64,000 bases of DNA. It comes from Cymbomonas tetramitiformis. Taxonomy: Eukaryota > Chlorophyta > Pyramimonadophyceae > Pyramimonadales > Pyramimonadaceae. The notes under the pieces are model-generated. The model searched no databases and had not been told where the DNA came from. It saw only the letters and a list, made by a program, of their open reading frames with translations. The translations under genes were made by a program, and so were the position numbers. The stretch covers positions 1 through 64,000 of the forward strand of contig LGRX02025917.1 of assembly GCA_001247695.2 (NCBI GenBank). The letters are read 5' to 3'. The first letter of the stretch is position 1. Every line of letters starts with the position of its first letter. This document shows positions 1-64,000 of the stretch, piece by piece.

Positions 1-1624
1 CATTGTAGCCAATGGGTGAGATGGGGCCTGTCATGTCTGAGGCCCATTTCCGGGCTGGCTGTTGCTGACTGGTACGGAGTCGGTCTCTGCTCGGGGCTGG
101 TTTCTGTTTGAGGCCCGTCGTAGCACAGACTGCACACCACTGAGAGCAAGTGGTAAGTGAAGCAAGAGCTGCTGTGGAACACTGTGGTCTGCCCAAGTCT
201 ACCCCTGGCATATCGTAGAGACGGAGGATACGGGTCATCGAAGCATGCCCGAGAGCATCATGCAGCTCAACAGGAGAACTGACCCTGATCGGGGTATGGC
301 GGTCTCGGTAGAGGATGCAGATGGGAAAGGGTGTGCCATCGATGAAGACCCGACCAGGTCCACCGTCAGAACCAGCTGGGGTGAGAGGGTGTGTAGAGGT
401 GTATGTGTGTTTCCCAAGATAGCTGAATAACCCCGTAGTACCAGTGGGCCAGATATGTAATACCTCCATAGTACAGGTCTTATGCCAGATCCGGTGGGAT
501 GGCATATAGGGAACTATCCAGAAATATACAGTATTATGAGGGTCCAGAGGAAAGTCAGCATTGCCTTTAGTGAAAAGGCGGTCCAGAACAGATATAGAGA
601 ATGGCGGATTAGCATAGAAGTAATAACCAGTCAACTGGACGGAGAAGATACTGTTCTGACTGTGATAGTGCTGCAGAGCAGGGTGGTTATTACCCTCTCC
701 GACTGGGAGAGAGTCGCCGAACATGGAGACGTCAAAGGCTGGTTCCCCCAGCTCGGCCGTAGCCGTAGGAGACCCATGAGTAGTAGCCCAGGCACTGTAC
801 TGACTGTTGGCCCACATCCAGTCGGATGGGTCCCCTGATCTGTGTTTCTTCTTATTGCCCTGAAAGGCCTGAAAGCTGACATCTGCTGACTCTGGCTCTG
901 CCCAAAGGTAGTCTGTGCCATCATCAATGATAGTGTATGTCCGGCCAGAGTCAAGATGGGTATATGTCATACTGATGAAGTCAGGTGATGAGAAACCCTC
1001 CCGGAGCATAACTCGGGTTGACAGGAGAGTTTTGGCGCCGTGTTTGAAATGGCAGCCAGGAATGCAGTACTCATCAATGTCACCAGTCAGTATGTCTCTG
1101 CCGATCAATCTCAGTGTGCCAGTGCCATCAGTCCGTGAGGCGGGTCCAGTCATGACTGTACTGAAGGATATGGTCCTGCTGGTATCAAGGTCAGTGATCT
1201 TGTGTCTGGACCCGGTGATGTTGCCGGTTGCACCGGAGTCACAGACAATGCCATCAGTGTCAGAACTGGTGGCAGAGTACAGATGTATCATAGGGTCCTG
1301 GGAGAAGATGACTGAAGGTGGTGCACAGAACAGCCCAAACCAGGTACACATCTCCAGAGCCGTGTCGCCTACATACTGCATAGCACCGTAGAGTGGAGTC
1401 TGAGTCATAGGATTGCAGACGGCGGAGATCGGTGCCAGGTGGTGACCAGCCTCAAAGTGAGCCTCCACGAGAAGCTCCTCATAGACACTCTGGTAGAGAC
1501 ATGTCAAGACAATGCCAAGAAAGGCTGTCAAGAGCAAGGCTGACACTGCTCTGTACCTCCGGCGCTGCTTTTCAAGCGCCTGAAGGAGACAGATCTGGGC
1601 GGAGCTGTCTGGCGGAGAACCGTC
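1..1624 (-). CDS. copia Pol: membrane segment, aspartic protease, pre-integrase, start of integrase (partial)
   Basis: This minus-strand frame is open from the DNA-transposon insertion to the window edge. Order: a hydrophobic, probably membrane-spanning segment (AVSALLLTAFLGIVLTCLY, about 1455-1530); about 80 residues later the retropepsin motif VCDSGATGN (about 1212-1245), where D-S-G is the catalytic signature; about 300 residues further LGHASMTRI, as in GAG_pre-integrase; then CSQWCAVC, the second half of an HHCC zinc site; then SDMTGPISP at about 20-50, the first acidic region of a copia integrase core. The protein processes its own polyprotein and would integrate the cDNA. No stop codon is seen. 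The stretch joins in phase with the frame upstream of the insertion at 3407. It is incomplete at the left edge. Confidence 0.85.
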
Positions 1625-3406
1625 GGTAAACGATATTGGACACGAAGTGGGAACTGGTTCCGCGCGATCGAGAGGTCATCAGACCTGAGACAGGTCGTCA
1701 TCGTCTCTTCGCCGGAAATTTCCGGCGAAATCACATCAACACATTGCATGCTGCCGAGCGGAGGGCAGCATGCATGCTGGGAAGGCATTGGCAGGTTGCA
1801 TGGTGCCATGGGGAATAGTTTTCAGAAGCGTATGAAAAATATTCTATTGCTTCTAAAAACTATTCCTACTTATTATATATCATGAACCCTTTGTCTTGCC
1901 CTTTACCGCTGCACGCGACCGGCAAGCATCTTTGAAACTCGGAAGTTTCAAAGATGCGTTTGGTATTTTGGGTGCACCCTAAAATTACAAAACAGCCGAG
2001 CGCTTCCCGTTTGTGCGGGATATTCACATTTATTCCATGGCATATTTCATATGAAATATACACATAAGCACGAAGGCATCGGCCACGCATCTTTGAAACT
2101 CGTTAGTTTCAAAGATGCGTTTTTTGTCATTTGGGTGCGCATACCCAAATAACAAATCAGCCGAGCGCTTCCCGTTGGCGTGGGGTATCCAACGCTTGAA
2201 TGTTGAATATTCATTATAATATGAGTTAGCATGCGAGGTTGCAAAGGCATCGGGACAGAATCTACGAAATTGTCCTATGCCTTTGCCTTTGGGTTTGGGT
2301 TCGAACGTACCCAAACCCAAAGATGCCAAACAGCCGAGGGCTTCCCGTGCGTCCTAGCGCACGAAACTTGGCACAAATACTTTCAAGATACATATCTTTA
2401 AGGTACCTGAAGCTCAAGGCTTCAAGTTACTTGTGCGCCCAACGCGCAATTTATTTCTAAGGTAGATGTTTTGGGTTTGGGTTCGAACTTGACACCCAAA
2501 CCCAAAGATGCCAAACAGCCGAGGGCTTCCCGTGCGTCCTAGAACGCGAAACTTGGCAGAAATACTGCCAAGATACATATCTTCAGGTTACTTGAAGCTC
2601 GAGGCTTCAAGTTTCTTGTGCGCGAAACGCGCAATTTATTTCTAAGGCAGATGTTTTGGGTTTGGGTTCGAACTTGACACCCAAACCCAAAGATGCCAAA
2701 CAGCCGAGCGCTTCCCGTGCGTCCTAGAGCACGAAACTTGGCAAAAATACTGCCAAGATACATATCTTTGAGTTACCAGAAGCTCAAGGCTTCAAGTCAC
2801 TCGTGCGCCCAACGCGCAATTTATTTCTAAGGCAGATTTATTGGGTTTGGGTTTGGGTTCGAACACAAACCCAAACCCAAAGATGCCAAGCAGCCGAGGG
2901 TTTCCCCTGCGTGTGCATGTGTGTTAATGCATATGAAATATTCCATGAAATAAATGTGAATATCCCGCACAAACGGGAAGCGCTCGGCCGTTTTGCAAAA
3001 TTAGGGTGCACCCAAAATACAAAACGCATCTTTGAAAGTCGGAAGTTTCAAAGATGCTTGCCGGTCGCGAGCAGAGGTAAAAGGCAAGGCAAAGGGTTTA
3101 GGATATAGAAGAAGTAGGAATAGTTTTCAGAAGCACTAGAATACTTTTCATATGCTTCTGAAAACTATTCCTACTGCCGCTAAATCTTAATCCCTTTGCC
3201 TTTCCCTTTGCCTTTGACCTTCCGTTCGCAGTTTTACCACGTGCACCTGACCTCGCGTCGGAGCGGTGGCATGGCATGGCATGGCATGGCATGGCATGGC
3301 ACCTCGCGTCGGATCCGGCGAAATGACGATGACGACCTGTCTCAGGTCTGATGACATCTTCGATCGCGCGGAATCAGTTCCCACTTCATGTCCAATATCG
3401 TTTACC
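1625..3406. mobile_element. fold-back DNA element with nested inverted repeats, 8-bp TSD
   Basis: The outer inverted repeats run about 95 bp (1625-1720 against 3311-3406) and begin GGTAAACG. The flanking 8-bp duplication GAACCGTC is perfect (1617-1624 and 3407-3414). Inside is a second pair of arms of about 245 bp (about 1812-2060 and 2933-3176), each ending in its own hairpin (GAATAGTTTT with AAAACTATTC). The centre holds tandem ~183-bp units. A GGCAT microsatellite lies near the right end (3267-3301). No transposase ORF is visible, so it is non-autonomous. An 8-bp TSD would fit hAT-like elements; MULE-like (9 bp) is less favoured because the TIR then carries an unpaired base. It splits the copia pol gene. 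Confidence 0.85.
2286..2900. repeat. tandem ~183-bp units with GGGTTTGGG/CCCAAACCC hairpins
   Basis: Three full units and one partial unit begin at about 2286, 2468, 2651 and 2836. Each has a hairpin of GGGTTTGGG facing CCCAAACCC around a TTCGAAC centre, then GATGCCAAACAGCCGAG, CTTCCCGTGCGTCCTAG and an AAGATACATATCTT palindrome. Related units occur at about 51530-51620 and 51700-51790 inside another fold-back element. I see no coding content; small ORFs here are incidental. Confidence 0.8.
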
Positions 3407-3835
3407 GAACCGTCGGAGCCACGAGGAGAACCATAGTGGCGGTGCTGACCAGAGTCATACTGCCAATACCAGTCGGAACCAGAGGAATACTCAGGACCAG
3501 CACCAGAGGAACACTGCCGGGTGGCAGACCAGTCGGACGTGACACCAGTGCCACCATCAGGTAAGCCACCATCGGGTAAACCACCATCACCAGACCAAAC
3601 TGACTGGACTGACTGGACTGATTGACTGTACTGACTGACTGCAGTACTGCTTTGCCCACCTCCCATCTCCCCCCCCGGTTGACACAATGCCAATCCGTAC
3701 CACACTCCCTGAACAGGTGCTGCGGCTGAGAGGGCCTCCGCCGAGGCACTTGCCAGGAAGCAAGTGAACAAGGCGAAGGACATGAATGCACACCGGAAGA
3801 TAGAGACACCACCTCTACCGACACGCCGTGCGTGG
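3407..3835 (-). CDS. copia polyprotein linker between Gag and protease (fragment)
   Basis: This is the part of the copia reading frame just upstream of the DNA-element insertion. It contains a hydrophobic stretch with a signal-peptide-like look (FMSFALFTCFLASASA, about 3730-3780) and a Gly/Ser/Asp-rich stretch ending at the insertion point. From about 3836 to 4293 the best frame is a different one and is proline-rich (VTPPPPGPPDLLLSD). Two frame changes are therefore needed between Gag's stop and this stretch. These could be decay, sequencing indels or an unrecognised intron. The assignment rests on the phase match across the insertion to the protease frame. Confidence 0.55.
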
Positions 3836-4293
3836 CGGTGGAGGTGGTGCCTGTGTGTCAGACATGTGCGTGTCACTAGCCAGGTCAGGCGACTCATGGA
3901 CCGGAGCGGGGACAGGAGGACACTGCTGAAGGAAAGAGCGGGAGCGACTCCCTTCTGTAGGGCGACCTCCGAGATTGATTGAGTTAAAGTTTGTGGCCGT
4001 GTCAGTGCCCCCAGTGTGCACCCGGTGCTCACTGGCTGGTGGGGACACCGACACGGCAGAGCCTGCATCAGACAGCAACAAGTCAGGAGGGCCAGGTGGC
4101 GGGGGCGTCACCAGAGGGGCTACACCCCTAGCTCCTAGTGAACTCTTTGATGGCAAAAGGTTACCGTGGCAAACGGTAGGGGACCTGTAGTCCTCCTCCC
4201 ACACCCGCTCCCAGTGAACCTGCTCCAAGGATTTCCCTGGAGCAGACAGGGGGGAAGCAGGCGGGGGCACCGCACTGCTCCGTGACCCCTCCC

Positions 4294-6342
4294 TCAACAA
4301 AGATGCACTGTGAGTGTGGTGTGGGGAAGAGTGCTCGGTGGGTGCCGGTGCCATGCACATGTCACTGACTCACTGTCCTCACCGTCACCCTGCACCACCG
4401 TCATTCCTGCAAACAGAGAGCAAGTCTCTGTAAGTGCAGGGACGGTGTGCGTGTGGTGGACGGGTGGGGACAGTGAGTCACACTGTGTTGCAAACAGTCC
4501 AGCAGACACCACCGACGAGTCTGCTCGGTCCTGCGGAGCATGATCCACAAGAGCCGACCCGTGCGGTGCCCGCTGTGTCCGGCTGGAGTGGTACTGCCTG
4601 CAGCAGGCGAGTACCACCGTAGCCGTGGACTGTGCAGAGTGCTGTGACACATCGACGGATGCATCGTGCTGTGCAGAGGCAGGTGTAGAGGCAGGGATGT
4701 CAGGCAGCAAGTAGGGGGGAGTGGGAAAGGGGTCACAAGCCTTCTGTTCTGTGCCGGTCCGGAACATCCCGAAGTGCACTCTTCCGAGTGACAACGAGAC
4801 ATTCTCGGACTGTGCACAGAACTTTTGGAATTTGGCTTCCGCATGTTGTTGTAGGCGGTCCCACTCCTGTTGTTGAGCCTCGGAGAGGCCGTCCCAGTCC
4901 CCATCGTCGTCAGACTCATCGGAGTCCCCGTGCTCCTGACTGGCGGAGTGAGAACTCTCCTCACCCTCACTGTCAGAGCACGAGTCCTCCTGGTACCCGA
5001 CAACTGCTGGGGTGCCGTGCAACAGACAGAAGGACTCTAGCGCCTGTTCAGACTCCTCGTAGGCAGTCTGATACTGGGCAGCTAGAATCTCCGTCCGAGC
5101 ATGCTCCGCAAGCAGCTTCGGGTCAAGATGGAAAGCATGAGCCGACATCAGCTTCGGGCAGTCGGCAGCCCTGTGCCCCTTTGACCCACAGGTCCAGCAT
5201 TCCCCTCGGAACTGCTGGGTCTGCCGATCAAAGACGACACGGGACTTCCCCTTGCCCTTGCCTTTGCCGGTTTTCTGCTTTCCTTTACTGCCTGCCTTAC
5301 CACCCTTGCGGGGAAAGACTCCTGCACGGTACCCAGAGCCAATCCCCTTAAAAGGATTAAAGCGACGAGGCGGAATGTACTGACGGGATGAGGAGCGGTC
5401 AGGGACTCCCCTGCGGCCATGTGCACCACGGCTTCCGCCGTGGTGCGAACCTGCATCATTATAGAAAGCAGCCGTTAGTGGTGACTTGAGTTTCGTCCCC
5501 GCATTCCTGTGCACTGCCCGTGTCTCACGGAAACAGGTCAGCAAGGAAAGCGAGGAGTCGGCATCGAGCTTCTCCTCTGTGTAGGCATCATGCACCGCCT
5601 TATAAAAGACGGGACAGATTCTACGGAGAAACAGTGCAATCCGTGCTTTCTCGGAGATAGCAACGGTGCACCCAGGACCCAAGTCAGACTCAATGGTGTC
5701 CAGAGATGTCTGGAACACGTCAATGTAGTCTGCTGGATCCTGGCCAGCCCTCAAGTCTACTCTGTCGTCAGCGAATAGGAAGTCCGCAGCGCTGAACTCC
5801 TCGTGATCGGGCACAACATGCCTCACGAGATGAACGAGTGCGATCTTCCCATCCCCTGGGAAGAGTCTGTCAGCTTTGCGCAGGATACGCAAGGCGTCTC
5901 CTGCGCAGAGCGAGTGAAGCAGTTCCAACAGCAGGAGATTCGCTTTCTGCGGAACCTCCAGACTGTGGTTCTGCAAGTCAAACATCAATGCCATCTTGGG
6001 GTGAACGAGTTTGTGCCTGGAATCGAGTTGCTCAACCAGGATGTCCAAGAGCATACGAGCATTTTTCTCGTTGCTAGTGAACTTCCAGGTTTTCGCAGAC
6101 TCTCCAGGCTCAACACATTTCCCCTTGATGACACTGAGCAATGCATCGAACTCCGCCGGCTTGCGCAAAAGCTCCCACGCTAGATTGTTGCAGACGTTTA
6201 ATTCTGATGTGTCCGGAGCATTTGCTGGCGTGGGCGTGCCATTTAAAGCACCAAATCTCAGCTGACGTTTTCTCGCCCCTGGGGGGTGTGTCAGCAAACG
6301 TCTCGGCAGTACCGGCGGTGTGGCGTACGGCGTGGAAGACAT
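4294..6342 (-). CDS. copia-type Gag (capsid-nucleocapsid)
   Basis: About 682 residues from the first in-frame ATG (6342). The N-terminal ~300 residues are helix-rich with leucine-heavy stretches, as expected for a Gag capsid region. A Gly/Lys-rich basic tract follows (GKAGSKGKQKTGKGKGKGK, about 5240-5300). Then comes a CCHC zinc knuckle CWTCGSKGHRAADC (C-x2-C-x4-H-x4-C), which binds nucleic acid. The C-terminus is acidic (SDSEGEESSHSASQEHGDSD) and then Ser/Thr-rich, ending at a TGA near 4294. Gag packages element RNA into particles. The open frame extends further upstream without an ATG, so 6342 is the safe start. It lies about 250 bp inside the probable 5' LTR. Confidence 0.85.
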   Translation of the reverse strand: MSSTPYATPPVLPRRLLTHPPGARKRQLRFGALNGTPTPANAPDTSELNVCNNLAWELLRKPAEFDALLSVIKGKCVEPGESAKTWKFTSNEKNARMLLDILVEQLDSRHKLVHPKMALMFDLQNHSLEVPQKANLLLLELLHSLCAGDALRILRKADRLFPGDGKIALVHLVRHVVPDHEEFSAADFLFADDRVDLRAGQDPADYIDVFQTSLDTIESDLGPGCTVAISEKARIALFLRRICPVFYKAVHDAYTEEKLDADSSLSLLTCFRETRAVHRNAGTKLKSPLTAAFYNDAGSHHGGSRGAHGRRGVPDRSSSRQYIPPRRFNPFKGIGSGYRAGVFPRKGGKAGSKGKQKTGKGKGKGKSRVVFDRQTQQFRGECWTCGSKGHRAADCPKLMSAHAFHLDPKLLAEHARTEILAAQYQTAYEESEQALESFCLLHGTPAVVGYQEDSCSDSEGEESSHSASQEHGDSDESDDDGDWDGLSEAQQQEWDRLQQHAEAKFQKFCAQSENVSLSLGRVHFGMFRTGTEQKACDPFPTPPYLLPDIPASTPASAQHDASVDVSQHSAQSTATVVLACCRQYHSSRTQRAPHGSALVDHAPQDRADSSVVSAGLFATQCDSLSPPVHHTHTVPALTETCSLFAGMTVVQGDGEDSESVTCAWHRHPPSTLPHTTLTVHLC

Positions 6343-6593
6343 GCTAAATAATAAAGAAGATAAAACTATAAGCAAGGTACACACTAGCAATCCCTAGCAG
6401 GGAATAACAAGCAATCAAGCAATCAAAATTCACAACAGGAGCACCAAGAGGGTGCCAAAAAGAGAAGAGGGAAGAAAGCCTGTGATGCAAAAACAACACA
6501 GTTAGCAGTTAGTGGCGATGGCGTGGAGGAGCTTGTCGTTCAGTCTCGCGTTTTTGAAGGGTACTCGCGCGAGTTTACCAGGGCCCCTACGGT

Positions 6594-7114
6594 TGATCAG
6601 GCCGTCCCAGGATGTTCCTAGTTAATTTAAACGCTGAACCGGAACGTACGATTCCTCTCACTCACCACTACTTGCCTACTTTACTTCCATGATCCCTACT
6701 TGGCGCGCCCCCTTGGCGCTTCCCTAAGCGTTTAGCTAACCATAATCGGCTCCTAGCCTTAGGTCGGTGGTGGGGCCAAACCTGCGAGAAGACCCAGTCA
6801 GAAAACAGACAGGTCAAACAGGAAGCACTGCAACGCTCAGGGTTTCGCACTCAGAATCTCTCTCAACATACAGAAGATATAATATATATAGTTCTAGTAT
6901 GCTGAGTGTGATGCGAAATGAGCTAGTGTGCTCTGTCTCATGTGACAACCGAACTCGATCAGAGGAGATGACAATCAGGTCAGTGAAGTAGTCGGAGGTG
7001 TCGAGCCGTATCGGTGATGACAGCGGTCAGGTCGAGTCGGTGATGACTGCGGTCATGACGGGTCGGTGATGACAACTCTGATGACTGAGCTCGGACTGAA
7101 TGTCAACTCCAGCA
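6594..7114 (-). repeat. probable 5' LTR of copia element A
   Basis: Inferred boundary. On the minus strand the block begins TGCTGGAGTT and ends CTGATCA (TG...CA). It is followed by ACCGTAGGGGCCCTGG, a diverged match to the half-tRNA primer site seen in other elements here. It contains a TATATATA stretch at about 6875-6890. Its outer end abuts TGTATTTCGTCCTTCCCGTCA, the last ~21 bp of element D's LTR, so A is inserted in that LTR. The partner LTR is outside the window, so length and ends are not proven. Confidence 0.5.
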
Positions 7115-7685
7115 TGTATTTCGTCCTTCCCGTCAGGTTATGGGCTTGACCACTTGGTAGTGGTCGCTCATCATTCTCGCCTTCTCTGATCCCGCGACCA
7201 CCTTGCTTGCGGTACGCAACGTCGCCCCTCGCGTCGTTGATCTTCATTTGAGCACCCTTGTCCTCTACGCCTCCATCTTGACCTCGTGTGCCTCATCGAC
7301 ACCGAGAATTTCGTCGAGCACCCTGTCCTCGACCCAACATCTACGCGAGCACCTTTGTCCTCGACGATTTTACTTTGCGCTCTGGCCAGCAGCACCTCGA
7401 CTGCGGCAAAATTGGCGTATCGCACGACGTTTTTGACGTCACCACCGTTTCCCCCGCGAAAATCTACCCCGATTAGACCCTTCCATCGCTGGATTCGGTT
7501 GATTTTTTCAAAAAGTTATCTCTCCACTTGGGAACCCTATCTTTTGGTCCGCAGATTTCTGCAGCCTGATGTCGGCCATGTTTGTTGAGCTCCAACGTGC
7601 TCGCATTGTTAGGGTTTGAAATCGGTGCGGGGATTTCACTGTACGAGCCGGGTCAAATCATATATATCGTCATGGGGCGAAAGTG

Positions 7686-7758
7686 CTCCACGACGGGATT
7701 TGAACCCGTGACGTTCGCTTCTCTAGTGCGACGCTCTAACCAACTGAGCTACGCTGAG
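7686..7758 (-). tRNA. tRNA-like gene inside TRIM LTR (left copy, acceptor damaged)
   Basis: Cloverleaf of 73 nt: D arm GCTC/GAGC, anticodon loop CTAGAGA, T arm ACGGG-TTCAAAT-CCCGT, with A box TAGCTCAGTTGG and B box GGTTCAAATCC. The nominal anticodon AGA would be Ser, but there is no long variable arm, so it is not a normal tRNA-Ser. The 5' acceptor strand here is CTCAGCG, which mispairs with CGTGGAG. It probably acts as a promoter or structural module of the LTR, not in translation. Confidence 0.7.
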
Positions 7759-8308
7759 GATGATGATCCTCTCGCGCATTTCAGTGGTACTCGTACAGAT
7801 CGGACTGTTACAGATCGATGATCGAATATGCGTGTGACATCGACGACGACGTACCAACATCGCGACTGCGGGCGTCTGTCATCTTTCGATCCGTGACATA
7901 TCTCCCCTCTTTAAAGTGTCGTGACCTCACGACATTCGTGTCGCGGTTACTTTTCAGAGGTCCGACCTCAGATGTGATGACGTGGCAGCCTGCGATGAAG
8001 CTGGGTAGCAGTTCTTGGGATGCAGCCCATCGCACCGAAGGTGCATCGCAGTTCTTGGGATGCTGCCCGAATCCACGTCATCAACGCGGGTCACATCGTG
8101 CCCATGCATACGCGATCGTAGCGCAGGTCACATCACCGTGCCCGAGCATAAACGATTTTAGCGTAGGTCACATCGTGTGCCTTATGCCGTTACATCTGAG
8201 GCGGTTTCCGAACCGTCGCTTCGATACCAATGTTAGGGTTTGAAATCGGTGCGGGATTTCACTGTACGAGCCGGGTCAAATCATATATATCGTCATGGGG
8301 CGAAAGTG

Positions 8309-8381
8309 CTCCACGACGGGATTTGAACCCGTGACGTTCGCTTCTCTAGTGCGACGCTCTAACCAACTGAGCTACGCGGAG
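8309..8381 (-). tRNA. tRNA-like gene inside TRIM LTR (right copy, acceptor intact)
   Basis: Same sequence as the left copy but with a fully paired acceptor (CTCCGCG with CGTGGAG, one G-T pair). The position and anticodon loop CTAGAGA (nominal AGA) are the same. Class I geometry with a 5-nt variable loop is inconsistent with Ser identity. This is the 5' LTR of the element, so the internal pol III boxes would lie upstream of the element body. Confidence 0.72.
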
Positions 8382-9250
8382 GATGATGATCCTCTTGCGC
8401 ATTTCAGTGGTACTCGTACAGATCGGACTGTTACAGATCGATGATCGACTATGCGTGTGACATCGACGACGACGTACCAACATCGCGACTGCGGGCGTTT
8501 GTCATCTTTCGATCCGTGACACGCATGGCCGCTGTTCGGGATGCCCTTGCGTCCCTTCGAGCGCATCGGCAGCTTTTTACCGCGGACTATGGTCTGGTGG
8601 TGTCTGGTGGTGCTTATGCACCAGACACCAAAGTCGAGTCCATCAAACCCATCGTCGACATGAGCTTTGACCACTACGAGCTCACCCCGCAGCATCCTCC
8701 ACTCTCCCCTCCACCCTACGTGCCCCTTGGCCACTGCCTTGTGGTGTTTGGTGGTGCTGCAGACCCGGCTCATCCCACCGCTTTTCCTCTCTGCTTTCGC
8801 ACTTGTGTGCAGCGGAGTGGAGCGGGCGCACACCTCGTCTTCCGCCTTCACCTCTCTCAGAGTGCCCGCGTCACCGCACGCGCTCTGGTGGTGCCGCCCA
8901 CCCTCGCCCCGCACCGCGCGGGCGTTGGTTGACCGCATGTCTTGGCGGCGCTCGACTTCATCCACCATCGAGAGCTACGCCGCCATCCACCCTCGACCGC
9001 TGGAGCCTAGGATTGCCGGCTGGCCTGCGGGAGTAGCTTATCCCCGCAGCACATGCATGGGCGTAAGCCCCTAGAGCACGCATCTAGAGACCAACGCAGG
9101 CGAAGCCACACTAGTTGGGTTGAAAAAGACCCCTTTGGGTCTCACAAGATGTATGTTTCCTTAGGGTTTCGCCTTTGTGCTTGTCGTAGGATGTTAGGCC
9201 TGGCCTGGCAAGTTGGCATCGTGGCACCTCACACCTTCAGGGTGAGGTGG

Positions 9251-9510
9251 TGTCATGGGGAGACAAACCTTCGCCCCCCCCCATAAAATGGGGGTGACTG
9301 TCTCTTCCTGTGTCACCCCTCGCCGTGTAGTGTCACTTGCATCTTGCCTGCCGTCAGTTCCGTCCGATAATAAAACACCTAAGTTATTTTATTATCTCAT
9401 CTTAGACTGTGATATGCTGAGTGGCCTCTGCCTCCCACTCGCGTTGTTTCTTGCCGGGTTGGCCTATATATATCCACCCTTTGTGTATATGTATTTCGTC
9501 CTTCCCGTCA
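9251..9510 (+). repeat. 3' LTR of element D
   Basis: A 260-bp block starting TGTCATGGGGAG directly after a purine-rich GGGTGAGGTGG tract and ending CTTCCCGTCA. It contains a poly(A) signal-like AATAAAACACC and TATTTTATTATCTCATCTTAG, the same layout as the LTRs of C and E. The last 21 bp match 7115-7135, the remnant 5' LTR. Confidence 0.8.
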
Positions 9511-9893
9511 GCGGTTTTCAACTATGGGAAATCGACCGCATCACGCGGCAACCTACACTATTTTATTGGCAATATGTCATGGGAACCAAAAAACACAATT
9601 GTAGGCAAAGACACATAAGTCCAAATCTTGAGATTCTTCATGCTTCCATCATAAATTTTTGGTTACACTTATCTTCAACATTGTTTACAAGCTTCACGTG
9701 CCGACATAATCCACACTTTGAATCATGGCATTATAATTTATGATTGACATTTTGTATTGATAATTTTGCTACACCTACCGATTACATATAGTATATTCCT
9801 CCTCCTACCAAACTCATTCTTCCTTCCTCATGAGTTTCGGTCTGTATTTGACAAGATGCATTTTTGATTTATGTTCTTCGACTACTGGAATAC
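9511..9893. other. no recognisable feature
   Basis: AT-rich spacer of about 380 bp between the 3' LTR of D and the 5' LTR of C. I see no ORF of note, repeat or RNA gene. Confidence 0.6.
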
Positions 9894-11915
9894 TCACGGG
9901 GAGCCCAATCTTGCCACCCCCACTGTAAGGGGGGGGCACAGTGGGTCTCCTGTCTGTCACCCCTCAGCCCGATGTGTCACCAGTGTCCGTTGTCACGTGT
10001 ATCACGGTGTGCTATAAAACACCTATCACAGTATTTTATATCATCTTAGTATCCGAGAGCACGAGCACCTGCCCCTGCGAGACAGTTTCGCTCCTTAGCG
10101 CCTGACATATATATATCCTTATATATATATTTCTCACTTCCTCTCAGGTTATCGGCCACCACTTGTGGGTGCTCGTGTTATACTTTTGATCCTTGGAGGG
10201 CGAACCGAACTTCCTCGAATCCGCCGCACACCGCCGGCAGCTGTTCCGTCCTTACGGCAGCGACTTAAACCAGACCCCGGCCACCGTTGAAGATCGCGGC
10301 CGAGTCCAAAATTTTATCACAAAACCGTGGGCAATTTGGGCTAAAGTTGAGCCCTGTTGTTTTTGCGTATTTTCAAACAATCGCGACCGCCGCAACCGAC
10401 GGCAGTTGTTTCGTCCTTACGACAACAACTATATCACGACCCCGGCCACCGTTGAAGATCGCGGCCGCGACCAGAATTTATCACAGAACCGTAAGCAAAT
10501 TGGGCTACAATTGTGCCCTGCCGCTTTTACGTATTTCCGCCCATTCACAACTACGTGCCCTACACTCTGGACAGCAGCGCCCGAACTGTGGCGAAACTGG
10601 CTTACCGCACGTTGTTTTTGACCTCACCGCCGTTTTCCTCGTCGAATTTCACCCCAATTTGGCTTTTACATCGCCCGATTTGGTTAATTTTACGAAGAGT
10701 TACGTTTTCGACACGCACCCAAACGCGCCCTCGCCTTTCTGGACAGCAGCGCCGCTCCTGCAGGACAACTGGCTTGCCGCACGACTTGTTTGACGTCACC
10801 GACGTCTTCCTCGTCAAAATCTACCCCAATTTGACTCATCCATCGTTGGATTTGGTTCATTTTTCAGAAAGTTATGTCTTCGCTTGAGAACCCTAACTTG
10901 GCGTTCGCGGAATTATCCATCCAGCGGTCAGCCACCATGTCCGCTGACCGCCAGAATGCGCGCATGCCCGCTGTTCATTCAGCGTTGGCATCTTTTCGAG
11001 TCCATCGACGGCATCCTTCACATGGCTATGGTCTGGTGGTGTCTGGTGGTGCTTATGCACCAGACACCAACATCGAGTCTATCGCCTTCGCCAATGACGA
11101 CAACTCTGAGCACAACGAGTTACGTCCGCAGCATCCTCCGCTCTCCGCTCCACCCTTCGTGCCCCTTGGCCATGGTTGCGTGGTGGTGTGCGGTGGTGTT
11201 ACAGCACCAACCCCACCGGTTCTCCCCTCTGCTTGCGCGCTCATTGGCGGCAGAGTGGGGGCACGCCGCATTTTTCACCTTCCATCCCCCTGCCCCCTCT
11301 TCGTTGACGCATCCGCTCTGGTGGTGCCAGGCCGCTTTTGGCTCTGGCATCGCACCGGCGTTGGTTGAACGTTGTAGGGGTGAGTATTGCCTCACTGGCG
11401 CTTGACGCATGCGATCGGAGTGACGCCGCCCCAAGCAAGATTGAGAAACAACATCACAGTTCGGAAAAGACCCTTCTCCATGCCTACACGGCTTGTGATT
11501 GACTCTCGAGGGAGCCGAACTCTTTAGATTTAGTTAGCAACGGACTTTTGGACATCTTGGGATGGCACATGCCGGACTACTCGGGCCAGTTTGGCCCCTA
11601 GACCCTGCAGTGCTCCTGTCTCTTTGCCTGGTGACACCTCAACCCCACGGGGTGAGGTGGTGTCACGGGGAGCCCAATCTTGCCACCCCCACTGTAATGG
11701 GGGGGCACAGTGGGTCTCCTGTCTGTCACCCCTCTGCCCGATGTGTCACCAGTGTCCGTTGTCACGTGTATCACGGTGTGCTATAAAACACCTATCACAG
11801 TATTTTATATCATCTTAGTATTCGAGAGCACGAGCACCTGCCCCTGCGAGACAGTTTCGCTCCTCAGCGCCTGACATATATATATCCTTATATATATATT
11901 TCTCACTTCCTCTCA
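9894..11915 (+). mobile_element. short LTR retroelement C (both LTRs present)
   Basis: The LTRs are 9894-10146 and 11663-11915, nearly identical, starting TCACGGGGAGCCC. The primer site GGTTATCGGCCACCACTTG follows the left LTR and a GGGGTGAGGTGGTG polypurine tract precedes the right one. The interior (about 1.5 kb) has two diverged ~170-bp repeats (about 10225-10395 and 10398-10565, with CCCCGGCCACCGTTGAAG in each), then one conserved ORF. No matching 5-bp duplication is found at the outer ends (AATAC left, GTCAG right), so an end may be rearranged. It has no pol genes and is non-autonomous. Confidence 0.8.
10937..11368 (+). CDS. conserved 143-aa protein of LTR element C
   Basis: The ATG at 10937 lies in a strong Kozak-like context (GCCACCATGTCC). 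An in-frame ATG at 10874 exists, but conservation with element D begins at 10937. It shares with D's product the blocks ALAS(F/L)R-HR, YGLVVSGGAYAPDT, ELxPQHPPLSxPP, VPLGH and a C-terminal GVG. This conservation, in spite of diverged DNA around it, suggests a real protein. I do not recognise the family. There is no catalytic motif, zinc site, signal peptide or membrane helix. As the only ORF of the element, a packaging or particle role is possible but not shown. Confidence 0.6.
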   Translation: MSADRQNARMPAVHSALASFRVHRRHPSHGYGLVVSGGAYAPDTNIESIAFANDDNSEHNELRPQHPPLSAPPFVPLGHGCVVVCGGVTAPTPPVLPSACALIGGRVGARRIFHLPSPCPLFVDASALVVPGRFWLWHRTGVG

Positions 11916-12848
11916 GTCAGCAGATGTCGAATTTAGTTTTCGATTTTTCGATTTCGTTCATCCCCCCGTGACGCGACGGTGTCGCCGCGAAAAGAGGTAG
12001 CGAAAATTTTGTCGATCTGTGAATTTCCCAAATTAATTTTTCAATTCTACATCTGCTGCATGTGGATGACGATGGCTGACGCACTTTTCATTTCATAGCG
12101 AAACTCAACCACGAAATCTCGACCAAGCCCCCCCCCGTGGTCGAGATTTTCATAGCGAAACTCGACCGAGGTAAAAAAGTGTCTCACGTTACCAGACACG
12201 TCGGCTCACACGCTGTCGCAGACGTGTACAAAATATTCCTTCGCTAACCAAGTTTCGCTATGAAAAATCGAACTCAACCACAAAACTCGACCGTGGTCGA
12301 GATTTTCATAGCGAAACTCAACCGAGGTCTCAACCACGAAATTTCGGGTCTGACGATCAAAAATCCGAAACGAAGCGTCCGATCGAAAATTCTTTCCATC
12401 GTGTCCGCGAAACGCAGTGATGACACCTTGGTTTAAACCACGGTTTTCATTTCGTGGTTTAAACCGTGAACTTCTCATTAGAAAGAGGGGACAATCTAAA
12501 GATTTCCCCCCAATATATTTCGTATAGCGACTACTAGTACTAGTAATTTTACAACTGACGACGCAGCTGGCTCTGCGCTCTCGACCTAACCGCCCATGTC
12601 ATACGTGCACCTGTCATCGCGCGATCGCATGCATTTGATTGGCACACAGTTCTCGCCTGGCGGAGTGGTCGACCAATACCGTGACGAATAAACGGTCCCA
12701 CGTTAAGTACGTGGTTTTTGGAACATCTTAAGTAATGACACCAGGCAACTTTTGAAAGGGGGGGACAAATCTACGATTTTTCCCCCAATACATGACATTT
12801 TTCATATCTAATGACGACTATTTGCAATTAACTTTGATTTGACTTTGG
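11916..12848. other. hairpin-rich non-coding region
   Basis: It contains several direct and inverted copies of a CATAGCGAAACTC(G/A)ACC motif (about 12095-12330). GAAAG-G-rich-GACAA...TTTCCCCC blocks recur near 12480 and 12757. A 90-codon minus-strand ORF (12206-12478) overlaps these repeats and has no support. It looks like remnants of fold-back elements. Confidence 0.5.
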
Positions 12849-13146
12849 AAATTTATAGCGTCAAAATTTGCAACATGACCCCCGATTTTTATTGCCTAGG
12901 ATCCATGAATGGCGAGTCATCTTTGTATAAAAAAAACCTTGGGCGGAGTGTAGATTTTTGTCTAGAATTTTTATTAAATCAAATAATGCATATTTAGTAT
13001 ATGCAGCTATAAACAATTTCTAGAAATAAATCTACATGTTAACTTCGCCCAAGGTTTTTTTTTTATATATCAGCCGAACACGCCATTCTTGGATCCTAGC
13101 CAATAAAAATAGGGGGTCATGTTGCAAAATTTGACGCTATAAATTT
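12849..13146. mobile_element. palindromic MITE of ~298 bp
   Basis: The arms begin AAATTTATAGCGTCAAAATT and face each other over about 125 bp each, including the shared AACCTTGGGCG(G/A)AG(T) block. The centre is AT-rich. The elements's ends are clear from the mirror symmetry, but I cannot fix the TSD. There is no ORF. Confidence 0.7.
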
Positions 13147-13638
13147 ATAAAGATGGCATGTTCACAATAGAATTTTAATTATTTTAAATATGAAAATTGT
13201 AATCAATATTTTTTAATTCTCGAGAACTGTGCACCCTACCCGCACCCTGCGCCGTTCCTATTAAAATACGAATTGAACTAAAGTAATAATTAAATCATAA
13301 AATTATAAAAATATCAAAATACACCCGTAACACTTAACCCTAGAAACCCTAGGAACTAAACCTTACATTCTAAACCCTACCCCCCCTAATCCCCCCCGCA
13401 AGCCGCAGAAGCAATCGCAGTTTAAAAATGAATTGAAAAAATAAAAATAAAAATCCCCCCCTGTCCTGCCCCCCCATAAAATAATATATACCCGCGATAC
13501 ACCTCCGTTGATTAAAATGCACCTAGGACGCAGAGACGTTTTCGATATTTATAATCTATGACGATCGATTTAATCGATTTCAGAATATAATCGAGGGCGC
13601 GAGACATAAAGTGAAACTGAATATAATGTATATAATAC
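13147..13638. other. AT-rich spacer with degenerate CCCTAAA-like repeats
   Basis: No gene is visible. At 13332-13382 there are several spaced copies of AACCCTA / CTAAACCCT, resembling plant-type telomere repeats but degenerate. Homopolymer C runs are frequent. Confidence 0.4.
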
Positions 13639-13913
13639 TAGGCTTGGTCGATCTCAATTTTGAGATCTCCGCTAGGCCTGTCACAGGCCATCTGAAATCT
13701 GATCGTTCGATCATCTCATCGTTCGTTTATATTTTGTATTTATATAAATTACGACATTATCTTACCTTCAACCTTGCATAAAGCAGGGTCATTCACAGGT
13801 GCTAGGCTTGGTCGATCTCAATTTTGAGATCTCCGCTAGGCCTGTTCACCTATAGGCCATCTGAATCTGATCGTTCGATCATCTCATCACTCGTTTATAT
13901 TTTGTATTTTAAT
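13639..13913. repeat. direct repeat pair of ~110 bp
   Basis: Two copies (about 13639-13746 and 13801-13913) begin CTAGGCTTGGTCGATCTC, include the palindrome GATCTCAATTTTGAGATC, and end in TTTATATTTTGTATTT. They have diverged slightly. The function is unknown; they could be LTR-like ends of a tiny element or a simple duplication. Confidence 0.6.
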
Positions 13914-14109
13914 TTATACAAAGAATCTGATACAAACAGTGCAGTGATGAGTGAAATGAAAGACTCCAAAGCGAAAGGTCAGTTTTTTAAAAACTGTAAA
14001 CTCGGTTTATATTCGTTGGGTTTCAGGTATACGAAAATAAAAAATAAAAAAATACGCACCGACGGTGCACAAAAGTACAAATCATGCATGTTGGTGACTA
14101 ACCTCTGCT

Positions 14110-14398
14110 CCTTATGATTTGGAACCTGGCCAAATTACCTACCTCTGACCTTTATCGTCTTGGCATCAAGTGAATTACCTTACCTTACTTACCTACCTGT
14201 ACCTCTGACCTTTATCGTCTTGGCATCAAGTAAATTACCTTACTTACCTTACCTACCTCTGACCTTTATCGTCTTGGCACGAAGTGAATTCCCTAGGTCT
14301 ACAGACCTAGTGGTCCTGTTCGTAAACTGTCATTCATTCATTCATATTGTCATTCATTCATATTGCCATTCTGTCAATCAGCAGCAGCAGCAGCAGCA
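14110..14398. repeat. tandem ~62-bp repeat and CAG microsatellite
   Basis: Three imperfect units each contain CTCTGACCTTTATCGTCTTGG (14147 onwards), followed by CATTCATT repeats and a (CAG)6 run at 14381-14398. There is no convincing gene in 13914-14935; short ORFs at 14160-14793 are low-complexity or in GC-rich filler. Confidence 0.6.
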
Positions 14399-15010
14399 AA
14401 GCGCGAATCCCAACGGACGGGGAAACCGCACGCGATCGCAGCCCTCCATTTTTTCCGTGAATTGACTCGTTTGCGCCACGAACGACACGCTTTGGCATTT
14501 TGATTTTAAATGGTCGTCGATTGGGACCCGCGCGCGATCGCAGCCCTTCATCGCATGCAGCGCGCTGACCAAACTGCTTCCATGACGCGAATGTTCATTC
14601 GCGTTCTGGCGCAGAAGCGAAGCGCGTCTTTCAGAAATGCGAGCATCGCGGTGCGCCACGTCGGAACAGAAATTGATCGCGCCGCGCCGTCCGTCGGATT
14701 TTTGTTTTCTCCGGTGGCAGCTCGCGCGGGACGCTGGCATTGAATGAATGACGATGACGTGGCATGCGCTGCTCGAGGTGCTCGCCGCATCATATGTTAA
14801 AATCTACGATGGATACCATAGTTCGGCAGTTCTACTAATATACATCGCGATCGTATTGGAAATTGGATTGATAGCTCGCAATTGAGCGAGCACATCAGCC
14901 TAGCATATCAATTTGCATGGCGATTACCATCCGCCATACGTATGATGATGTTCTTACTTACTCCGCGCGTGTGAGGCTGTGTGATGCAGGTGTTTTACGA
15001 CGGAGGACAA

Positions 15011-15270
15011 TACTGGAATATCCCGGTTCAAGATATCAGACAGTCAGTGAACCAATATAGATAAACTCGTATAAGAAATAAACCCTAAGCTAGATATACC
15101 CGGAACGGTCACGGAGTCGGAACGGTCTCGGTCCTAGCTACCTGTGACACTCGGTGTGTCACAACACGGGCTTACGGATCAATCACAGGTCCAGTGTTGG
15201 CTACCTAGGAATCTGTCATAGGGGTCTGCACCGGGACTCCCGGTCAGGGCTGCCTATACAGATTTCATCA
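15011..15270 (-). repeat. 3' LTR of element B
   Basis: A 260-bp copy, adjacent to the TSD GACAA at its left. It differs from 19356-19614 at only a few positions, which implies a fairly recent insertion. Confidence 0.85.
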
Positions 15271-15595
15271 CACCACCCCAGCATTGTGGGTGGTGACTGA
15301 CAGGTAAGTCAGAGAAGTCAAGATAAGTTAGGGTAGGAGCTAGGGTGACAAACCTAACTGCTAATTCAAATGTGCTATTCTGATACACAAATTGAAACCC
15401 TCTAGCCGGCACAAGAGCAGAAACATACAGGCACTCAGGTCCTGCTAAACTACTGAACAGCACTGTGGCAGCAAACCAGATCGAAGATTGTAGATGTCAA
15501 AGCACAGCATAAACCAAATTGAAGACCATGTTGAGGTCAAAGCACATCTCAGTACACCACCAGAAAGTGGTGCACTGCCAGAGCCAGAAGTAAAG

Positions 15596-17881
15596 CTACT
15601 CGGGGTCAAAGTCCAGAGGGGCACCGTCACCACAATGTCCACGGTGGTAGCCTGCAGCACTGCTCTCCAGTGGGTCAGGCGGCCGGTGACCCACCGTCGC
15701 AGCACCCAGGGAGTGCAGTACTGCATACAGAGTGACGGGGTCCAGCTCGGATATACCAGGGTAGATGCACAAATCCCCTCTGCACAGCACAGGCTGCGGT
15801 GCAGCCCGACCCGATACCTGCACAGAGTCGATGTCATTGGCCGCCGTGTAGGCGGCAGCTCCCACCCCCATTATCGAGATCAAAAGAAAGAGAGAGACAA
15901 GGTAATGAAACCCCCACGGGCCCGCGTGTGCGGGGAAGCCCCATGGCGGCTTGCCACATCCGTAGGTGCGGGAAGCACCACCAGACACAGGCACGTGGGC
16001 CGCGGGCTCCGACGCATGATTTGCCGAATCAGCCGGAGCCCGCGGCTTCACGATGAAGCTGCCGTCGGCGAGGTCCTCGTAGTCGTCCGCGTCGTAACCC
16101 GTGAGATCAATCTGCCCGATGGCGGCGTGGTTCACGGTCTGAACGAACCCAGCGAACTCACCGTCCGCGTCCGTTGTGGTGGTTACCCGCGCCGATTGCA
16201 GTGGCGCAGGTTTCACATCCTTTCCCTGCGAGACAGGCATAGCAGGGGCCGGCACGGCGGATGCCGAGGCCGCCGCACCACCTGCCGGAACCTGCTCCTC
16301 CGGTGTGCTGGTCCCCGCTGCGGCGGGTCCGCACACCAGAGCCGAAGCCTGCTGCTCGACGACGCCAGGAGGCGGGAAAGATGCGTGTGTGAAGTGCACC
16401 TGGTGATTGGCCGCGGAGTGAACCTCCGCGGCAAGATCGTCGAGCCGTCGGAGAATGTCGTCTCCTACGGGCTCGTCGGAAGCTGACTGCTGCTCCACCG
16501 CGAAGCCGTAGGCGGACACGTCGATGCCGCCCACCGCTCCCGCACAAAGCACCGCAGGCGGCCCGTCTGCGGCGGCCGCACGAGCAAAGGACTCCGCGCC
16601 ATCGTCCGCCGCCTGCTGGAAGAGTGCACACATGGCAAGCGCATGCACCCCCTCCGCGTCCTCCTCGTCGATAGGGATGCAGAATGCCGCGGCGGAGGTG
16701 GGCGGGTGCTGACGCCCGCCCAACGGGCAGTCGCGGTAGAAGTGGTAGCTCTCACCTTTGCCCGCCTTCTTGCACCTGCCGCAGAACGGCTTCGCTCGCT
16801 GGTCGTCCCGGTCGAATCCCACGGGCGGCGCCTTTTGCTGCCCCATACGGAATCCCTTCGGATGCTGCGCACGCTGCTGCTGCTGCTGCCGCTGCTGCAC
16901 CCGCTGCTGCCGCACCACCGGAGCGCCCTCCCCGTGCTACCGCTGTACCAAGTCCTTCAGCTCCGTGATCTTCACGAGGAGGGCGTCGTACTCGCTGCTG
17001 GAGAGGTGCGCGGAGATGCCGTTCGCGCCAGAAGCCGCCTTACCCGTGTCAGTCTGAGCCCAAGCCTGGTAGATTTCTACCACCGTGGAGCGGAGCGAGG
17101 CCAACGGGACATGAGCCAAGTCAGCAGCCATGGGGTAGCGCACCTTAACCGCAGCGTAGAACGCCGGGTCAAGCCTGGTGTACAGGCTCAGCTTGCGCGT
17201 AGCCTCCGTAGGTGTCCAGTCGGAGGCCTTGTTATCCCGCACCAAACGTTGTTCCCGCGCCAAAATCGGCTGCGGGTCTACGTTTGCGGGGTAACGCAAG
17301 GCCGCATGCTCCTCCTGCTGCGACTCCCGTAGCGCCGCCGGCACGCAGCCCTTGATGATGTCGACCAAAGCTCGCCGGCCATCTCGGTCAGACGAAGCAT
17401 CCGTACCAGTGAGCCATACATACGCGCTGCTGTGCTTCTCTACCACGAGATCCAGCACGTCGTACATAAGTCCATTCACCCGGCTCACAACCGGGGTAAG
17501 GGGGTCGTCGAGATCAAAGGACTTCAGCTCCAGACCAGCCGACTCGAACTCCGTACGTAGCTGCACCACTAGGTCGGACAAAAGGCCAGCGTCGTCCGTA
17601 CCGCGGAAATGGTGTTTCTTGTCACCAAGAACGTCCTCGCGGACGCTCTTGGCCCAGGCACGATGCAGACGTGCCTTGTAGATCTCGTCGGTCAACTTCG
17701 CCTGCTCCTGCAAGTAACGCCTAATGGCCACGTCGGCGTCCTCGTTCGAAGCAGGGTTGGGGGTCGGAACAGTCGGTGTCCGCACCGTCGGGCTGTTCCG
17801 AACCCCGTCGATAAGCCTCAGCGAGGCATCAATGTCGCTGTCCCTCGTGAGGGACTTCTTTGCTCTGGTGGTAACACCCAT
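15596..17881 (-). CDS. Gag-like protein of element B with one in-frame TAG
   Basis: From the ATG at 17881 (MGVTTRAKKS) the frame runs about 314 codons to a TAG at about 16934, then continues in the same frame to 15596. The first part is helix-rich with a capsid-like look. The part after the TAG has a Gln-rich basic tract, a zinc-knuckle-like CGRCKKAGKGESYHFYRDC, a long Pro/Ala-rich linker, and near the C-terminus a clear membrane segment (YLVSLFLLISIMGVGAAAY, about 15840-15900). Gag would package the RNA; the membrane anchor is unusual. The TAG may be read through, or may mark decay. No protease or RT follows. Confidence 0.65.
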
Positions 17882-18188
17882 AACTCTGAAAGCCTGATGG
17901 GAGGTGGTACGCCGGGGCGCGTTCGGGTAATGTCGTGGGGAAGATGCGACGCCACAGTCACGGAAGGAGCGGTAGAGCCATGCGAGCGAGGGGCACTGGA
18001 AGACGTCGTCGAGGTCGAAGGTGCTCGAGCCACCAGCCCAAAAATCGGCAGCAAGCGGGATCAGGGCAAGCGTAATACCGTAAATGAACATTGCGTCGAC
18101 TAGGCCCGGTCCAGGTCGAACCCCCATAGCTGCGGCTCAAAGACGCTCACCGCAAACAGCTCATCTCAAAATTCCCGTGAGTCCCCAA

Positions 18189-19259
18189 TGGCTACTGCCC
18201 AACGGTTCGGTCCTATGACAAGGACCGTAGTGAATTCGGGCTAGCAAGTGCGGTTTTTAGATATACTTGATATATGAGTGCTTGGGCATCACTTTTAGGT
18301 GTCAAAGAATTTATCTTGAACGTGGTTTGGGCGGTATACTCGATTTGGGCATGTGGGGAGATGGTGGAACTAGTGGGGGTAGAATCGCTTGAAATTAATT
18401 AAAATGACCGGTCCTATCACAAGGACCGGAAAGGGCGGAGCTTCGTTCACTCATCAAGTGGCTTTAGAATGCGTATAGCGCCCAAACTTAACATATTTGG
18501 GACCTGTTTGTGATATATATAATTAGCGCTACCTTGGAAACCCATAATATGCCCGCAAATATAGCTCACTAAGTCCACACATAGAAGAAATATGAGAATT
18601 CCTGAAAATCGGTGATAAAAAACCCCGCATCTCTTTAACTTTACCGATGCATACAAGTCATATCAGCCCGTCTTTCAGTTATGTAAAGCGTTCAAAAATT
18701 CATCATATATATCTGGAATAAGCGACTGTTACGTGCATGATGAAAATTCTAGTATATCCTCACTCGTATTTGCACATCAAGGGCAGATTCCCTTCTAAAA
18801 TAAGGTGTGAAATTTAGCAAAAAGATAGGGTTTCAACCCCAAACCCAAACTTCAAGGTGTATATATGAACCAATATGTATCGAAAACGTGCACAATCTTT
18901 TGCGCATGATTGGATATTATGTTAGGGTTCAAATTGGTAGGTTGACAAGCTTGTCAGACGCCAAATTCGATTGGATAAAAAATATGAAAAGATCAGAGGT
19001 ATTTATCACCGTCCTTCAAGAGTTGCAACCCAAAAATGGTAGGGTGCCTTGTACAAATGCATTGGATATATGCATTATATGACGATGTAAGGTATGGCGC
19101 ATATTGGCACTAAGTTTAGGTCCTAAGGGTACTACGATACGGAAGATAGGGTCTCCGACCGTCAAGAGAACGCCCCAAAAAATTCCCGAAGCTCCGGTCC
19201 TTGTAATAGGACCGGACGCGATTTCCGGTCCTATGACAAGGACCGTCGGGCAGTAGCCA
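18189..19259. mobile_element. non-autonomous TIR element TE1, 4-bp TSD CCAA
   Basis: The ends are TGGCTACTGCCC and its inverse. The TSD CCAA is at 18185-18188 and 19260-19263. Short palindromes GGTCCTATGACAAGGACC occur just inside each end and again internally (about 18205, 18411, 19194, 19226). A 91-codon ORF at 18807-19082 has no support. It lies in the leader of element B. Length and design match TE2. Confidence 0.85.
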
Positions 19260-19355
19260 CCAAACGCGCCGTCGCGCACCACCTCTCCAAGCGGCTGCTT
19301 TAGCCAATCATGGCCAAACTAGCTGTGGAATATAGCGTGGAATGGGTCCACGACC

Positions 19356-19614
19356 TACTGGAATATCCCGGTTCAAGATATCAGACAGTCGTGAACCAAT
19401 ATAGATAAACTCGTATAAGAAATAAACCCTAAGCTAGATATACCCGGAACGGTCACGGAGTCGGAACGGTCTCGGTCCTAGCTACCTGTGACACTCGGTG
19501 TGTCACAGCACGGGCTTACGGATCAGTCACAGGTCCAGTGTTGGCTACCTAGGAATCTGTCATAGGGGTCTGCACCGGGACTCCCGGTCAGGGCTGCCTA
19601 TACAGATTTCAGCA
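19356..19614 (-). repeat. 5' LTR of element B
   Basis: The 259-bp partner of 15011-15270, followed by the TSD GACAA. On the minus strand the primer site begins immediately downstream at 19355. Confidence 0.85.
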
Positions 19615-19768
19615 GACAATCGCAGGACGACAGCGAGGTGCGTGATGCGTCATCGTCGTGCTCCGCTTTACAATGTCGCAAACGATACTGTATGCATGGA
19701 TGCGAGTCGACCCAGCATGTGTGCAGCACCCATCGATCCATGTGAGGGCGCGCGGCTCGTCTCAATTC
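19615..19768. repeat. 326-bp satellite unit, fragment between B and the 10.6-kb element
   Basis: This 154-bp piece matches the right part of the 326-bp unit seen intact at 30408-30733. Its left continuation lies before 15011. It carries the B duplication GACAA at one end and the ATTC duplication of the next element at the other. Confidence 0.8.
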
Positions 19769-20033
19769 AACACACTATTCGATGAAAATGATATTCTCAT
19801 GTGAAAATGATATTGCCTTATTTACCTCATGATAGGATTAAAAAGCCGCATTTTAACAGTCAAGAACATGCAAGTGCAGGTTGTGCATTAGATTTAATGG
19901 TTTTTATGGTACAAAATTGAGGTCAAATGCACTTTTTCGAAATCTAGGAGGAGTGAAAACACAAAGAACTTTTGACTCGGAATCTATATACACGTTATAC
20001 ACATATTATTTACATGTTTTTTTTCGTCTTGCT

Positions 20034-23000
20034 TTACGCGTCCACTTCAGGTGCTACCGCTACCGCTACGCAATTATCAAAAGCTTCGTCTTCATCGGAA
20101 TCATCCGATTCATTCAAGTCACCTAGGTCCTTGCGCGTGCGTTTGGATTGTTGTGCAAGCAAAGCGACGACTATCTGCGCGTATTGCTCGTTCGGTATAC
20201 TCCGTTCGGGGTCATTCGCATCCACATTCCATGCCAGCACTATTTCATTCTTATCGAAAGTCTCGGTAGACGGTCGGTGCCCCGGTGGCGCTGCGAAAGC
20301 TCCTGGGTGACTCGCAAGCTGCTTGCCGAGGTGCTTCTTCTTGGTGTCGGTGTGCTTTTTGGGTTGGAAATAGCGATATAGCAGCTGTTGAGTTGACGGA
20401 TAGCGCGCCTCCACCTTCACCAAGTACAACGGATCCGACCATTCGCTTCGCCTCAGTTGTACGCGGAAAGCGAACTTGTCGTTTTCAGATTCCACCGCGA
20501 GAGCCACTGCAAAGCTGCCGACTGTCATCTGGCCGTAGGTGACCTCCCACTGGGCGTTGTCCACGTACTGCTCTGCTCGCTTTTGGGCTCGACCTTGGTG
20601 TTTCCGTTTACCGTTGTACACTTCTATCGGCGCTCGATCAATTCGGCGTTGGATGCGCACCGGTATAGCGGGGACGGCGGCAGCCCCGGCAGCTTCTATC
20701 GCCAACGCGGGCGCCTCTATCAGTCGAACCAAGGTGGCATTGCGCTCGATGGCGATTTTCTCGGGATGCTGGAAGGGTATCGCGGGCGCTTGACATTCTC
20801 CACCAGCAGTTAGGTGGCGCTGTTTCTCGATGACATCCTCGCGCCAAAACTTTTCGTGCACCTCCGTGAGCTTTGTGCCCAAAATGTCCTTCAACGCCTG
20901 TAAGGTATGCTCAAGCTTTTCGATGCCTTCTTCGGTAAAAGGAATCGGCTTGATGTATCCAGGCCCCGCGACAGGGGGTGTAGAAACAAGCTTTGGCAAT
21001 GGAGTCTCGGGTAACCATTTGGGTGAAATGGAATACTGTTTGTACTGCATGCCCACTTCGCCGTGCTCGTTCTTCTTGAACTTGAAAGCCTGCTGTGCCA
21101 AAATATTGTGGCAATCGAAGACGTGACCATCAAACCAAGAGCTGAAGTCGAAGATCTTCTCGGTGTGCTCGCACGTTACACCATCCGTAAAGCATTCTTG
21201 TGCGACCTCTATCATCTCGTCGAGCGTCCAAGCTTGCTTGCGTCGTAGACGCACGGAGAAGCGTGAAAACATCTGGTCAATGTTCTCGTGCGTATGTCCC
21301 ACCAACAGAAAGTTTAGTTTCACCTTGCGAAAGACGTCCGTGTGAACCAGCCAAGCTGCGTATGCCAACATCAACTTGCTCTTGTTGGTGCTCACATTGT
21401 CAAGCTGTACATACAATACTTCCGGCATCGGGTATGAATTTTCCCCGTCCCCGTTGCGTCGATGCTCTTGAATGCGGAGGATATCCCGGTGCAAAACGTT
21501 GACAAGGAAGTTCGCATCGTCCTTGAAGTTGGCGTAGTTGAAATCCATGAAGCGGCCCACGTTCTCGATCATGCTCCCCATGTTGTGCACGTCAAGGAAG
21601 TCCTTAGAGTCCAGATGTTTAGGGATACGTCGAAAGTGTGGCAGTCGGGTGGTCCACTGCGTCATGCCATCGATGATCACCGAGGCATACTTATGCCAAG
21701 TTGTGTTCATGGCAATGCTCTTGGTCATATTCGCTTTACGACCATGTTTGTAGAACTTCTGGCGCTCCGCTCGTGCGATTGCATGATGTTTGTTGAGAGG
21801 CCCGTTGTATTGCTGCGCTGTGCAAGATACACAAATTCGGGTCAGTGAACAAATTACACAAGCATATAAACACATCACAAAGCTATTCAAGAATTTTCAC
21901 CTTTTTGAGATTTGGTTAAGCCTTCCTTCAATAACTTGAAGGACGCGCAAACATCGCAGTGAGAAAATCGGTTCACCGATGGAATCTTGAGCCAAGAGCT
22001 GCAATCTTCGTCAAATACTTTGTAGAAGTAACTGAGAGAGATCTTTTTGCTCTCCTCATTCTCACGCAAGCCCTCGATGTACTCGTCCCACAGCTCTTCG
22101 ATGGTCAAACCATCCGAAAGGTGAATCTCGGCTTTGTCAGGTTGGGGTTGTCCGTATTCGTCGGCGTATTTCTTGATCCATGCGACGACCGACTCGCGTT
22201 TCAGGGAAATCTTGTGGTTGTCCTCCTCGTACGTCAATCCATGAACAAACGTGTGTCGGCCCTCGAGCACGCGTGTCCGACAGTCGTGAAGATACCCGTA
22301 GCTGATGCCGTAAGCCATATAGTAGAACTCAAAGCACACCTGTTACAAAACAAAAGACACCGTCACTCAAAAATTATTAACAAATTATCCAAGGAAACTC
22401 ATAAGGGTTTTTATAGGTTGGCTGGATCTAAGACGCTTGGGAGACACCCCCAACACTGCACGTCTGCAGGCGGGACGGCCGTCGCGTGCTCGTCAGCACT
22501 CTCCGTCACGCCTTAAATCTGCGCAACCTACACCCTTAGTGGGAATCGAACCCACGAGTGCGAGGTTCATAGCCTAGCGCCGTACCAACTCGACCAATGT
22601 CGCGAATGTGTAGACATCGTAATAAATTTAGAAATTTATGATACAATATTCCACATTCCTGTGATGAACAATATTACACAATCTATCACAAGGTCCAAGA
22701 AAATTTCGCTCTGGCCAGAGGCCGTTCATTAGCTAATGAACGGTTCCCGCAGCCAAAGTGTCTATGTGTGAGTCGCGCTTTGGCCAGCGGCCGTTCATTA
22801 GCTAATGAACGGTTCCCGCAGCCAAAGTGTCTATGTGTGAGTCAAGCTTTGGCCAGAGGCCGTTCATTAGCTAATGAACGGTTCCCGCAGCCAAAGTGTC
22901 TATGTGTGAGTCAAGCTTTGGCCAGAGGCCGTTCATTAGCTAATGAACGGTTCCCGCAGCCAAAGTGTCTATGTGTGAGTCGCGCTTTGGCCAGAGGCCG

Positions 23001-23837
23001 TTCATTAGCTAATGAACGGTTCCCGCAGCCAAAGTGTCTATGTGTGAGTCGCGCCTTGGCCAGAGGCCGTTCATTAGCTAATGAACGGTTCCCGCAGCCA
23101 AAGTGTCTATGTGTGAGTCGCGCTTTGCCAGAGGCCGTTCATTAGCTAATGAACGAGTTCAAAAATAAACATACCTGCTTCTTGGCCAAAAAGTATTTGA
23201 AGTCGAATTTGTCTTCAGATCGAAAGCTGTTTTTTAGCAAGTCCTTCACGAAGTATTCCTTCCTATCTTTTTGCGACATGCCGAAAATGTTTTCGCGAAA
23301 AGACTTAATATCTGCCGATGAGAAAGATAGACAGCAGTGCGACTTGCAATTGCACTTAATGGTTTCTGCCATTGATATACTGTCAGCCTGCAAACGTCGC
23401 TGCTTGATACTAATTACGCCTTCATATTTCTTCTTGCGTATGTCGGATTCGTACGGTTTGCGCACAACAATCTGCTTGTTTACTTCACCGTTCAAACACC
23501 GAAGAGTGTCTTCATTAAGCAAGTCTAAAGTTGTCTCTGAAAATTCTGTATCAAGTCTGCTTTTTATCTCATTTAAGTCAATTTCGCGCAAAGCGCGTGT
23601 CCCGGAAACGCGTGAAGAATTAGAGCTAACTTCCGATCTAGACGTCAAAGGCGCGTTCCAAAGGACCATTTGCGTATTTGCGCTCGGGGCTATGCTTGGA
23701 ATTGGCTCCTGATCAAAGAAGTCAGCCCCTATTTCCATAGAATTTTCAATAATTATTTCCGGGCACGGTTTGCAGATAATCTCGCAACCCTCATCAAAAG
23801 GAATAGAAAACATTTTTTCGTCAAAATTAGCCGGCAT
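20034..23837 (-). CDS. transposase-like protein, three exons (DUF7869-like core)
   Basis: Exons are 23837-23175, 22339-21901 and 21817-20034, joined by GT-AG introns (AAGCAG|GTATGT to TAACAG; AAAAAG|GTGAAA to GCACAG) that keep phase; about 960 aa. Exon 1 has a Cys cluster CNCKSHCC. Exon 2 has an FSHCDVC motif. Exon 3 has VQLDNVSTNKSKLML followed by FLLVGHTHENIDQMFSRFS, with an earlier ASVIIDGMTQW. This is the pattern I know from large protist and algal proteins with a DUF7869-type, RNase H-like core. I infer a D-D-E/D catalytic set (IID, QLD, HEN or ID). The C-terminus is acidic. The upstream start is uncertain: the frame is open a little further without an ATG. Its place between TIRs supports a transposase role; the domain naming is from memory. 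Confidence 0.72.
22521..22605 (-). tRNA. tRNA-like sequence in transposase intron 1
   Basis: It has an A box TGGTCGAGTTGG and B box GGTTCGATTCC, a good T arm (GTGGG-TTCGATT-CCCAC) and an anticodon-like loop CTATGAA (nominal ATG). The acceptor stem is poor; only a displaced CGCGAC/GTTGCG pairing is seen. It is probably a tRNA-derived remnant (SINE or pseudogene) and not a working tRNA. Confidence 0.4.
22722..23155. repeat. tandem array of 69-bp units with a 20-bp palindrome (7 copies)
   Basis: Seven copies of CGTTCATTAGCTAATGAACG are spaced every 69 bp by a GGTTCCCGCAGCCAAAGTGT...TGGCCAGAGG spacer. The array starts about 20 bp inside the intron from the exon 1 donor of the transposase-like gene. 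Because 69 is a multiple of 3, a spurious 125-codon plus-strand ORF appears. The spacers are the same in every unit, so this is not a CRISPR array. Possible protein-binding array for the element's own factors. Confidence 0.9.
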
Positions 23838-24161
23838 TAGCTTATGAAGCCGTTTATTACGTTCTGAAAATGATATGGACTTGCGAGTCAACAGAGAATT
23901 TCTATCTTTTTGGATCGATCGATTCTCGATTTCAGCGCAAATGACACCAGGATATCTTCAAATCGTATCCTGGATCTGAACAGACCGAATCGGGAAGCGA
24001 CAGCAAATGTCATTTCTGACTAAAATTGTCATCGATATTTGACATGTCATTTTTAGCCGACAGAAATGACTTACAATATTTTGCTAAAGTTACATCACTT
24101 TTTGAAAGTTCCTTCACACACACCCCTTTCACAGTTGACAGTCAATTTCTCTCATTTCAGT
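23838..24161. promoter_or_regulatory. central intergenic region, probable bidirectional promoter
   Basis: The two genes of the 10.6-kb element diverge from here, about 320 bp between start codons. Just before the plus-strand ATG lies TTTCTCTCATTTCAG, which resembles a 3' splice site, so the plus gene may have a 5'-UTR intron. No TATA box stands out. The minus-strand reading frame is open for about 25 codons into this region, so its true start could lie here. Confidence 0.5.
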
Positions 24162-27100
24162 ATGGCGACAGCAGAAACATTTCAAGCACTGAGGGGAAAT
24201 TATGTTCTCCACCAATATCTCCGCAAGAGCTGGAGCATTGTAAGAACGCTTCAAACCGACAGTCCTGCAGACACCCTGCAGTTGATAATCCACTCAGATG
24301 ACCCGCAAGAGGAGGCTGAAGAAATGTTTTACAATTTTCCCCAAAACACCCCTACGACTGTAAATACAGACGGTACCCTTCAATCGGAAAAACGCGTAGC
24401 GTATAGTATAATTGAAGGCCAGACTCCAATTTTGTATTTCGTCATTCTTAGGAACAACAAGCTGACTATAATCGAACTGGACAGCGCAAACTTTGAGGAA
24501 GCCCTGAGCCTTCCGAAGCACACAAATCGGCTTGCGGCTTATCAAAGTTTCAAAAGGAGGGCAGAAGAAGAAGGAAAAAGCAAGGAATTCTTTCTAGCGA
24601 GCTATGTAAACGCGGCGTGGAAAGCGTCGATTACAGCTCCTTTCTGGCAAAACAAGAGGCCAGAGCCAGTGATTGATGACCTCGGCAGTAGTGGCGAAAT
24701 ACCTGTTTTACAGCCTTCGGTACGTCCCTTTCGCGCCTTGCGCCTGAACTGGGGGGGAAGGCGTTCATTAGCTAATGAACGCTTTCCGCCTCGAAACGCG
24801 CGCCTTGAGCCTGTCCGGGGCGGAAGGCGTTCATTAGCTAATGAACGCTTTCCGCCTCGAAACGCGCGCCTTGAGCCTGTACCGGGGCGGAAGGCGTTCA
24901 TTAGCTAATGAACGCTTTCCGCCTCGAAACGCGCGCCTTGAGCCTGTCCCTGGGCGGAAGGCGTTCATTAGCTAATGAACGCGTTTCGCCTCGAAACGCG
25001 CGCCTTGAGCCTGTACCGGGGCGGAAGGCGTTCATTAGCTAATGAACGCTTTCCGCCTCGAAACGCGCGCCTTGAGCCTGTACCGGGGCGGAAGGCGTTC
25101 ATTAGCTAATGAAAGCTTTCCGCCTCGAAACGCGCGCCTTGAGCCTGAACTGGGGCGGAAGGCGTTCATTAGCTAATGAACGCTTTCCGCCTCGAAACGC
25201 GCGCCTTGAGCCTGAACTGGGGGGGAAGGCGTTCATTAGCTAATGAACAGTTTCGTCTTGTCCCAGGCTGCCAGTGGCTACTACCCGATGGTCCTTACGG
25301 TAGGACCTAGAACGCTGTAGGTCCTACCATAAGGACCACTTTTTCAATAATTTTTTAAGGTATCCTATTGGTATCGTGAATGGCTACCCTCCGGTTTATG
25401 GCATATTTAGGACCTGAACTCAGTCCCCTCTGTCCCACTTGCCGAGTTTTAACCCGAGCGGGATGCTACACTACCCGTATTAGGCACGGGTAGCGTAAAA
25501 AATCGTCGAGAACTTTTCTAAAGCCAAAAATCTCTTAAAATAATAGCACATCTTTCATAATTTTTCGCCGACAGACTATGGAGGCTGAGCATGCGTCCAA
25601 TGATCCAGTAGCACCGTAGCATTATATACAATCATGTTTAGAATAGAGCACAAGTTGATAACCTCATAGCGGACATCTAGCTGCACCCCAATCAACCTGT
25701 CCCATCATTTTTAGCCAAATGTCATAAAATTTAAGAGTCAATTTTGGCTTGGGTCTGAAGTCGGGGATGCTATATTGAATGCGCACATGCCGCTTACACA
25801 CTATTACCTCGCTATTGTCGCCATATAGACACAATAATTGAATTTTCGAGCCATCTACATAGGCAGAATGTGCGATATTTTGGCGTGTATTCGTCGTTGA
25901 GCCGGACGAAGGGCATTATTATTTTGGGCGATTTAGTGCCTTTTCCAGCTTTGACAGCCAATGCTGATTCAACCACTATTTTGAGGGCCAAGATGAACTC
26001 GGATGGAATTTTTGACAAGACACTACGGAAAGAGCAGCTCGAGAACTTGACGACCCAGGTCTCGAAATTTTCGTAGGACCTATTGTGAAGCGGATAGCCG
26101 GGCTTAAATGTAGGTCCTTATGGTAGGACCTAGCTTTTTTTGCTGAAATTTGAAAAAAAACACCACCAAAGCGTGCGCAATTTAAGCACTCCAAAGGTCA
26201 CCCTATGCATACACCCACAACTTGAAATATTCATTTGACTCATAAATAGGATGGGTGATCGCACGTTGAACCAATTACGTGATGTTTATGCGAGGAAAAC
26301 ACATTTGCACGTAGGTCATTATGGTAGGACTTTGAAGTTGGGTAGTAGCCACCAGGAGAACGGCAGTGGGGCTTGCTGCCCAACGCGCCCTTCAAGGACC
26401 TGGTGGCTCCAGAGTGTATACTGGAGCGGGCGCTAATGTGGATATGTCTCAAGTGGCCACCCCCTCTGAGGCAAGGAAGGCAGCCGAGGAGGCTGCACAT
26501 GGGTGGCACGCTAAGCTGAAAGTGGAGCATGCAGCAAAGTTAGACTATGCGGAGAAAGCTGAGCTGTGCAAGAAAATCGAGATGGAGCACCGGTGGCCGA
26601 ATCCGATGTCGAAAGACGAGGCGGCGGAGCAAGGGAGTGTGTTTCGTCTCCCCATCGAATGCCTGTACCACGCGAAGGGGTACGAGGCCTGCCGGGATCA
26701 AGAGAGGGGCTGGGTGAACGAGATCAAGTCCGACAGGAAGGAGAACCCGTGGGCCCCTTTCAATGCGGGTCTCGTTGCGATCGACGATGTCAAAACCCGT
26801 GCCGAATTCTCCCTGAAAAAAGCTCCGAAGGGAGAATACAGAGGCAAGGTTTTTGGGCACCAGCACTGTTATCAAGCCACCGACGAGTGTCACGAGGAAA
26901 TCCCGTTGGAGGTAGCTTTCCAGTCCTTCGAGAGCAAGATCTACATCGGTCTCACGCCTGACATGATTCGGTTCTTAGGCGAGATGCAGAACCAGATCGA
27001 TCAGAAGCAGAAAGGCAAAGACAACACTCAGTTCATGCAAGGGCTCCGTTCGACCCTTTTCGAAAAACATGGGGTCGTGTACACCGTTTACCGAGAAGCG

Positions 27101-30100
27101 TTGATCTCCGAGTTCGTCGCCAGCGTCCCCGAGGACACCGAAGGGGGTATCCCTTATCAACCTGGGCGGTACCAGGCCGGAGGGCTGGTGGAAAAAAATG
27201 GCGAGATACGAATCAGAGCATGGATTTGCAATCCCGGATCCCGTGAAATATCCCAAGGGATTCCAGTACATCGAGAAGCGGGAGACGTTTGAGCACGAGG
27301 GAAACCCTGAGGCAGACCCTGAGGTAGAGCTGACGGTGACGGTGCTGGACGATGACATCAACGCTCACCTCGACCGGGTCACAGATTGGTACCCCGTAAT
27401 GTCTCACTTGAACCAGTCGATGGAGACGCATGTGAAGCAAGTAGCGATGTCCAAGCATTCTGTGTTCGGCAGCACGCTTATCAACGTCTACTTCATGCAC
27501 TGGACCGGTTGCCAATTTCCGGCCGCAGACGTGGGACCTCTGCGTTAGCATCATGGAGGCTTACAGAAGGTTTGACCTGAAGGGCATGAAAAACCCTTTG
27601 GCTTCGAAGACCAAAAAGCGCAAGGCCTCATCTTCGTCCGCTAGCGGACCCTCCAAGAAAGCTGGCAAAAAGGCCACCTCCAACCGACAGGTAAAATATT
27701 TTTTGCTTCTGCTTCAAACAGTGTTTTCCCTCCCACAGCATTCTTGTCCACTACCCGGTGGTACATGGGGATGTACCCAGGAGGGTCTGGGTACATAGCG
27801 ATGTACCCAAGCTGCGCGATGTGTTTCAATGACTAAATTCATTACTGTGGCATTGATACATGAAAATATATTATCTTAAGACTCTCCCCAGGGTGCCAAT
27901 ATATCGCAGGGCGAATTTTGACTCGATAGCATATCCACTCGTGACGTTCCGAACTCGGCAAACTCAACTTTTCATAGGGGCAATGTACGAGATACCGGCT
28001 GCTTTAACCGACATTTTGAGGATCAAGGCGACCTCGGGTGAAAATTTTGATAAGACACTGCGGAAAGAGCAGGTCGAGAACTTGACAACATGGGTCCTCA
28101 AATTTTCAAAGGGCCGTCGAGGAGGCAGGTAGTATAAGCAAAATTCCAGTCATTGCGGTATAATCGGCCCTTTTTCGGTAAATTCTAAGAACACATCGAA
28201 CGCCATGACGTTTGAAGCTGAAACTTTTGGATGAAACGCCCACCCAATGAATGACACTTGCTTTTTAGGGTACTACATGATGCACGAACGTTAGATTTGG
28301 CGATGCTATTGTTTAAGGAGCACATATGAGGCATCCCCATCGATGTACCCAAGGGATGTGCCCAAAAATATCGACTTTTCATTTTCTTTCCGGCGGCATA
28401 CGGCGGTAGCCGGCGTTTGAGTACACGTGATCAAATAGCCGGCATGCGCGCATCCGCTTATGAGGAATCGGTTTAGGGTATTGTCAAGACATTTGCCCAC
28501 GCGATCGGTGCACGAATGACACGGGAAAATCTGCATACGTTGGGTACATCGTGATGTACCCAAGGCCGGGTAGTGGACATTCTTTTCTATATTTTGAGAC
28601 ATGCTAAACATGTTTTTTTTTACTTACAGCTGGAAGACGAGGTGCAACTAGGAGGCGGGGACGGAGCGGGCTCGTCTAGAGGGGCAGGCATTTTGGTGGA
28701 AGAAGCTCAGTTTCTCCACAATGCCAAATCCATGGGTATGACGTTCTGGATTAACTTGAGCGGCTTGGCGGGGGTTGCGGAGTTCGACAAGGTGGACACG
28801 TATCTGCGCCTGATTATTGACAAGGAGATCTCAATAAAAGAGGGGGGCAATATGATAAGCCAGTTCAAGAAGGAACGCATGGTGCAGACGCACTTGGTGT
28901 CCGCGGCGGGATTGCAAACCTGGGACGAATTCAAGACGGAGTTCACCCCCTACTGGAGCTCCCAAGAGAAAATCGAGTCGTTGATCGGCTGCTTACAGTC
29001 CGCAAAGGGGGGAGCGCGCCGGGGGGGTCTGGGGAAGTTCCGCTAGCGATCTTCAATTACGTCGAGAACGCGCGGGCAAATCTCAAAGAAGCGCAGGCGC
29101 CAAGCGCGGCTCACATCCTAGGCTTGCAACAGATCGAGGTGAAAGTCGACATCAAACTCTATCGGGAGGCGCGGACCGACGGGCCGGAGCCTAAGGTTGC
29201 AGGAGAGGCGGGCCTGGAGGGCGACGAGCCCACACATCTTCAGGACGTGACGATGTTCCCTCGTTGGAAGATCGTCAAGGGCAGCATGGACGATTTGAAG
29301 GACATCCCGAGACTGCCCTTCACGGGGGCGGTCATCGACTGCAATTACGCCCTTGACAAGGAGAAGACTCCCGACGCGATGACCAAGGAGGAGGTGCAAC
29401 CGTTCCTGGAGTCTTTCAACGCCAAGACCACCGCCCCGGCATGGACAGTCGCTATCTTTTGCGGTTTCGTCCAACAAAACGATTTCCTGGAGGTGATTGA
29501 CAATTACTGCTCCGGCCGTGCGGAGCGATTCTTCTGGCACAAGCAGAACGTGCACATGAACCCCAACAAGTCCGTACGCTACAATGACGTTGAATGTGGC
29601 GTCCTGGGGTATTATGTAAAGAGCGATGCCGCGGGGGAGTCTTCTAAAAAGCCGGAGTGGATGTTCAACTTTGATTTTGGGGACGGTGAACGTCTGAGCC
29701 GCGCGTCACTTTTGCGCGGCTTCCCGGTTGTGCACCAGATGTACAAACGCGACGGCAAAGTCGTGAATAACCATCAGAAACCCCAAGCACTGTTGATGGA
29801 GCTGATCCAGTGCCACATGCTCGGTGACAATCCGGGCAAGGTGGATGAGAACGGCCATCCACTCAACTGGATTCTCGACGCTTGCTGCGGCGTCGGCTCG
29901 ACGTCCATGGCCGCCATGAGGTGTGGTATGAACGCGATCGGCTTCGACCACGACCAGTACATGGTCAGCTCTGCGCAGCAACGGCTGACCAATTTCAACG
30001 CCGAACCCGATCAGGATGCCGAGACGAAGCCAAAACAGAAGAGCGAACCGACGAGGAAGGGGAAGGAAGCAGCCACTGTTGAGTCGTCGGAGGACGAAGC

Positions 30101-30134
30101 AGAAGTAGAAGAGGCCGAAGAGAGTGATGAATAA
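24162..30134 (+). CDS. large element-encoded protein with C-terminal N4/N6-methyltransferase-like domain, three exons, damaged
   Basis: Exons: 24162-24719, 25267-27690 and 28630-30134, with donors TCG|GTACGT and CAG|GTAAAA and acceptors TTGTCCCAG and TTACAG. Exons 1 and 2 join in phase. About 1,130 aa if intact. The C-terminal 270 residues match the beta-type DNA methylase order: GAVIDCNYAL at the motif IV place (usually DPPY), then KPQALLMELI, then the SAM-binding ILDACCGVGSTSMAAMRCG and IGFDHDQYM. The tail is Lys/Glu-rich. The first ~850 residues I do not recognise. Damage: TE2 sits in exon 2 (25275-26351), and frames break at an A7 run (27188), near 27530, and at a G7 run (29013). TE3 lies harmlessly in intron 2. 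The altered DCNY casts doubt on catalysis. Confidence 0.65.
24761..25248. repeat. tandem array of ~67-bp units with the same 20-bp palindrome (8 copies)
   Basis: Eight copies of GTTCATTAGCTAATGAAC (one with a point change near 25109) are spaced 66-67 bp by a CCGCCTCGAAACGCGCGCCTT spacer unlike that of the left array. The array begins about 40 bp after the exon 1 donor (24720) of the plus gene, mirroring the left array in the other gene. Repeated RRSLANERF peptides read from here are artefacts of the array. Confidence 0.9.
25275..26351. mobile_element. non-autonomous TIR element TE2, 4-bp TSD CCAG
   Basis: The ends are TGGCTACTACCC and its inverse. The TSD CCAG is at 25271-25274 and 26352-26355. 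Palindromic GGTCCTTAC-GTAGGACC-like hairpins lie near both ends (25291, 25317, 26112, 26310). It is inserted 8 bp into exon 2 of the methyltransferase-like gene. It contains a ~97-bp segment (about 25978-26074) homologous to one in TE3, with a shared peptide FDKTLRKEQ(L/V)ENLTT. Confidence 0.85.
27745..28579. mobile_element. non-autonomous TIR element TE3, 4-bp TSD TTCT
   Basis: A perfect 14-bp TIR TGTCCACTACCCGG. The TSD TTCT is at 27741-27744 and 28580-28583. Subterminal hairpins are of the type GGGTACAT...ATGTACCC (27785, 28538). It lies inside intron 2 of the methyltransferase-like gene. The segment 28013-28110 matches TE2 and encodes the shared peptide FDKTLRKEQVENLTT in a 90-codon ORF (27860-28132). 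Confidence 0.85.
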
Positions 30135-30407
30135 ATTAGTAGGATTTGTCGACCGCCCTGACTGATAGTATCAGTCATGCCTCGACGGTATAGGGTGAAA
30201 AGTACTCTGCTCGTAAACATTTGAATAAAGAATGATACAGGTATGCATATTTCGGTGTTTTCATTGTACGCATACTGCACTTTTCTAGCTTGTTGCCTTT
30301 ATGTATCCCTATTTCGCGCATAAATATCACTAAACCCTGATTTTTATGAAATATATATAAATCCAAAAATGACATATGATAATGTCATTTTCATCGAATA
30401 GTGTGTT

Positions 30408-30960
30408 ATTCCGCGGTATGTTGCATGAAGAACTGCATCGAGGGACGCGACGACAAATGTAGATGGACGTGCGCCATGCGCAGATGGTGCAATATCAGAT
30501 GGAGCGCTGGCGCTGCGACACCGTCCGCGTCGAATGATGTGCGCGCGCGTGAGACTGATGCAGGTCTTTTGCAACGGAGGACAATCGCAGGACGAAAGCG
30601 AGGTGCGTGATGCGTTATCGTCGTGCTCCGCTTTACAATGTCGCAAACGATACTGCATGCTAGCATGGATGCGAGTCGACCCAGCATATGTGCAGCACCC
30701 ATCAATCCATGTGAGGGCGCGCGGCTCGTCTCAATTCCGCGGTATGTTGCATGAAGAATTGCATCGAGGGACGCGACGACAAATGTAGATGGACGTGCGC
30801 CATGCGCAGATGGTGCAATATCAGATGGAGCGCTGGCGCTGCGACACCGTCCGCGTCGAATGATGTGCGACAGCGCGTGTGAGACTGATGCAGGCCTTTT
30901 GCAACGGAGGACAACCGCAGGACGAAAGCGAGGTGCGTGATGCGTTATCGTCGTTATCGG
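30408..30960. repeat. 326-bp satellite array (two further units)
   Basis: Units start at 30408 and 30734 (ATTCCGCGGTATGTTGCATG) with a 326-bp period; the second is partial. They include GACGCGACGACAAATGTAG and CAGGACGAAAGCGAGGTGCG. The unit broken by B and by the 10.6-kb element is the same sequence, so the array gives the empty sites for both. ORFs here are repeat-borne. Confidence 0.85.
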
Positions 30961-32379
30961 CATGCTTGGGGTATTGAACTGCGAGAATGAACCGCAATCT
31001 CATTCAGATTTCACTCCGATGCTTATAATTATGTTGGATACCTACGTGCATGCATTGCGAACATCCACCAAGGCACTTCATGATTAACTTGAATTGAATA
31101 TGAATGCACCGCCGAAAACGCATTCATGAGTATGAATGCACCATGTCAGTTGTACTCTTGAGTATGAATATTAAAATTTCATTTTATTCATATTCAACTC
31201 AAGTTATTCAAATAATTTGGGGAAAATATTCATATACATAACTTAGAGTATTACAAGCTGTTTGAACCGTAATATCAATTAGAACACCGCGCGGTCCGCG
31301 CCAGCGTAATTATTAACGGAAATAACTATATGGATATATATAGTACGTAATATGCACATCCAAATTCTCGCAAAGTAATCGGCCAGCAATTATAACTATA
31401 AGGATCTACGTAGAGTGCACTTTACATATATGTATACAGTACCTAACTATCTATGTAGACAGGCGTACAAGCTAGCAGCACGTTCGCTGTTCACTGGGCC
31501 TGAGCCAGATTCAGTACAGGTAGTGATATTCACTGGACTATTCCGCAGGTGAACAAACGGCCCTATGCCCAGATAAAAACGTTTTTTTTAGTCTTACATA
31601 TCAATATTCAGTGACAATAGTTATCCATTTACATATGAATAAGGCAAATAAAACAAGGCTGGGGCTTCTTTTTGAGTTTCTGTTCTAAATTCTGGCTCCG
31701 CAAGGGCTACTATTCACTCCTCCTCACCTCTGCCACGATACATTTCAAAACATTTGCTTTTTATGGCCGGGTTTGGGGGACTGTATGCGGCCTTGTTGAT
31801 ACCGCAGGAAACCAATGTTGCCAAAGTATGCGGTGCCATGCTGGGATCAGTCAAAAACCCAACCCTTGAAAAAACCTGCTCACAATCGGCCTCGTGGGGA
31901 AGATGGCAAGCGTTCTGCTTGACGCACGTATCAGGTGCAGAGGGAACTGTTCTCGCAGCTGCCACAACATTTGGAACTCGTTAAGCAGTCCATCATCCCG
32001 GGGGAAACCGCCCATAGTGTTCCAGTGCCAGGTTCTCCTAACGCTTCCTTTCATCTGCCACGACGTCAAAGTCTCATCTGACCACATCGACATCGGACAT
32101 GACAGATGAGTGATGACTGGTGATTCGTGATACGCGTGGAGGTCCAAGGCGCGACAGTCATTCGGTTCATTCGGGTCGGGGTGCAGGCCGGAAGAGGGGG
32201 GGTATTATTCAAATTACTTAAGTAATTTGAGTTGAATATGAATAATAAATAAAATTTGCATTCATGAGTATGGATATTAATTTTTGATGTTAGTCATGAG
32301 TATGAATATTAACTTTTTGGGGTATTCATACTCATATTCATAAATATTAGTCGTATTCATGCAGTGCCTTGACATCCAC
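30961..32379. other. AT-rich spacer without a supported gene
   Basis: It holds GAATATGAAT-rich stretches (31100-31230, 32205-32350) and fragments of the 300-bp repeat that follows (30960-31075). A minus-strand frame at 31851-32147 (MSMWSDETLTSWQMKG) faintly recalls a Tc1/mariner transposase core, but it is too short and unconvincing to call. Confidence 0.45.
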
Positions 32380-33026
32380 CATTCACACAAGAAGTATACC
32401 GCATTATAGCCGAGCGCATATGTCTATAGATTGTCTTATATCGAAGTATGATTGTGTCGTCATTATATATTGCACTGATGACGCATGCATGCATGCATGC
32501 ATCGATCGTGAGGATGCTGTTCTCGCAATGGTGATATTGGTGTCCGCTGGCGGCATGCTTGCGGTATTATACCGCGCCGGAAAGAACCGCAATCTCATTC
32601 AGATGTCACCCCGCGATGCTTATATGTTGGTTACTTACATGTATGCATTGTGAACATCCACCATTCACACAAGAAGTATATAGTATCATATGCACCTTCG
32701 GTGCGAGGAATACGCAGATCATGCGATGTGCTCGTCACCATGCCGGAAACTAATGGACGTATGATTATGTCGTCATTATATATTGTACTGATGACGCATG
32801 CATGCATGCATGCATGCATCGATCGTGAGGATGCTGTTCTCGCAATGGTGATATTGGTGTCCGCTGGCGGCATGCTTTCGGTATTATACCGCGAGAAAGA
32901 ACCGCAATCTCATTCAGATGTCACCCCGATGCTTATATGCTGGTTACTTACATGCATGCATTGTGAACATCCACCATTCACACAAAAAGTATATAGCATC
33001 ATACTGTAGCCGAGCACATATGTCTA
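32380..33026. repeat. ~313-bp satellite-like tandem repeats
   Basis: Two to three units are marked by GACGCATGCATGCATGCATG (32480, 32793), GTGTCCGCTGGCGGCATGCTT and ACATCCACCATTCACACAA. The first unit holds CATATGTCTATAGATT, the unoccupied target of the LINE that begins at 33027. An ORF repeated in both units is incidental. Confidence 0.75.
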
Positions 33027-33132
33027 GAAAAAGAAAAAGAAAAAACCACGCCCGTCGGGCGTATGAGTAAATTGATTTCCCCGGCCCTACTCTGGGCCGG
33101 ACCGCCACGAGTGGCGGCCATGTTGGGACAAT

Positions 33133-34317
33133 TTATACTGGGTGGTTCTTGTCTTTCTCCTCCTCTTGTTTTCCTTGTCTGAGCTTTCTGTATAGCTGGT
33201 AGGTGCTGTGTGCATAGTTTACTGTCAGGTCGTGTATTCTCTGTAGTGCCTGTGTGGCCTCTTTTCTGTTGAGTCCAAGTTGCTCGAGTATGTCTTGGTT
33301 GTGTTTGTACACCGTGCCTGTTCTGCCCACTGCAAACACATGAAGTTTGGCACGGAATCCGTGCCTGCGTAGCAATTGTAGCAGCGGTCCGTATTTCTTG
33401 TATTTTTCCAGGAGTTTGGGTCCCCATTTTTCGTCATCGGTGTGGGCCACTTCAATGAGGTGTAGGTTTCTTACCCTTGCTGGTGCTTCCTGTTGTGTGC
33501 ATTCCCATCCGTCCTCCAGGTCTTCTAGACCCTCTATCATGACTATGTCTACAAAACTCGGTATTGTGTCGGGCCCATCGTTTCTGCCTGGGTTGTCCTT
33601 CCCGTCGTGTCTGCATTGCCCCCTGGTGAGTATGTAATTTGGGAGTACCCTTGGCTTAATCCCTGGGTCCCTCTTTTTTCCAGTGTAGGCGAGTACTTTG
33701 CATCCCCCTTTCCTATGGTGGTCAAGTATGTGTTTTAGCTCATCTGCGTGGGCATCTGCCCTGTCCGTGAACATTCCCCGCATTTGTGGGTTGTTGCATC
33801 CACCTAGGGCATGCCCTACCCTCGTGAGGAAGCCCTTTGCGTAGTCCACCCCTTTGTGTCCGCATCCTTCCAGGGTGCACTTCCCGTTCCCTCCGGCTGA
33901 GTTTTTCGCCGTCTCATAGTCTTGTGCTGGCAGTATTCTCAGTCTGCATTTGAGTATTGTTTTTCGTACCGCAAATGTGGCTCTTTTCCAGAAGCCGTTC
34001 GCTACTTTGTGTAGTGGCGTGTCTCCTTTGAGGTGCTTCATTGTTTCGTTCAGCCAGCTGTCTGTGGTCCCGCCCTCCTGAACCGAGGGGGCGTTCCTTT
34101 TTTCCGTTCTGCTGTGTGCCATATCGTGTTTTCGCTGTTTCCATCTTGTTCTGGGCATCGGGTCCTCCATTACTGCATGGACTCTGGACTCCTCTGTGAC
34201 ACGGTCATGGTGAGCTTGTCTTTCTTTTGTCGGCTCCCCTTGTGGCTTTTCCCGCTGCTCAATGAGTTCATTTAGCATGTCAAAAATTTCATCGTCATTT
34301 TGTACCTCTTGGGTCAC
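33133..34317 (-). CDS. LINE ORF2: CCHC plus restriction-like endonuclease
   Basis: About 394 residues. CTLEGC...VGHALGGC (residues ~147-174) is a C-C-H-C cluster as in R2-type elements. It is followed by PD at ~249, FVDIVM, IEVAH at ~288 and LLEKYKKYGP at ~302-311, the KxxKY-like end of the restriction-like endonuclease fold. It would nick target DNA or act in second-strand cleavage. It starts 3 nt after the first ORF's stop region, in another frame and without an ATG at its 5' end, so it may be made by frameshifting or re-initiation (first ATG at residue 14). Its N-terminus DEIFDMLNELIEQ echoes the end of ORF1, EEIFEELNELAEN. Confidence 0.72.
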   Translation of the reverse strand: MTQEVQNDDEIFDMLNELIEQREKPQGEPTKERQAHHDRVTEESRVHAVMEDPMPRTRWKQRKHDMAHSRTEKRNAPSVQEGGTTDSWLNETMKHLKGDTPLHKVANGFWKRATFAVRKTILKCRLRILPAQDYETAKNSAGGNGKCTLEGCGHKGVDYAKGFLTRVGHALGGCNNPQMRGMFTDRADAHADELKHILDHHRKGGCKVLAYTGKKRDPGIKPRVLPNYILTRGQCRHDGKDNPGRNDGPDTIPSFVDIVMIEGLEDLEDGWECTQQEAPARVRNLHLIEVAHTDDEKWGPKLLEKYKKYGPLLQLLRRHGFRAKLHVFAVGRTGTVYKHNQDILEQLGLNRKEATQALQRIHDLTVNYAHSTYQLYRKLRQGKQEEEKDKNHPV

Positions 34318-34319
34318 TT

Positions 34320-37300
34320 CTAGTTCTCCGCGAGCTCGTTGAGTTCCTCAAATATTTCCTCCCCTTCGGAGGGTGGGGGTGGTGTCCCTGCGGGTTCGGG
34401 TTCGTCTCCTCGGGTGGGGTCCCCTTTGCCCTCTGTTTCTTGGTATTCTTGGTGCTCCTGCACCTCCCGCATAAGGAGCATCTCCTCTTCCTCCGTTTGT
34501 TCCATCATGGCTTTTATTTGCCTGTCTTCTTCGTCCCGGGTCTGGTTGGCTTGCTGCTGCTGGTTGGGTACCGGGTCCCGTATTGTCGTTTGTTCCTCTT
34601 CAGTTTGTTGCGCTTGGTCATGGTGCGCCTCCCATCTGAAGCTGCGCTCAGTTTTCAGTTGGTGGGTCCAGGTTGAGGGTTCTCCCTGGAGGTCGGTCAT
34701 TTTTGCTGAGAGTCTACTGTTTTCTTGGGCTTGCCGTTCACGGAGTAGTGTGGTTACGTACTTTTGTACCGCGAGTTTTCCTTTTAGCTCTCTGCTGTTC
34801 GAGTCTTCGTCTGGTATCATGGGCTTGACTTTTATTGTCTCGTTATTATCCCACGCTTCCGTGAGGGTTCCCGTGGTACAGGCTTGTTTGGCTGCCTCGT
34901 CGGCTTTTTCGTTCCCCACAATTCCCGTGTGTGCTTTGACTTTTAGCAGCGAGACAGTGTGTCCTGCTGCTACTAGTGCCTCAATGTTGACCAGTATGGC
35001 ATACAGGAGGTCTCTTTGCTGGTGGTGTTCCATGTTGTGGGGTTTCGTTCTCATGCTCTCTAGTTGTCTAATGGAGTTGGCACTGTCCGTGCAAATGGTG
35101 AGTCCGTTGCCACTTGGTGGTGGCGGGAGCGTCACCGCTTTTTGTATGGCGAGAAGTTCCGCTCTGTTCACCTCTTGGTCTTCGCCTTCCCATCGAATCA
35201 TGTGGGCCTCCCCTTCCCCGGTCCTGGGGTCCCATACCGCAGCTCCTGAGGCCCATTCTTTGCCGCCTTCTTCTGTTTCTATTTCTCTTTTGCTCCCGTC
35301 CGTGTAAAGGTACGAGGTTGCCTTGTGTGCCCTTAGAGGGGAGGGGTATGTCAATTGGGTTGGTGTGTTCCTCGGGGCTTGGTTCCTGGGGTCCTCTGTT
35401 TGGTCTCTTGTCAATTCCCATCTCCTTCCTTGGGCTCCCGGTTCGTGTTCGGGCCAGAAGTCAGTGGGGTATCTGACAACTTTTGACCTCGCTACTTTGT
35501 CCCATATCGTTTGGGCGTCATTCTGTCTTGTAAGCCTGGTGTGTAAGGTGTTGGCTTCCACCACCTGTTGTACGGTGGGGGGGTGTATGTTCCATTTGCC
35601 TCCTCTGCTTCCGGGGAGGAGTTCCCATTTGGCTGGTCCTTCTTCCACGTGGAGGTGGCTGTCCTCCCACCAAGTTTCCACTTCCGCTTGTACGTTGCAG
35701 CACTGGGGGCAGAGGTCGTTCCTCAAATGTGGCCCTGTGCTGCACATTCTTCCCATTGCATTCGTCATGTCCTTTGTCTTAATTTCCGGGAGTTCGTATC
35801 GCTGCCATGGTCTTGTGTCCACCACACAGTCTACACTGGGGGTGCGTACTTCTTGGTTTGGTTCATTCGCATCGTGTAGGTTTGCCTCCCTCATCGGCTG
35901 TTTGACAGCTGAGGTGGTGCGGACCTTACTTTGCGGGCAGGTTGTGAGTGCCCTCCTTATACAGTCTGCGGCAGTGTCTGGGTCCCCGCAGTGTGCTTGC
36001 CATCCTTCTTTGTTGGCCACTATCAGCACCCGGAGGTTCCAGTTGCACTGTTTCGCTTGTTGGTGGGTGGCACCCATCCAGTGGTCAGGGGGTAGAAATG
36101 TGAACTTGCCTTGTGGTATTTCTAATAGTTCGTGTATTAGGTGCCCCGCATGTGCATTGTAGAGCTTCCTGTACGGGGTTTTCTCATATGTCGGGTACAC
36201 CCCGACCCCGAACACCGGTTCTTGTGTGGTGGTGGCCGCTATGGCAAAGTCCAGTGCCTTTTTGAGGTCCTGTGGCGTGTATTCTGGGTTGAACTGGTAG
36301 GCTCCCAGTTTCATCCAATTTGCTGTCCAGGCCGAGCCTCTGGCCCCGAACACCTTGTCTCTGTCATACTTGGCGTAGTACGTTGTGGTGTTGTGGTGGA
36401 CATTGAGGGGTGAGGCGAACAGTTCGGTGGTAATTCCGAATGCCTGTTGTAGTGCCCTTTGCATCTGGGCAGGGAATGTCCAATGGTTTTGCAGGTTCTT
36501 TTTCCGTTCTTCCTTTTCCTCTTTGCTTGAGTACCTAATGAGGAGGTGCCCTATTTCCTCCTCGAACGTGGAGACCTGTATTTTGTGGTCCTCCCACATT
36601 TCGGTGCGTAGTGTACTCTGGTGTGGGGTTTGGTGGTGTGTGGTACCCACTGCCTGGGTGTACCTTTCGTGCAGTCTGAGAAGCTTTTCTTTCGTGAGGG
36701 TGCCTATGTATTTCCCATTCCTGTGGTAGCTGTGGGCGAGTTCCCCCTCCAGTCGTATCTGGCAGTGGTGCCCTCTGTTGTCCACAATGTCTTGTTCTGG
36801 GTTGGTTTCTGTCGGGTCCAGTGTTAGGTTCTCTGCATGTAGTGTGGGCCAGGCCTGCCCCAGGTGCGGCCTCCCGGCCAGTATTTCTTTGAGGCCTGTG
36901 GGGTGGGTCACCTGGGAGCCCCTTGCTCGCAGTCTTCTATTCAGGGTTAGGAAGGTGGTCGCACTTTGGCCCCTTCGTTTGGCTAGTTTCAGGTAGTCGG
37001 TTATGGTCTCCCTTGTACTCCAAGAGTAGGAGTCATCCCCCTCTGAGTGTCTCCACTGGGTTCTGTACTGCGTCACTAGGGAGTGTGGGTCTGTTGGGTC
37101 AACGAGTAGGGTCCTCATTGCCACAATCTCTTTCGGCTTGTCAATCGTTCGGCCTTTCTCGAAGCCTGTCTCAAGCTTTTCGGCCATGGGGTCTATTTCA
37201 TCTATCCATTTGGTTTGTGAGCGTGTGTGGAGGGGCTGGGGTTCTTCCTCTTCCTCCCCCGGTGTCGGGCCGGTATTCTCCGTTTCGTTAATCCTTGTAA

Positions 37301-40300
37301 GCGGGTGCAGGGAGAGTTGCCTGTGAATCTCTTCCCTGGGGACCAGTCTCGCCTCCCATTCCGTCATTTTTGCTCTCAGCTGCTCCGAGTCGAGGCGTGG
37401 GAGGTTAGTTCGTATTGCGTGGGAGTCCAGCGGTCCCTCCCTGTGCATGTTCCTGTATTGTTGCTTCAGTCGTCTGTTTGTAGGACTGTCATAGAAGTCC
37501 CCCGGTTTCGCTATGTCCCTCGGTTGGGCTTCACATAGGTATGGGTATAGGTGTGCCAGGCCTTTTGCTATGGCACTGCGGTCTGTGTTGAGGGTTGCAT
37601 CTGTGCATTGTTCCCTGACATTCACCTGGCTAATCGCATGTTGGCCATCTCGGGTAGTGAGGAGCGCTAGGTCCGGGAAGTGTGCAAAAAGTTTGAGGCA
37701 CGTTGTGAAATTTATCGCAGTTGGCGTGTCCTTGGGTATTGTGACCCTGGCAGTTTGGTCTGTGCACATTGCCTGCCAGTCTGGAGGCGTCGGTATGTCT
37801 CCATCAATTATTTTGCCTGCTTTCGTATTTCTTGTTGTTCCCTCCATTTCTTTGTCGGACTTCCTTCTGGTCGCCCCTTCTAGCTGTTCCATTATCTTTG
37901 GTATTGGGGTTTGGAGTTGTCTGAGCATCCCCTCCGTCCCCTGGGGCGTAATGTTGTATCTGAGTAGGGCATTGAGTTTCCTCAGTGTGTTGTGTTTTGT
38001 TTGGTGCCCCCCCCAGAGTTTGTCGAGGTCTGTACAGTTCCTGCGTGTGGTGCTGTGGTATTCTACCAGTCCTCTAGTGGACCTGCTGACATGGGACATT
38101 CTGAGTCTCGACTTTAGGTTTATTTGCCTCCAAGCCGGGCCCCGTACCGTCCCCTTGTCTTCTTCGCTGTGCATGGCCTCCAGTAGTCCGCTCCAAATCG
38201 ACTGGGCGTAGACTGCCTGGAGTGGCACCATTCCCAAGCCGTACTTTTCCTTTTCCTGTGTGGTGAAAATGTTTGGCGTTCCGTTGCGGGGCAGGCCTTG
38301 TATATTTTTTGTGGCCCCCCCTATTATTTTGTTGAATTCGTCTATTTCGCCCGCTGTGTACAGCCCTAGGTGCAATCCATATCTGAATTTCCCCAGTATT
38401 GCGGAGTGAAGGGAGTATTCCTTTTGGTCAGGTGTCAGAGGGGAGCGCAGTAGAGCTTGTATTCTGTGGTTCATCTCTTCCTTAGCGGCCTCTTTTTCCT
38501 TGTCCCACCTGCCTGTGAATGCAAGTAGTACTCCCAGGTATTTGTACGTGTCGTCTGGCTTGAGTACTTTGAAGTGGCTTAGCTTGCCGTCCAGTCCTAG
38601 CATTTTGAGGTCTTTGTGGAGTTGTTCAGGTATGGAGACCCCATTTTTTATGCCGGTTATGGCTGACTTGGTGAGGTTAATTCGGAGTTCGCTCCACTGT
38701 GAGAATGCCTGCAGTTTGTGTAGCTGAGCTCTCATGTGGTGAATCGTAGGGCACAGTATGAGTAGGTCGTCGACGAACGCCCCTGCTGTCGTCCTGAGGG
38801 GGCCTAGCCTTTCTTGTTCTGCTGCATACTTGTGTTGGTACCCATGCTCTCCCACTTCAAGCCATCTTAACAACGGTTCCTGGTATATTATGAAAAGGAG
38901 GGGACTCATGCTGTCTCCCTGGAGGAGTCCTCTTTGCACCTGTACAGTTTTGTGTGAGGTTTCCCCTCCTACTCTGGTGTTCATGGACATTGTGTCATGG
39001 CTTTGTGTACCTAGGACATCCCGCACCACCTGTGTGAGTTCGTCGGGAATTCCAAGGTACTGCATCGTTTGGAGTAGTTTGTCGTGGTCCACCGAGCCGT
39101 ACGCGTTTTCGAAGTCTACATATAGGCCATGTAGTTCTCGTCCTGAGACGTTTGCATCCTCAATCGCGTTGGTTACTCTGGTGAGTTGTCGAAGCGTGTT
39201 CCTTTTTTCCCTTGAGCCTTCCTGAGCCTGGGCTAGTATTCCTTGCGTTTCGCAGAACGTGGAGAGCATGCTTGCTATCTGTGAGGTGTACAGCTTGAAT
39301 ACCCCTTCGAGCAGGGCTATGGGTCGGTAATTTTGCTGTAAGGTGACATCCCCTTTCTTGTGGTGGAAGCAGAATGTCCCTTTTTTCCAGGTGAGAGGGA
39401 CATGCTTGCTGTTCCACATTTCCAGCATGAGTGCGTGTAGTGCATCATGGAAGTCCTCTGGCATGTACTTAAGAATTTCGTTCGGGGTCCTGGTGGGGCC
39501 TGGTGCTTTGTTGTTGTTTAGGGTGTGTACCGCTTTGCTGTAGCCCTGTCGACTTATCGTGAGGTCCAGCCCACTGGGGTCTGGTCTTGGCAACTTTATG
39601 AGGCGCTCCCTGTGAGCTGGGTCTTCCCATGGTGGAGGTTTCGAGTCGGGTGGACTTCGGTGCTCCATCCTGTATGGTGCCGAGTGGGCCATGTGGTCTG
39701 CTAGTGCGTTAGCAATGTTCCCGTGGCCTACAGCCAGGCTGCCCTCTCTGTCCTGTAGAGCCTGTATGTTCGCCGTGGGGGCATGGCCTGTTTCTTGTGC
39801 CTTGGTATATATCCTTTTGTGGTATCTTTTTTGGTTGTTCCAGTATTCCTTTACTGTTTTGTTGTTGTGTCTTTGCTTGGCTTGTTGCCAGTGCTGCTTT
39901 ACTACCTTGTGCGCTGCCGACCTTTCTTTTTTGGCCTCCTCAGTAAGCCACGACACCCACTCTTTTGCATCTGCATTGTCCCTGTCCGTTGGGCCTTTCA
40001 TTTCTCCCTCTTTCAGGCTTCTGAGGGTTGAGTGTTCCGTGTGCGGGTTTCGTAGGTGTCGTTTGGTTTGCTTGTGCTCCCGCATCTTGAGTATTGCGGC
40101 GTCCCTTTCCTTTCTGTCCTTTTTGCTCATCAGCAGGTCTTTTCCCACTCGGTTGGAGGTGCCTCCAACTATAGTAGTTGGCAGTTCGTCGTCCTGTAGC
40201 GCATATTTATTCGCCTCGGTGAGTATGTTTAGTACTGTTTCCCCTGCTCTGTCTATGGTGGCGTGTGCCACTTGCCTGTTGTCCTCCTCCCTGCATTGTG

Positions 40301-43300
40301 TGGCCATCTCTGTTATGCGTTTCAGTTCAGCGGTTCTGGCATAGTCGTGTGTCCTGAGGAGGACGCCTTGGAGTGTTTCCCTGTGTGTTTTGTTCAGGGG
40401 CGTGTCCAGCTTTACATGCCCTGGTTGGGGGTCGCGGTCCACATATGGTTCGTGGGTGCCTATGCTGTCCAACTGGAGGGTTGCTAGGCTCACCATCTCG
40501 TGGTCACTCGTATGGTGCCGGGTGAGGTGTGTGGTGTCCCCCATCTCGTATTGTGCCTGCTTGTTCCTCGGTGCAAGCCATCTGTCAATGTTCCTGTGTT
40601 TCGCCCAGTTAAGTGTGGTATCGACTGGCGGGCCTACATTGTGGAGGTCTAGCTCCTCCGCAAGTTTCGCCCATTGCTTGTCAGTTTTCGTCATTCCTCT
40701 GCCTGTGCTGGTGTTGCTCGCATTGAGGTCTCCTCCTATGACCACATGTTCGTTCTCCTTTCCCGCAGTTTTCCTGAGCAGGTTGGTTGTGTATTTGAGT
40801 ATTTTGTCCCTGGTTTTGCACTCCTCTGCCCCTGGTGGGTTGTAAATGCCTAGCACATGGTACATCACCTTTCCCGGTAGGTGCAGCACCACATGTAGGA
40901 GGTATCCCTCGAGGTGTCTCGCAGGGACTACATGGTGGTTGTGTGCGTGGCTGTAGGGGTTGCCGAGGAGTATTGCCACTCCTCCTTTCATTGCCTGTTC
41001 AGCCGTGCCTTCTGCTTTCTGCACCTCAGTTTTGGTGCCTATTGCAGTGTATTGCATGTCTCTGAATCTTCTCATTACACTGTCGTGTGCATGTTTCACT
41101 TCCGTGAGTACAATTACTTGTAGACTCTGTTGGTTTTGGCTTCTTTTGTTAATGACCTCGGCAAGGTCAAGGCAGGCATCACTTTGTCCCGCCACATTCC
41201 ATGTGAGCATGTGTAGACGGTCCTTTCCTATGTCAGTCTTTGTTGGCTCTGTGAGAGGGGTTTGGTATTCTCGGGAGTCCTGGCACGCCTCTGGTGTTTC
41301 CAGACGTGTGTCCACAAATCTTTCCCATCTTGCTGTTGGTTCGTCCTGTGTTTGCTCCCATTCTTCGTTTAGGTGGGTTTCCTGTGCTTGCTGCTCCTCA
41401 GGTGTCTGCCCGTCATTACCTGGGGGTGTTGTGGGGGCTAATCTATGTAGCCATTCCCATAGGCCTGGTTGCTTCGTAGTAGTTTTGCGTCCCCTTTCCT
41501 GGGTTTGTGGTGCCTGTTTTCCGGCCTCTAGGTTTGTGTTCAGGCCATCCGCAGGCCTCTGGGTCTCTGCCGCTTGCTGGCTTTCCACCCGCGTCCGGCT
41601 TTGCCCCTCGGCAGTGGTTATCATCTCTTTTACTGGCAGCTGTATGGACTTTCTATAGGCGGTTATCGCCGTTCTGTCGGTGGCCCCCCATTTGCTGACT
41701 GCCTCGTTGAAGTGGGTGGGCCAATGCCCCCCTGGGCATGTTTTTTGGTAGTGCATCCAAGCTTCTGCGGCCATCAGTACCCATACCCCGCAGCTGTATT
41801 GGTCCTGCGCGCTTTGGTTGCCCACATTCATCAATTCCACTGTTACTTGTTTGTTGAGTGTCTCGGCCAGGTGCTCCGTCCAGTTGGTTATTTCCGCTGT
41901 TAGCCTTTTGGTGTTGCGTGACGTTGCATTGGTTCTCCCATTCGAGGAGTCATATATCCAGAACTTCAGTTTGTCATTTCCTTTGTCTGGTCCGGCCAGC
42001 ACTGCCCTCCAGTGTTTGCCATCGCAAACCGGTATGCAGAAGCCCCGGGAGTTCCCGAGTAGCTGCAGTGCCTTCGTTGTGTGCGGTTCTCTGTTGTTAC
42101 CCGGTTTCAGTGTTTCTCTCATTGTGGCTATTACCAGGGGGGGCAGTGGGTCATCTTCATACAGTGAGTGGGCATGTTGCATTTGGAACATGTTCAGTCG
42201 GCCTTTCTTTTCGAACAGTCCCTTCGTAGTGGTGTTGTACGGGTACAATTCCGTGTGGTTCTGACTCCCCCCGCCCGTCATGTTTGTTTTCCAGCATCGG
42301 GTGTGCCGCCTCATCCTTTGCTCAATCTCCCGCATTAGTGGTCTGCCTCTTGTTGGGGTGCCTTCCTTTATCGCGGTTACTGCGTGTTCCGGTCTCCTTG
42401 TTCTAACTAGGAAGGGTTTACCGTTACGGTAAATTATCTTGAGTAATTTGTAGCCATGGGGTGGTCGTGTCCACCGTGCCGCTGCATTCCTCGCTGTGGC
42501 CCGTTTTCTTCGTGTTCTGCGGCTGCGCGTTATGTTGCTGCTGTTCGTGTCGTGTGTTCCCCACATGCGACCAAGTTTCCTACTTGTTGTTAGCGTAATC
42601 ATCAGTATAGCGAGTATCGGGGTTATGGCAAATGCAGCGTTCCATAGTGGCCTGGTAGCTTCGTGTCGTGCCCCCCTTGGGTAGTGTGGTTCAGCTCCAT
42701 GTCGTGTTGCTCTCCGGTTGTGTGGTGCTGCTCGCATTCGTGAGTTTATGGTTACAGCGTTACATTGCCCTAAATCCCTTTCTGTAACACCCCTAGCACT
42801 TTTCCCAGGGTGGGCCCCGTTTTTTATGTGTATTTTCGTGGTTGTGTAAAAATTTTGGGGCGTTTGGGCGTGTTTTCCAAAAAAGGTTGTTTTTACGTAG
42901 AGCAATTTCGGGAATTCGCTTGTGGTCGAATGTCGGCAGTTTGCTCTCATTTTTTGTGTGTGGCTGCCTCCCACTCTTCTTAGCATATTCCCAAAGTTTT
43001 TCGGCGTTCCTATCATTCTGCTGGCCTGTGTGGAGTCGGTTGTACCATTATTTGGTAGGGTTTCAGTAGGGTTGGTGCTTATATTGTGGTGGGGGCCCTT
43101 TGGTTTGCAGGGCGGGGGCTCATGTAGCTTGTCCCTGCTTGTTTGGCATAGTTTCTGGTCGGGGTGCTTGTTTCTACCCCCCTTCACCTGTTTTTGTTGC
43201 GCCCACTGCGCTTGTGTTGCCGTCGAGTTAACCGTTACAGCGTTACACTGCCCTAAAGTCCCTGTTGTAACGCCCTTGACATCTATTTCTTGGTGGGCCC

Positions 43301-46300
43301 CCCCTGGTATATGTCGTCCCTTTGGTGTGCCAAAATTTCGGGGGGTTTCGGAATGTTCTGCGAAATTTATCATTTTTACGTAGAGCAGTTTTAGGAATTC
43401 GCTTGTGGTCGAAGGTTGGCGGTCGGTCCTGGCATTTCGCACATCGCTTTCCCTTGCTTTGCTGAGCCATCCTACAAAGTTTTTCGTCAACCCTTCCCAC
43501 CCATTGGGTGTTGTGTGGCTATTTGTGGCCGTCCCTCTTAGGGTTACTGTAGGGTTCATACTACTATTGTTGGGGTTGCCAGTTATGTGGTGTGAGAAGT
43601 GGTTTAAGCTCATGTTAATTTTTGTATCTTCGTGGTTATCATTGGGGAAGTTATAACTGTATATGGTGTGGCCATTCTCGCTGAATATGGTGTGGCCATT
43701 TCGCCTGTGCTCGGAGGTAGGCATAATAGCACATTCATGGGCATGGGGACTCTTTGTCTGCCGGGGTGTTGCTATTAGTTTTCGGTTGGTTTGTAGTAAG
43801 TTATTATGGTGAATTGACATCTTCCTTTCGAACGGTGTGTGGTTAATGCACGGTCCCTCGGCGTGGTCAGTGTGGGGAGTGCTTGCTGGGTGCATGCATT
43901 CACAGCATTTGTCAGTGGCAGTTGCAATGGCAGGCAGAGACAACATAAATATTACTTTGAGTTGTAAGTTCAGGCTAACTTTACTAGGTCTGCTTTCAAT
44001 ATCCCTTCTCTTGCTGTGAGACCCAGCAGCTGGCTCTGTTATGCCACCCTGTCTTGCAGGCCTGCTGCTTCCTTGGTCCTCTGCAGCACAGATGTTATTT
44101 GTTAGTGTAGTGGGGGTGTGATTCCACTGGCAAGGTGTGGTGGGTTGTGGTGTGGGTTGGTCAGTAGGGCAGGGGGTTGTATGATTACTCACCTTCCTAG
44201 TGAGTGGCGGGGCTGATCGGGGGCTCTCAGGTTGTGCCCCCTCCTGTGCTGTCGCCTGTGCACCCCCTTGTGCCCTCCGCTTCGCCGGTGGCTCGGCGTC
44301 GATCGCCCGGCCCCCCGTGTTGGTTGCTGGTCTCTTTGGCGGGGGCTGGCTCCTCTTGGGGTCGGGTTTCTTGCCAGTGTAGGGGATGCCCCGGTACTGA
44401 TCGTCCTCCTCTGCAGTCTGTGGTGATTTTTTCGTGAAGTGAAGCGGATGATCAGGTGCTTGTTGTTTTCCTTCTCCTGTCAGGCGATCGGTGAGCGCCC
44501 TGAGGGTGTTCACCATGGCACCACCGGTTTCCTGGTATGTTTTATGGAAGCCTCTTACCTCTTGGGTGATTTCTGTATGGCGCACCCCAGCGCTGCGCTC
44601 CTGTTCTCTGTGCAGGTCTCGGAGTTCGTCCAACGTGACGGGCTTGGACTCGTTGAACTTCTCCAGCTGCTTGTTGATGTTTTTTAGCAGCTTCTTGGTC
44701 TCTGGGGTGGGCTGCTTGCTGGTGGCTACAGCCTGCTGGAAGACCTCGTCGGCTTTTGATCCCACTTTATTGATGAACTGGGAGGCCACTACTTCGGCTA
44801 TGTGGTCGATTCTTCCCCCACGCGCCTCCCTGCCTCGTGCTGCTCGTGGGGCTTGACGTTGTTTGGTGCCCGCCCCTTGGGCGCTCCACCTCCCCACCTC
44901 AACCGTGATCGTGGTGGAGATGTGTCGGCCAGCGTCGTCTACCCCTGGCAGTACTCGCACCGTCTGTTTACCTGCGTCGGCGATCGCTTCGTACGCCTCC
45001 TCCGCCAGTATGGCGTAGTAGTTGATCGAATATCCACCCCCGTTGCGCTTCCACTGCAGCAGAGACGATGGGTCCCCGGGCGTCGAAGGTGCCCACTGCC
45101 GGGACGGTACGTGGAAGTCAAAGATGTTTTCGATGCCCTTGAGGGCAGTGGTGTTGGCTGTAAGCTTCTCGATGTGCTCTACGACGGCCTGCACGATGTG
45201 GCTTCGGTGATGGTCGTGCAGTATCTGCTTCCTGTCCGTGATGGCCACCTCCCGGGCTGCGACCTCGTCGCTGACCTCCTTGCTGGGTAGCCAGCAAGTG
45301 GTCGTGGCCACACCCCAGGGGTACGGGTGTTGCACGATGAGCTCCGCTGCAGCCGGTGAGACTGCCTCCAGTAGTATCACCTCCCTGAGGGCTGCGTCTT
45401 CCGGAGATTCTCTCACCGTACCTTTGCGGATCCTGTCAACCAGGTGCCCGAGCTCGTGCCTTGACTCCCGTCTCTCGATGACGGAGGTCGCCAGGATGTT
45501 TGAGACCTGCTCGATGGTTTTCCCCTTGAGCAGCGGCCCGTAGACCAGGACACTGCGTCCTGCTGTCGGCCCTTCCACTGGCTCCCAGGGGGACCATACG
45601 TAGATGCAAGGGAGCACTGGCTGCTCCCTTGTGCAGGTTTGATGCGCCTGCGGCACCACGTGCAGTGGGAGCCGAAAGACTGGGTTAAACAGCACAAAGG
45701 CTGCCAGAGGTCTGTTTTGGAAGGCAAGGTCTATTTGCCTGACCCTGCCCGCACTGTTGAGCCAGATGTGGGTGTGTCGGAGGTCGTACACAACGGCCTC
45801 TGGTGAGTCGGACACCTCAAAAAGAAGGGCGTTCAGGTACCGGAGGTACTTGAGCACTTCCTTGATGCTCTCGTCCAAGTCCACTATTTTTAATTGTGGG
45901 GTGCCTGTGTACGGGAAGCCTGTGGGCCCTGTGTCGCTTGGGTCAAGGCTGCTGCCCGTGACTGATCGTACGTGGGTGAGAGAGAGTCTCTCCCCACGTA
46001 CCACGGGCACTCCTAGTTTGAAGGCATGTGCGGGAGGGTCCTCCGCCACCAGGACCTCCCTGCGGTCGGTGTGCCACTTGGTGGCGATGTGGTAGATTTT
46101 GGCTTCCGGGTTTTCCGTGGCCTTAGGACGGCGCTGGTAGATTCGAGACACCTTTTCCAGCGTGGTCTCTGTGCTCTTTGATGTGGTGTACTCAAGGAGG
46201 CTCGGGATGTTGTCAGCTGGGGCTCCGTCGACTTTTCTGTGGTCGATGGGCCGGTCCAGCGCCCTTCGCAGCTCCTCTGGCTGGACTTGTGTTTTGTTAC

Positions 46301-46790
46301 CAGATTCAGTCCCCTCGGGGTTTCTGGCGCGGGGGCCGGCAGTGCCGGGTAGCCCGTCTTCTTGTTTTTTGTTTGTTTTATGTTTTTGCGGGATCGCACT
46401 TCTCTCGAAGTGTACCCTCTTGGTCTTCTGTTGTTTGGGTGGCTTGTCTTCTGCGTGTGTTTTGTCAGTACGTTCCGATGGAACGTCCGTTTCGTGTTGT
46501 ATGCCTGCCATACCGGTTGCCCGATCAGCTTCCGGAGTGGCGTACTCTAGCTCGGAGTCGGAGTCCGACATTCCGAGCTCAACAGATGTTATTTTTGGAG
46601 AGTGGTTCGGCTCAGAGTCCAAGTCCGAGCCGTCAGGGCTCTGGTCGTACTCTGGCATGTTTTCGATTTCAGGTAGGCCAGCTGTTGCTTCTCCTTGCGG
46701 TTGGTGATGCTGCCCGCCCACGGTGGTGTTTTGGGTCGATTTTGACGAGCCTGCGCACGTCAGTCTGGGTTTGTTAGCGGTTTTGGCCAT
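34320..46790 (-). CDS. LINE ORF1/polyprotein: Ulp1-like protease, APE endonuclease, RT, PCIF1-like domain, zinc site, RNase H
   Basis: 4,156 residues from the first in-frame ATG (46790). Approximate order: acidic N-terminus and unknown domain (1-900); membrane-like segments near 930 and 1390; Ulp1/C48 protease 1510-1685 (GKHWRAV, IYDSSNG, QYSCGVWVL give H, D and C); APE-type endonuclease 1855-2095 (LTWNVAG, LTEVK, GGDLNAS, TSDHEM); reverse transcriptase 2430-2730 (YVDFENAYGSVDH, RGLLQGDSMSP, FVDDLLIL); a domain at 3420-3610 with ELFASPLN, VFGARGS and GAYQFNPEY; a Cys/His cluster near 3680 (LCPQCC...VETWW); RNase H 3820-3975 (YTDGSK, RAELLAI, TDSANS, HTGIVGNEKADEAA). The product copies element RNA at a nicked target. 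All core catalytic residues are present. Confidence 0.88.
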   Translation of the reverse strand: MAKTANKPRLTCAGSSKSTQNTTVGGQHHQPQGEATAGLPEIENMPEYDQSPDGSDLDSEPNHSPKITSVELGMSDSDSELEYATPEADRATGMAGIQHETDVPSERTDKTHAEDKPPKQQKTKRVHFERSAIPQKHKTNKKQEDGLPGTAGPRARNPEGTESGNKTQVQPEELRRALDRPIDHRKVDGAPADNIPSLLEYTTSKSTETTLEKVSRIYQRRPKATENPEAKIYHIATKWHTDRREVLVAEDPPAHAFKLGVPVVRGERLSLTHVRSVTGSSLDPSDTGPTGFPYTGTPQLKIVDLDESIKEVLKYLRYLNALLFEVSDSPEAVVYDLRHTHIWLNSAGRVRQIDLAFQNRPLAAFVLFNPVFRLPLHVVPQAHQTCTREQPVLPCIYVWSPWEPVEGPTAGRSVLVYGPLLKGKTIEQVSNILATSVIERRESRHELGHLVDRIRKGTVRESPEDAALREVILLEAVSPAAAELIVQHPYPWGVATTTCWLPSKEVSDEVAAREVAITDRKQILHDHHRSHIVQAVVEHIEKLTANTTALKGIENIFDFHVPSRQWAPSTPGDPSSLLQWKRNGGGYSINYYAILAEEAYEAIADAGKQTVRVLPGVDDAGRHISTTITVEVGRWSAQGAGTKQRQAPRAARGREARGGRIDHIAEVVASQFINKVGSKADEVFQQAVATSKQPTPETKKLLKNINKQLEKFNESKPVTLDELRDLHREQERSAGVRHTEITQEVRGFHKTYQETGGAMVNTLRALTDRLTGEGKQQAPDHPLHFTKKSPQTAEEDDQYRGIPYTGKKPDPKRSQPPPKRPATNTGGRAIDAEPPAKRRAQGGAQATAQEGAQPESPRSAPPLTRKVSNHTTPCPTDQPTPQPTTPCQWNHTPTTLTNNICAAEDQGSSRPARQGGITEPAAGSHSKRRDIESRPSKVSLNLQLKVIFMLSLPAIATATDKCCECMHPASTPHTDHAEGPCINHTPFERKMSIHHNNLLQTNRKLIATPRQTKSPHAHECAIMPTSEHRRNGHTIFSENGHTIYSYNFPNDNHEDTKINMSLNHFSHHITGNPNNSSMNPTVTLRGTATNSHTTPNGWEGLTKNFVGWLSKARESDVRNARTDRQPSTTSEFLKLLYVKMINFAEHSETPRNFGTPKGRHIPGGAHQEIDVKGVTTGTLGQCNAVTVNSTATQAQWAQQKQVKGGRNKHPDQKLCQTSRDKLHEPPPCKPKGPHHNISTNPTETLPNNGTTDSTQASRMIGTPKNFGNMLRRVGGSHTQKMRANCRHSTTSEFPKLLYVKTTFFGKHAQTPQNFYTTTKIHIKNGAHPGKSARGVTERDLGQCNAVTINSRMRAAPHNRRATRHGAEPHYPRGARHEATRPLWNAAFAITPILAILMITLTTSRKLGRMWGTHDTNSSNITRSRRTRRKRATARNAAARWTRPPHGYKLLKIIYRNGKPFLVRTRRPEHAVTAIKEGTPTRGRPLMREIEQRMRRHTRCWKTNMTGGGSQNHTELYPYNTTTKGLFEKKGRLNMFQMQHAHSLYEDDPLPPLVIATMRETLKPGNNREPHTTKALQLLGNSRGFCIPVCDGKHWRAVLAGPDKGNDKLKFWIYDSSNGRTNATSRNTKRLTAEITNWTEHLAETLNKQVTVELMNVGNQSAQDQYSCGVWVLMAAEAWMHYQKTCPGGHWPTHFNEAVSKWGATDRTAITAYRKSIQLPVKEMITTAEGQSRTRVESQQAAETQRPADGLNTNLEAGKQAPQTQERGRKTTTKQPGLWEWLHRLAPTTPPGNDGQTPEEQQAQETHLNEEWEQTQDEPTARWERFVDTRLETPEACQDSREYQTPLTEPTKTDIGKDRLHMLTWNVAGQSDACLDLAEVINKRSQNQQSLQVIVLTEVKHAHDSVMRRFRDMQYTAIGTKTEVQKAEGTAEQAMKGGVAILLGNPYSHAHNHHVVPARHLEGYLLHVVLHLPGKVMYHVLGIYNPPGAEECKTRDKILKYTTNLLRKTAGKENEHVVIGGDLNASNTSTGRGMTKTDKQWAKLAEELDLHNVGPPVDTTLNWAKHRNIDRWLAPRNKQAQYEMGDTTHLTRHHTSDHEMVSLATLQLDSIGTHEPYVDRDPQPGHVKLDTPLNKTHRETLQGVLLRTHDYARTAELKRITEMATQCREEDNRQVAHATIDRAGETVLNILTEANKYALQDDELPTTIVGGTSNRVGKDLLMSKKDRKERDAAILKMREHKQTKRHLRNPHTEHSTLRSLKEGEMKGPTDRDNADAKEWVSWLTEEAKKERSAAHKVVKQHWQQAKQRHNNKTVKEYWNNQKRYHKRIYTKAQETGHAPTANIQALQDREGSLAVGHGNIANALADHMAHSAPYRMEHRSPPDSKPPPWEDPAHRERLIKLPRPDPSGLDLTISRQGYSKAVHTLNNNKAPGPTRTPNEILKYMPEDFHDALHALMLEMWNSKHVPLTWKKGTFCFHHKKGDVTLQQNYRPIALLEGVFKLYTSQIASMLSTFCETQGILAQAQEGSREKRNTLRQLTRVTNAIEDANVSGRELHGLYVDFENAYGSVDHDKLLQTMQYLGIPDELTQVVRDVLGTQSHDTMSMNTRVGGETSHKTVQVQRGLLQGDSMSPLLFIIYQEPLLRWLEVGEHGYQHKYAAEQERLGPLRTTAGAFVDDLLILCPTIHHMRAQLHKLQAFSQWSELRINLTKSAITGIKNGVSIPEQLHKDLKMLGLDGKLSHFKVLKPDDTYKYLGVLLAFTGRWDKEKEAAKEEMNHRIQALLRSPLTPDQKEYSLHSAILGKFRYGLHLGLYTAGEIDEFNKIIGGATKNIQGLPRNGTPNIFTTQEKEKYGLGMVPLQAVYAQSIWSGLLEAMHSEEDKGTVRGPAWRQINLKSRLRMSHVSRSTRGLVEYHSTTRRNCTDLDKLWGGHQTKHNTLRKLNALLRYNITPQGTEGMLRQLQTPIPKIMEQLEGATRRKSDKEMEGTTRNTKAGKIIDGDIPTPPDWQAMCTDQTARVTIPKDTPTAINFTTCLKLFAHFPDLALLTTRDGQHAISQVNVREQCTDATLNTDRSAIAKGLAHLYPYLCEAQPRDIAKPGDFYDSPTNRRLKQQYRNMHREGPLDSHAIRTNLPRLDSEQLRAKMTEWEARLVPREEIHRQLSLHPLTRINETENTGPTPGEEEEEPQPLHTRSQTKWIDEIDPMAEKLETGFEKGRTIDKPKEIVAMRTLLVDPTDPHSLVTQYRTQWRHSEGDDSYSWSTRETITDYLKLAKRRGQSATTFLTLNRRLRARGSQVTHPTGLKEILAGRPHLGQAWPTLHAENLTLDPTETNPEQDIVDNRGHHCQIRLEGELAHSYHRNGKYIGTLTKEKLLRLHERYTQAVGTTHHQTPHQSTLRTEMWEDHKIQVSTFEEEIGHLLIRYSSKEEKEERKKNLQNHWTFPAQMQRALQQAFGITTELFASPLNVHHNTTTYYAKYDRDKVFGARGSAWTANWMKLGAYQFNPEYTPQDLKKALDFAIAATTTQEPVFGVGVYPTYEKTPYRKLYNAHAGHLIHELLEIPQGKFTFLPPDHWMGATHQQAKQCNWNLRVLIVANKEGWQAHCGDPDTAADCIRRALTTCPQSKVRTTSAVKQPMREANLHDANEPNQEVRTPSVDCVVDTRPWQRYELPEIKTKDMTNAMGRMCSTGPHLRNDLCPQCCNVQAEVETWWEDSHLHVEEGPAKWELLPGSRGGKWNIHPPTVQQVVEANTLHTRLTRQNDAQTIWDKVARSKVVRYPTDFWPEHEPGAQGRRWELTRDQTEDPRNQAPRNTPTQLTYPSPLRAHKATSYLYTDGSKREIETEEGGKEWASGAAVWDPRTGEGEAHMIRWEGEDQEVNRAELLAIQKAVTLPPPPSGNGLTICTDSANSIRQLESMRTKPHNMEHHQQRDLLYAILVNIEALVAAGHTVSLLKVKAHTGIVGNEKADEAAKQACTTGTLTEAWDNNETIKVKPMIPDEDSNSRELKGKLAVQKYVTTLLRERQAQENSRLSAKMTDLQGEPSTWTHQLKTERSFRWEAHHDQAQQTEEEQTTIRDPVPNQQQQANQTRDEEDRQIKAMMEQTEEEEMLLMREVQEHQEYQETEGKGDPTRGDEPEPAGTPPPPSEGEEIFEELNELAEN
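42740..43420 (-). repeat. tandem duplication inside the LINE polyprotein (~480-bp offset)
   Basis: The minus-strand stretches about 42740-42925 and 43225-43410 encode similar peptides. Both contain TSEF-KLLYVK, a T-P-NF block and LGQCNAVT(V/I)NS. The duplication keeps the reading frame. The region is Asn/Thr/His-rich and of unknown function, lying between the N-terminal domains and the protease. Confidence 0.75.
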
Positions 46791-47117
46791 ATTTCTTGCG
46801 AGAACGAGTGTGGTGTGCTGGAGGGTTGTTTTCGAGTGTGGTACGAATGTGTTTTGGAGCGTATCTTCGTCCTGCAGGTACAAAAAACCGTTAGCCTGCG
46901 TAGGGTGCGGGGCGGCAATGTGACATGTGGGGTGCGGGCGGGCCGAATCTGTATGTGTCCGTTGTGTCGTCCGCCATGGTGCCGTTAGTGTGGTGTCGTT
47001 ATTGCATCCTGCGAGCACAGTTAGTAACAAAATCGTATTTTTGAAAATTATTTTTGGGTCCGCGGCTCGGACTAGGTGGCACGCTCAGGCGGCTTCGCGA
47101 GAAGTGTCATATGTCTA

Positions 47118-47578
47118 TAGATTATCTTATATCGAAGTACATCACAAACACACAAACGCACGCGCACCCACCCACACAACGCACACGCCCGGCAGTATCA
47201 TAACACGTGTTGTGCATGCACATCGATGCTTGATCGGCTAATGAAAGAGGTCGGGGTCCCATCATCAAGTTCGTGATGGTATGGGTTCAATCCCCAGCGT
47301 CCTGCGTAAATGAAGTGTGCGTTCCCGTTATGATGGCTACACACACACACACACACATGTCATCATCCTCATCATCAACAACGACATCATTATATCATCA
47401 TCATCAGCGCGCGGAAGTGGAGGCGATGATATTAGTGGGGTGCGCGTCATACATACATATATACAGAGTATACAAAAATAAATAAATGCATAAAAATAAA
47501 TAAATGCATAAAAATAAATAAATGCATACATACATACATACACTATACCTTCATACATACATACATGCATGCATGCAT

Positions 47579-47616
<38 letters not shown>

Positions 47617-49190
47617 ATACATACACACACACACACACATACACATACATACATGCATGCATGCATACACACAGTCATGCATACACACATGCATGCATGC
47701 ATACACACACACACACACACACACATGCATGCATGCATACATACACACACACACACACACATACATGCATACATACAATACATGCCATCGGATGCCTCTG
47801 TTGCTTGGCACATATCGCACAATGCGTGGTGGTAAGCCAGAGTGAATACTATATATACATGCATACATGCATACATGCATACATACATACGTACATAAAC
47901 ACACACACACACATCCATACTAAGCACACGCATGCACACGCATGCACCCGCATGCACACACACGTGATCAGTCCAAGGATAAACACACACATGCACACAC
48001 ACATGCACCCATCGATGCACACACGCACACATCCAGGCTAGATATACATAAAGCGTGTCACTTCCAGCATACCTACATGCATACATACCTACACTATACA
48101 TACATACCTACATATAGGAGTAGCTCTGCCTCGAGGCGCACGTGGAGCTAGAGTATCGGAGGAAGTGGAGGGGATGATGCGTGTGGGTTATGTGGTTTCA
48201 AGCCTGTGCTATAAGTGCTGTATATAATGTATAATTTTCATCACGTGCGGATATGAAGTTTATCATTTTTATTGGTGGCAGGTGCCAGAATATTAGTATG
48301 CATTGGGTTGGTGTGATGGCCTCCACTGCGAGGGTATGCAGCATTCCGCTCACATAATAAATTTGTAATTTACTTCCGGGCTTGGGCGGACAAAGACAAG
48401 TATGACATCCGTGATACAGTAGTAACAGTTGTTGTGGACATTGATGACCGGCATACATACATACATACATACATACATACATACATACATACATACATAC
48501 ATACACACACACATACACACATACACCCTGAGCACACGCACGCACACACATCACATGGCCGATGCTTTATTATCGCCGATGCTTCGATGCGCGCGCGCAC
48601 ACACACATACATGATATATATAAAGTCGGCGCGTCACTTCCAGCATACCTACATGATTACATACCTACGCTATACATACATACCTACATATAGGAGTAGC
48701 TCTGCCTCGAGGCGCACGTGGAGCTAGAGTATTGGGGGAAGTGGAGGGAATGATGCGTGAGGGGTATGTGGTATCAAGCCTGTGTTATAAGTGGTGTATA
48801 TAATGTACAATTATTCATCACGTGTGGATATGAAGTTGATCTTTTTTTTTGGTGGCAGGTGCCACATCATTAGTATGCATTGGGTTGGTGTGTTGGCCTG
48901 CAGTGCGGGGGTCGAGCGTGCCTGTTCCATAATGGTTATTGGCATGCATTTCGATTTGAGGAAGAAGTTATACAAGTGGACGATGGAGCACTTGCTAATG
49001 GCTACGACACTGAATAGTGTATTAGTGTTAGAAAATATAAATATAGAGTATATTTTGTGGATAGAGAATTTTGTTACTTGTGTGTTGTGGAAGGCGCTGA
49101 GGGCTGAGGTTGAAACTCATATCGATGTAACAATATACCGGTATATTGGTTTATGTATTTCAATGTCATTATTGATTGATTGCCACCCTT
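47118..49190. repeat. microsatellite-rich region with a duplicated ~300-bp block
   Basis: (CA)n, (CATA)n, (CATG)n and (AAATAAATGCAT) runs fill 47340-48110 and 48450-48620, giving spurious Cys/Val/Tyr or His/Thr ORFs on both strands. A non-repetitive block of about 300 bp occurs twice (about 48030-48345 and 48610-48915), marked by ATAGGAGTAGCTCTGCCTCG and TATGCATTGGGTTGGTGTG. I see no gene. Confidence 0.8.
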
Positions 49191-49740
49191 AACATATCAG
49201 GATCAATTGGTATATCAGATAAGATATCTAAATCGATCAATTCAGCTTCTAGATATATCAAAATATATTCATGTAACTTGAACCTATTGGCAACAATTAA
49301 TCACTATGAATTATCAAACTTATCGGAATCGATCGATAAGTCCGCTCACAGCCGATACCATACCTTGGTATATTTCAGTCATGATAGCAGCAACAATGGT
49401 TACTTCATCCCATGCAATTGGTATGTTCGATTGATAACACGCCGACGTGACTCAATTTAATGTATGTATGTTATTGTTTTTTTTTGAGATTATGTGGTCA
49501 CAACAGGTTTCGTCAATCTTATCTATTGTATTACTACGTGACTTTTAGAACCTTGTGATTACATTACAAGAGATGTCTGGGGCGAAGTCCTCCAAGTGGA
49601 TAAAGCCTATCCAACACTAGGTGGGAAGATTGTCATGGCATGATCGCGTCATGGTGACCTGAAATCGCGACCTGGCCTCATCAAGGCGTGACACAAGCGT
49701 TGCCACGCTCGTGTCGCCGGCGATTTCTGGCGAAGTCGTA
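49191..49740. other. no recognisable gene
   Basis: AT-rich spacer. GATAAGATATCTAAATCGATC-type short palindromes occur at 49200-49350, and an AACACTAGGTGGGAAGATTG tract at 49600. The short plus-strand ORF 49176-49460 has no support. Confidence 0.5.
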
Positions 49741-49908
49741 CAGTAATCACTCAGTAATAAGAAAACCCGCCAATAAGAAAGTAGCCAGCTTTTTTGATTT
49801 CTTCACAGTATTTAACACATAGCACTCCATATTTAAGATCTCTATATAAATAAGAAAGTTGCTAGGCTGACCTAAAATTCCTGTTTTCTTAAAATCGAGT
49901 GTTTACTG
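49741..49908. mobile_element. 168-bp MITE, TA target duplication
   Basis: The ends are CAGTAATCACTC and GAGTGTTTACTG, flanked by TA on both sides (49739-49740, 49909-49910). The subterminal TAAGAAAAC motif is mirrored. Ends and TSD are of the Tc1/mariner-pogo type. It shares its terminal CAGTAAT-ACT with the MITE at 52148-52483. Confidence 0.8.
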
Positions 49909-50012
49909 TAACGACCGCTCCCTAGATTCCATTATTCCCGCGAAATGTTCACTTCACAGCACTTAAATGCTTCCAAAAAACAGCCGCCCTGCGTTCACTT
50001 TGTTTGTTTTAC

Positions 50013-50324
50013 ATGGCTGTACCACTGCGTCCCCCCAATCCCGAAGTTGCAACTGCTCGTCCTCACAATCCTTTTACTATAAGACAAACCAGAAATTATG
50101 CGGTTCCGCGCATTCGCCACTGGCGCTTAGAGTTTTACTCATTAGATGTAGACGACGGTTCAATTCATCTTCCACTCGCGTTATTCAGACTGCAGCTTCG
50201 GCGCTGGCTCCCACCAAATAGAGATTGCGGATTCTTTTGGGTCTTCTACAACGCGCACGGTGTACCTAAGTGGACCATTCCAGCTTGGTACGACGCCAGC
50301 GTGGGGCGTTTCGTTTCCCAATAG
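50013..50324 (+). CDS. unrecognised 103-aa ORF
   Basis: ATG at 50013 in context TACATGGCT. The product has a normal amino-acid mix, with Arg/Trp/Phe-rich stretches (RIRHWRLEFYSLDVDDGS, GFFWVFYNAHG) not explained by repeats. I do not recognise it. It lies between a MITE and a fold-back element and is followed by another ORF in a different frame. It may be a remnant of a mobile or viral element, or a short host exon. Confidence 0.35.
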   Translation: MAVPLRPPNPEVATARPHNPFTIRQTRNYAVPRIRHWRLEFYSLDVDDGSIHLPLALFRLQLRRWLPPNRDCGFFWVFYNAHGVPKWTIPAWYDASVGRFVSQ

Positions 50325-50385
50325 ATCAGCGACCAGTGTCTGGCCTCTACCGGTCCGTTGTCTTCTGCTTTCCTACTCCTAAGGC

Positions 50386-51087
50386 ATGTCTTTCTTTTCA
50401 CGCCTAACCCTTTGCGGGCGTTCACGCGCTATGTTCGGCTTTGCGTCGCATCTGGTTGCATCGCATGCAAACACCGAGATTGCTCCTACGCAACCAGCGG
50501 GTTTAAATCTACATGCCCCATCCTACAGCCCGACGCTACCAACCTCCTTGCCGATACCATGTTCACTATTGGCACCGCCGGCTCTCTCGAATACCGGATC
50601 CCTTGGGGGTCGCTTTCTCGCCACGATCTTCACTGGTCCTGGGAAAGCATACCGCGATCAGCACATCCAAAACTGCTCCCAACGACGTACCTTCCAGTGT
50701 CTCGCGTACAGGATTTTCTCCGGGGCGAAGGAAACTACGGATCACCTTCCAGTGATCCTAATCCGAACCAATTTCACATTGTGCGCGTTAGAAACGACGC
50801 CAAGACAAAGAAACCTCCCAAAACGGACCGCACTTTAGCTAAACCTCGTCCCGCGCATGATGGTTGGCCCTACAAACATCATTACGCACGTCGTTGCGGG
50901 TTCCAGTCCGAATGGTGGAAACGCCAAGCTGCGAAAGATGGATGTGCTCCCCCTCCAGAAGGCGTTGTTCCACGTCCCGCCACAAAGCTCAAGCAAAACA
51001 GATCTGCGCGGTTTTGTGGCTGCTCTGCCTCCTTTCGGATCGATTTTCTCAACGTTCGCCTCATGGCCGGAACGGTGTTCACTGTGA
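50386..51087 (+). pseudogene. unrecognised ORF with one in-frame TAG
   Basis: ATG at 50386. The frame is open for 150 codons to a TAG (50836-50838), then reopens in the same frame to 51087. Stretches such as GRFLATIFTGPGKAYRDQHI before the stop and KLRKMDVLPLQKALFHVPPQ after it read like ordinary protein. The end overlaps the left arm of the fold-back element at about 51043. Function unknown; the stop suggests decay or a neighbouring exon boundary. Confidence 0.35.
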
Positions 51088-52147
51088 CTGCTGTGTTATG
51101 TGCAGGGATTGCGGAAGTGTTTGGCTGTTTTTATTTTTCAATTCGTTTATTGCATATATGCGAACTCACGGTATTCGGTGTGTGCAGCTTGTGTCGCAGG
51201 TTTTCCGATGGCGAGGAGGGACGCACCTTTTTGAGATGTGGAAGTCTAGGGCAACCTAGCTTGGGATGATACCCAACCACATCGGACTTACATTGTTTTC
51301 ATATTTTAATCTACTCACCTTGGATATGCATACAAACTTTGAGGAGCATCGAGGTGTGATGAGTTTTAGACTGATTTATCTTTATGGGTTTGTGGCGCCA
51401 TCGCGACCTCTTGGGATGTGGCAGTCAAGGTTGAGCATGCCAACCTTGCTTGGGTTCGAACCCAACCACATCGAAGTCTGAGTCCTTGTGCTTCAGGGAC
51501 TATATGTATATCTTAGCAATTATTTGTGGAAAGTCTCGTGCGCTAGAACGCACGGGAAACCCTTGGCTGTTTGGCATATATTGGGTTTGGGTCCATTCGA
51601 GCCCAAACCCAATAAATCTGCCAAAGAAATAAACTGATCATTTCGCGAACAATGTATCTCAGTCCTTGTGCTTTAGGTAACTTGATGATATATATCTTGA
51701 CAAAATATCAGCGTAGTTTCGTTTGCTAGGAAGCACGGGAAGACCTTGACTGTTTGGCATTTGTTGGTTTGGGTACATGAAAACCCAAACCCAAAAAGCT
51801 CTTTGTCATGAAGTGACCTTCTCGTGCATACTTGGCGACATTCCTTGCGCGCAAGATGGTGAACTAATATTACTCTCAGCAAATTTAGTGCAAAGTTTCG
51901 TGCGCTAACAAAGAGGACTTCGATGTAGTTGGGTTCGAACCCAAGCAAGGTTGGCATGCTGAACCTTGACTTCCACACCCCAAGAGGTCGCGATGACGCC
52001 ATAGACCCAAAAAAATAAATCAGTCTCTAACTTATCACACCTCGATGCTCCTCAAACTTTGTATGCATATTCAAAGTGAGTTGAATAAAACGTGAGAACA
52101 AGGTGGGTCCGATGTGGTTGGGTGTGATCCCAAGCTAGGTTGCCCTA

Positions 52148-52483
52148 CAGTAATACTGCATATTTAAGAGAACAGGGATATGCGGTCAGCCAGCCTCATC
52201 GGAAAAAAGTGAACCCCCAACACGCCAGCGGCGCTTAACGAAGCGCGATCCAATAAGGTCAGCGATAGCCAGGTTTGTTCCTTATTTGCGACCATACCAT
52301 ATTTAATACATGGTTTAACATGGTTTCCCAACCATATTTTCTCATCTAGCCAGCTCCCGTTCTCTTATTTGGACCCATTCTCTTAACGATTTGAAAAGGC
52401 TCAGGGTCATCGTAAAAAACGCGACCCCCCCAAACGCTGGCTGGTCTCTTATCGTCGATTCTCTTAAAAGTGAGGTATTACTG
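52148..52483. mobile_element. 336-bp MITE, TA target duplication
   Basis: The ends are CAGTAATACTGC and GAGGTATTACTG, with TA on each side (52146-52147, 52484-52485). A subterminal TTAAGAGAAC is mirrored by TTCTCTTAA. The uninterrupted site (GAAGTCTAGGGCAAC) is present in the left arm of the fold-back. It is a pogo-like non-autonomous element, with no ORF. Confidence 0.85.
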
Positions 52484-52513
52484 TAGACTTCCACACCTCA
52501 AGAAAGCGCGCCC

Positions 52514-52763
52514 TCACGGGGAGCCCAATCTTTCCCCCCCATTGTAAGGGGGGGACGATGGGTCACCCGGCTTTCACCCCTCGACCTGTGTTGTCACCAG
52601 TCACCGTGTCACCGCTCTTTGACTCAATAAAACACTCTGCTCCGTATTTTATATCATCTTAGCACACAGTGAATCTCTGCCCCCAGCCATTCTGTTTCAC
52701 ATCTTACCACGATATATATATATACCCAATCATATATATATATATATATCCCCTCTTCCGTGA
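52514..52763 (+). repeat. 5' LTR of element E
   Basis: 250 bp. It contains CAATAAAACACTCTGC (poly(A)-signal-like) and alternating TATATA tracts before its 3' end. Near-identical to 55397-55645. Confidence 0.85.
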
Positions 52764-54419
52764 GGTTATCGGCCACCACTTGGGGAGGTTTTCGCTCTGA
52801 TCCTTGAGGCCGCACCGGCTCCTCTCGTACAACAACTTCGACGTCCGCACCAGCTTCGTCTTGTTCCGCGTTGGCACCAGTCTTCGCCGCAGCATTTTTC
52901 CAGCGTTACCATTCGCCGGAATTCGCCTTGTTGAACCATCCGAGGCCAGGGTCGCACCAGCGCCCTCATCTTCAAGCACGCTGAACACTCCACCCTACAT
53001 TGTACCTGTCATGGCATCGGCTAGCCGCCGCAGTCTGGGTGACGTGCTCCGCTCTGCGCGTGCGGCATCTGCTTCGCCCACGCCTACATCATCACCGCAG
53101 TTTGGTTCCCAGGCACAGTCACCGCGTGCTCGCACTGCCGGCCTTGATCCGGTGGTGCGCATGAGCACGCTCATCAACAAGCCCAACTCCATTTCACCTG
53201 CTGCCACGTCTGCTCAGTTCCACCGCGACGCATCGGTCTGGGTTTCTACCCCTGTCCGGGCTTCTCAGCAGCACGAGTACAGCGACCGCATGGACTACGC
53301 CTTCAGCTATGGGGGGAGCTGGTGAAGTTGCTCCGCTCCCATGGCTTTAAGCCCCAAAAGGGTTTCACGCTCGACGGTTCCGACGCTGAGGCCGACTTCG
53401 CCATTCTGCTCAGCAACCTTCGACACGTATTGTCACCCATTTCCCACTTCGAGTACGACAAGCTTTTTGACCCGGAGCACGAGTATCTGGTGTACCACTG
53501 GTCCCTCAACGAGCTCCTCTTCAACATCCTTAAGGGCGTCCTCCAGGGTACGGCACTGGCTCTCTACTAGGAGTCCGCCCGTGTCCACCCGCGTGATGGA
53601 CGCTGCGCTCTACAGCGCCTTCGGTTTCATGTCGAGGCCACCACTGACCCCGACACCTTCCGCTTCTGGACGAAGCTGCGGTCGACCGTCATCGACGAGA
53701 CCGCTGACCCTGCCCCCCAGCTCACGGTGCTTCGGGTGCTGGGGGACAAGCACCAGCGCCTGCACCCCACCTACGACGATGCCGGCAGGGTACAAGACCT
53801 CCATCACGTTCTTGGCCGGTCGGCAGCCAACTCCCCTCATGTGTCACCACTGTATCTGGTGGTGCTGCGTGAGCTGGCTGCCGGCCACGCCTTCACGTTC
53901 TCGGCCCTACTCCTTCGCCTCAGCACAGTCTGGCAGAGCGAGGGCCATCTTGCACGATTCCGTTCCCCGTCCGCGGGGTCCGGTGGTGGCAAGCACGCGC
54001 CCACCTCTGCATCCTTCAATTCCGTACAGCGCAGCAACATCGTCAAGCCCGTCGGCGACTGGAAGCCGCCGCCCCGCCACGGCCGCTATCTCGTGTGGGA
54101 AGGTGTCGGCTACCCCTGCGTCACATGCTTTCGCCTCTGGGGGCTCACTGACGCTCACATCCCCACCCGTGGCGTGTGCCCCTATTCATGCGCGGCATCA
54201 TTTGCCCCCGAGCAGGCACCGGCGGGCGCGCCGGCGGCACCGCCTCGCCCCACGATTGACGCATGGTTGCAGCCGCCTGCGGCTCCTGCTCCCGCTGAAG
54301 CGGCCGCCGTAGCGGCCGCCGTACATTTTGCCGAGGGGTCTCCCTCCCCGCAGTTTGCTGCGGCTGTCATGGGGAAACAGAAACTGTGACACCGCTAGAC
54401 CAGAAGCCCGAAAAAGGTG

Positions 54420-54490
54420 AGCCAGGCCGGGATCGAGCCCGTGACCTCTCGCATACCGGACGAGCGCTCTGCCGTTGAGCTACTCTGGCT
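54420..54490 (-). tRNA. tRNA-like sequence in TRIM LTR (left copy)
   Basis: D arm GCTC-AACGGCA-GAGC, anticodon arm CTCGT-CCGGTAT-GCGAG (nominal GGT, Thr, but lacking U33), T arm short by one base (CGGG-CTCGAT-CCCG). A TTTTT terminator follows 4 nt after the acceptor. It is degenerate, so probably not charged as a tRNA; A and B boxes remain recognisable. Confidence 0.55.
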
Positions 54491-54810
54491 TTTGATGGCG
54501 ATCCTGGTGCGGTACATAGTACTGAGTCCCCACAGTGCCACGTAGGCGGCGAAGAGTGACACACTAAGGAACGCTCTGTTTTCCCCCCAATCTGCCGTTG
54601 TCGGTACCCCGCTGGATCCGCGGGGCACGCGGCTGGTTCCGCCGCGACTGTTGGGGGAAATAATTGCGTTCCCCATGACACAACCTCACCCTGAAGTGTC
54701 TACGTGGCACAACCACACAACCGCGATGCGCAGTGGAAGCGTGGTGGGCCCATAACCTCATGGGGAAACAGAAACTGTGACACCGCTAGACCAGAAGCCC
54801 GAAAAAGGTG

Positions 54811-54881
54811 CGCCAGGCCGGGATCGAGCCCGTGACCTCTCGCACACCGGACGAGCGCTCTGCCGTTGAGCTACTCTGGCT
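54811..54881 (-). tRNA. tRNA-like sequence in TRIM LTR (right copy)
   Basis: Same as the left copy with a few changes: anticodon loop CCGGTGT (nominal GGT) and a weaker acceptor (GCC-AGG side altered). It is followed by TTTTT on the minus strand. Confidence 0.55.
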
Positions 54882-55396
54882 TTTGATGGCGATCCTGGTG
54901 CGGTACAGAGTACTGAGTCCCCACAGTGCCACGTAGGCGGCGAAGAGTGACACACTAAGGAACGCTATGTTTTCCCCCCAATCTGCCGTTGTCGGTACCC
55001 CGCTGGATCCGCGGGGCACGCGGCTGGTTCCGCCGCGACTGTTGGGGGAAATAATTGCGTTCCCCATGAGGCTGACGACTCTGACCCGGCGGCTTTCACT
55101 CTCCGCCTGCCTCTCGATCACGATCCTCCTGGACCAGAGCCCGACGACTCTGCAGGTCACGATGGCGCCGATTGGCCGGCACTGCGTACCGTGCCGTGGA
55201 TCCCGCCTATTCAGGGCGCCGCTTCAGCGCTCAATTACAGCAACAAGCAAGATTAGCCGTGACGTGCACCTGCGGGCTAGCACTGCCTTGTAGAATGGAC
55301 TTGGGATTTAGCCGTACTAGCCGAGCCGGTGTGGCTCCTTGTCTCTGCATGGCTGCATTGCTTGGTGACACCTCATCCCCACGGGGTGAGGTGGTG

Positions 55397-55645
55397 TCAC
55401 GGGGAGCCCAATCTTTCCCCCCCACTGTAAGGGGGGGGACGATGGGTCACCCGGCTTTCACCCCTCGACCTGTGTTGTCACCAGTCACCGTGTCACCGCT
55501 CTTTGACTCAATAAAACACTCTGCTCCGTATTTTATATCATCTTAGCACACAGTGAATCTCTGCCCCCTGCCATTCTGTTTCACTGCTTACCACGAGATA
55601 TATATATATACCCAATCATATATATATATATCCCCTCTTCCGTGA
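55397..55645 (+). repeat. 3' LTR of element E
   Basis: 249 bp, preceded by the polypurine tract and followed by the TSD CGCCC. It differs from the 5' LTR at few positions. Confidence 0.85.
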
Positions 55646-56008
55646 CGCCCCTCCTCGCCATCGGAAAACCTGCGACACAAGCTGCACACACCGAATACCG
55701 TGAGTTCGCATATATGCATAAACAAACTGAAAAATAGAAGCAGCCAAACACTTCCGAAATCCCTGCGCATAACACAGCAGCCACATCGTTCCGCCCATGA
55801 GGCGAAGCGAAGGACCGTTGAGAAAATTAAGAGCAGTAAACGTGTTGGTGCGCAGCTCTTTATCCTTGAGCTAGTCAACGCCAACGGCAATCGTATCCGC
55901 GATATCGATGGAAGATAAATAGATAATTTAATAATCCTGGAAATCAACGAGCAGCCGTACCTGCCCCCTCCGCCACCCCACGCCCCACCGCCGCAACCGC
56001 CACCGCCC

Positions 56009-59000
56009 ATGACCGACGCGGCGCTCGGCACACCTTACTTTGCAAACGTCACGACCTCCGGCTGGTACTACCCCGGACAGCCGACGACGTACGATCGATT
56101 TCCCCCAAACTCCGAATTCGAGCACCGCGCGCGAGTGCTCATGTCGGAGCCCAACCTCGAGCTGGCGCGGGGCGTCTCGGATGGCGACTTTAGCCTGGCT
56201 TTCTGGACAATTTTACCTCAGTATGTACACAGCTCCGCAAGTGGACAGATGTTTATGGATGGCACCTTTGTACCTTTGACAATCACCTTTGATAACAACT
56301 ATCGATGGGTGGTGTGGGGATCTATGCACAACGCCAATAATCGACGATACGTTATGTTCAATCTGGTGATATATCACGAAAACCAGCAAATCAAACAATT
56401 TTCATTTGGCGTTACAAATAACCAAGGTTTAAACGAAATGTCGTCGGATACTTCGAGAAACATTAATCATTTGCTCGCGCACATGGTTTTTATTCGCGTA
56501 AGCGACGATGGAAGGGAAAGCTCCTTATTTGTCGGTGGACAATCGTGCACCGTCCATGACCCCGCTTTACAATGTTCCACGGGCACGCCCTTACTGAAAA
56601 AAGTTTACGATCGTTATGAAGGCACGCGCGCTTCGTTTAGTACGTCAAGATCTGCCAGGGTGGTTGTCGGCACTGGACGAGATAGTATGATGGACACAGC
56701 ACAGCTACCTTTAACGCAAGTTGCTGTGTTTGACCGTGCCTTAGACGATGATGAAATAAATCAGCTGTACAACGACGGCACCGGAAACTCCTCGATTCCT
56801 GCCAACATACTGCCACACGTGGTCGCGTGGTATCCGATGCAGCACAACTGGTGGGAGGACATCTCACGGGCGAGAGCGCATATGTCGGAGCGGTGGATGC
56901 GTACCGTCGACGGTCGGGCAGCATACTACGTCGCACCGCAGGATATGGTCAACTGGTTTGAGTCTGAGTATGTCATCGCCCGCAACGAGCCCGGTGATCG
57001 GTCGCTGTTTTTTGCCAAAATCGTCAACGCGAGCGCCGACTACCGCCTGTGGGGCATGGGCGCCAGCCACCCTATGGTGAACGTAGCTCCCGTTCAGACG
57101 CAAATCTGGCAGATGAGCGACGACGCGGCGGTCACGTTGCTCGACGTGTGCGGCGACGAGCTGCCGCACTCGGTCGCACGCATCGGCGCCAATCGCACCC
57201 ACGTCGAGAGCTTCGGATATTTTAACCTGAAGATGTGCCCGGGCGACACGCTCAGTTTGGTGTGGGACGGCTACCACAACCTGATGGAGGCCCAGTCCGC
57301 AGCCTGCGACTCCGATGCCCTGACGGAGGTCGTTGGCTACCAGAATACCGGACATCAACAAGCGTTCGCCTTCGACGAGCTGGCACCGACGCGTCTGGGA
57401 ATGACCCGCTTCTACCGTTGCGACATGCACTGCGGCGCGACGTCCGCTCGATTCGAAATTTCACTCGACCAAGACTGTCAGCACGTGTCCAGCTCATTCC
57501 GCGTGGCCCTGGCGAGCCAATCGTACGTCACGGGCGTGCGATACAAACTCGGGTATCTACCGCGAGCCGCACGCCTGAGCGCGGCGATGAACGGTGACGC
57601 GGCGCACGCGTCCATGATAGAGGTGGTCAGTCCAACCACCGCTTCACCGGTGGTCACAGCGATCGGGGCCGCGGGGCATCTCACCACTGAGCTGCGCCTG
57701 GTGTTTGACGAATTGAGGTGGTACGATCAGCCATCCACAAGCAGTCAGCTCACAGGCGCCGGCGAAGCACCGACCGTCCAGCTAACGCTGTTGGGGGTGT
57801 ACGGTTGCGCCGCGATCCCCACATCAGCCGTTTATCCTTACCTATCGGATGCGCCGGTCTTGGTGCCTGACGCGGGCGAGCGAGTGGCTAGTTCCCTCGA
57901 AACCGGTAACTTTGTACCGGATGGGAATTGCGCGAACCTGCGATTTCAGGACGAGGTGTACTTTCACCAAGGGCTCGGCGCGGGTTATCGGTACCTGCTA
58001 GGCAACGGTGACCAGATCGTATCGTACGGCATCGAGCTGGAGGCCGCCGACGGGCTCACACGCCTCTGCTCCAGCTTACTCCTGGACTCCGACGCCCCGG
58101 TGCAGTACATGCCGCATCGAATCCGCGTGCACGCCGCCACAGGACGGGCCGGCTTCGCGTACCGGTTCATGACCGCGCCTCGCAATCTGACCTCGGTGAC
58201 GTTTACGTTTCAGTCCGGCGACGTCAAGCCTCGCGACGTGCGCGTCCGCCTTATGGACCGCGGGCTGCACGGGAACTTCATAGACGCTGCAGGGCTGGTG
58301 CACGAGATCGAAGGTGACCGTTTGACGTTGAGGTTCATCCCAACGCAAACGCGCGCCATTCTGGTGAGCATGCGACCCGGCGCAGGCGACGAGCTTCGGC
58401 TCCGCACGATGCGCGTCAACGAGGCCGCCGGCGTGGCGAGCGCGCCCGACCCGTCGTCCGAGTTCGTGTTTTACGCCTCACCTTTGACCTCCAAGTTCGT
58501 GCTGGTAGGTAGCAAGCATGCCCGCGACCATGCAGGTGACCTGCAACCCCTGGGTACCGGTTCCACGAGCTCCATCAACAGCTTTGGTAACGCATCGTAC
58601 GATGATAAGTACGTGGTGATGCTGTCGCCGTATTCGGCGCGCGTCGCCGACGCGATGCGCGGACAGCGGTTCACCCTTATGTTTTGGACGGTGATGACGA
58701 ACCGGCATAACTACAACCACTGGTTCCGCGACACCGTGCATCTTCGCACCGAGGACAACCGGTTCTACTCCGTGGAGTGGGTGAACACCGGACAGCAGCG
58801 TTTCACGTTCCGATACGGGCACGACACGCACAACCCTACCTCGGCATACATGAACGAGGCTAACGTGCATCCGTCCGCGGAGCTTCAGTATAACCTAGAC
58901 GGGTCACAGACCGTGGCGCAGTTCGTGGCGCTGGTCGTGGATGGCGGTACCGCCAAGGTTTACGTTGGTGGCTTGGACCCAGCATCCGCCGAGCTGGAGC

Positions 59001-62000
59001 TTATCGTGTCGACGAGCATTAACAGCGCGCTGTTTCCAACGCGGTTTACAGGCGATGTAGGACGCCTCTGTTTGGGCATGGACCCCCAATTTTACGTGCA
59101 AGGGCAGAGTCCGATTACAAACGTCTTACTTTTGGATCGAGCGGTCGCCGCGCAGGAGCTGCAGGCCAGTTATTACAACAGCGGCGTCGGCGCCGCGCTC
59201 GAGCCGACCGATGCCTCCATGATGGCGTGGTGGCCGATGACGCGCAACTGGTGGCAGGATGTCGCCGGCGACAACCTGCATCTGCGATTGCTGGAGGGCG
59301 ATTCGTACAGTCACAGTCAGGACCCTGTGCGTTATTTTAAAAGCAGCGAAATTCACGCCGGTGAGCAGAGTCCGTACTACCGCGTGGTCGGCGATCAGAA
59401 CGCGCCCTTCAGGTGGAACCCAAGTTTCTACCGTGGTCAGTATCACGATTACAATCAACTGTGGTCCGGCACGACCCAGAAAAACCCTTACTCCTACACT
59501 TACAGCACCCACAATTACATGCGTCGCAGCTCGGTCAGCCCCTACGCGTGCTCCTCCACGACAAGCTGTCCCACGAACTATCGCTACATGAGTCTCATGA
59601 ACTTGGTACAGGTGCCCAACCAGACTTGGTCAGGCGATCCGCCAGTGCCGGACGCGACCACAAGCTTCCGCGCCGCGGACGGTATGCTGAACGCGCCGGC
59701 GGTTGCGGACGCCAAGCACTACGCGCATCCAACGGCAAGCCATTTCTATTACACGTCTCGATCGACTTACAAAGCGCAAAGCACGAGCAACAGTTACGCC
59801 GCGTACAACAACTTTCAAATGGGCCACAACCGCACCGAGCGTTACCGTAACGATTGGCCGCGGTACAACAACATCCTCGCCTCGGGGACCAGCGCGCGTT
59901 TGGCCCAAGCGATGAACGGGCGATCGTTCACGTTCAGCTTCTGGACCATGCTGGACGGCAAGGGCGGTTACACCACGGCAAACACGTTCACGGTGGCCGA
60001 CGGTGGGTCCGATCGCGATCACGACGGCCTGTCAAGGCAGCTGCAGATACGATATTGGGGTAGCGGTGCCAACCACAACCAGCGCATATTCATGCAAGTC
60101 CTATACCGCCAGTACGACTGGGGCTACAGCAGCCAAAGTTTGCACGACTTTTATTATCAATGGAACTCCATATGGTTTTTTCAGATGAACGATCTCAACG
60201 CGATGCAGTCTGAGGCGCAGATGCTCACGATCGTAATGCACGCGAACGCAACGCTGGACGTTTATTTGGGTAACATGAACCCGAACGCGCCCAACGTTAC
60301 CGCGGTCACGAAAGGACGCGTGGGTGCAAAACAAGGTCTGCAAGCGGCTGGCACCCTGGGGGGTGCGGAGCCGGACTTCGTCGACGCAAACGGGGCCGCC
60401 TTCTACAACTTTTCATCGGACACGCGCGTGTACGTTAACTTGGAGCGCACCGCGGCGCAGGGGCTGTTAGCGTTCAGCAACTTGCTTATTCTGGACCGCG
60501 CGCTGGCTCAGCACGAAGTGACGCAGCTGTTTGAGACCGGTGATGTCGCACCGTACGCCCAAAACGTGGCGTTGTGGCATCCGATGACCAGCAATTGGTG
60601 GGAGGACGTCGGTTTGGACCAGGCGCATTTTACCGAGTATTTAATGACCACCACCTCTTACGCGCACGCAAACTGGTTGTTGACGTTTGATCGTATCCTC
60701 GCGGAGAACGCGGAGCACGTCGGCGCGCCGGGCAACGCCTCCGCGTACTACCTGCGGGCGTACGACACGCCATACCGTTTTTTGTCAACGCAAAGCCTGC
60801 CGAACGGGTACTTCAATCAGCATCACCTCAATGTTGAAACGGTGCCTTTCACGTCACAAAAATGGATGTCGCAGCAGGAACATACTCGGTACGCCCCGGT
60901 CAGCGCGAACGACTACAATCTGCGCATGGCCAGCGCCAGCGCGCCGTGCGTGTCCGTGATTTCGGATGAGTACGACGTGGGAGGCGAGGTCAAGTACATG
61001 CTTACGGACGCTTCCGGAGCGCGCTCACCCCTAGCGAATGGCGATCGCCTGTACACCACGCAACCGCGTACGAGTAACGATTGTCCCACAGCCTTGCTGG
61101 ACAACCGCGCTTACGACCGTGTGGAAGGTTTCCTCCAGCTGCATGATCACCTACCCTTTGAGGTTATTTACGCTTTTGGAAAGGGCACCCGCGCCCTCGC
61201 GGCGGTGCAGCTCATCTTGCCAATGCAGGGCCCGGAATTTGGACGCGCAGATTCCACCTCGCAAACCAGCAACGTTCTGAGCGCCATCGAGATCAGCACT
61301 TACGCAATCACCTCCGTGCCCGACTTGTACACCTACATAGGCGTAGCACCCACGTCGGATCCGACTCACGCGGACGGCTTTCGGTTTGGCGGTTTTACCG
61401 TGACCAACGCGCGCGGCGTCCATGTGCTATCGGCTGCCGATGACGACACCTTCTTCTATCGCCTCAGTATGGAAGCCAAAGGATTCACAAACGCGACTAA
61501 CGAGTACGCGACGTACACCCAGACGGACGCCGTCGGCGCTTCCTTCGACATGGCGAGCGGCGTGGAGCTGTGGTCCGCACACGGAAGACCCAGCGTTTAC
61601 GCGCTTTTTGATGAGCCAACGTCTGTGCGCGAGTTTACACTGCGAGCCTCGTCCGGACGCATGCCCGACACCGGCGTGTTTGTGGCCAGCGCGGACGGCG
61701 TCGCGTGGACGGCCATCGGCGCCTGGACCGACGGGTCGGCCGCGACGAGCGTCAGCCAGCAATTCACGGGCGAAACCACCGCGGAAACGCCCGTAACGAA
61801 TCTCAGGTTCGCTCTGACCGAGGTGGTGCGCGACGACCACGACGCGGACCTCATTACGGACCTGGCCGGGCAAACTCCTCGCGGCTGGGGCGCGACCATC
61901 ACCGCGCTCTTCGACCCGGTGCCCAACGCCGTGGCGGTGCGCGTGCGGGCGACCGCTCCGAGCGGGCAATCGTCGCGCGTGATGGAGCTGCGCCTCCACG

Positions 62001-64000
62001 AACGAGTGAACGTGCTGCCGTCCCCGCCGCCACCGCCAGCGCCACCACCAGCGCCGAGGCCCCCACCTTTGCCGCTCAGCCCCCCGCCGTCGAGCGGCGT
62101 CGACTTCACCTTGCCGCGCATCGGCGTGCGGTCCTTGGCGACCAGCAACTGGTACGTTTGGGGACGCGGCGAGACCGACACGAGCACGGCCACCTACATC
62201 AACAATTACAAAGGGCGCACGGACTACACCGATTTCCCGGAGGATTGGGGAAGGATGAACGGCGTGATGAGCGATCCGGACCCGGAGCTCGCGCAGATAT
62301 TTAACGGCAAAAACCGCGAGGACGCCACAGGCATGACGTTCATATTTTGGACGATACTGGCGAATGGGCACTACTACAACACCAATAAATTTTGGGGCAT
62401 GACGCAACCGTTCGGTTGCGGCTTGACGGACGGTAAAGACGAAATTTTTCACCTAAACTTGCATTACGCGAGTCCTAGCGGCAGTAGCAACAAACCGTAC
62501 GCGTACAACCATGTCGGTTTCAATCGCCCCGCCAACAGCGACCAGCGACATCTTTACTACCGTGCCGCGCACGACGCGGGGTGGGACGAGTGGGACGGCA
62601 CGCAGGATCGGGCGCAGATGGTGGCAGTGACCATCGACAGAACGCAGGGGTTAAAACTGTACATCGGCGACGATGGCGAATTCTTCCAACTGAAAGGCGC
62701 CACGACCAGCTGGCACACGTCGTGGGATGCCAACTGGGCCGAATGGGAAACGGCGCGATTTCAGTGCGGGTACTACCGCACTCAGGTAACGGGCGGCAAC
62801 TACCCCGTGAACAACATCATGCTTTTCAATCGTAGTCTGGAGGAGCACGAGATGCGCCGCCTATTCGTGGATGAGAAGTTCCGGGGCGATGTCGCGGATC
62901 CGCTGTACGCGGAGCTGCTGGCGTGGTACCCGATCCACAGCGGAAACTGGTGGCAGGACATGTCCGGCAACGAGCGGCATCTGTCGGAGTACAGAAGCAG
63001 CACGTACGAGGTGCACAGCAACGACCCCTCCCGCACGTTCACGGACCTGGAGGAGATGCGTCGGACATACATTCGCACGTCCCCGGGTGGCGTATCGCAG
63101 TATTACATACAGGCGGTCAACGACCGATCCTACTCGCTGACGTCGTACACTCCGCAAGCACGCGCCATGTCAACCACTTCGGGCGGGCACCCGGTCGGGA
63201 CCTACTTCAACGATGTGCGCATTGTGCCCACGCAACCCTTCGAGTACACGCTGCCCGCGTGGGTCATCGGGCGGACGGTGACCATCAGCGACAATCGCAG
63301 ACCGAACCGGGCGCACGATAAAATCGCCTGCGATCACGTTCGCAGCGGCGTCTGGCTTGATGGCAAATACGACGCGCAGTACGCGCTGGCCAACGGCGAC
63401 CTCGTGCTGCACGGTCCACCCGTCGACGCGCCCAGAGCGTACGACGGCCAGTATCCATTGTACGTGCCGGGAACGTTGTCCGCGGGCGCGTTTACCACGG
63501 TCAACTGCGCGGTGGTGGCGACCACGCCATCCGTGTGGATGTGCAACGATCGGTGGCAATCGCAATCGCAGGCGTTGCTCTGGGGGCCTGTGGCGTTTCA
63601 AATGCCAAACACGGGCGCCGAAGCGGCGCCTGGTCCGAACGTGACGGAGGGTTGCGTGACCGACCTGTTCGACGCCTCCCCAGTGCGTGGGTATCACTCC
63701 GCGGTGGACCAGGGGACCTTACATCTGCGATACGACTTTAGCGCGTCGACCGATGTCGATGGGTACGCGGTGTATGTCACACCCCAAGGTGGCTTATCTG
63801 ATGTGAATGTCACATGCTACGGCGCCGATGGCGAGATCGTGTATACGGAACGCACCCCAGGCACCGCGCTCGTTGTGATGAACGGGTGGATCAACGTCAC
63901 CTTTACCGAGGCCGAAACGCGTTTTTGCGCCGCGGTTTCGCTCGACGTCACGAGCAGCACCGCCATCACGCGTATCAAGGAGGTGGCCCTGTTGCAACAG
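56009..64000 (+). CDS. giant protein with repeated LamG/concanavalin-A-like modules (partial, no introns seen)
   Basis: A single frame is open from 55919 to the window end; the first ATG is 56009, giving at least 2,664 residues. At least four LamG-like modules are marked by a strand with F-WT (AFWTILP 56200, MFWTVMTN 58680, SFWTML 59940, IFWTILA 62340) and a closing LLLDRA-L-xxE-xxLY followed by W-PM...NWW(E/Q)D (56850, 59245, 60590, 62940). Between them are unknown beta-rich regions and a Pro-rich linker (PPPPPAPPPAPRPPPLPL, about 62010-62085). Such modules bind sugars or proteins outside the cell. A Pro-rich stretch without ATG precedes 56009, so an upstream exon is likely. No signal peptide is seen. 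The C-terminus is outside the window. Confidence 0.8.
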   Translation, partial: MTDAALGTPYFANVTTSGWYYPGQPTTYDRFPPNSEFEHRARVLMSEPNLELARGVSDGDFSLAFWTILPQYVHSSASGQMFMDGTFVPLTITFDNNYRWVVWGSMHNANNRRYVMFNLVIYHENQQIKQFSFGVTNNQGLNEMSSDTSRNINHLLAHMVFIRVSDDGRESSLFVGGQSCTVHDPALQCSTGTPLLKKVYDRYEGTRASFSTSRSARVVVGTGRDSMMDTAQLPLTQVAVFDRALDDDEINQLYNDGTGNSSIPANILPHVVAWYPMQHNWWEDISRARAHMSERWMRTVDGRAAYYVAPQDMVNWFESEYVIARNEPGDRSLFFAKIVNASADYRLWGMGASHPMVNVAPVQTQIWQMSDDAAVTLLDVCGDELPHSVARIGANRTHVESFGYFNLKMCPGDTLSLVWDGYHNLMEAQSAACDSDALTEVVGYQNTGHQQAFAFDELAPTRLGMTRFYRCDMHCGATSARFEISLDQDCQHVSSSFRVALASQSYVTGVRYKLGYLPRAARLSAAMNGDAAHASMIEVVSPTTASPVVTAIGAAGHLTTELRLVFDELRWYDQPSTSSQLTGAGEAPTVQLTLLGVYGCAAIPTSAVYPYLSDAPVLVPDAGERVASSLETGNFVPDGNCANLRFQDEVYFHQGLGAGYRYLLGNGDQIVSYGIELEAADGLTRLCSSLLLDSDAPVQYMPHRIRVHAATGRAGFAYRFMTAPRNLTSVTFTFQSGDVKPRDVRVRLMDRGLHGNFIDAAGLVHEIEGDRLTLRFIPTQTRAILVSMRPGAGDELRLRTMRVNEAAGVASAPDPSSEFVFYASPLTSKFVLVGSKHARDHAGDLQPLGTGSTSSINSFGNASYDDKYVVMLSPYSARVADAMRGQRFTLMFWTVMTNRHNYNHWFRDTVHLRTEDNRFYSVEWVNTGQQRFTFRYGHDTHNPTSAYMNEANVHPSAELQYNLDGSQTVAQFVALVVDGGTAKVYVGGLDPASAELELIVSTSINSALFPTRFTGDVGRLCLGMDPQFYVQGQSPITNVLLLDRAVAAQELQASYYNSGVGAALEPTDASMMAWWPMTRNWWQDVAGDNLHLRLLEGDSYSHSQDPVRYFKSSEIHAGEQSPYYRVVGDQNAPFRWNPSFYRGQYHDYNQLWSGTTQKNPYSYTYSTHNYMRRSSVSPYACSSTTSCPTNYRYMSLMNLVQVPNQTWSGDPPVPDATTSFRAADGMLNAPAVADAKHYAHPTASHFYYTSRSTYKAQSTSNSYAAYNNFQMGHNRTERYRNDWPRYNNILASGTSARLAQAMNGRSFTFSFWTMLDGKGGYTTANTFTVADGGSDRDHDGLSRQLQIRYWGSGANHNQRIFMQVLYRQYDWGYSSQSLHDFYYQWNSIWFFQMNDLNAMQSEAQMLTIVMHANATLDVYLGNMNPNAPNVTAVTKGRVGAKQGLQAAGTLGGAEPDFVDANGAAFYNFSSDTRVYVNLERTAAQGLLAFSNLLILDRALAQHEVTQLFETGDVAPYAQNVALWHPMTSNWWEDVGLDQAHFTEYLMTTTSYAHANWLLTFDRILAENAEHVGAPGNASAYYLRAYDTPYRFLSTQSLPNGYFNQHHLNVETVPFTSQKWMSQQEHTRYAPVSANDYNLRMASASAPCVSVISDEYDVGGEVKYMLTDASGARSPLANGDRLYTTQPRTSNDCPTALLDNRAYDRVEGFLQLHDHLPFEVIYAFGKGTRALAAVQLILPMQGPEFGRADSTSQTSNVLSAIEISTYAITSVPDLYTYIGVAPTSDPTHADGFRFGGFTVTNARGVHVLSAADDDTFFYRLSMEAKGFTNATNEYATYTQTDAVGASFDMASGVELWSAHGRPSVYALFDEPTSVREFTLRASSGRMPDTGVFVASADGVAWTAIGAWTDGSAATSVSQQFTGETTAETPVTNLRFALTEVVRDDHDADLITDLAGQTPRGWGATITALFDPVPNAVAVRVRATAPSGQSSRVMELRLHERVNVLPSPPPPPAPPPAPRPPPLPLSPPPSSGVDFTLPRIGVRSLATSNWYVWGRGETDTSTATYINNYKGRTDYTDFPEDWGRMNGVMSDPDPELAQIFNGKNREDATGMTFIFWTILANGHYYNTNKFWGMTQPFGCGLTDGKDEIFHLNLHYASPSGSSNKPYAYNHVGFNRPANSDQRHLYYRAAHDAGWDEWDGTQDRAQMVAVTIDRTQGLKLYIGDDGEFFQLKGATTSWHTSWDANWAEWETARFQCGYYRTQVTGGNYPVNNIMLFNRSLEEHEMRRLFVDEKFRGDVADPLYAELLAWYPIHSGNWWQDMSGNERHLSEYRSSTYEVHSNDPSRTFTDLEEMRRTYIRTSPGGVSQYYIQAVNDRSYSLTSYTPQARAMSTTSGGHPVGTYFNDVRIVPTQPFEYTLPAWVIGRTVTISDNRRPNRAHDKIACDHVRSGVWLDGKYDAQYALANGDLVLHGPPVDAPRAYDGQYPLYVPGTLSAGAFTTVNCAVVATTPSVWMCNDRWQSQSQALLWGPVAFQMPNTGAEAAPGPNVTEGCVTDLFDASPVRGYHSAVDQGTLHLRYDFSASTDVDGYAVYVTPQGGLSDVNVTCYGADGEIVYTERTPGTALVVMNGWINVTFTEAETRFCAAVSLDVTSSTAITRIKEVALLQQ

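Follow-up and report, generated by a model that had tools for sequence, protein, structure and literature searches.

A TIR-bounded transposon family of Cymbomonas tetramitiformis joins a DUF7869 gene to a methylase-like gene and carries palindrome arrays in both first introns

The window analysed here, a 64,000-nucleotide stretch of the Cymbomonas tetramitiformis genome, contains at positions 19769-30407 a DNA element bounded by terminal inverted repeats (TIRs), which belongs to a multi-copy family and carries two divergent genes together with an array of palindromes in the first intron of each (Table 1). Very probably, this is a class II cut-and-paste transposon family in which gene A would encode the transposase and gene B a methylase-like accessory protein, while the arrays would be binding sites for a protein of the element itself.

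Table 1. Features of the element and its flanks, in window coordinates
Feature	Positions	Strand	Remarks
Target site duplication, left	19765..19768	.	ATTC
Left TIR	19769..19791	+	23-bp perfect core
Gene A exon 3	20034..21817	-	with stop
DUF7869 (PF25273)	21030..21617	-	E 2.1e-48; contains QLDN and GHTHENID
Gene A exon 2	21901..22339	-
Gene A intron 1	22340..23174	-
tRNA-like (SINE-like) sequence	22410..22605	-	gene A intron 1; by eye only
Array A	22707..23160	.	gene A intron 1; 69-bp unit x 6.6; 7 palindrome cores GTTCATTAGCTAATGAAC
Gene A exon 1	23175..23837	-	ATG at 23837 assumed
Gene B exon 1	24162..24719	+	186 aa, fast evolving
Gene B intron 1	24720..25266	+
Array B	24732..25248	.	gene B intron 1; 67-bp unit x 7.7; 8 palindrome cores, one with a single change
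Gene B exon 2	25267..27690	+	split by nested element 1; frame changes near 27195 and 27510
Nested element 1	25275..26351	.	within exon B2; TIR TGGCTACTACCC, TSD CCAG
Gene B intron 2	27691..28629	+
Nested element 2	27745..28577	.	within gene B intron 2; TIR TGTCCACTACCC, TSD TTCT
Gene B exon 3	28630..30134	+	frame change near 29010
Methylase motif IV position	29337..29348	+	D-C-N-Y
N6_N4_Mtase (PF01555) match	29451..29978	+	E 1.6e-5
Methylase motif I	29877..29903	+	DACCGVGST
Right TIR	30385..30407	-	23-bp perfect core
Target site duplication, right	30408..30411	.	ATTC
Unoccupied target-repeat unit	30663..30800	.	paralogous empty site; adjoins the element

Boundaries, copies and mobility of the element

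The two ends of the element (AACAC..GTGTT) share 23 identical bases, and 9 of the next 12 positions also agree between them. With up to three mismatches allowed, a TIR 22-mer was found within the window at the two element ends only, and in none of 100 shuffles. The insertion point lies in a ~330-bp tandem repeat that has few units. When the flanks are joined with one ATTC between them, 116 of 119 positions agree with the neighbouring, unoccupied unit. The comparison of the ends, the ATTC flanks and the empty site thus confirm the perfect TIR cores and the 4-bp target site duplication (TSD) described in the first-pass annotation, and the element shows inverted termini, a TSD of fixed length and an empty site, as class II TIR transposons do.

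Many further copies are present in the genome. In a search with the left end (40 matches scored of 1321 candidates), all 39 other scored matches started at query positions 60-70, the TIR starting at 70. Matching 4-bp TSDs of varied sequence flank 10 of the 11 other copies in which both ends were read, such copies being what the annotation had proposed to search for; with that of the window copy, the 11 matching TSDs are ATTC, CCGC, AGCA, CCAC, AGGG, CATG, GTGG, CGTC, GTAA, TCAT and TATC. In copy C23025, the flanks are unlike each other. The family has transposed recently, and two full-length 8915-bp copies that are 99.865% identical lie at different sites with different TSDs. Occurrence of the genes outside TIR-bounded units, a possibility that the annotation had raised, was not borne out among the copies read, the full ones being TIR-bounded with 4-bp TSDs. 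In 10 of the 20 contigs taken, the right end did not appear in the portion examined.

The window copy was described earlier as filled by two divergent spliced genes. The two genes, each with three exons (splice sites assigned by eye), are indeed there, but the 10.6 kb also accommodate two nested elements (1.9 kb), the palindrome arrays (about 1 kb) and an intronic tRNA-like repeat for which ARAGORN made no tRNA call. Both nested elements are missing from all six other full-length copies read. In-frame GT and AG borders can be drawn by eye around nested element 1; we do not claim introner splicing. The annotation had overlooked the palindrome arrays and both nested elements, as well as the damage to gene B.

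Gene A and gene B

With the exon borders assigned, gene A forms an open frame of 961 aa, and its DUF7869-like core, first described with the QLDN and GHTHENID motifs, is matched by the Pfam profile. The DUF7869 protein is probably the transposase of this mobile, TIR-bounded, 4-bp-duplicating element: it would cut at the TIRs and make 4-bp duplications at varied sites, DUF7869 serving as an RNase-H-like catalytic domain whose acidic residues may be those of the conserved motifs VIIDG, QLDN and GHTHENID. Between copies, dN/dS is 0.15-0.50 for exon A3 (7 of 7 comparisons) and 0.24-2.0 for A1 and A2; of 10 other copies, 5 have a gene A that is broken or incomplete. The AlphaFold model of a transposase relative, P0001, was poor (pLDDT 47) and gave no fold match in Foldseek at E<=0.001; PDB sequence searches yielded nothing useful for the transposase, and a literature search had no match for DUF7869.

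Gene B would encode a beta-type N4/N6 DNA-methylase-like accessory protein. The beta-type layout noted earlier at its end is borne out by the PF01555 match, which in the window gene reaches 25.4 bits, under the cut-off of 26.7, and exceeds it in the relatives P0022 (33.1 bits) and P0029 (31.9 bits); the methylase family was matched in Pfam, NCBIfam and PHROGs, and PDB sequence searches gave weak matches only. In an alignment with two phage methylases, the D and Y of motif IV, a QKP stretch and motif I line up, the gene B proteins having D-C-N/V-Y, D-G-N-Y or D-S-M-Y at the column of the phage D-L-P-Y. In the motif IV consensus of amino DNA methyltransferases, a proline precedes the aromatic residue; because this proline is absent from motif IV of gene B, methylation activity is uncertain. 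A VFGHQHC stretch looks ParB-like by eye; no ParB-like domain was matched in Pfam, NCBIfam or PHROGs, and hhalign to P1 ParB was negative. The AlphaFold model of the N-terminal part was too poor for use (pLDDT 37).

In the window, gene B is interrupted by the nested insertion in exon B2 and by three frame changes. The description of a complete two-gene TIR element is right, and the element is mobile and multi-copy. The frame change near 29010 recurs at the identical spot in copies C13953 and C20215, so it would be either inherited or a homopolymer sequencing error. Between copies, dN/dS is 0.61-0.83 for B2a and the methylase part B3b, 0.41-1.58 for B1, 1.0-5.7 for B2b and 1.1-2.3 for B3a.

A divergent second family

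One copy of a divergent family was read. It is 7.5 kb long and has the layout of the window element, with a TIR, AACACGCTATTCGATGAAA, that differs by one base, and the TSD TTAT. Its transposase is 57% identical over exon 3 and 32% and 49% over exons 1-2, and its methylase is 39% identical to P0027; no middle part of gene B turned up in this single copy. Both introns contain cognate dyads with the arms TCATTAG..CTAATGA and unrelated spacers. The presence in this copy of an equivalent gene pair inside near-identical TIRs argues against the two genes belonging to separate host loci, which the annotation had named as an alternative. The gene model P0021, considered as proof of linkage for this family, was dropped: identity between its methylase part and the methylase next to the P0007-like transposase is only 28-31%, so the model looks chimeric.

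Relation to known mobile elements

DIRS-like retroelements are eukaryotic mobile elements with a DNA-methylase-like domain. The Cymbomonas element is unlike them in having TIRs with 4-bp TSDs, and none of its 8 open frames searched with Pfam matched a reverse transcriptase or a tyrosine recombinase. The Sola superfamily, on the other hand, makes 4-bp TSDs, the length found in the window element, in its other copies and in the divergent family, and we lean towards the view that this is an ordinary Sola member, probably of Sola1, with an accessory methylase of a kind already known in algae. A precedent has been published in Ectocarpus, where the DNA transposon Sola1-1_Ec32 of the Sola-1 superfamily carries, opposite the transposase, a gene for an 1104-aa accessory protein with an N4/N6 DNA methylase domain (PMC12477816). 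The pairing of methylase and transposase is consequently not wholly new, and the earlier statements that no named superfamily was known with this gene pair and that methylases are known mainly from DIRS-like elements need qualification. Apart from the VFGHQHC stretch, no counterpart of the ParB-like domain reported for the Ectocarpus protein was detected in gene B, a point against the Sola reading; Sola1-1_Ec32 is also larger (21.5 kb versus 8.4-8.9 kb for the Cymbomonas element without nested inserts), and the part of the report that describes it makes no mention of intronic palindrome arrays (PMC12477816).

Other comparisons are more distant. Sola2 elements with Fanzor1 share 4-bp TSDs, short TIRs and the presence of an extra gene, but this gene is a Fanzor rather than methylase-like, and their AWWT target fits none of the 11 matching Cymbomonas TSDs (PMC3627910). 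Virus-borne Mariner elements listed in the same source are DNA transposons as well and likewise pair a transposase gene with one for a methyltransferase, but differ by their TA duplications, endonuclease gene, viral location and transposase family (PMC3627910). Fungal transposons bearing TET/JBP genes (Zisupton/Kyakuja, IS3EU, hAT, Plavaka and PHIS) also encode an enzyme whose substrates are modified DNA bases, one that removes marks rather than adding them; their transposases differ and their TSDs span 2-8 bp, with 8 bp in Zisupton and 6 bp in IS3EU (PMC12730594). The 4-bp TSD sets the Cymbomonas element apart from KDZ/Zisupton (8 bp) and, together with its termini, from the fungal IS3EU families (6 bp, ends TAYGG..CCRTA).

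Intronic palindrome arrays

Both arrays, which flank the shared promoter region, are built on the same 20-bp perfect palindrome set in unrelated spacers, and the cores are nearly invariant whereas the adjacent spacers vary. Genome-wide, the palindrome occurs at 9,729 sites, against 0 for a reversed control and an expectation of 7e-4. One site and no array was found in a viral contig, and the viral contig scans confirmed no relative of the gene A or gene B protein. The literature searches made found no earlier report of conserved intronic dyads.

Most likely, the arrays are binding sites for a dimeric protein encoded by the element, which, once bound, could mark or regulate the element's own DNA through self-methylation, anti-silencing or autoregulation. 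It seems unlikely that they are purely structural, the transcribed introns forming hairpin chains that feed small RNAs or affect splicing with no protein partner: the arrays do start 12 and 14 nt past the assigned splice donors, and as RNA all 4 units tested fold much more stably than their shuffled versions (z -4.4 to -6.2), but structure alone would preserve neither one 20-bp sequence across two arrays whose spacers are unrelated nor the TCATTAG/CTAATGA arms in a family whose transposase is only 57% identical. We give still less credence to the palindromes being internal enhancers, that is, transposase sites needed for transposition rather than regulatory or modification sites. Palindromes are typical dimer sites, and their presence in both families would fit such a role, but no palindrome cores occur in four copies (1755, 1613, 1322 and 5214 bp) that retain both TIRs between matching TSDs, which weakens the idea that arrays are necessary and suggests that they are not required in cis for transposition. 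Finally, capture of gene B by chance as a degenerate passenger, which its broken state in the window, its relaxed dN/dS in many segments and its non-canonical motif IV might suggest, is improbable given that a related methylase adjoins the transposase within cognate TIRs in the divergent family, that 92 of 98 scored genomic methylase matches (of 2896 candidates) have no internal stop, and that P0029, an environmental relative with 54% identity to P0026, has an open frame of 892 aa.

Significance

If the arrays are binding sites for a protein of the element, a tentative extension is that the first-intron dyads flanking the bidirectional promoter are address labels, which would co-evolve with the dimeric protein and direct a mark to the element. 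The dimeric partner might be the methylase or the N-terminus of the transposase, and methylation or another mark could act as an anti-silencing or copy-counting device. According to a proposal from the Ectocarpus work, the methylases of transposons bind to the very transposon that encodes them and mark it, the relevant part of that report naming no sites (PMC12477816); the palindrome arrays are concrete candidates for them. With two families that have matched sites and proteins, the self-marking idea can be put to a direct test in vitro and with methylation-aware sequencing, and the nanopore reads that exist from the published Cymbomonas tetramitiformis assembly might be re-read for base modification (PMC10675990). 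If true, the address labels would amount to a means of self-recognition that different element families have conserved.

A multicopy element with defined ends

The element (window 19769-30407) carries 23 identical bases, AACACACTATTCGATGAAAATGA, at both ends as a terminal inverted repeat (TIR), a sequence found nowhere else in a search of the whole window, and is bordered by ATTC on both sides. It lies in a tandem repeat of ~330 bp units, and the adjoining unit constitutes the unoccupied site, matching the joined flanks plus one ATTC at 116 of 119 positions. Those protein relatives that carry a species name come from the prasinophyte green alga Cymbomonas tetramitiformis, the remainder being environmental sequences, and we searched the genome of this alga (851.7 Mb, 25,745 contigs, including the window's own contig C17040) for further copies. 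Among the best 40 of 1321 candidate matches to the left end that were scored, the 39 other than the window start within 10 bases of the TIR boundary. Copies were sampled from stretches of 20 contigs carrying such left ends: the left TIR is present in all 20 and both ends are seen in 10, representing 11 elements, while the sampled stretch of the other 10 showed no right end (three of the 20 contigs end early). The first-pass annotation had proposed a complete unit with a 4-bp target site duplication (TSD), and the genome-wide check for further copies with the same TIR bears this out, since 10 of the 11 two-ended elements have matching 4-bp flanks (CCGC, AGCA, CCAC, AGGG, CATG, GTGG, CGTC, GTAA, TCAT and TATC, the CGTC pair being identified by eye in the printed flanks), the sole exception being C23025.

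Six of the 11 two-ended elements are full-length, with both genes, and span 8383-8915 bp. Each of them contains both palindrome arrays (see below) and lacks the two nested elements that bring the window copy to 10.6 kb. These nested elements are MITE-like and related (an inner stretch of 118 nt is 78% alike), both with 4-bp TSDs, and GT-AG intron borders can be placed by eye around the exonic one. Shorter copies with matching TSDs measure 1755, 1613, 1322 and 5214 bp, these four being devoid of the palindrome when scanned, and 5891 bp (TSD CGTC). The copies on C18914 and C13412 are 99.865% identical across 8915 bp and have different TSDs; transposition was therefore recent.

Features of the window and of the element
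Feature	Window positions	Strand	TSD	TIR	Location or content
Gag-like open frame	4294-6393	-			699 aa, zinc knuckle
tRNA-Ser(AGA), called twice	7685-7758 and 8308-8381	-			623 bp apart
tRNA-like sequence, possibly a SINE (by eye)	22410-22605	-			intron A1
Gene B exon 1	24162-24719				
Gene B exon 2	25267-27690				
Nested element 1	25275-26351		CCAG	TGGCTACTACCC	inside exon B2
Nested element 2	27745-28577		TTCT	TGTCCACTACCC	inside intron B2
Gene B exon 3	28630-30134				
Large open frame	34320-47084	-			single frame, 4254 aa

The transposase-like gene

Gene A encodes 961 aa from three exons (A1-A3) with no stop and matches DUF7869 in Pfam (E 2.1e-48). Three motifs, VIIDGMTQWTTRLPHF, QLDNV and VGHTHEN.DQMFSR, are invariant across nine aligned relatives and would carry a D-D-E/D triad. 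At the level of tblastn alignments, all gene A exons are open in five of the 10 other copies (C7008, C13953, C23997, C19340 and C13412); the remaining five have stops, frame changes, insertions or missing parts. The dN/dS ratio is 0.15-0.50 for exon A3 (7 comparisons) and 0.24 to 2.0 for exons A1 and A2. Exon A3 is also ~99% identical to the window copy, versus 92-96% for A1/A2, in C7008, C18914, C13953, C23997, C19340, C6854 and C10414. This mosaic suggests that copies have recombined or that the family has turned over at its left end, and the selection of copies by their left end may contribute in part. Roughly 100 bp of the tRNA-like sequence in intron A1 are missing from C13953.

The methylase-like gene

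In the window, nested element 1 and frame changes at three places disrupt the divergent gene B. The third frame change, one base near window 29010 within G-rich sequence of exon B3, occurs at the identical spot in C13953 and C20215, is absent from C18914 and C13412, and is either an old mutation common to the three copies or an error that arises systematically at the homopolymer. The published assembly of this alga (PMC10675990) was made from nanopore plus Illumina reads, so sequencing error may account for isolated frame changes at homopolymers. Gene B is open in C18914 and C13412, where the sole stop falls within intron B2, and in C13412 gene A is open as well.

The gene B C-terminus matches N6_N4_Mtase (Pfam), and its database relative P0029 matches PHROG DNA methyltransferases (E 1.4e-12). 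Aligned with two phage methylases, it retains motif I, the QKP stretch and, within motif IV, the D and Y but not the proline; we therefore regard the methylase activity as putative. Between copies, dN/dS is 0.63-0.83 for the methylase part B3b and close to or over 1 for several other gene B segments, and exon B1 evolves fast (65-80% aa identity for the seven copies that have it as a single open piece). A stretch of the middle part (VFGHQHC) looks ParB-like by eye, a resemblance for which no library searched gave support.

A third methylase lineage, that of P0022, has six genomic matches at 87-100% identity, and 92 further matches at 56-58% belong to other lineages (best 98 of 2896 candidate matches scored). 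In the database gene model P0021 (CYMTET_20758), the C-terminal part of a P0007-like DUF7869 protein is fused to a methylase. This methylase is near the first family (the window element and its copies), with 62% identity to that of the window, and is 28-31% identical to the methylase beside the P0007-like transposase; the model appears to represent a chimeric or rearranged copy. Elsewhere in the window, the large open frame encodes endonuclease, reverse transcriptase, RNase H and PCIF1_WW (E 2.5e-16) domains. It represents a giant non-LTR retrotransposon frame with a cap-methyltransferase-related domain, PCIF1 being related to cap methylation.

Paired intronic palindromes in two divergent families

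Intron A1 harbours a tandem array of 69-bp units and intron B1 one of 67-bp units and, despite different spacers, both share a 20-bp perfect palindrome, CGTTCATTAGCTAATGAACG. The window contains 15 sites, all inside the element, with none outside even when up to 2 mismatches are allowed. The outer bases vary yet remain paired (CCG..CGG, GCG..CGC). The 18-bp core is exact in 52 of 55 array A units (eight copies) and 44 of 50 array B units (seven copies), in a sample limited to units with at most three core changes, which favours conservation, and with rough A/B assignment; column entropy in the 20 bases flanking each side is higher than in the core by a factor of about 5-10. Exact sites number 9,729 genome-wide against a chance expectation of 7e-4, and the reversed-palindrome control has 0. 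The 50 genomic sites listed (five contigs) lie mostly in 67- or 69-bp ladders, the exceptions being some gaps on C70 and two sites close to an end of C111.

A second family is defined by the transposase relative P0007, 57% identical to the relative P0001; among its best 74 of 3733 candidate genomic matches scored, 66 are without internal stop. The layout of this family is that of one copy, on C25363. Exons 1 and 2 of gene A, with 32% and 49% identity to gene A of the first family, are found upstream of its transposase exon 3, as are a divergent exon B1 (22% identity, E 5e-6) and a methylase that is 39% identical to P0027 and 48% identical to P0029 (E 3e-53). In the intron that follows A1 there are eight ~93 bp units around GCTCATTAGGTTAATGAGC, and in the one that follows B1 four 144 bp units around CTCATTAGGCTAATGAG, with just one further inverted repeat of similar size within 4.4 kb; the first family's palindrome is absent from this stretch, exact or with four changes allowed. 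The element is 7.5 kb long with TSD TTAT, and its ends, AACACGCTATTCGATGAAA, show one change relative to the first family across 19 bp.

The two families thus have in common the gene pair, the TIR, the TSD length and the paired intronic dyads, their proteins having diverged by about half or more. That layout and dyads are kept despite this divergence, as seen in the one second-family copy, is our main evidence for taking the dyads as probably functional. Since C25363 showed no ParB-like middle part of gene B, exon B1, the methylase itself and the transposase N-terminus would be just as likely candidates for binding the dyads.

Relation to described elements

In Ectocarpus, PMC12477816 describes a Sola1 transposon whose methylase has a ParB-like domain and is proposed to bind and modify its own transposon; cases from green and red algae are cited there as refs 50 and 51. 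PMC3627910 reports methyltransferases carried by Mariner elements, and PMC12730594 reports TET/JBP carried by transposons of fungi. We found no description of the present element in the open-licence literature on DUF7869, on DNA-transposon methyltransferases or on algal transposon methyltransferases with ParB. This kind of element is already known; the novelty lies in assigning DUF7869 to it and in the dyads conserved within its introns.
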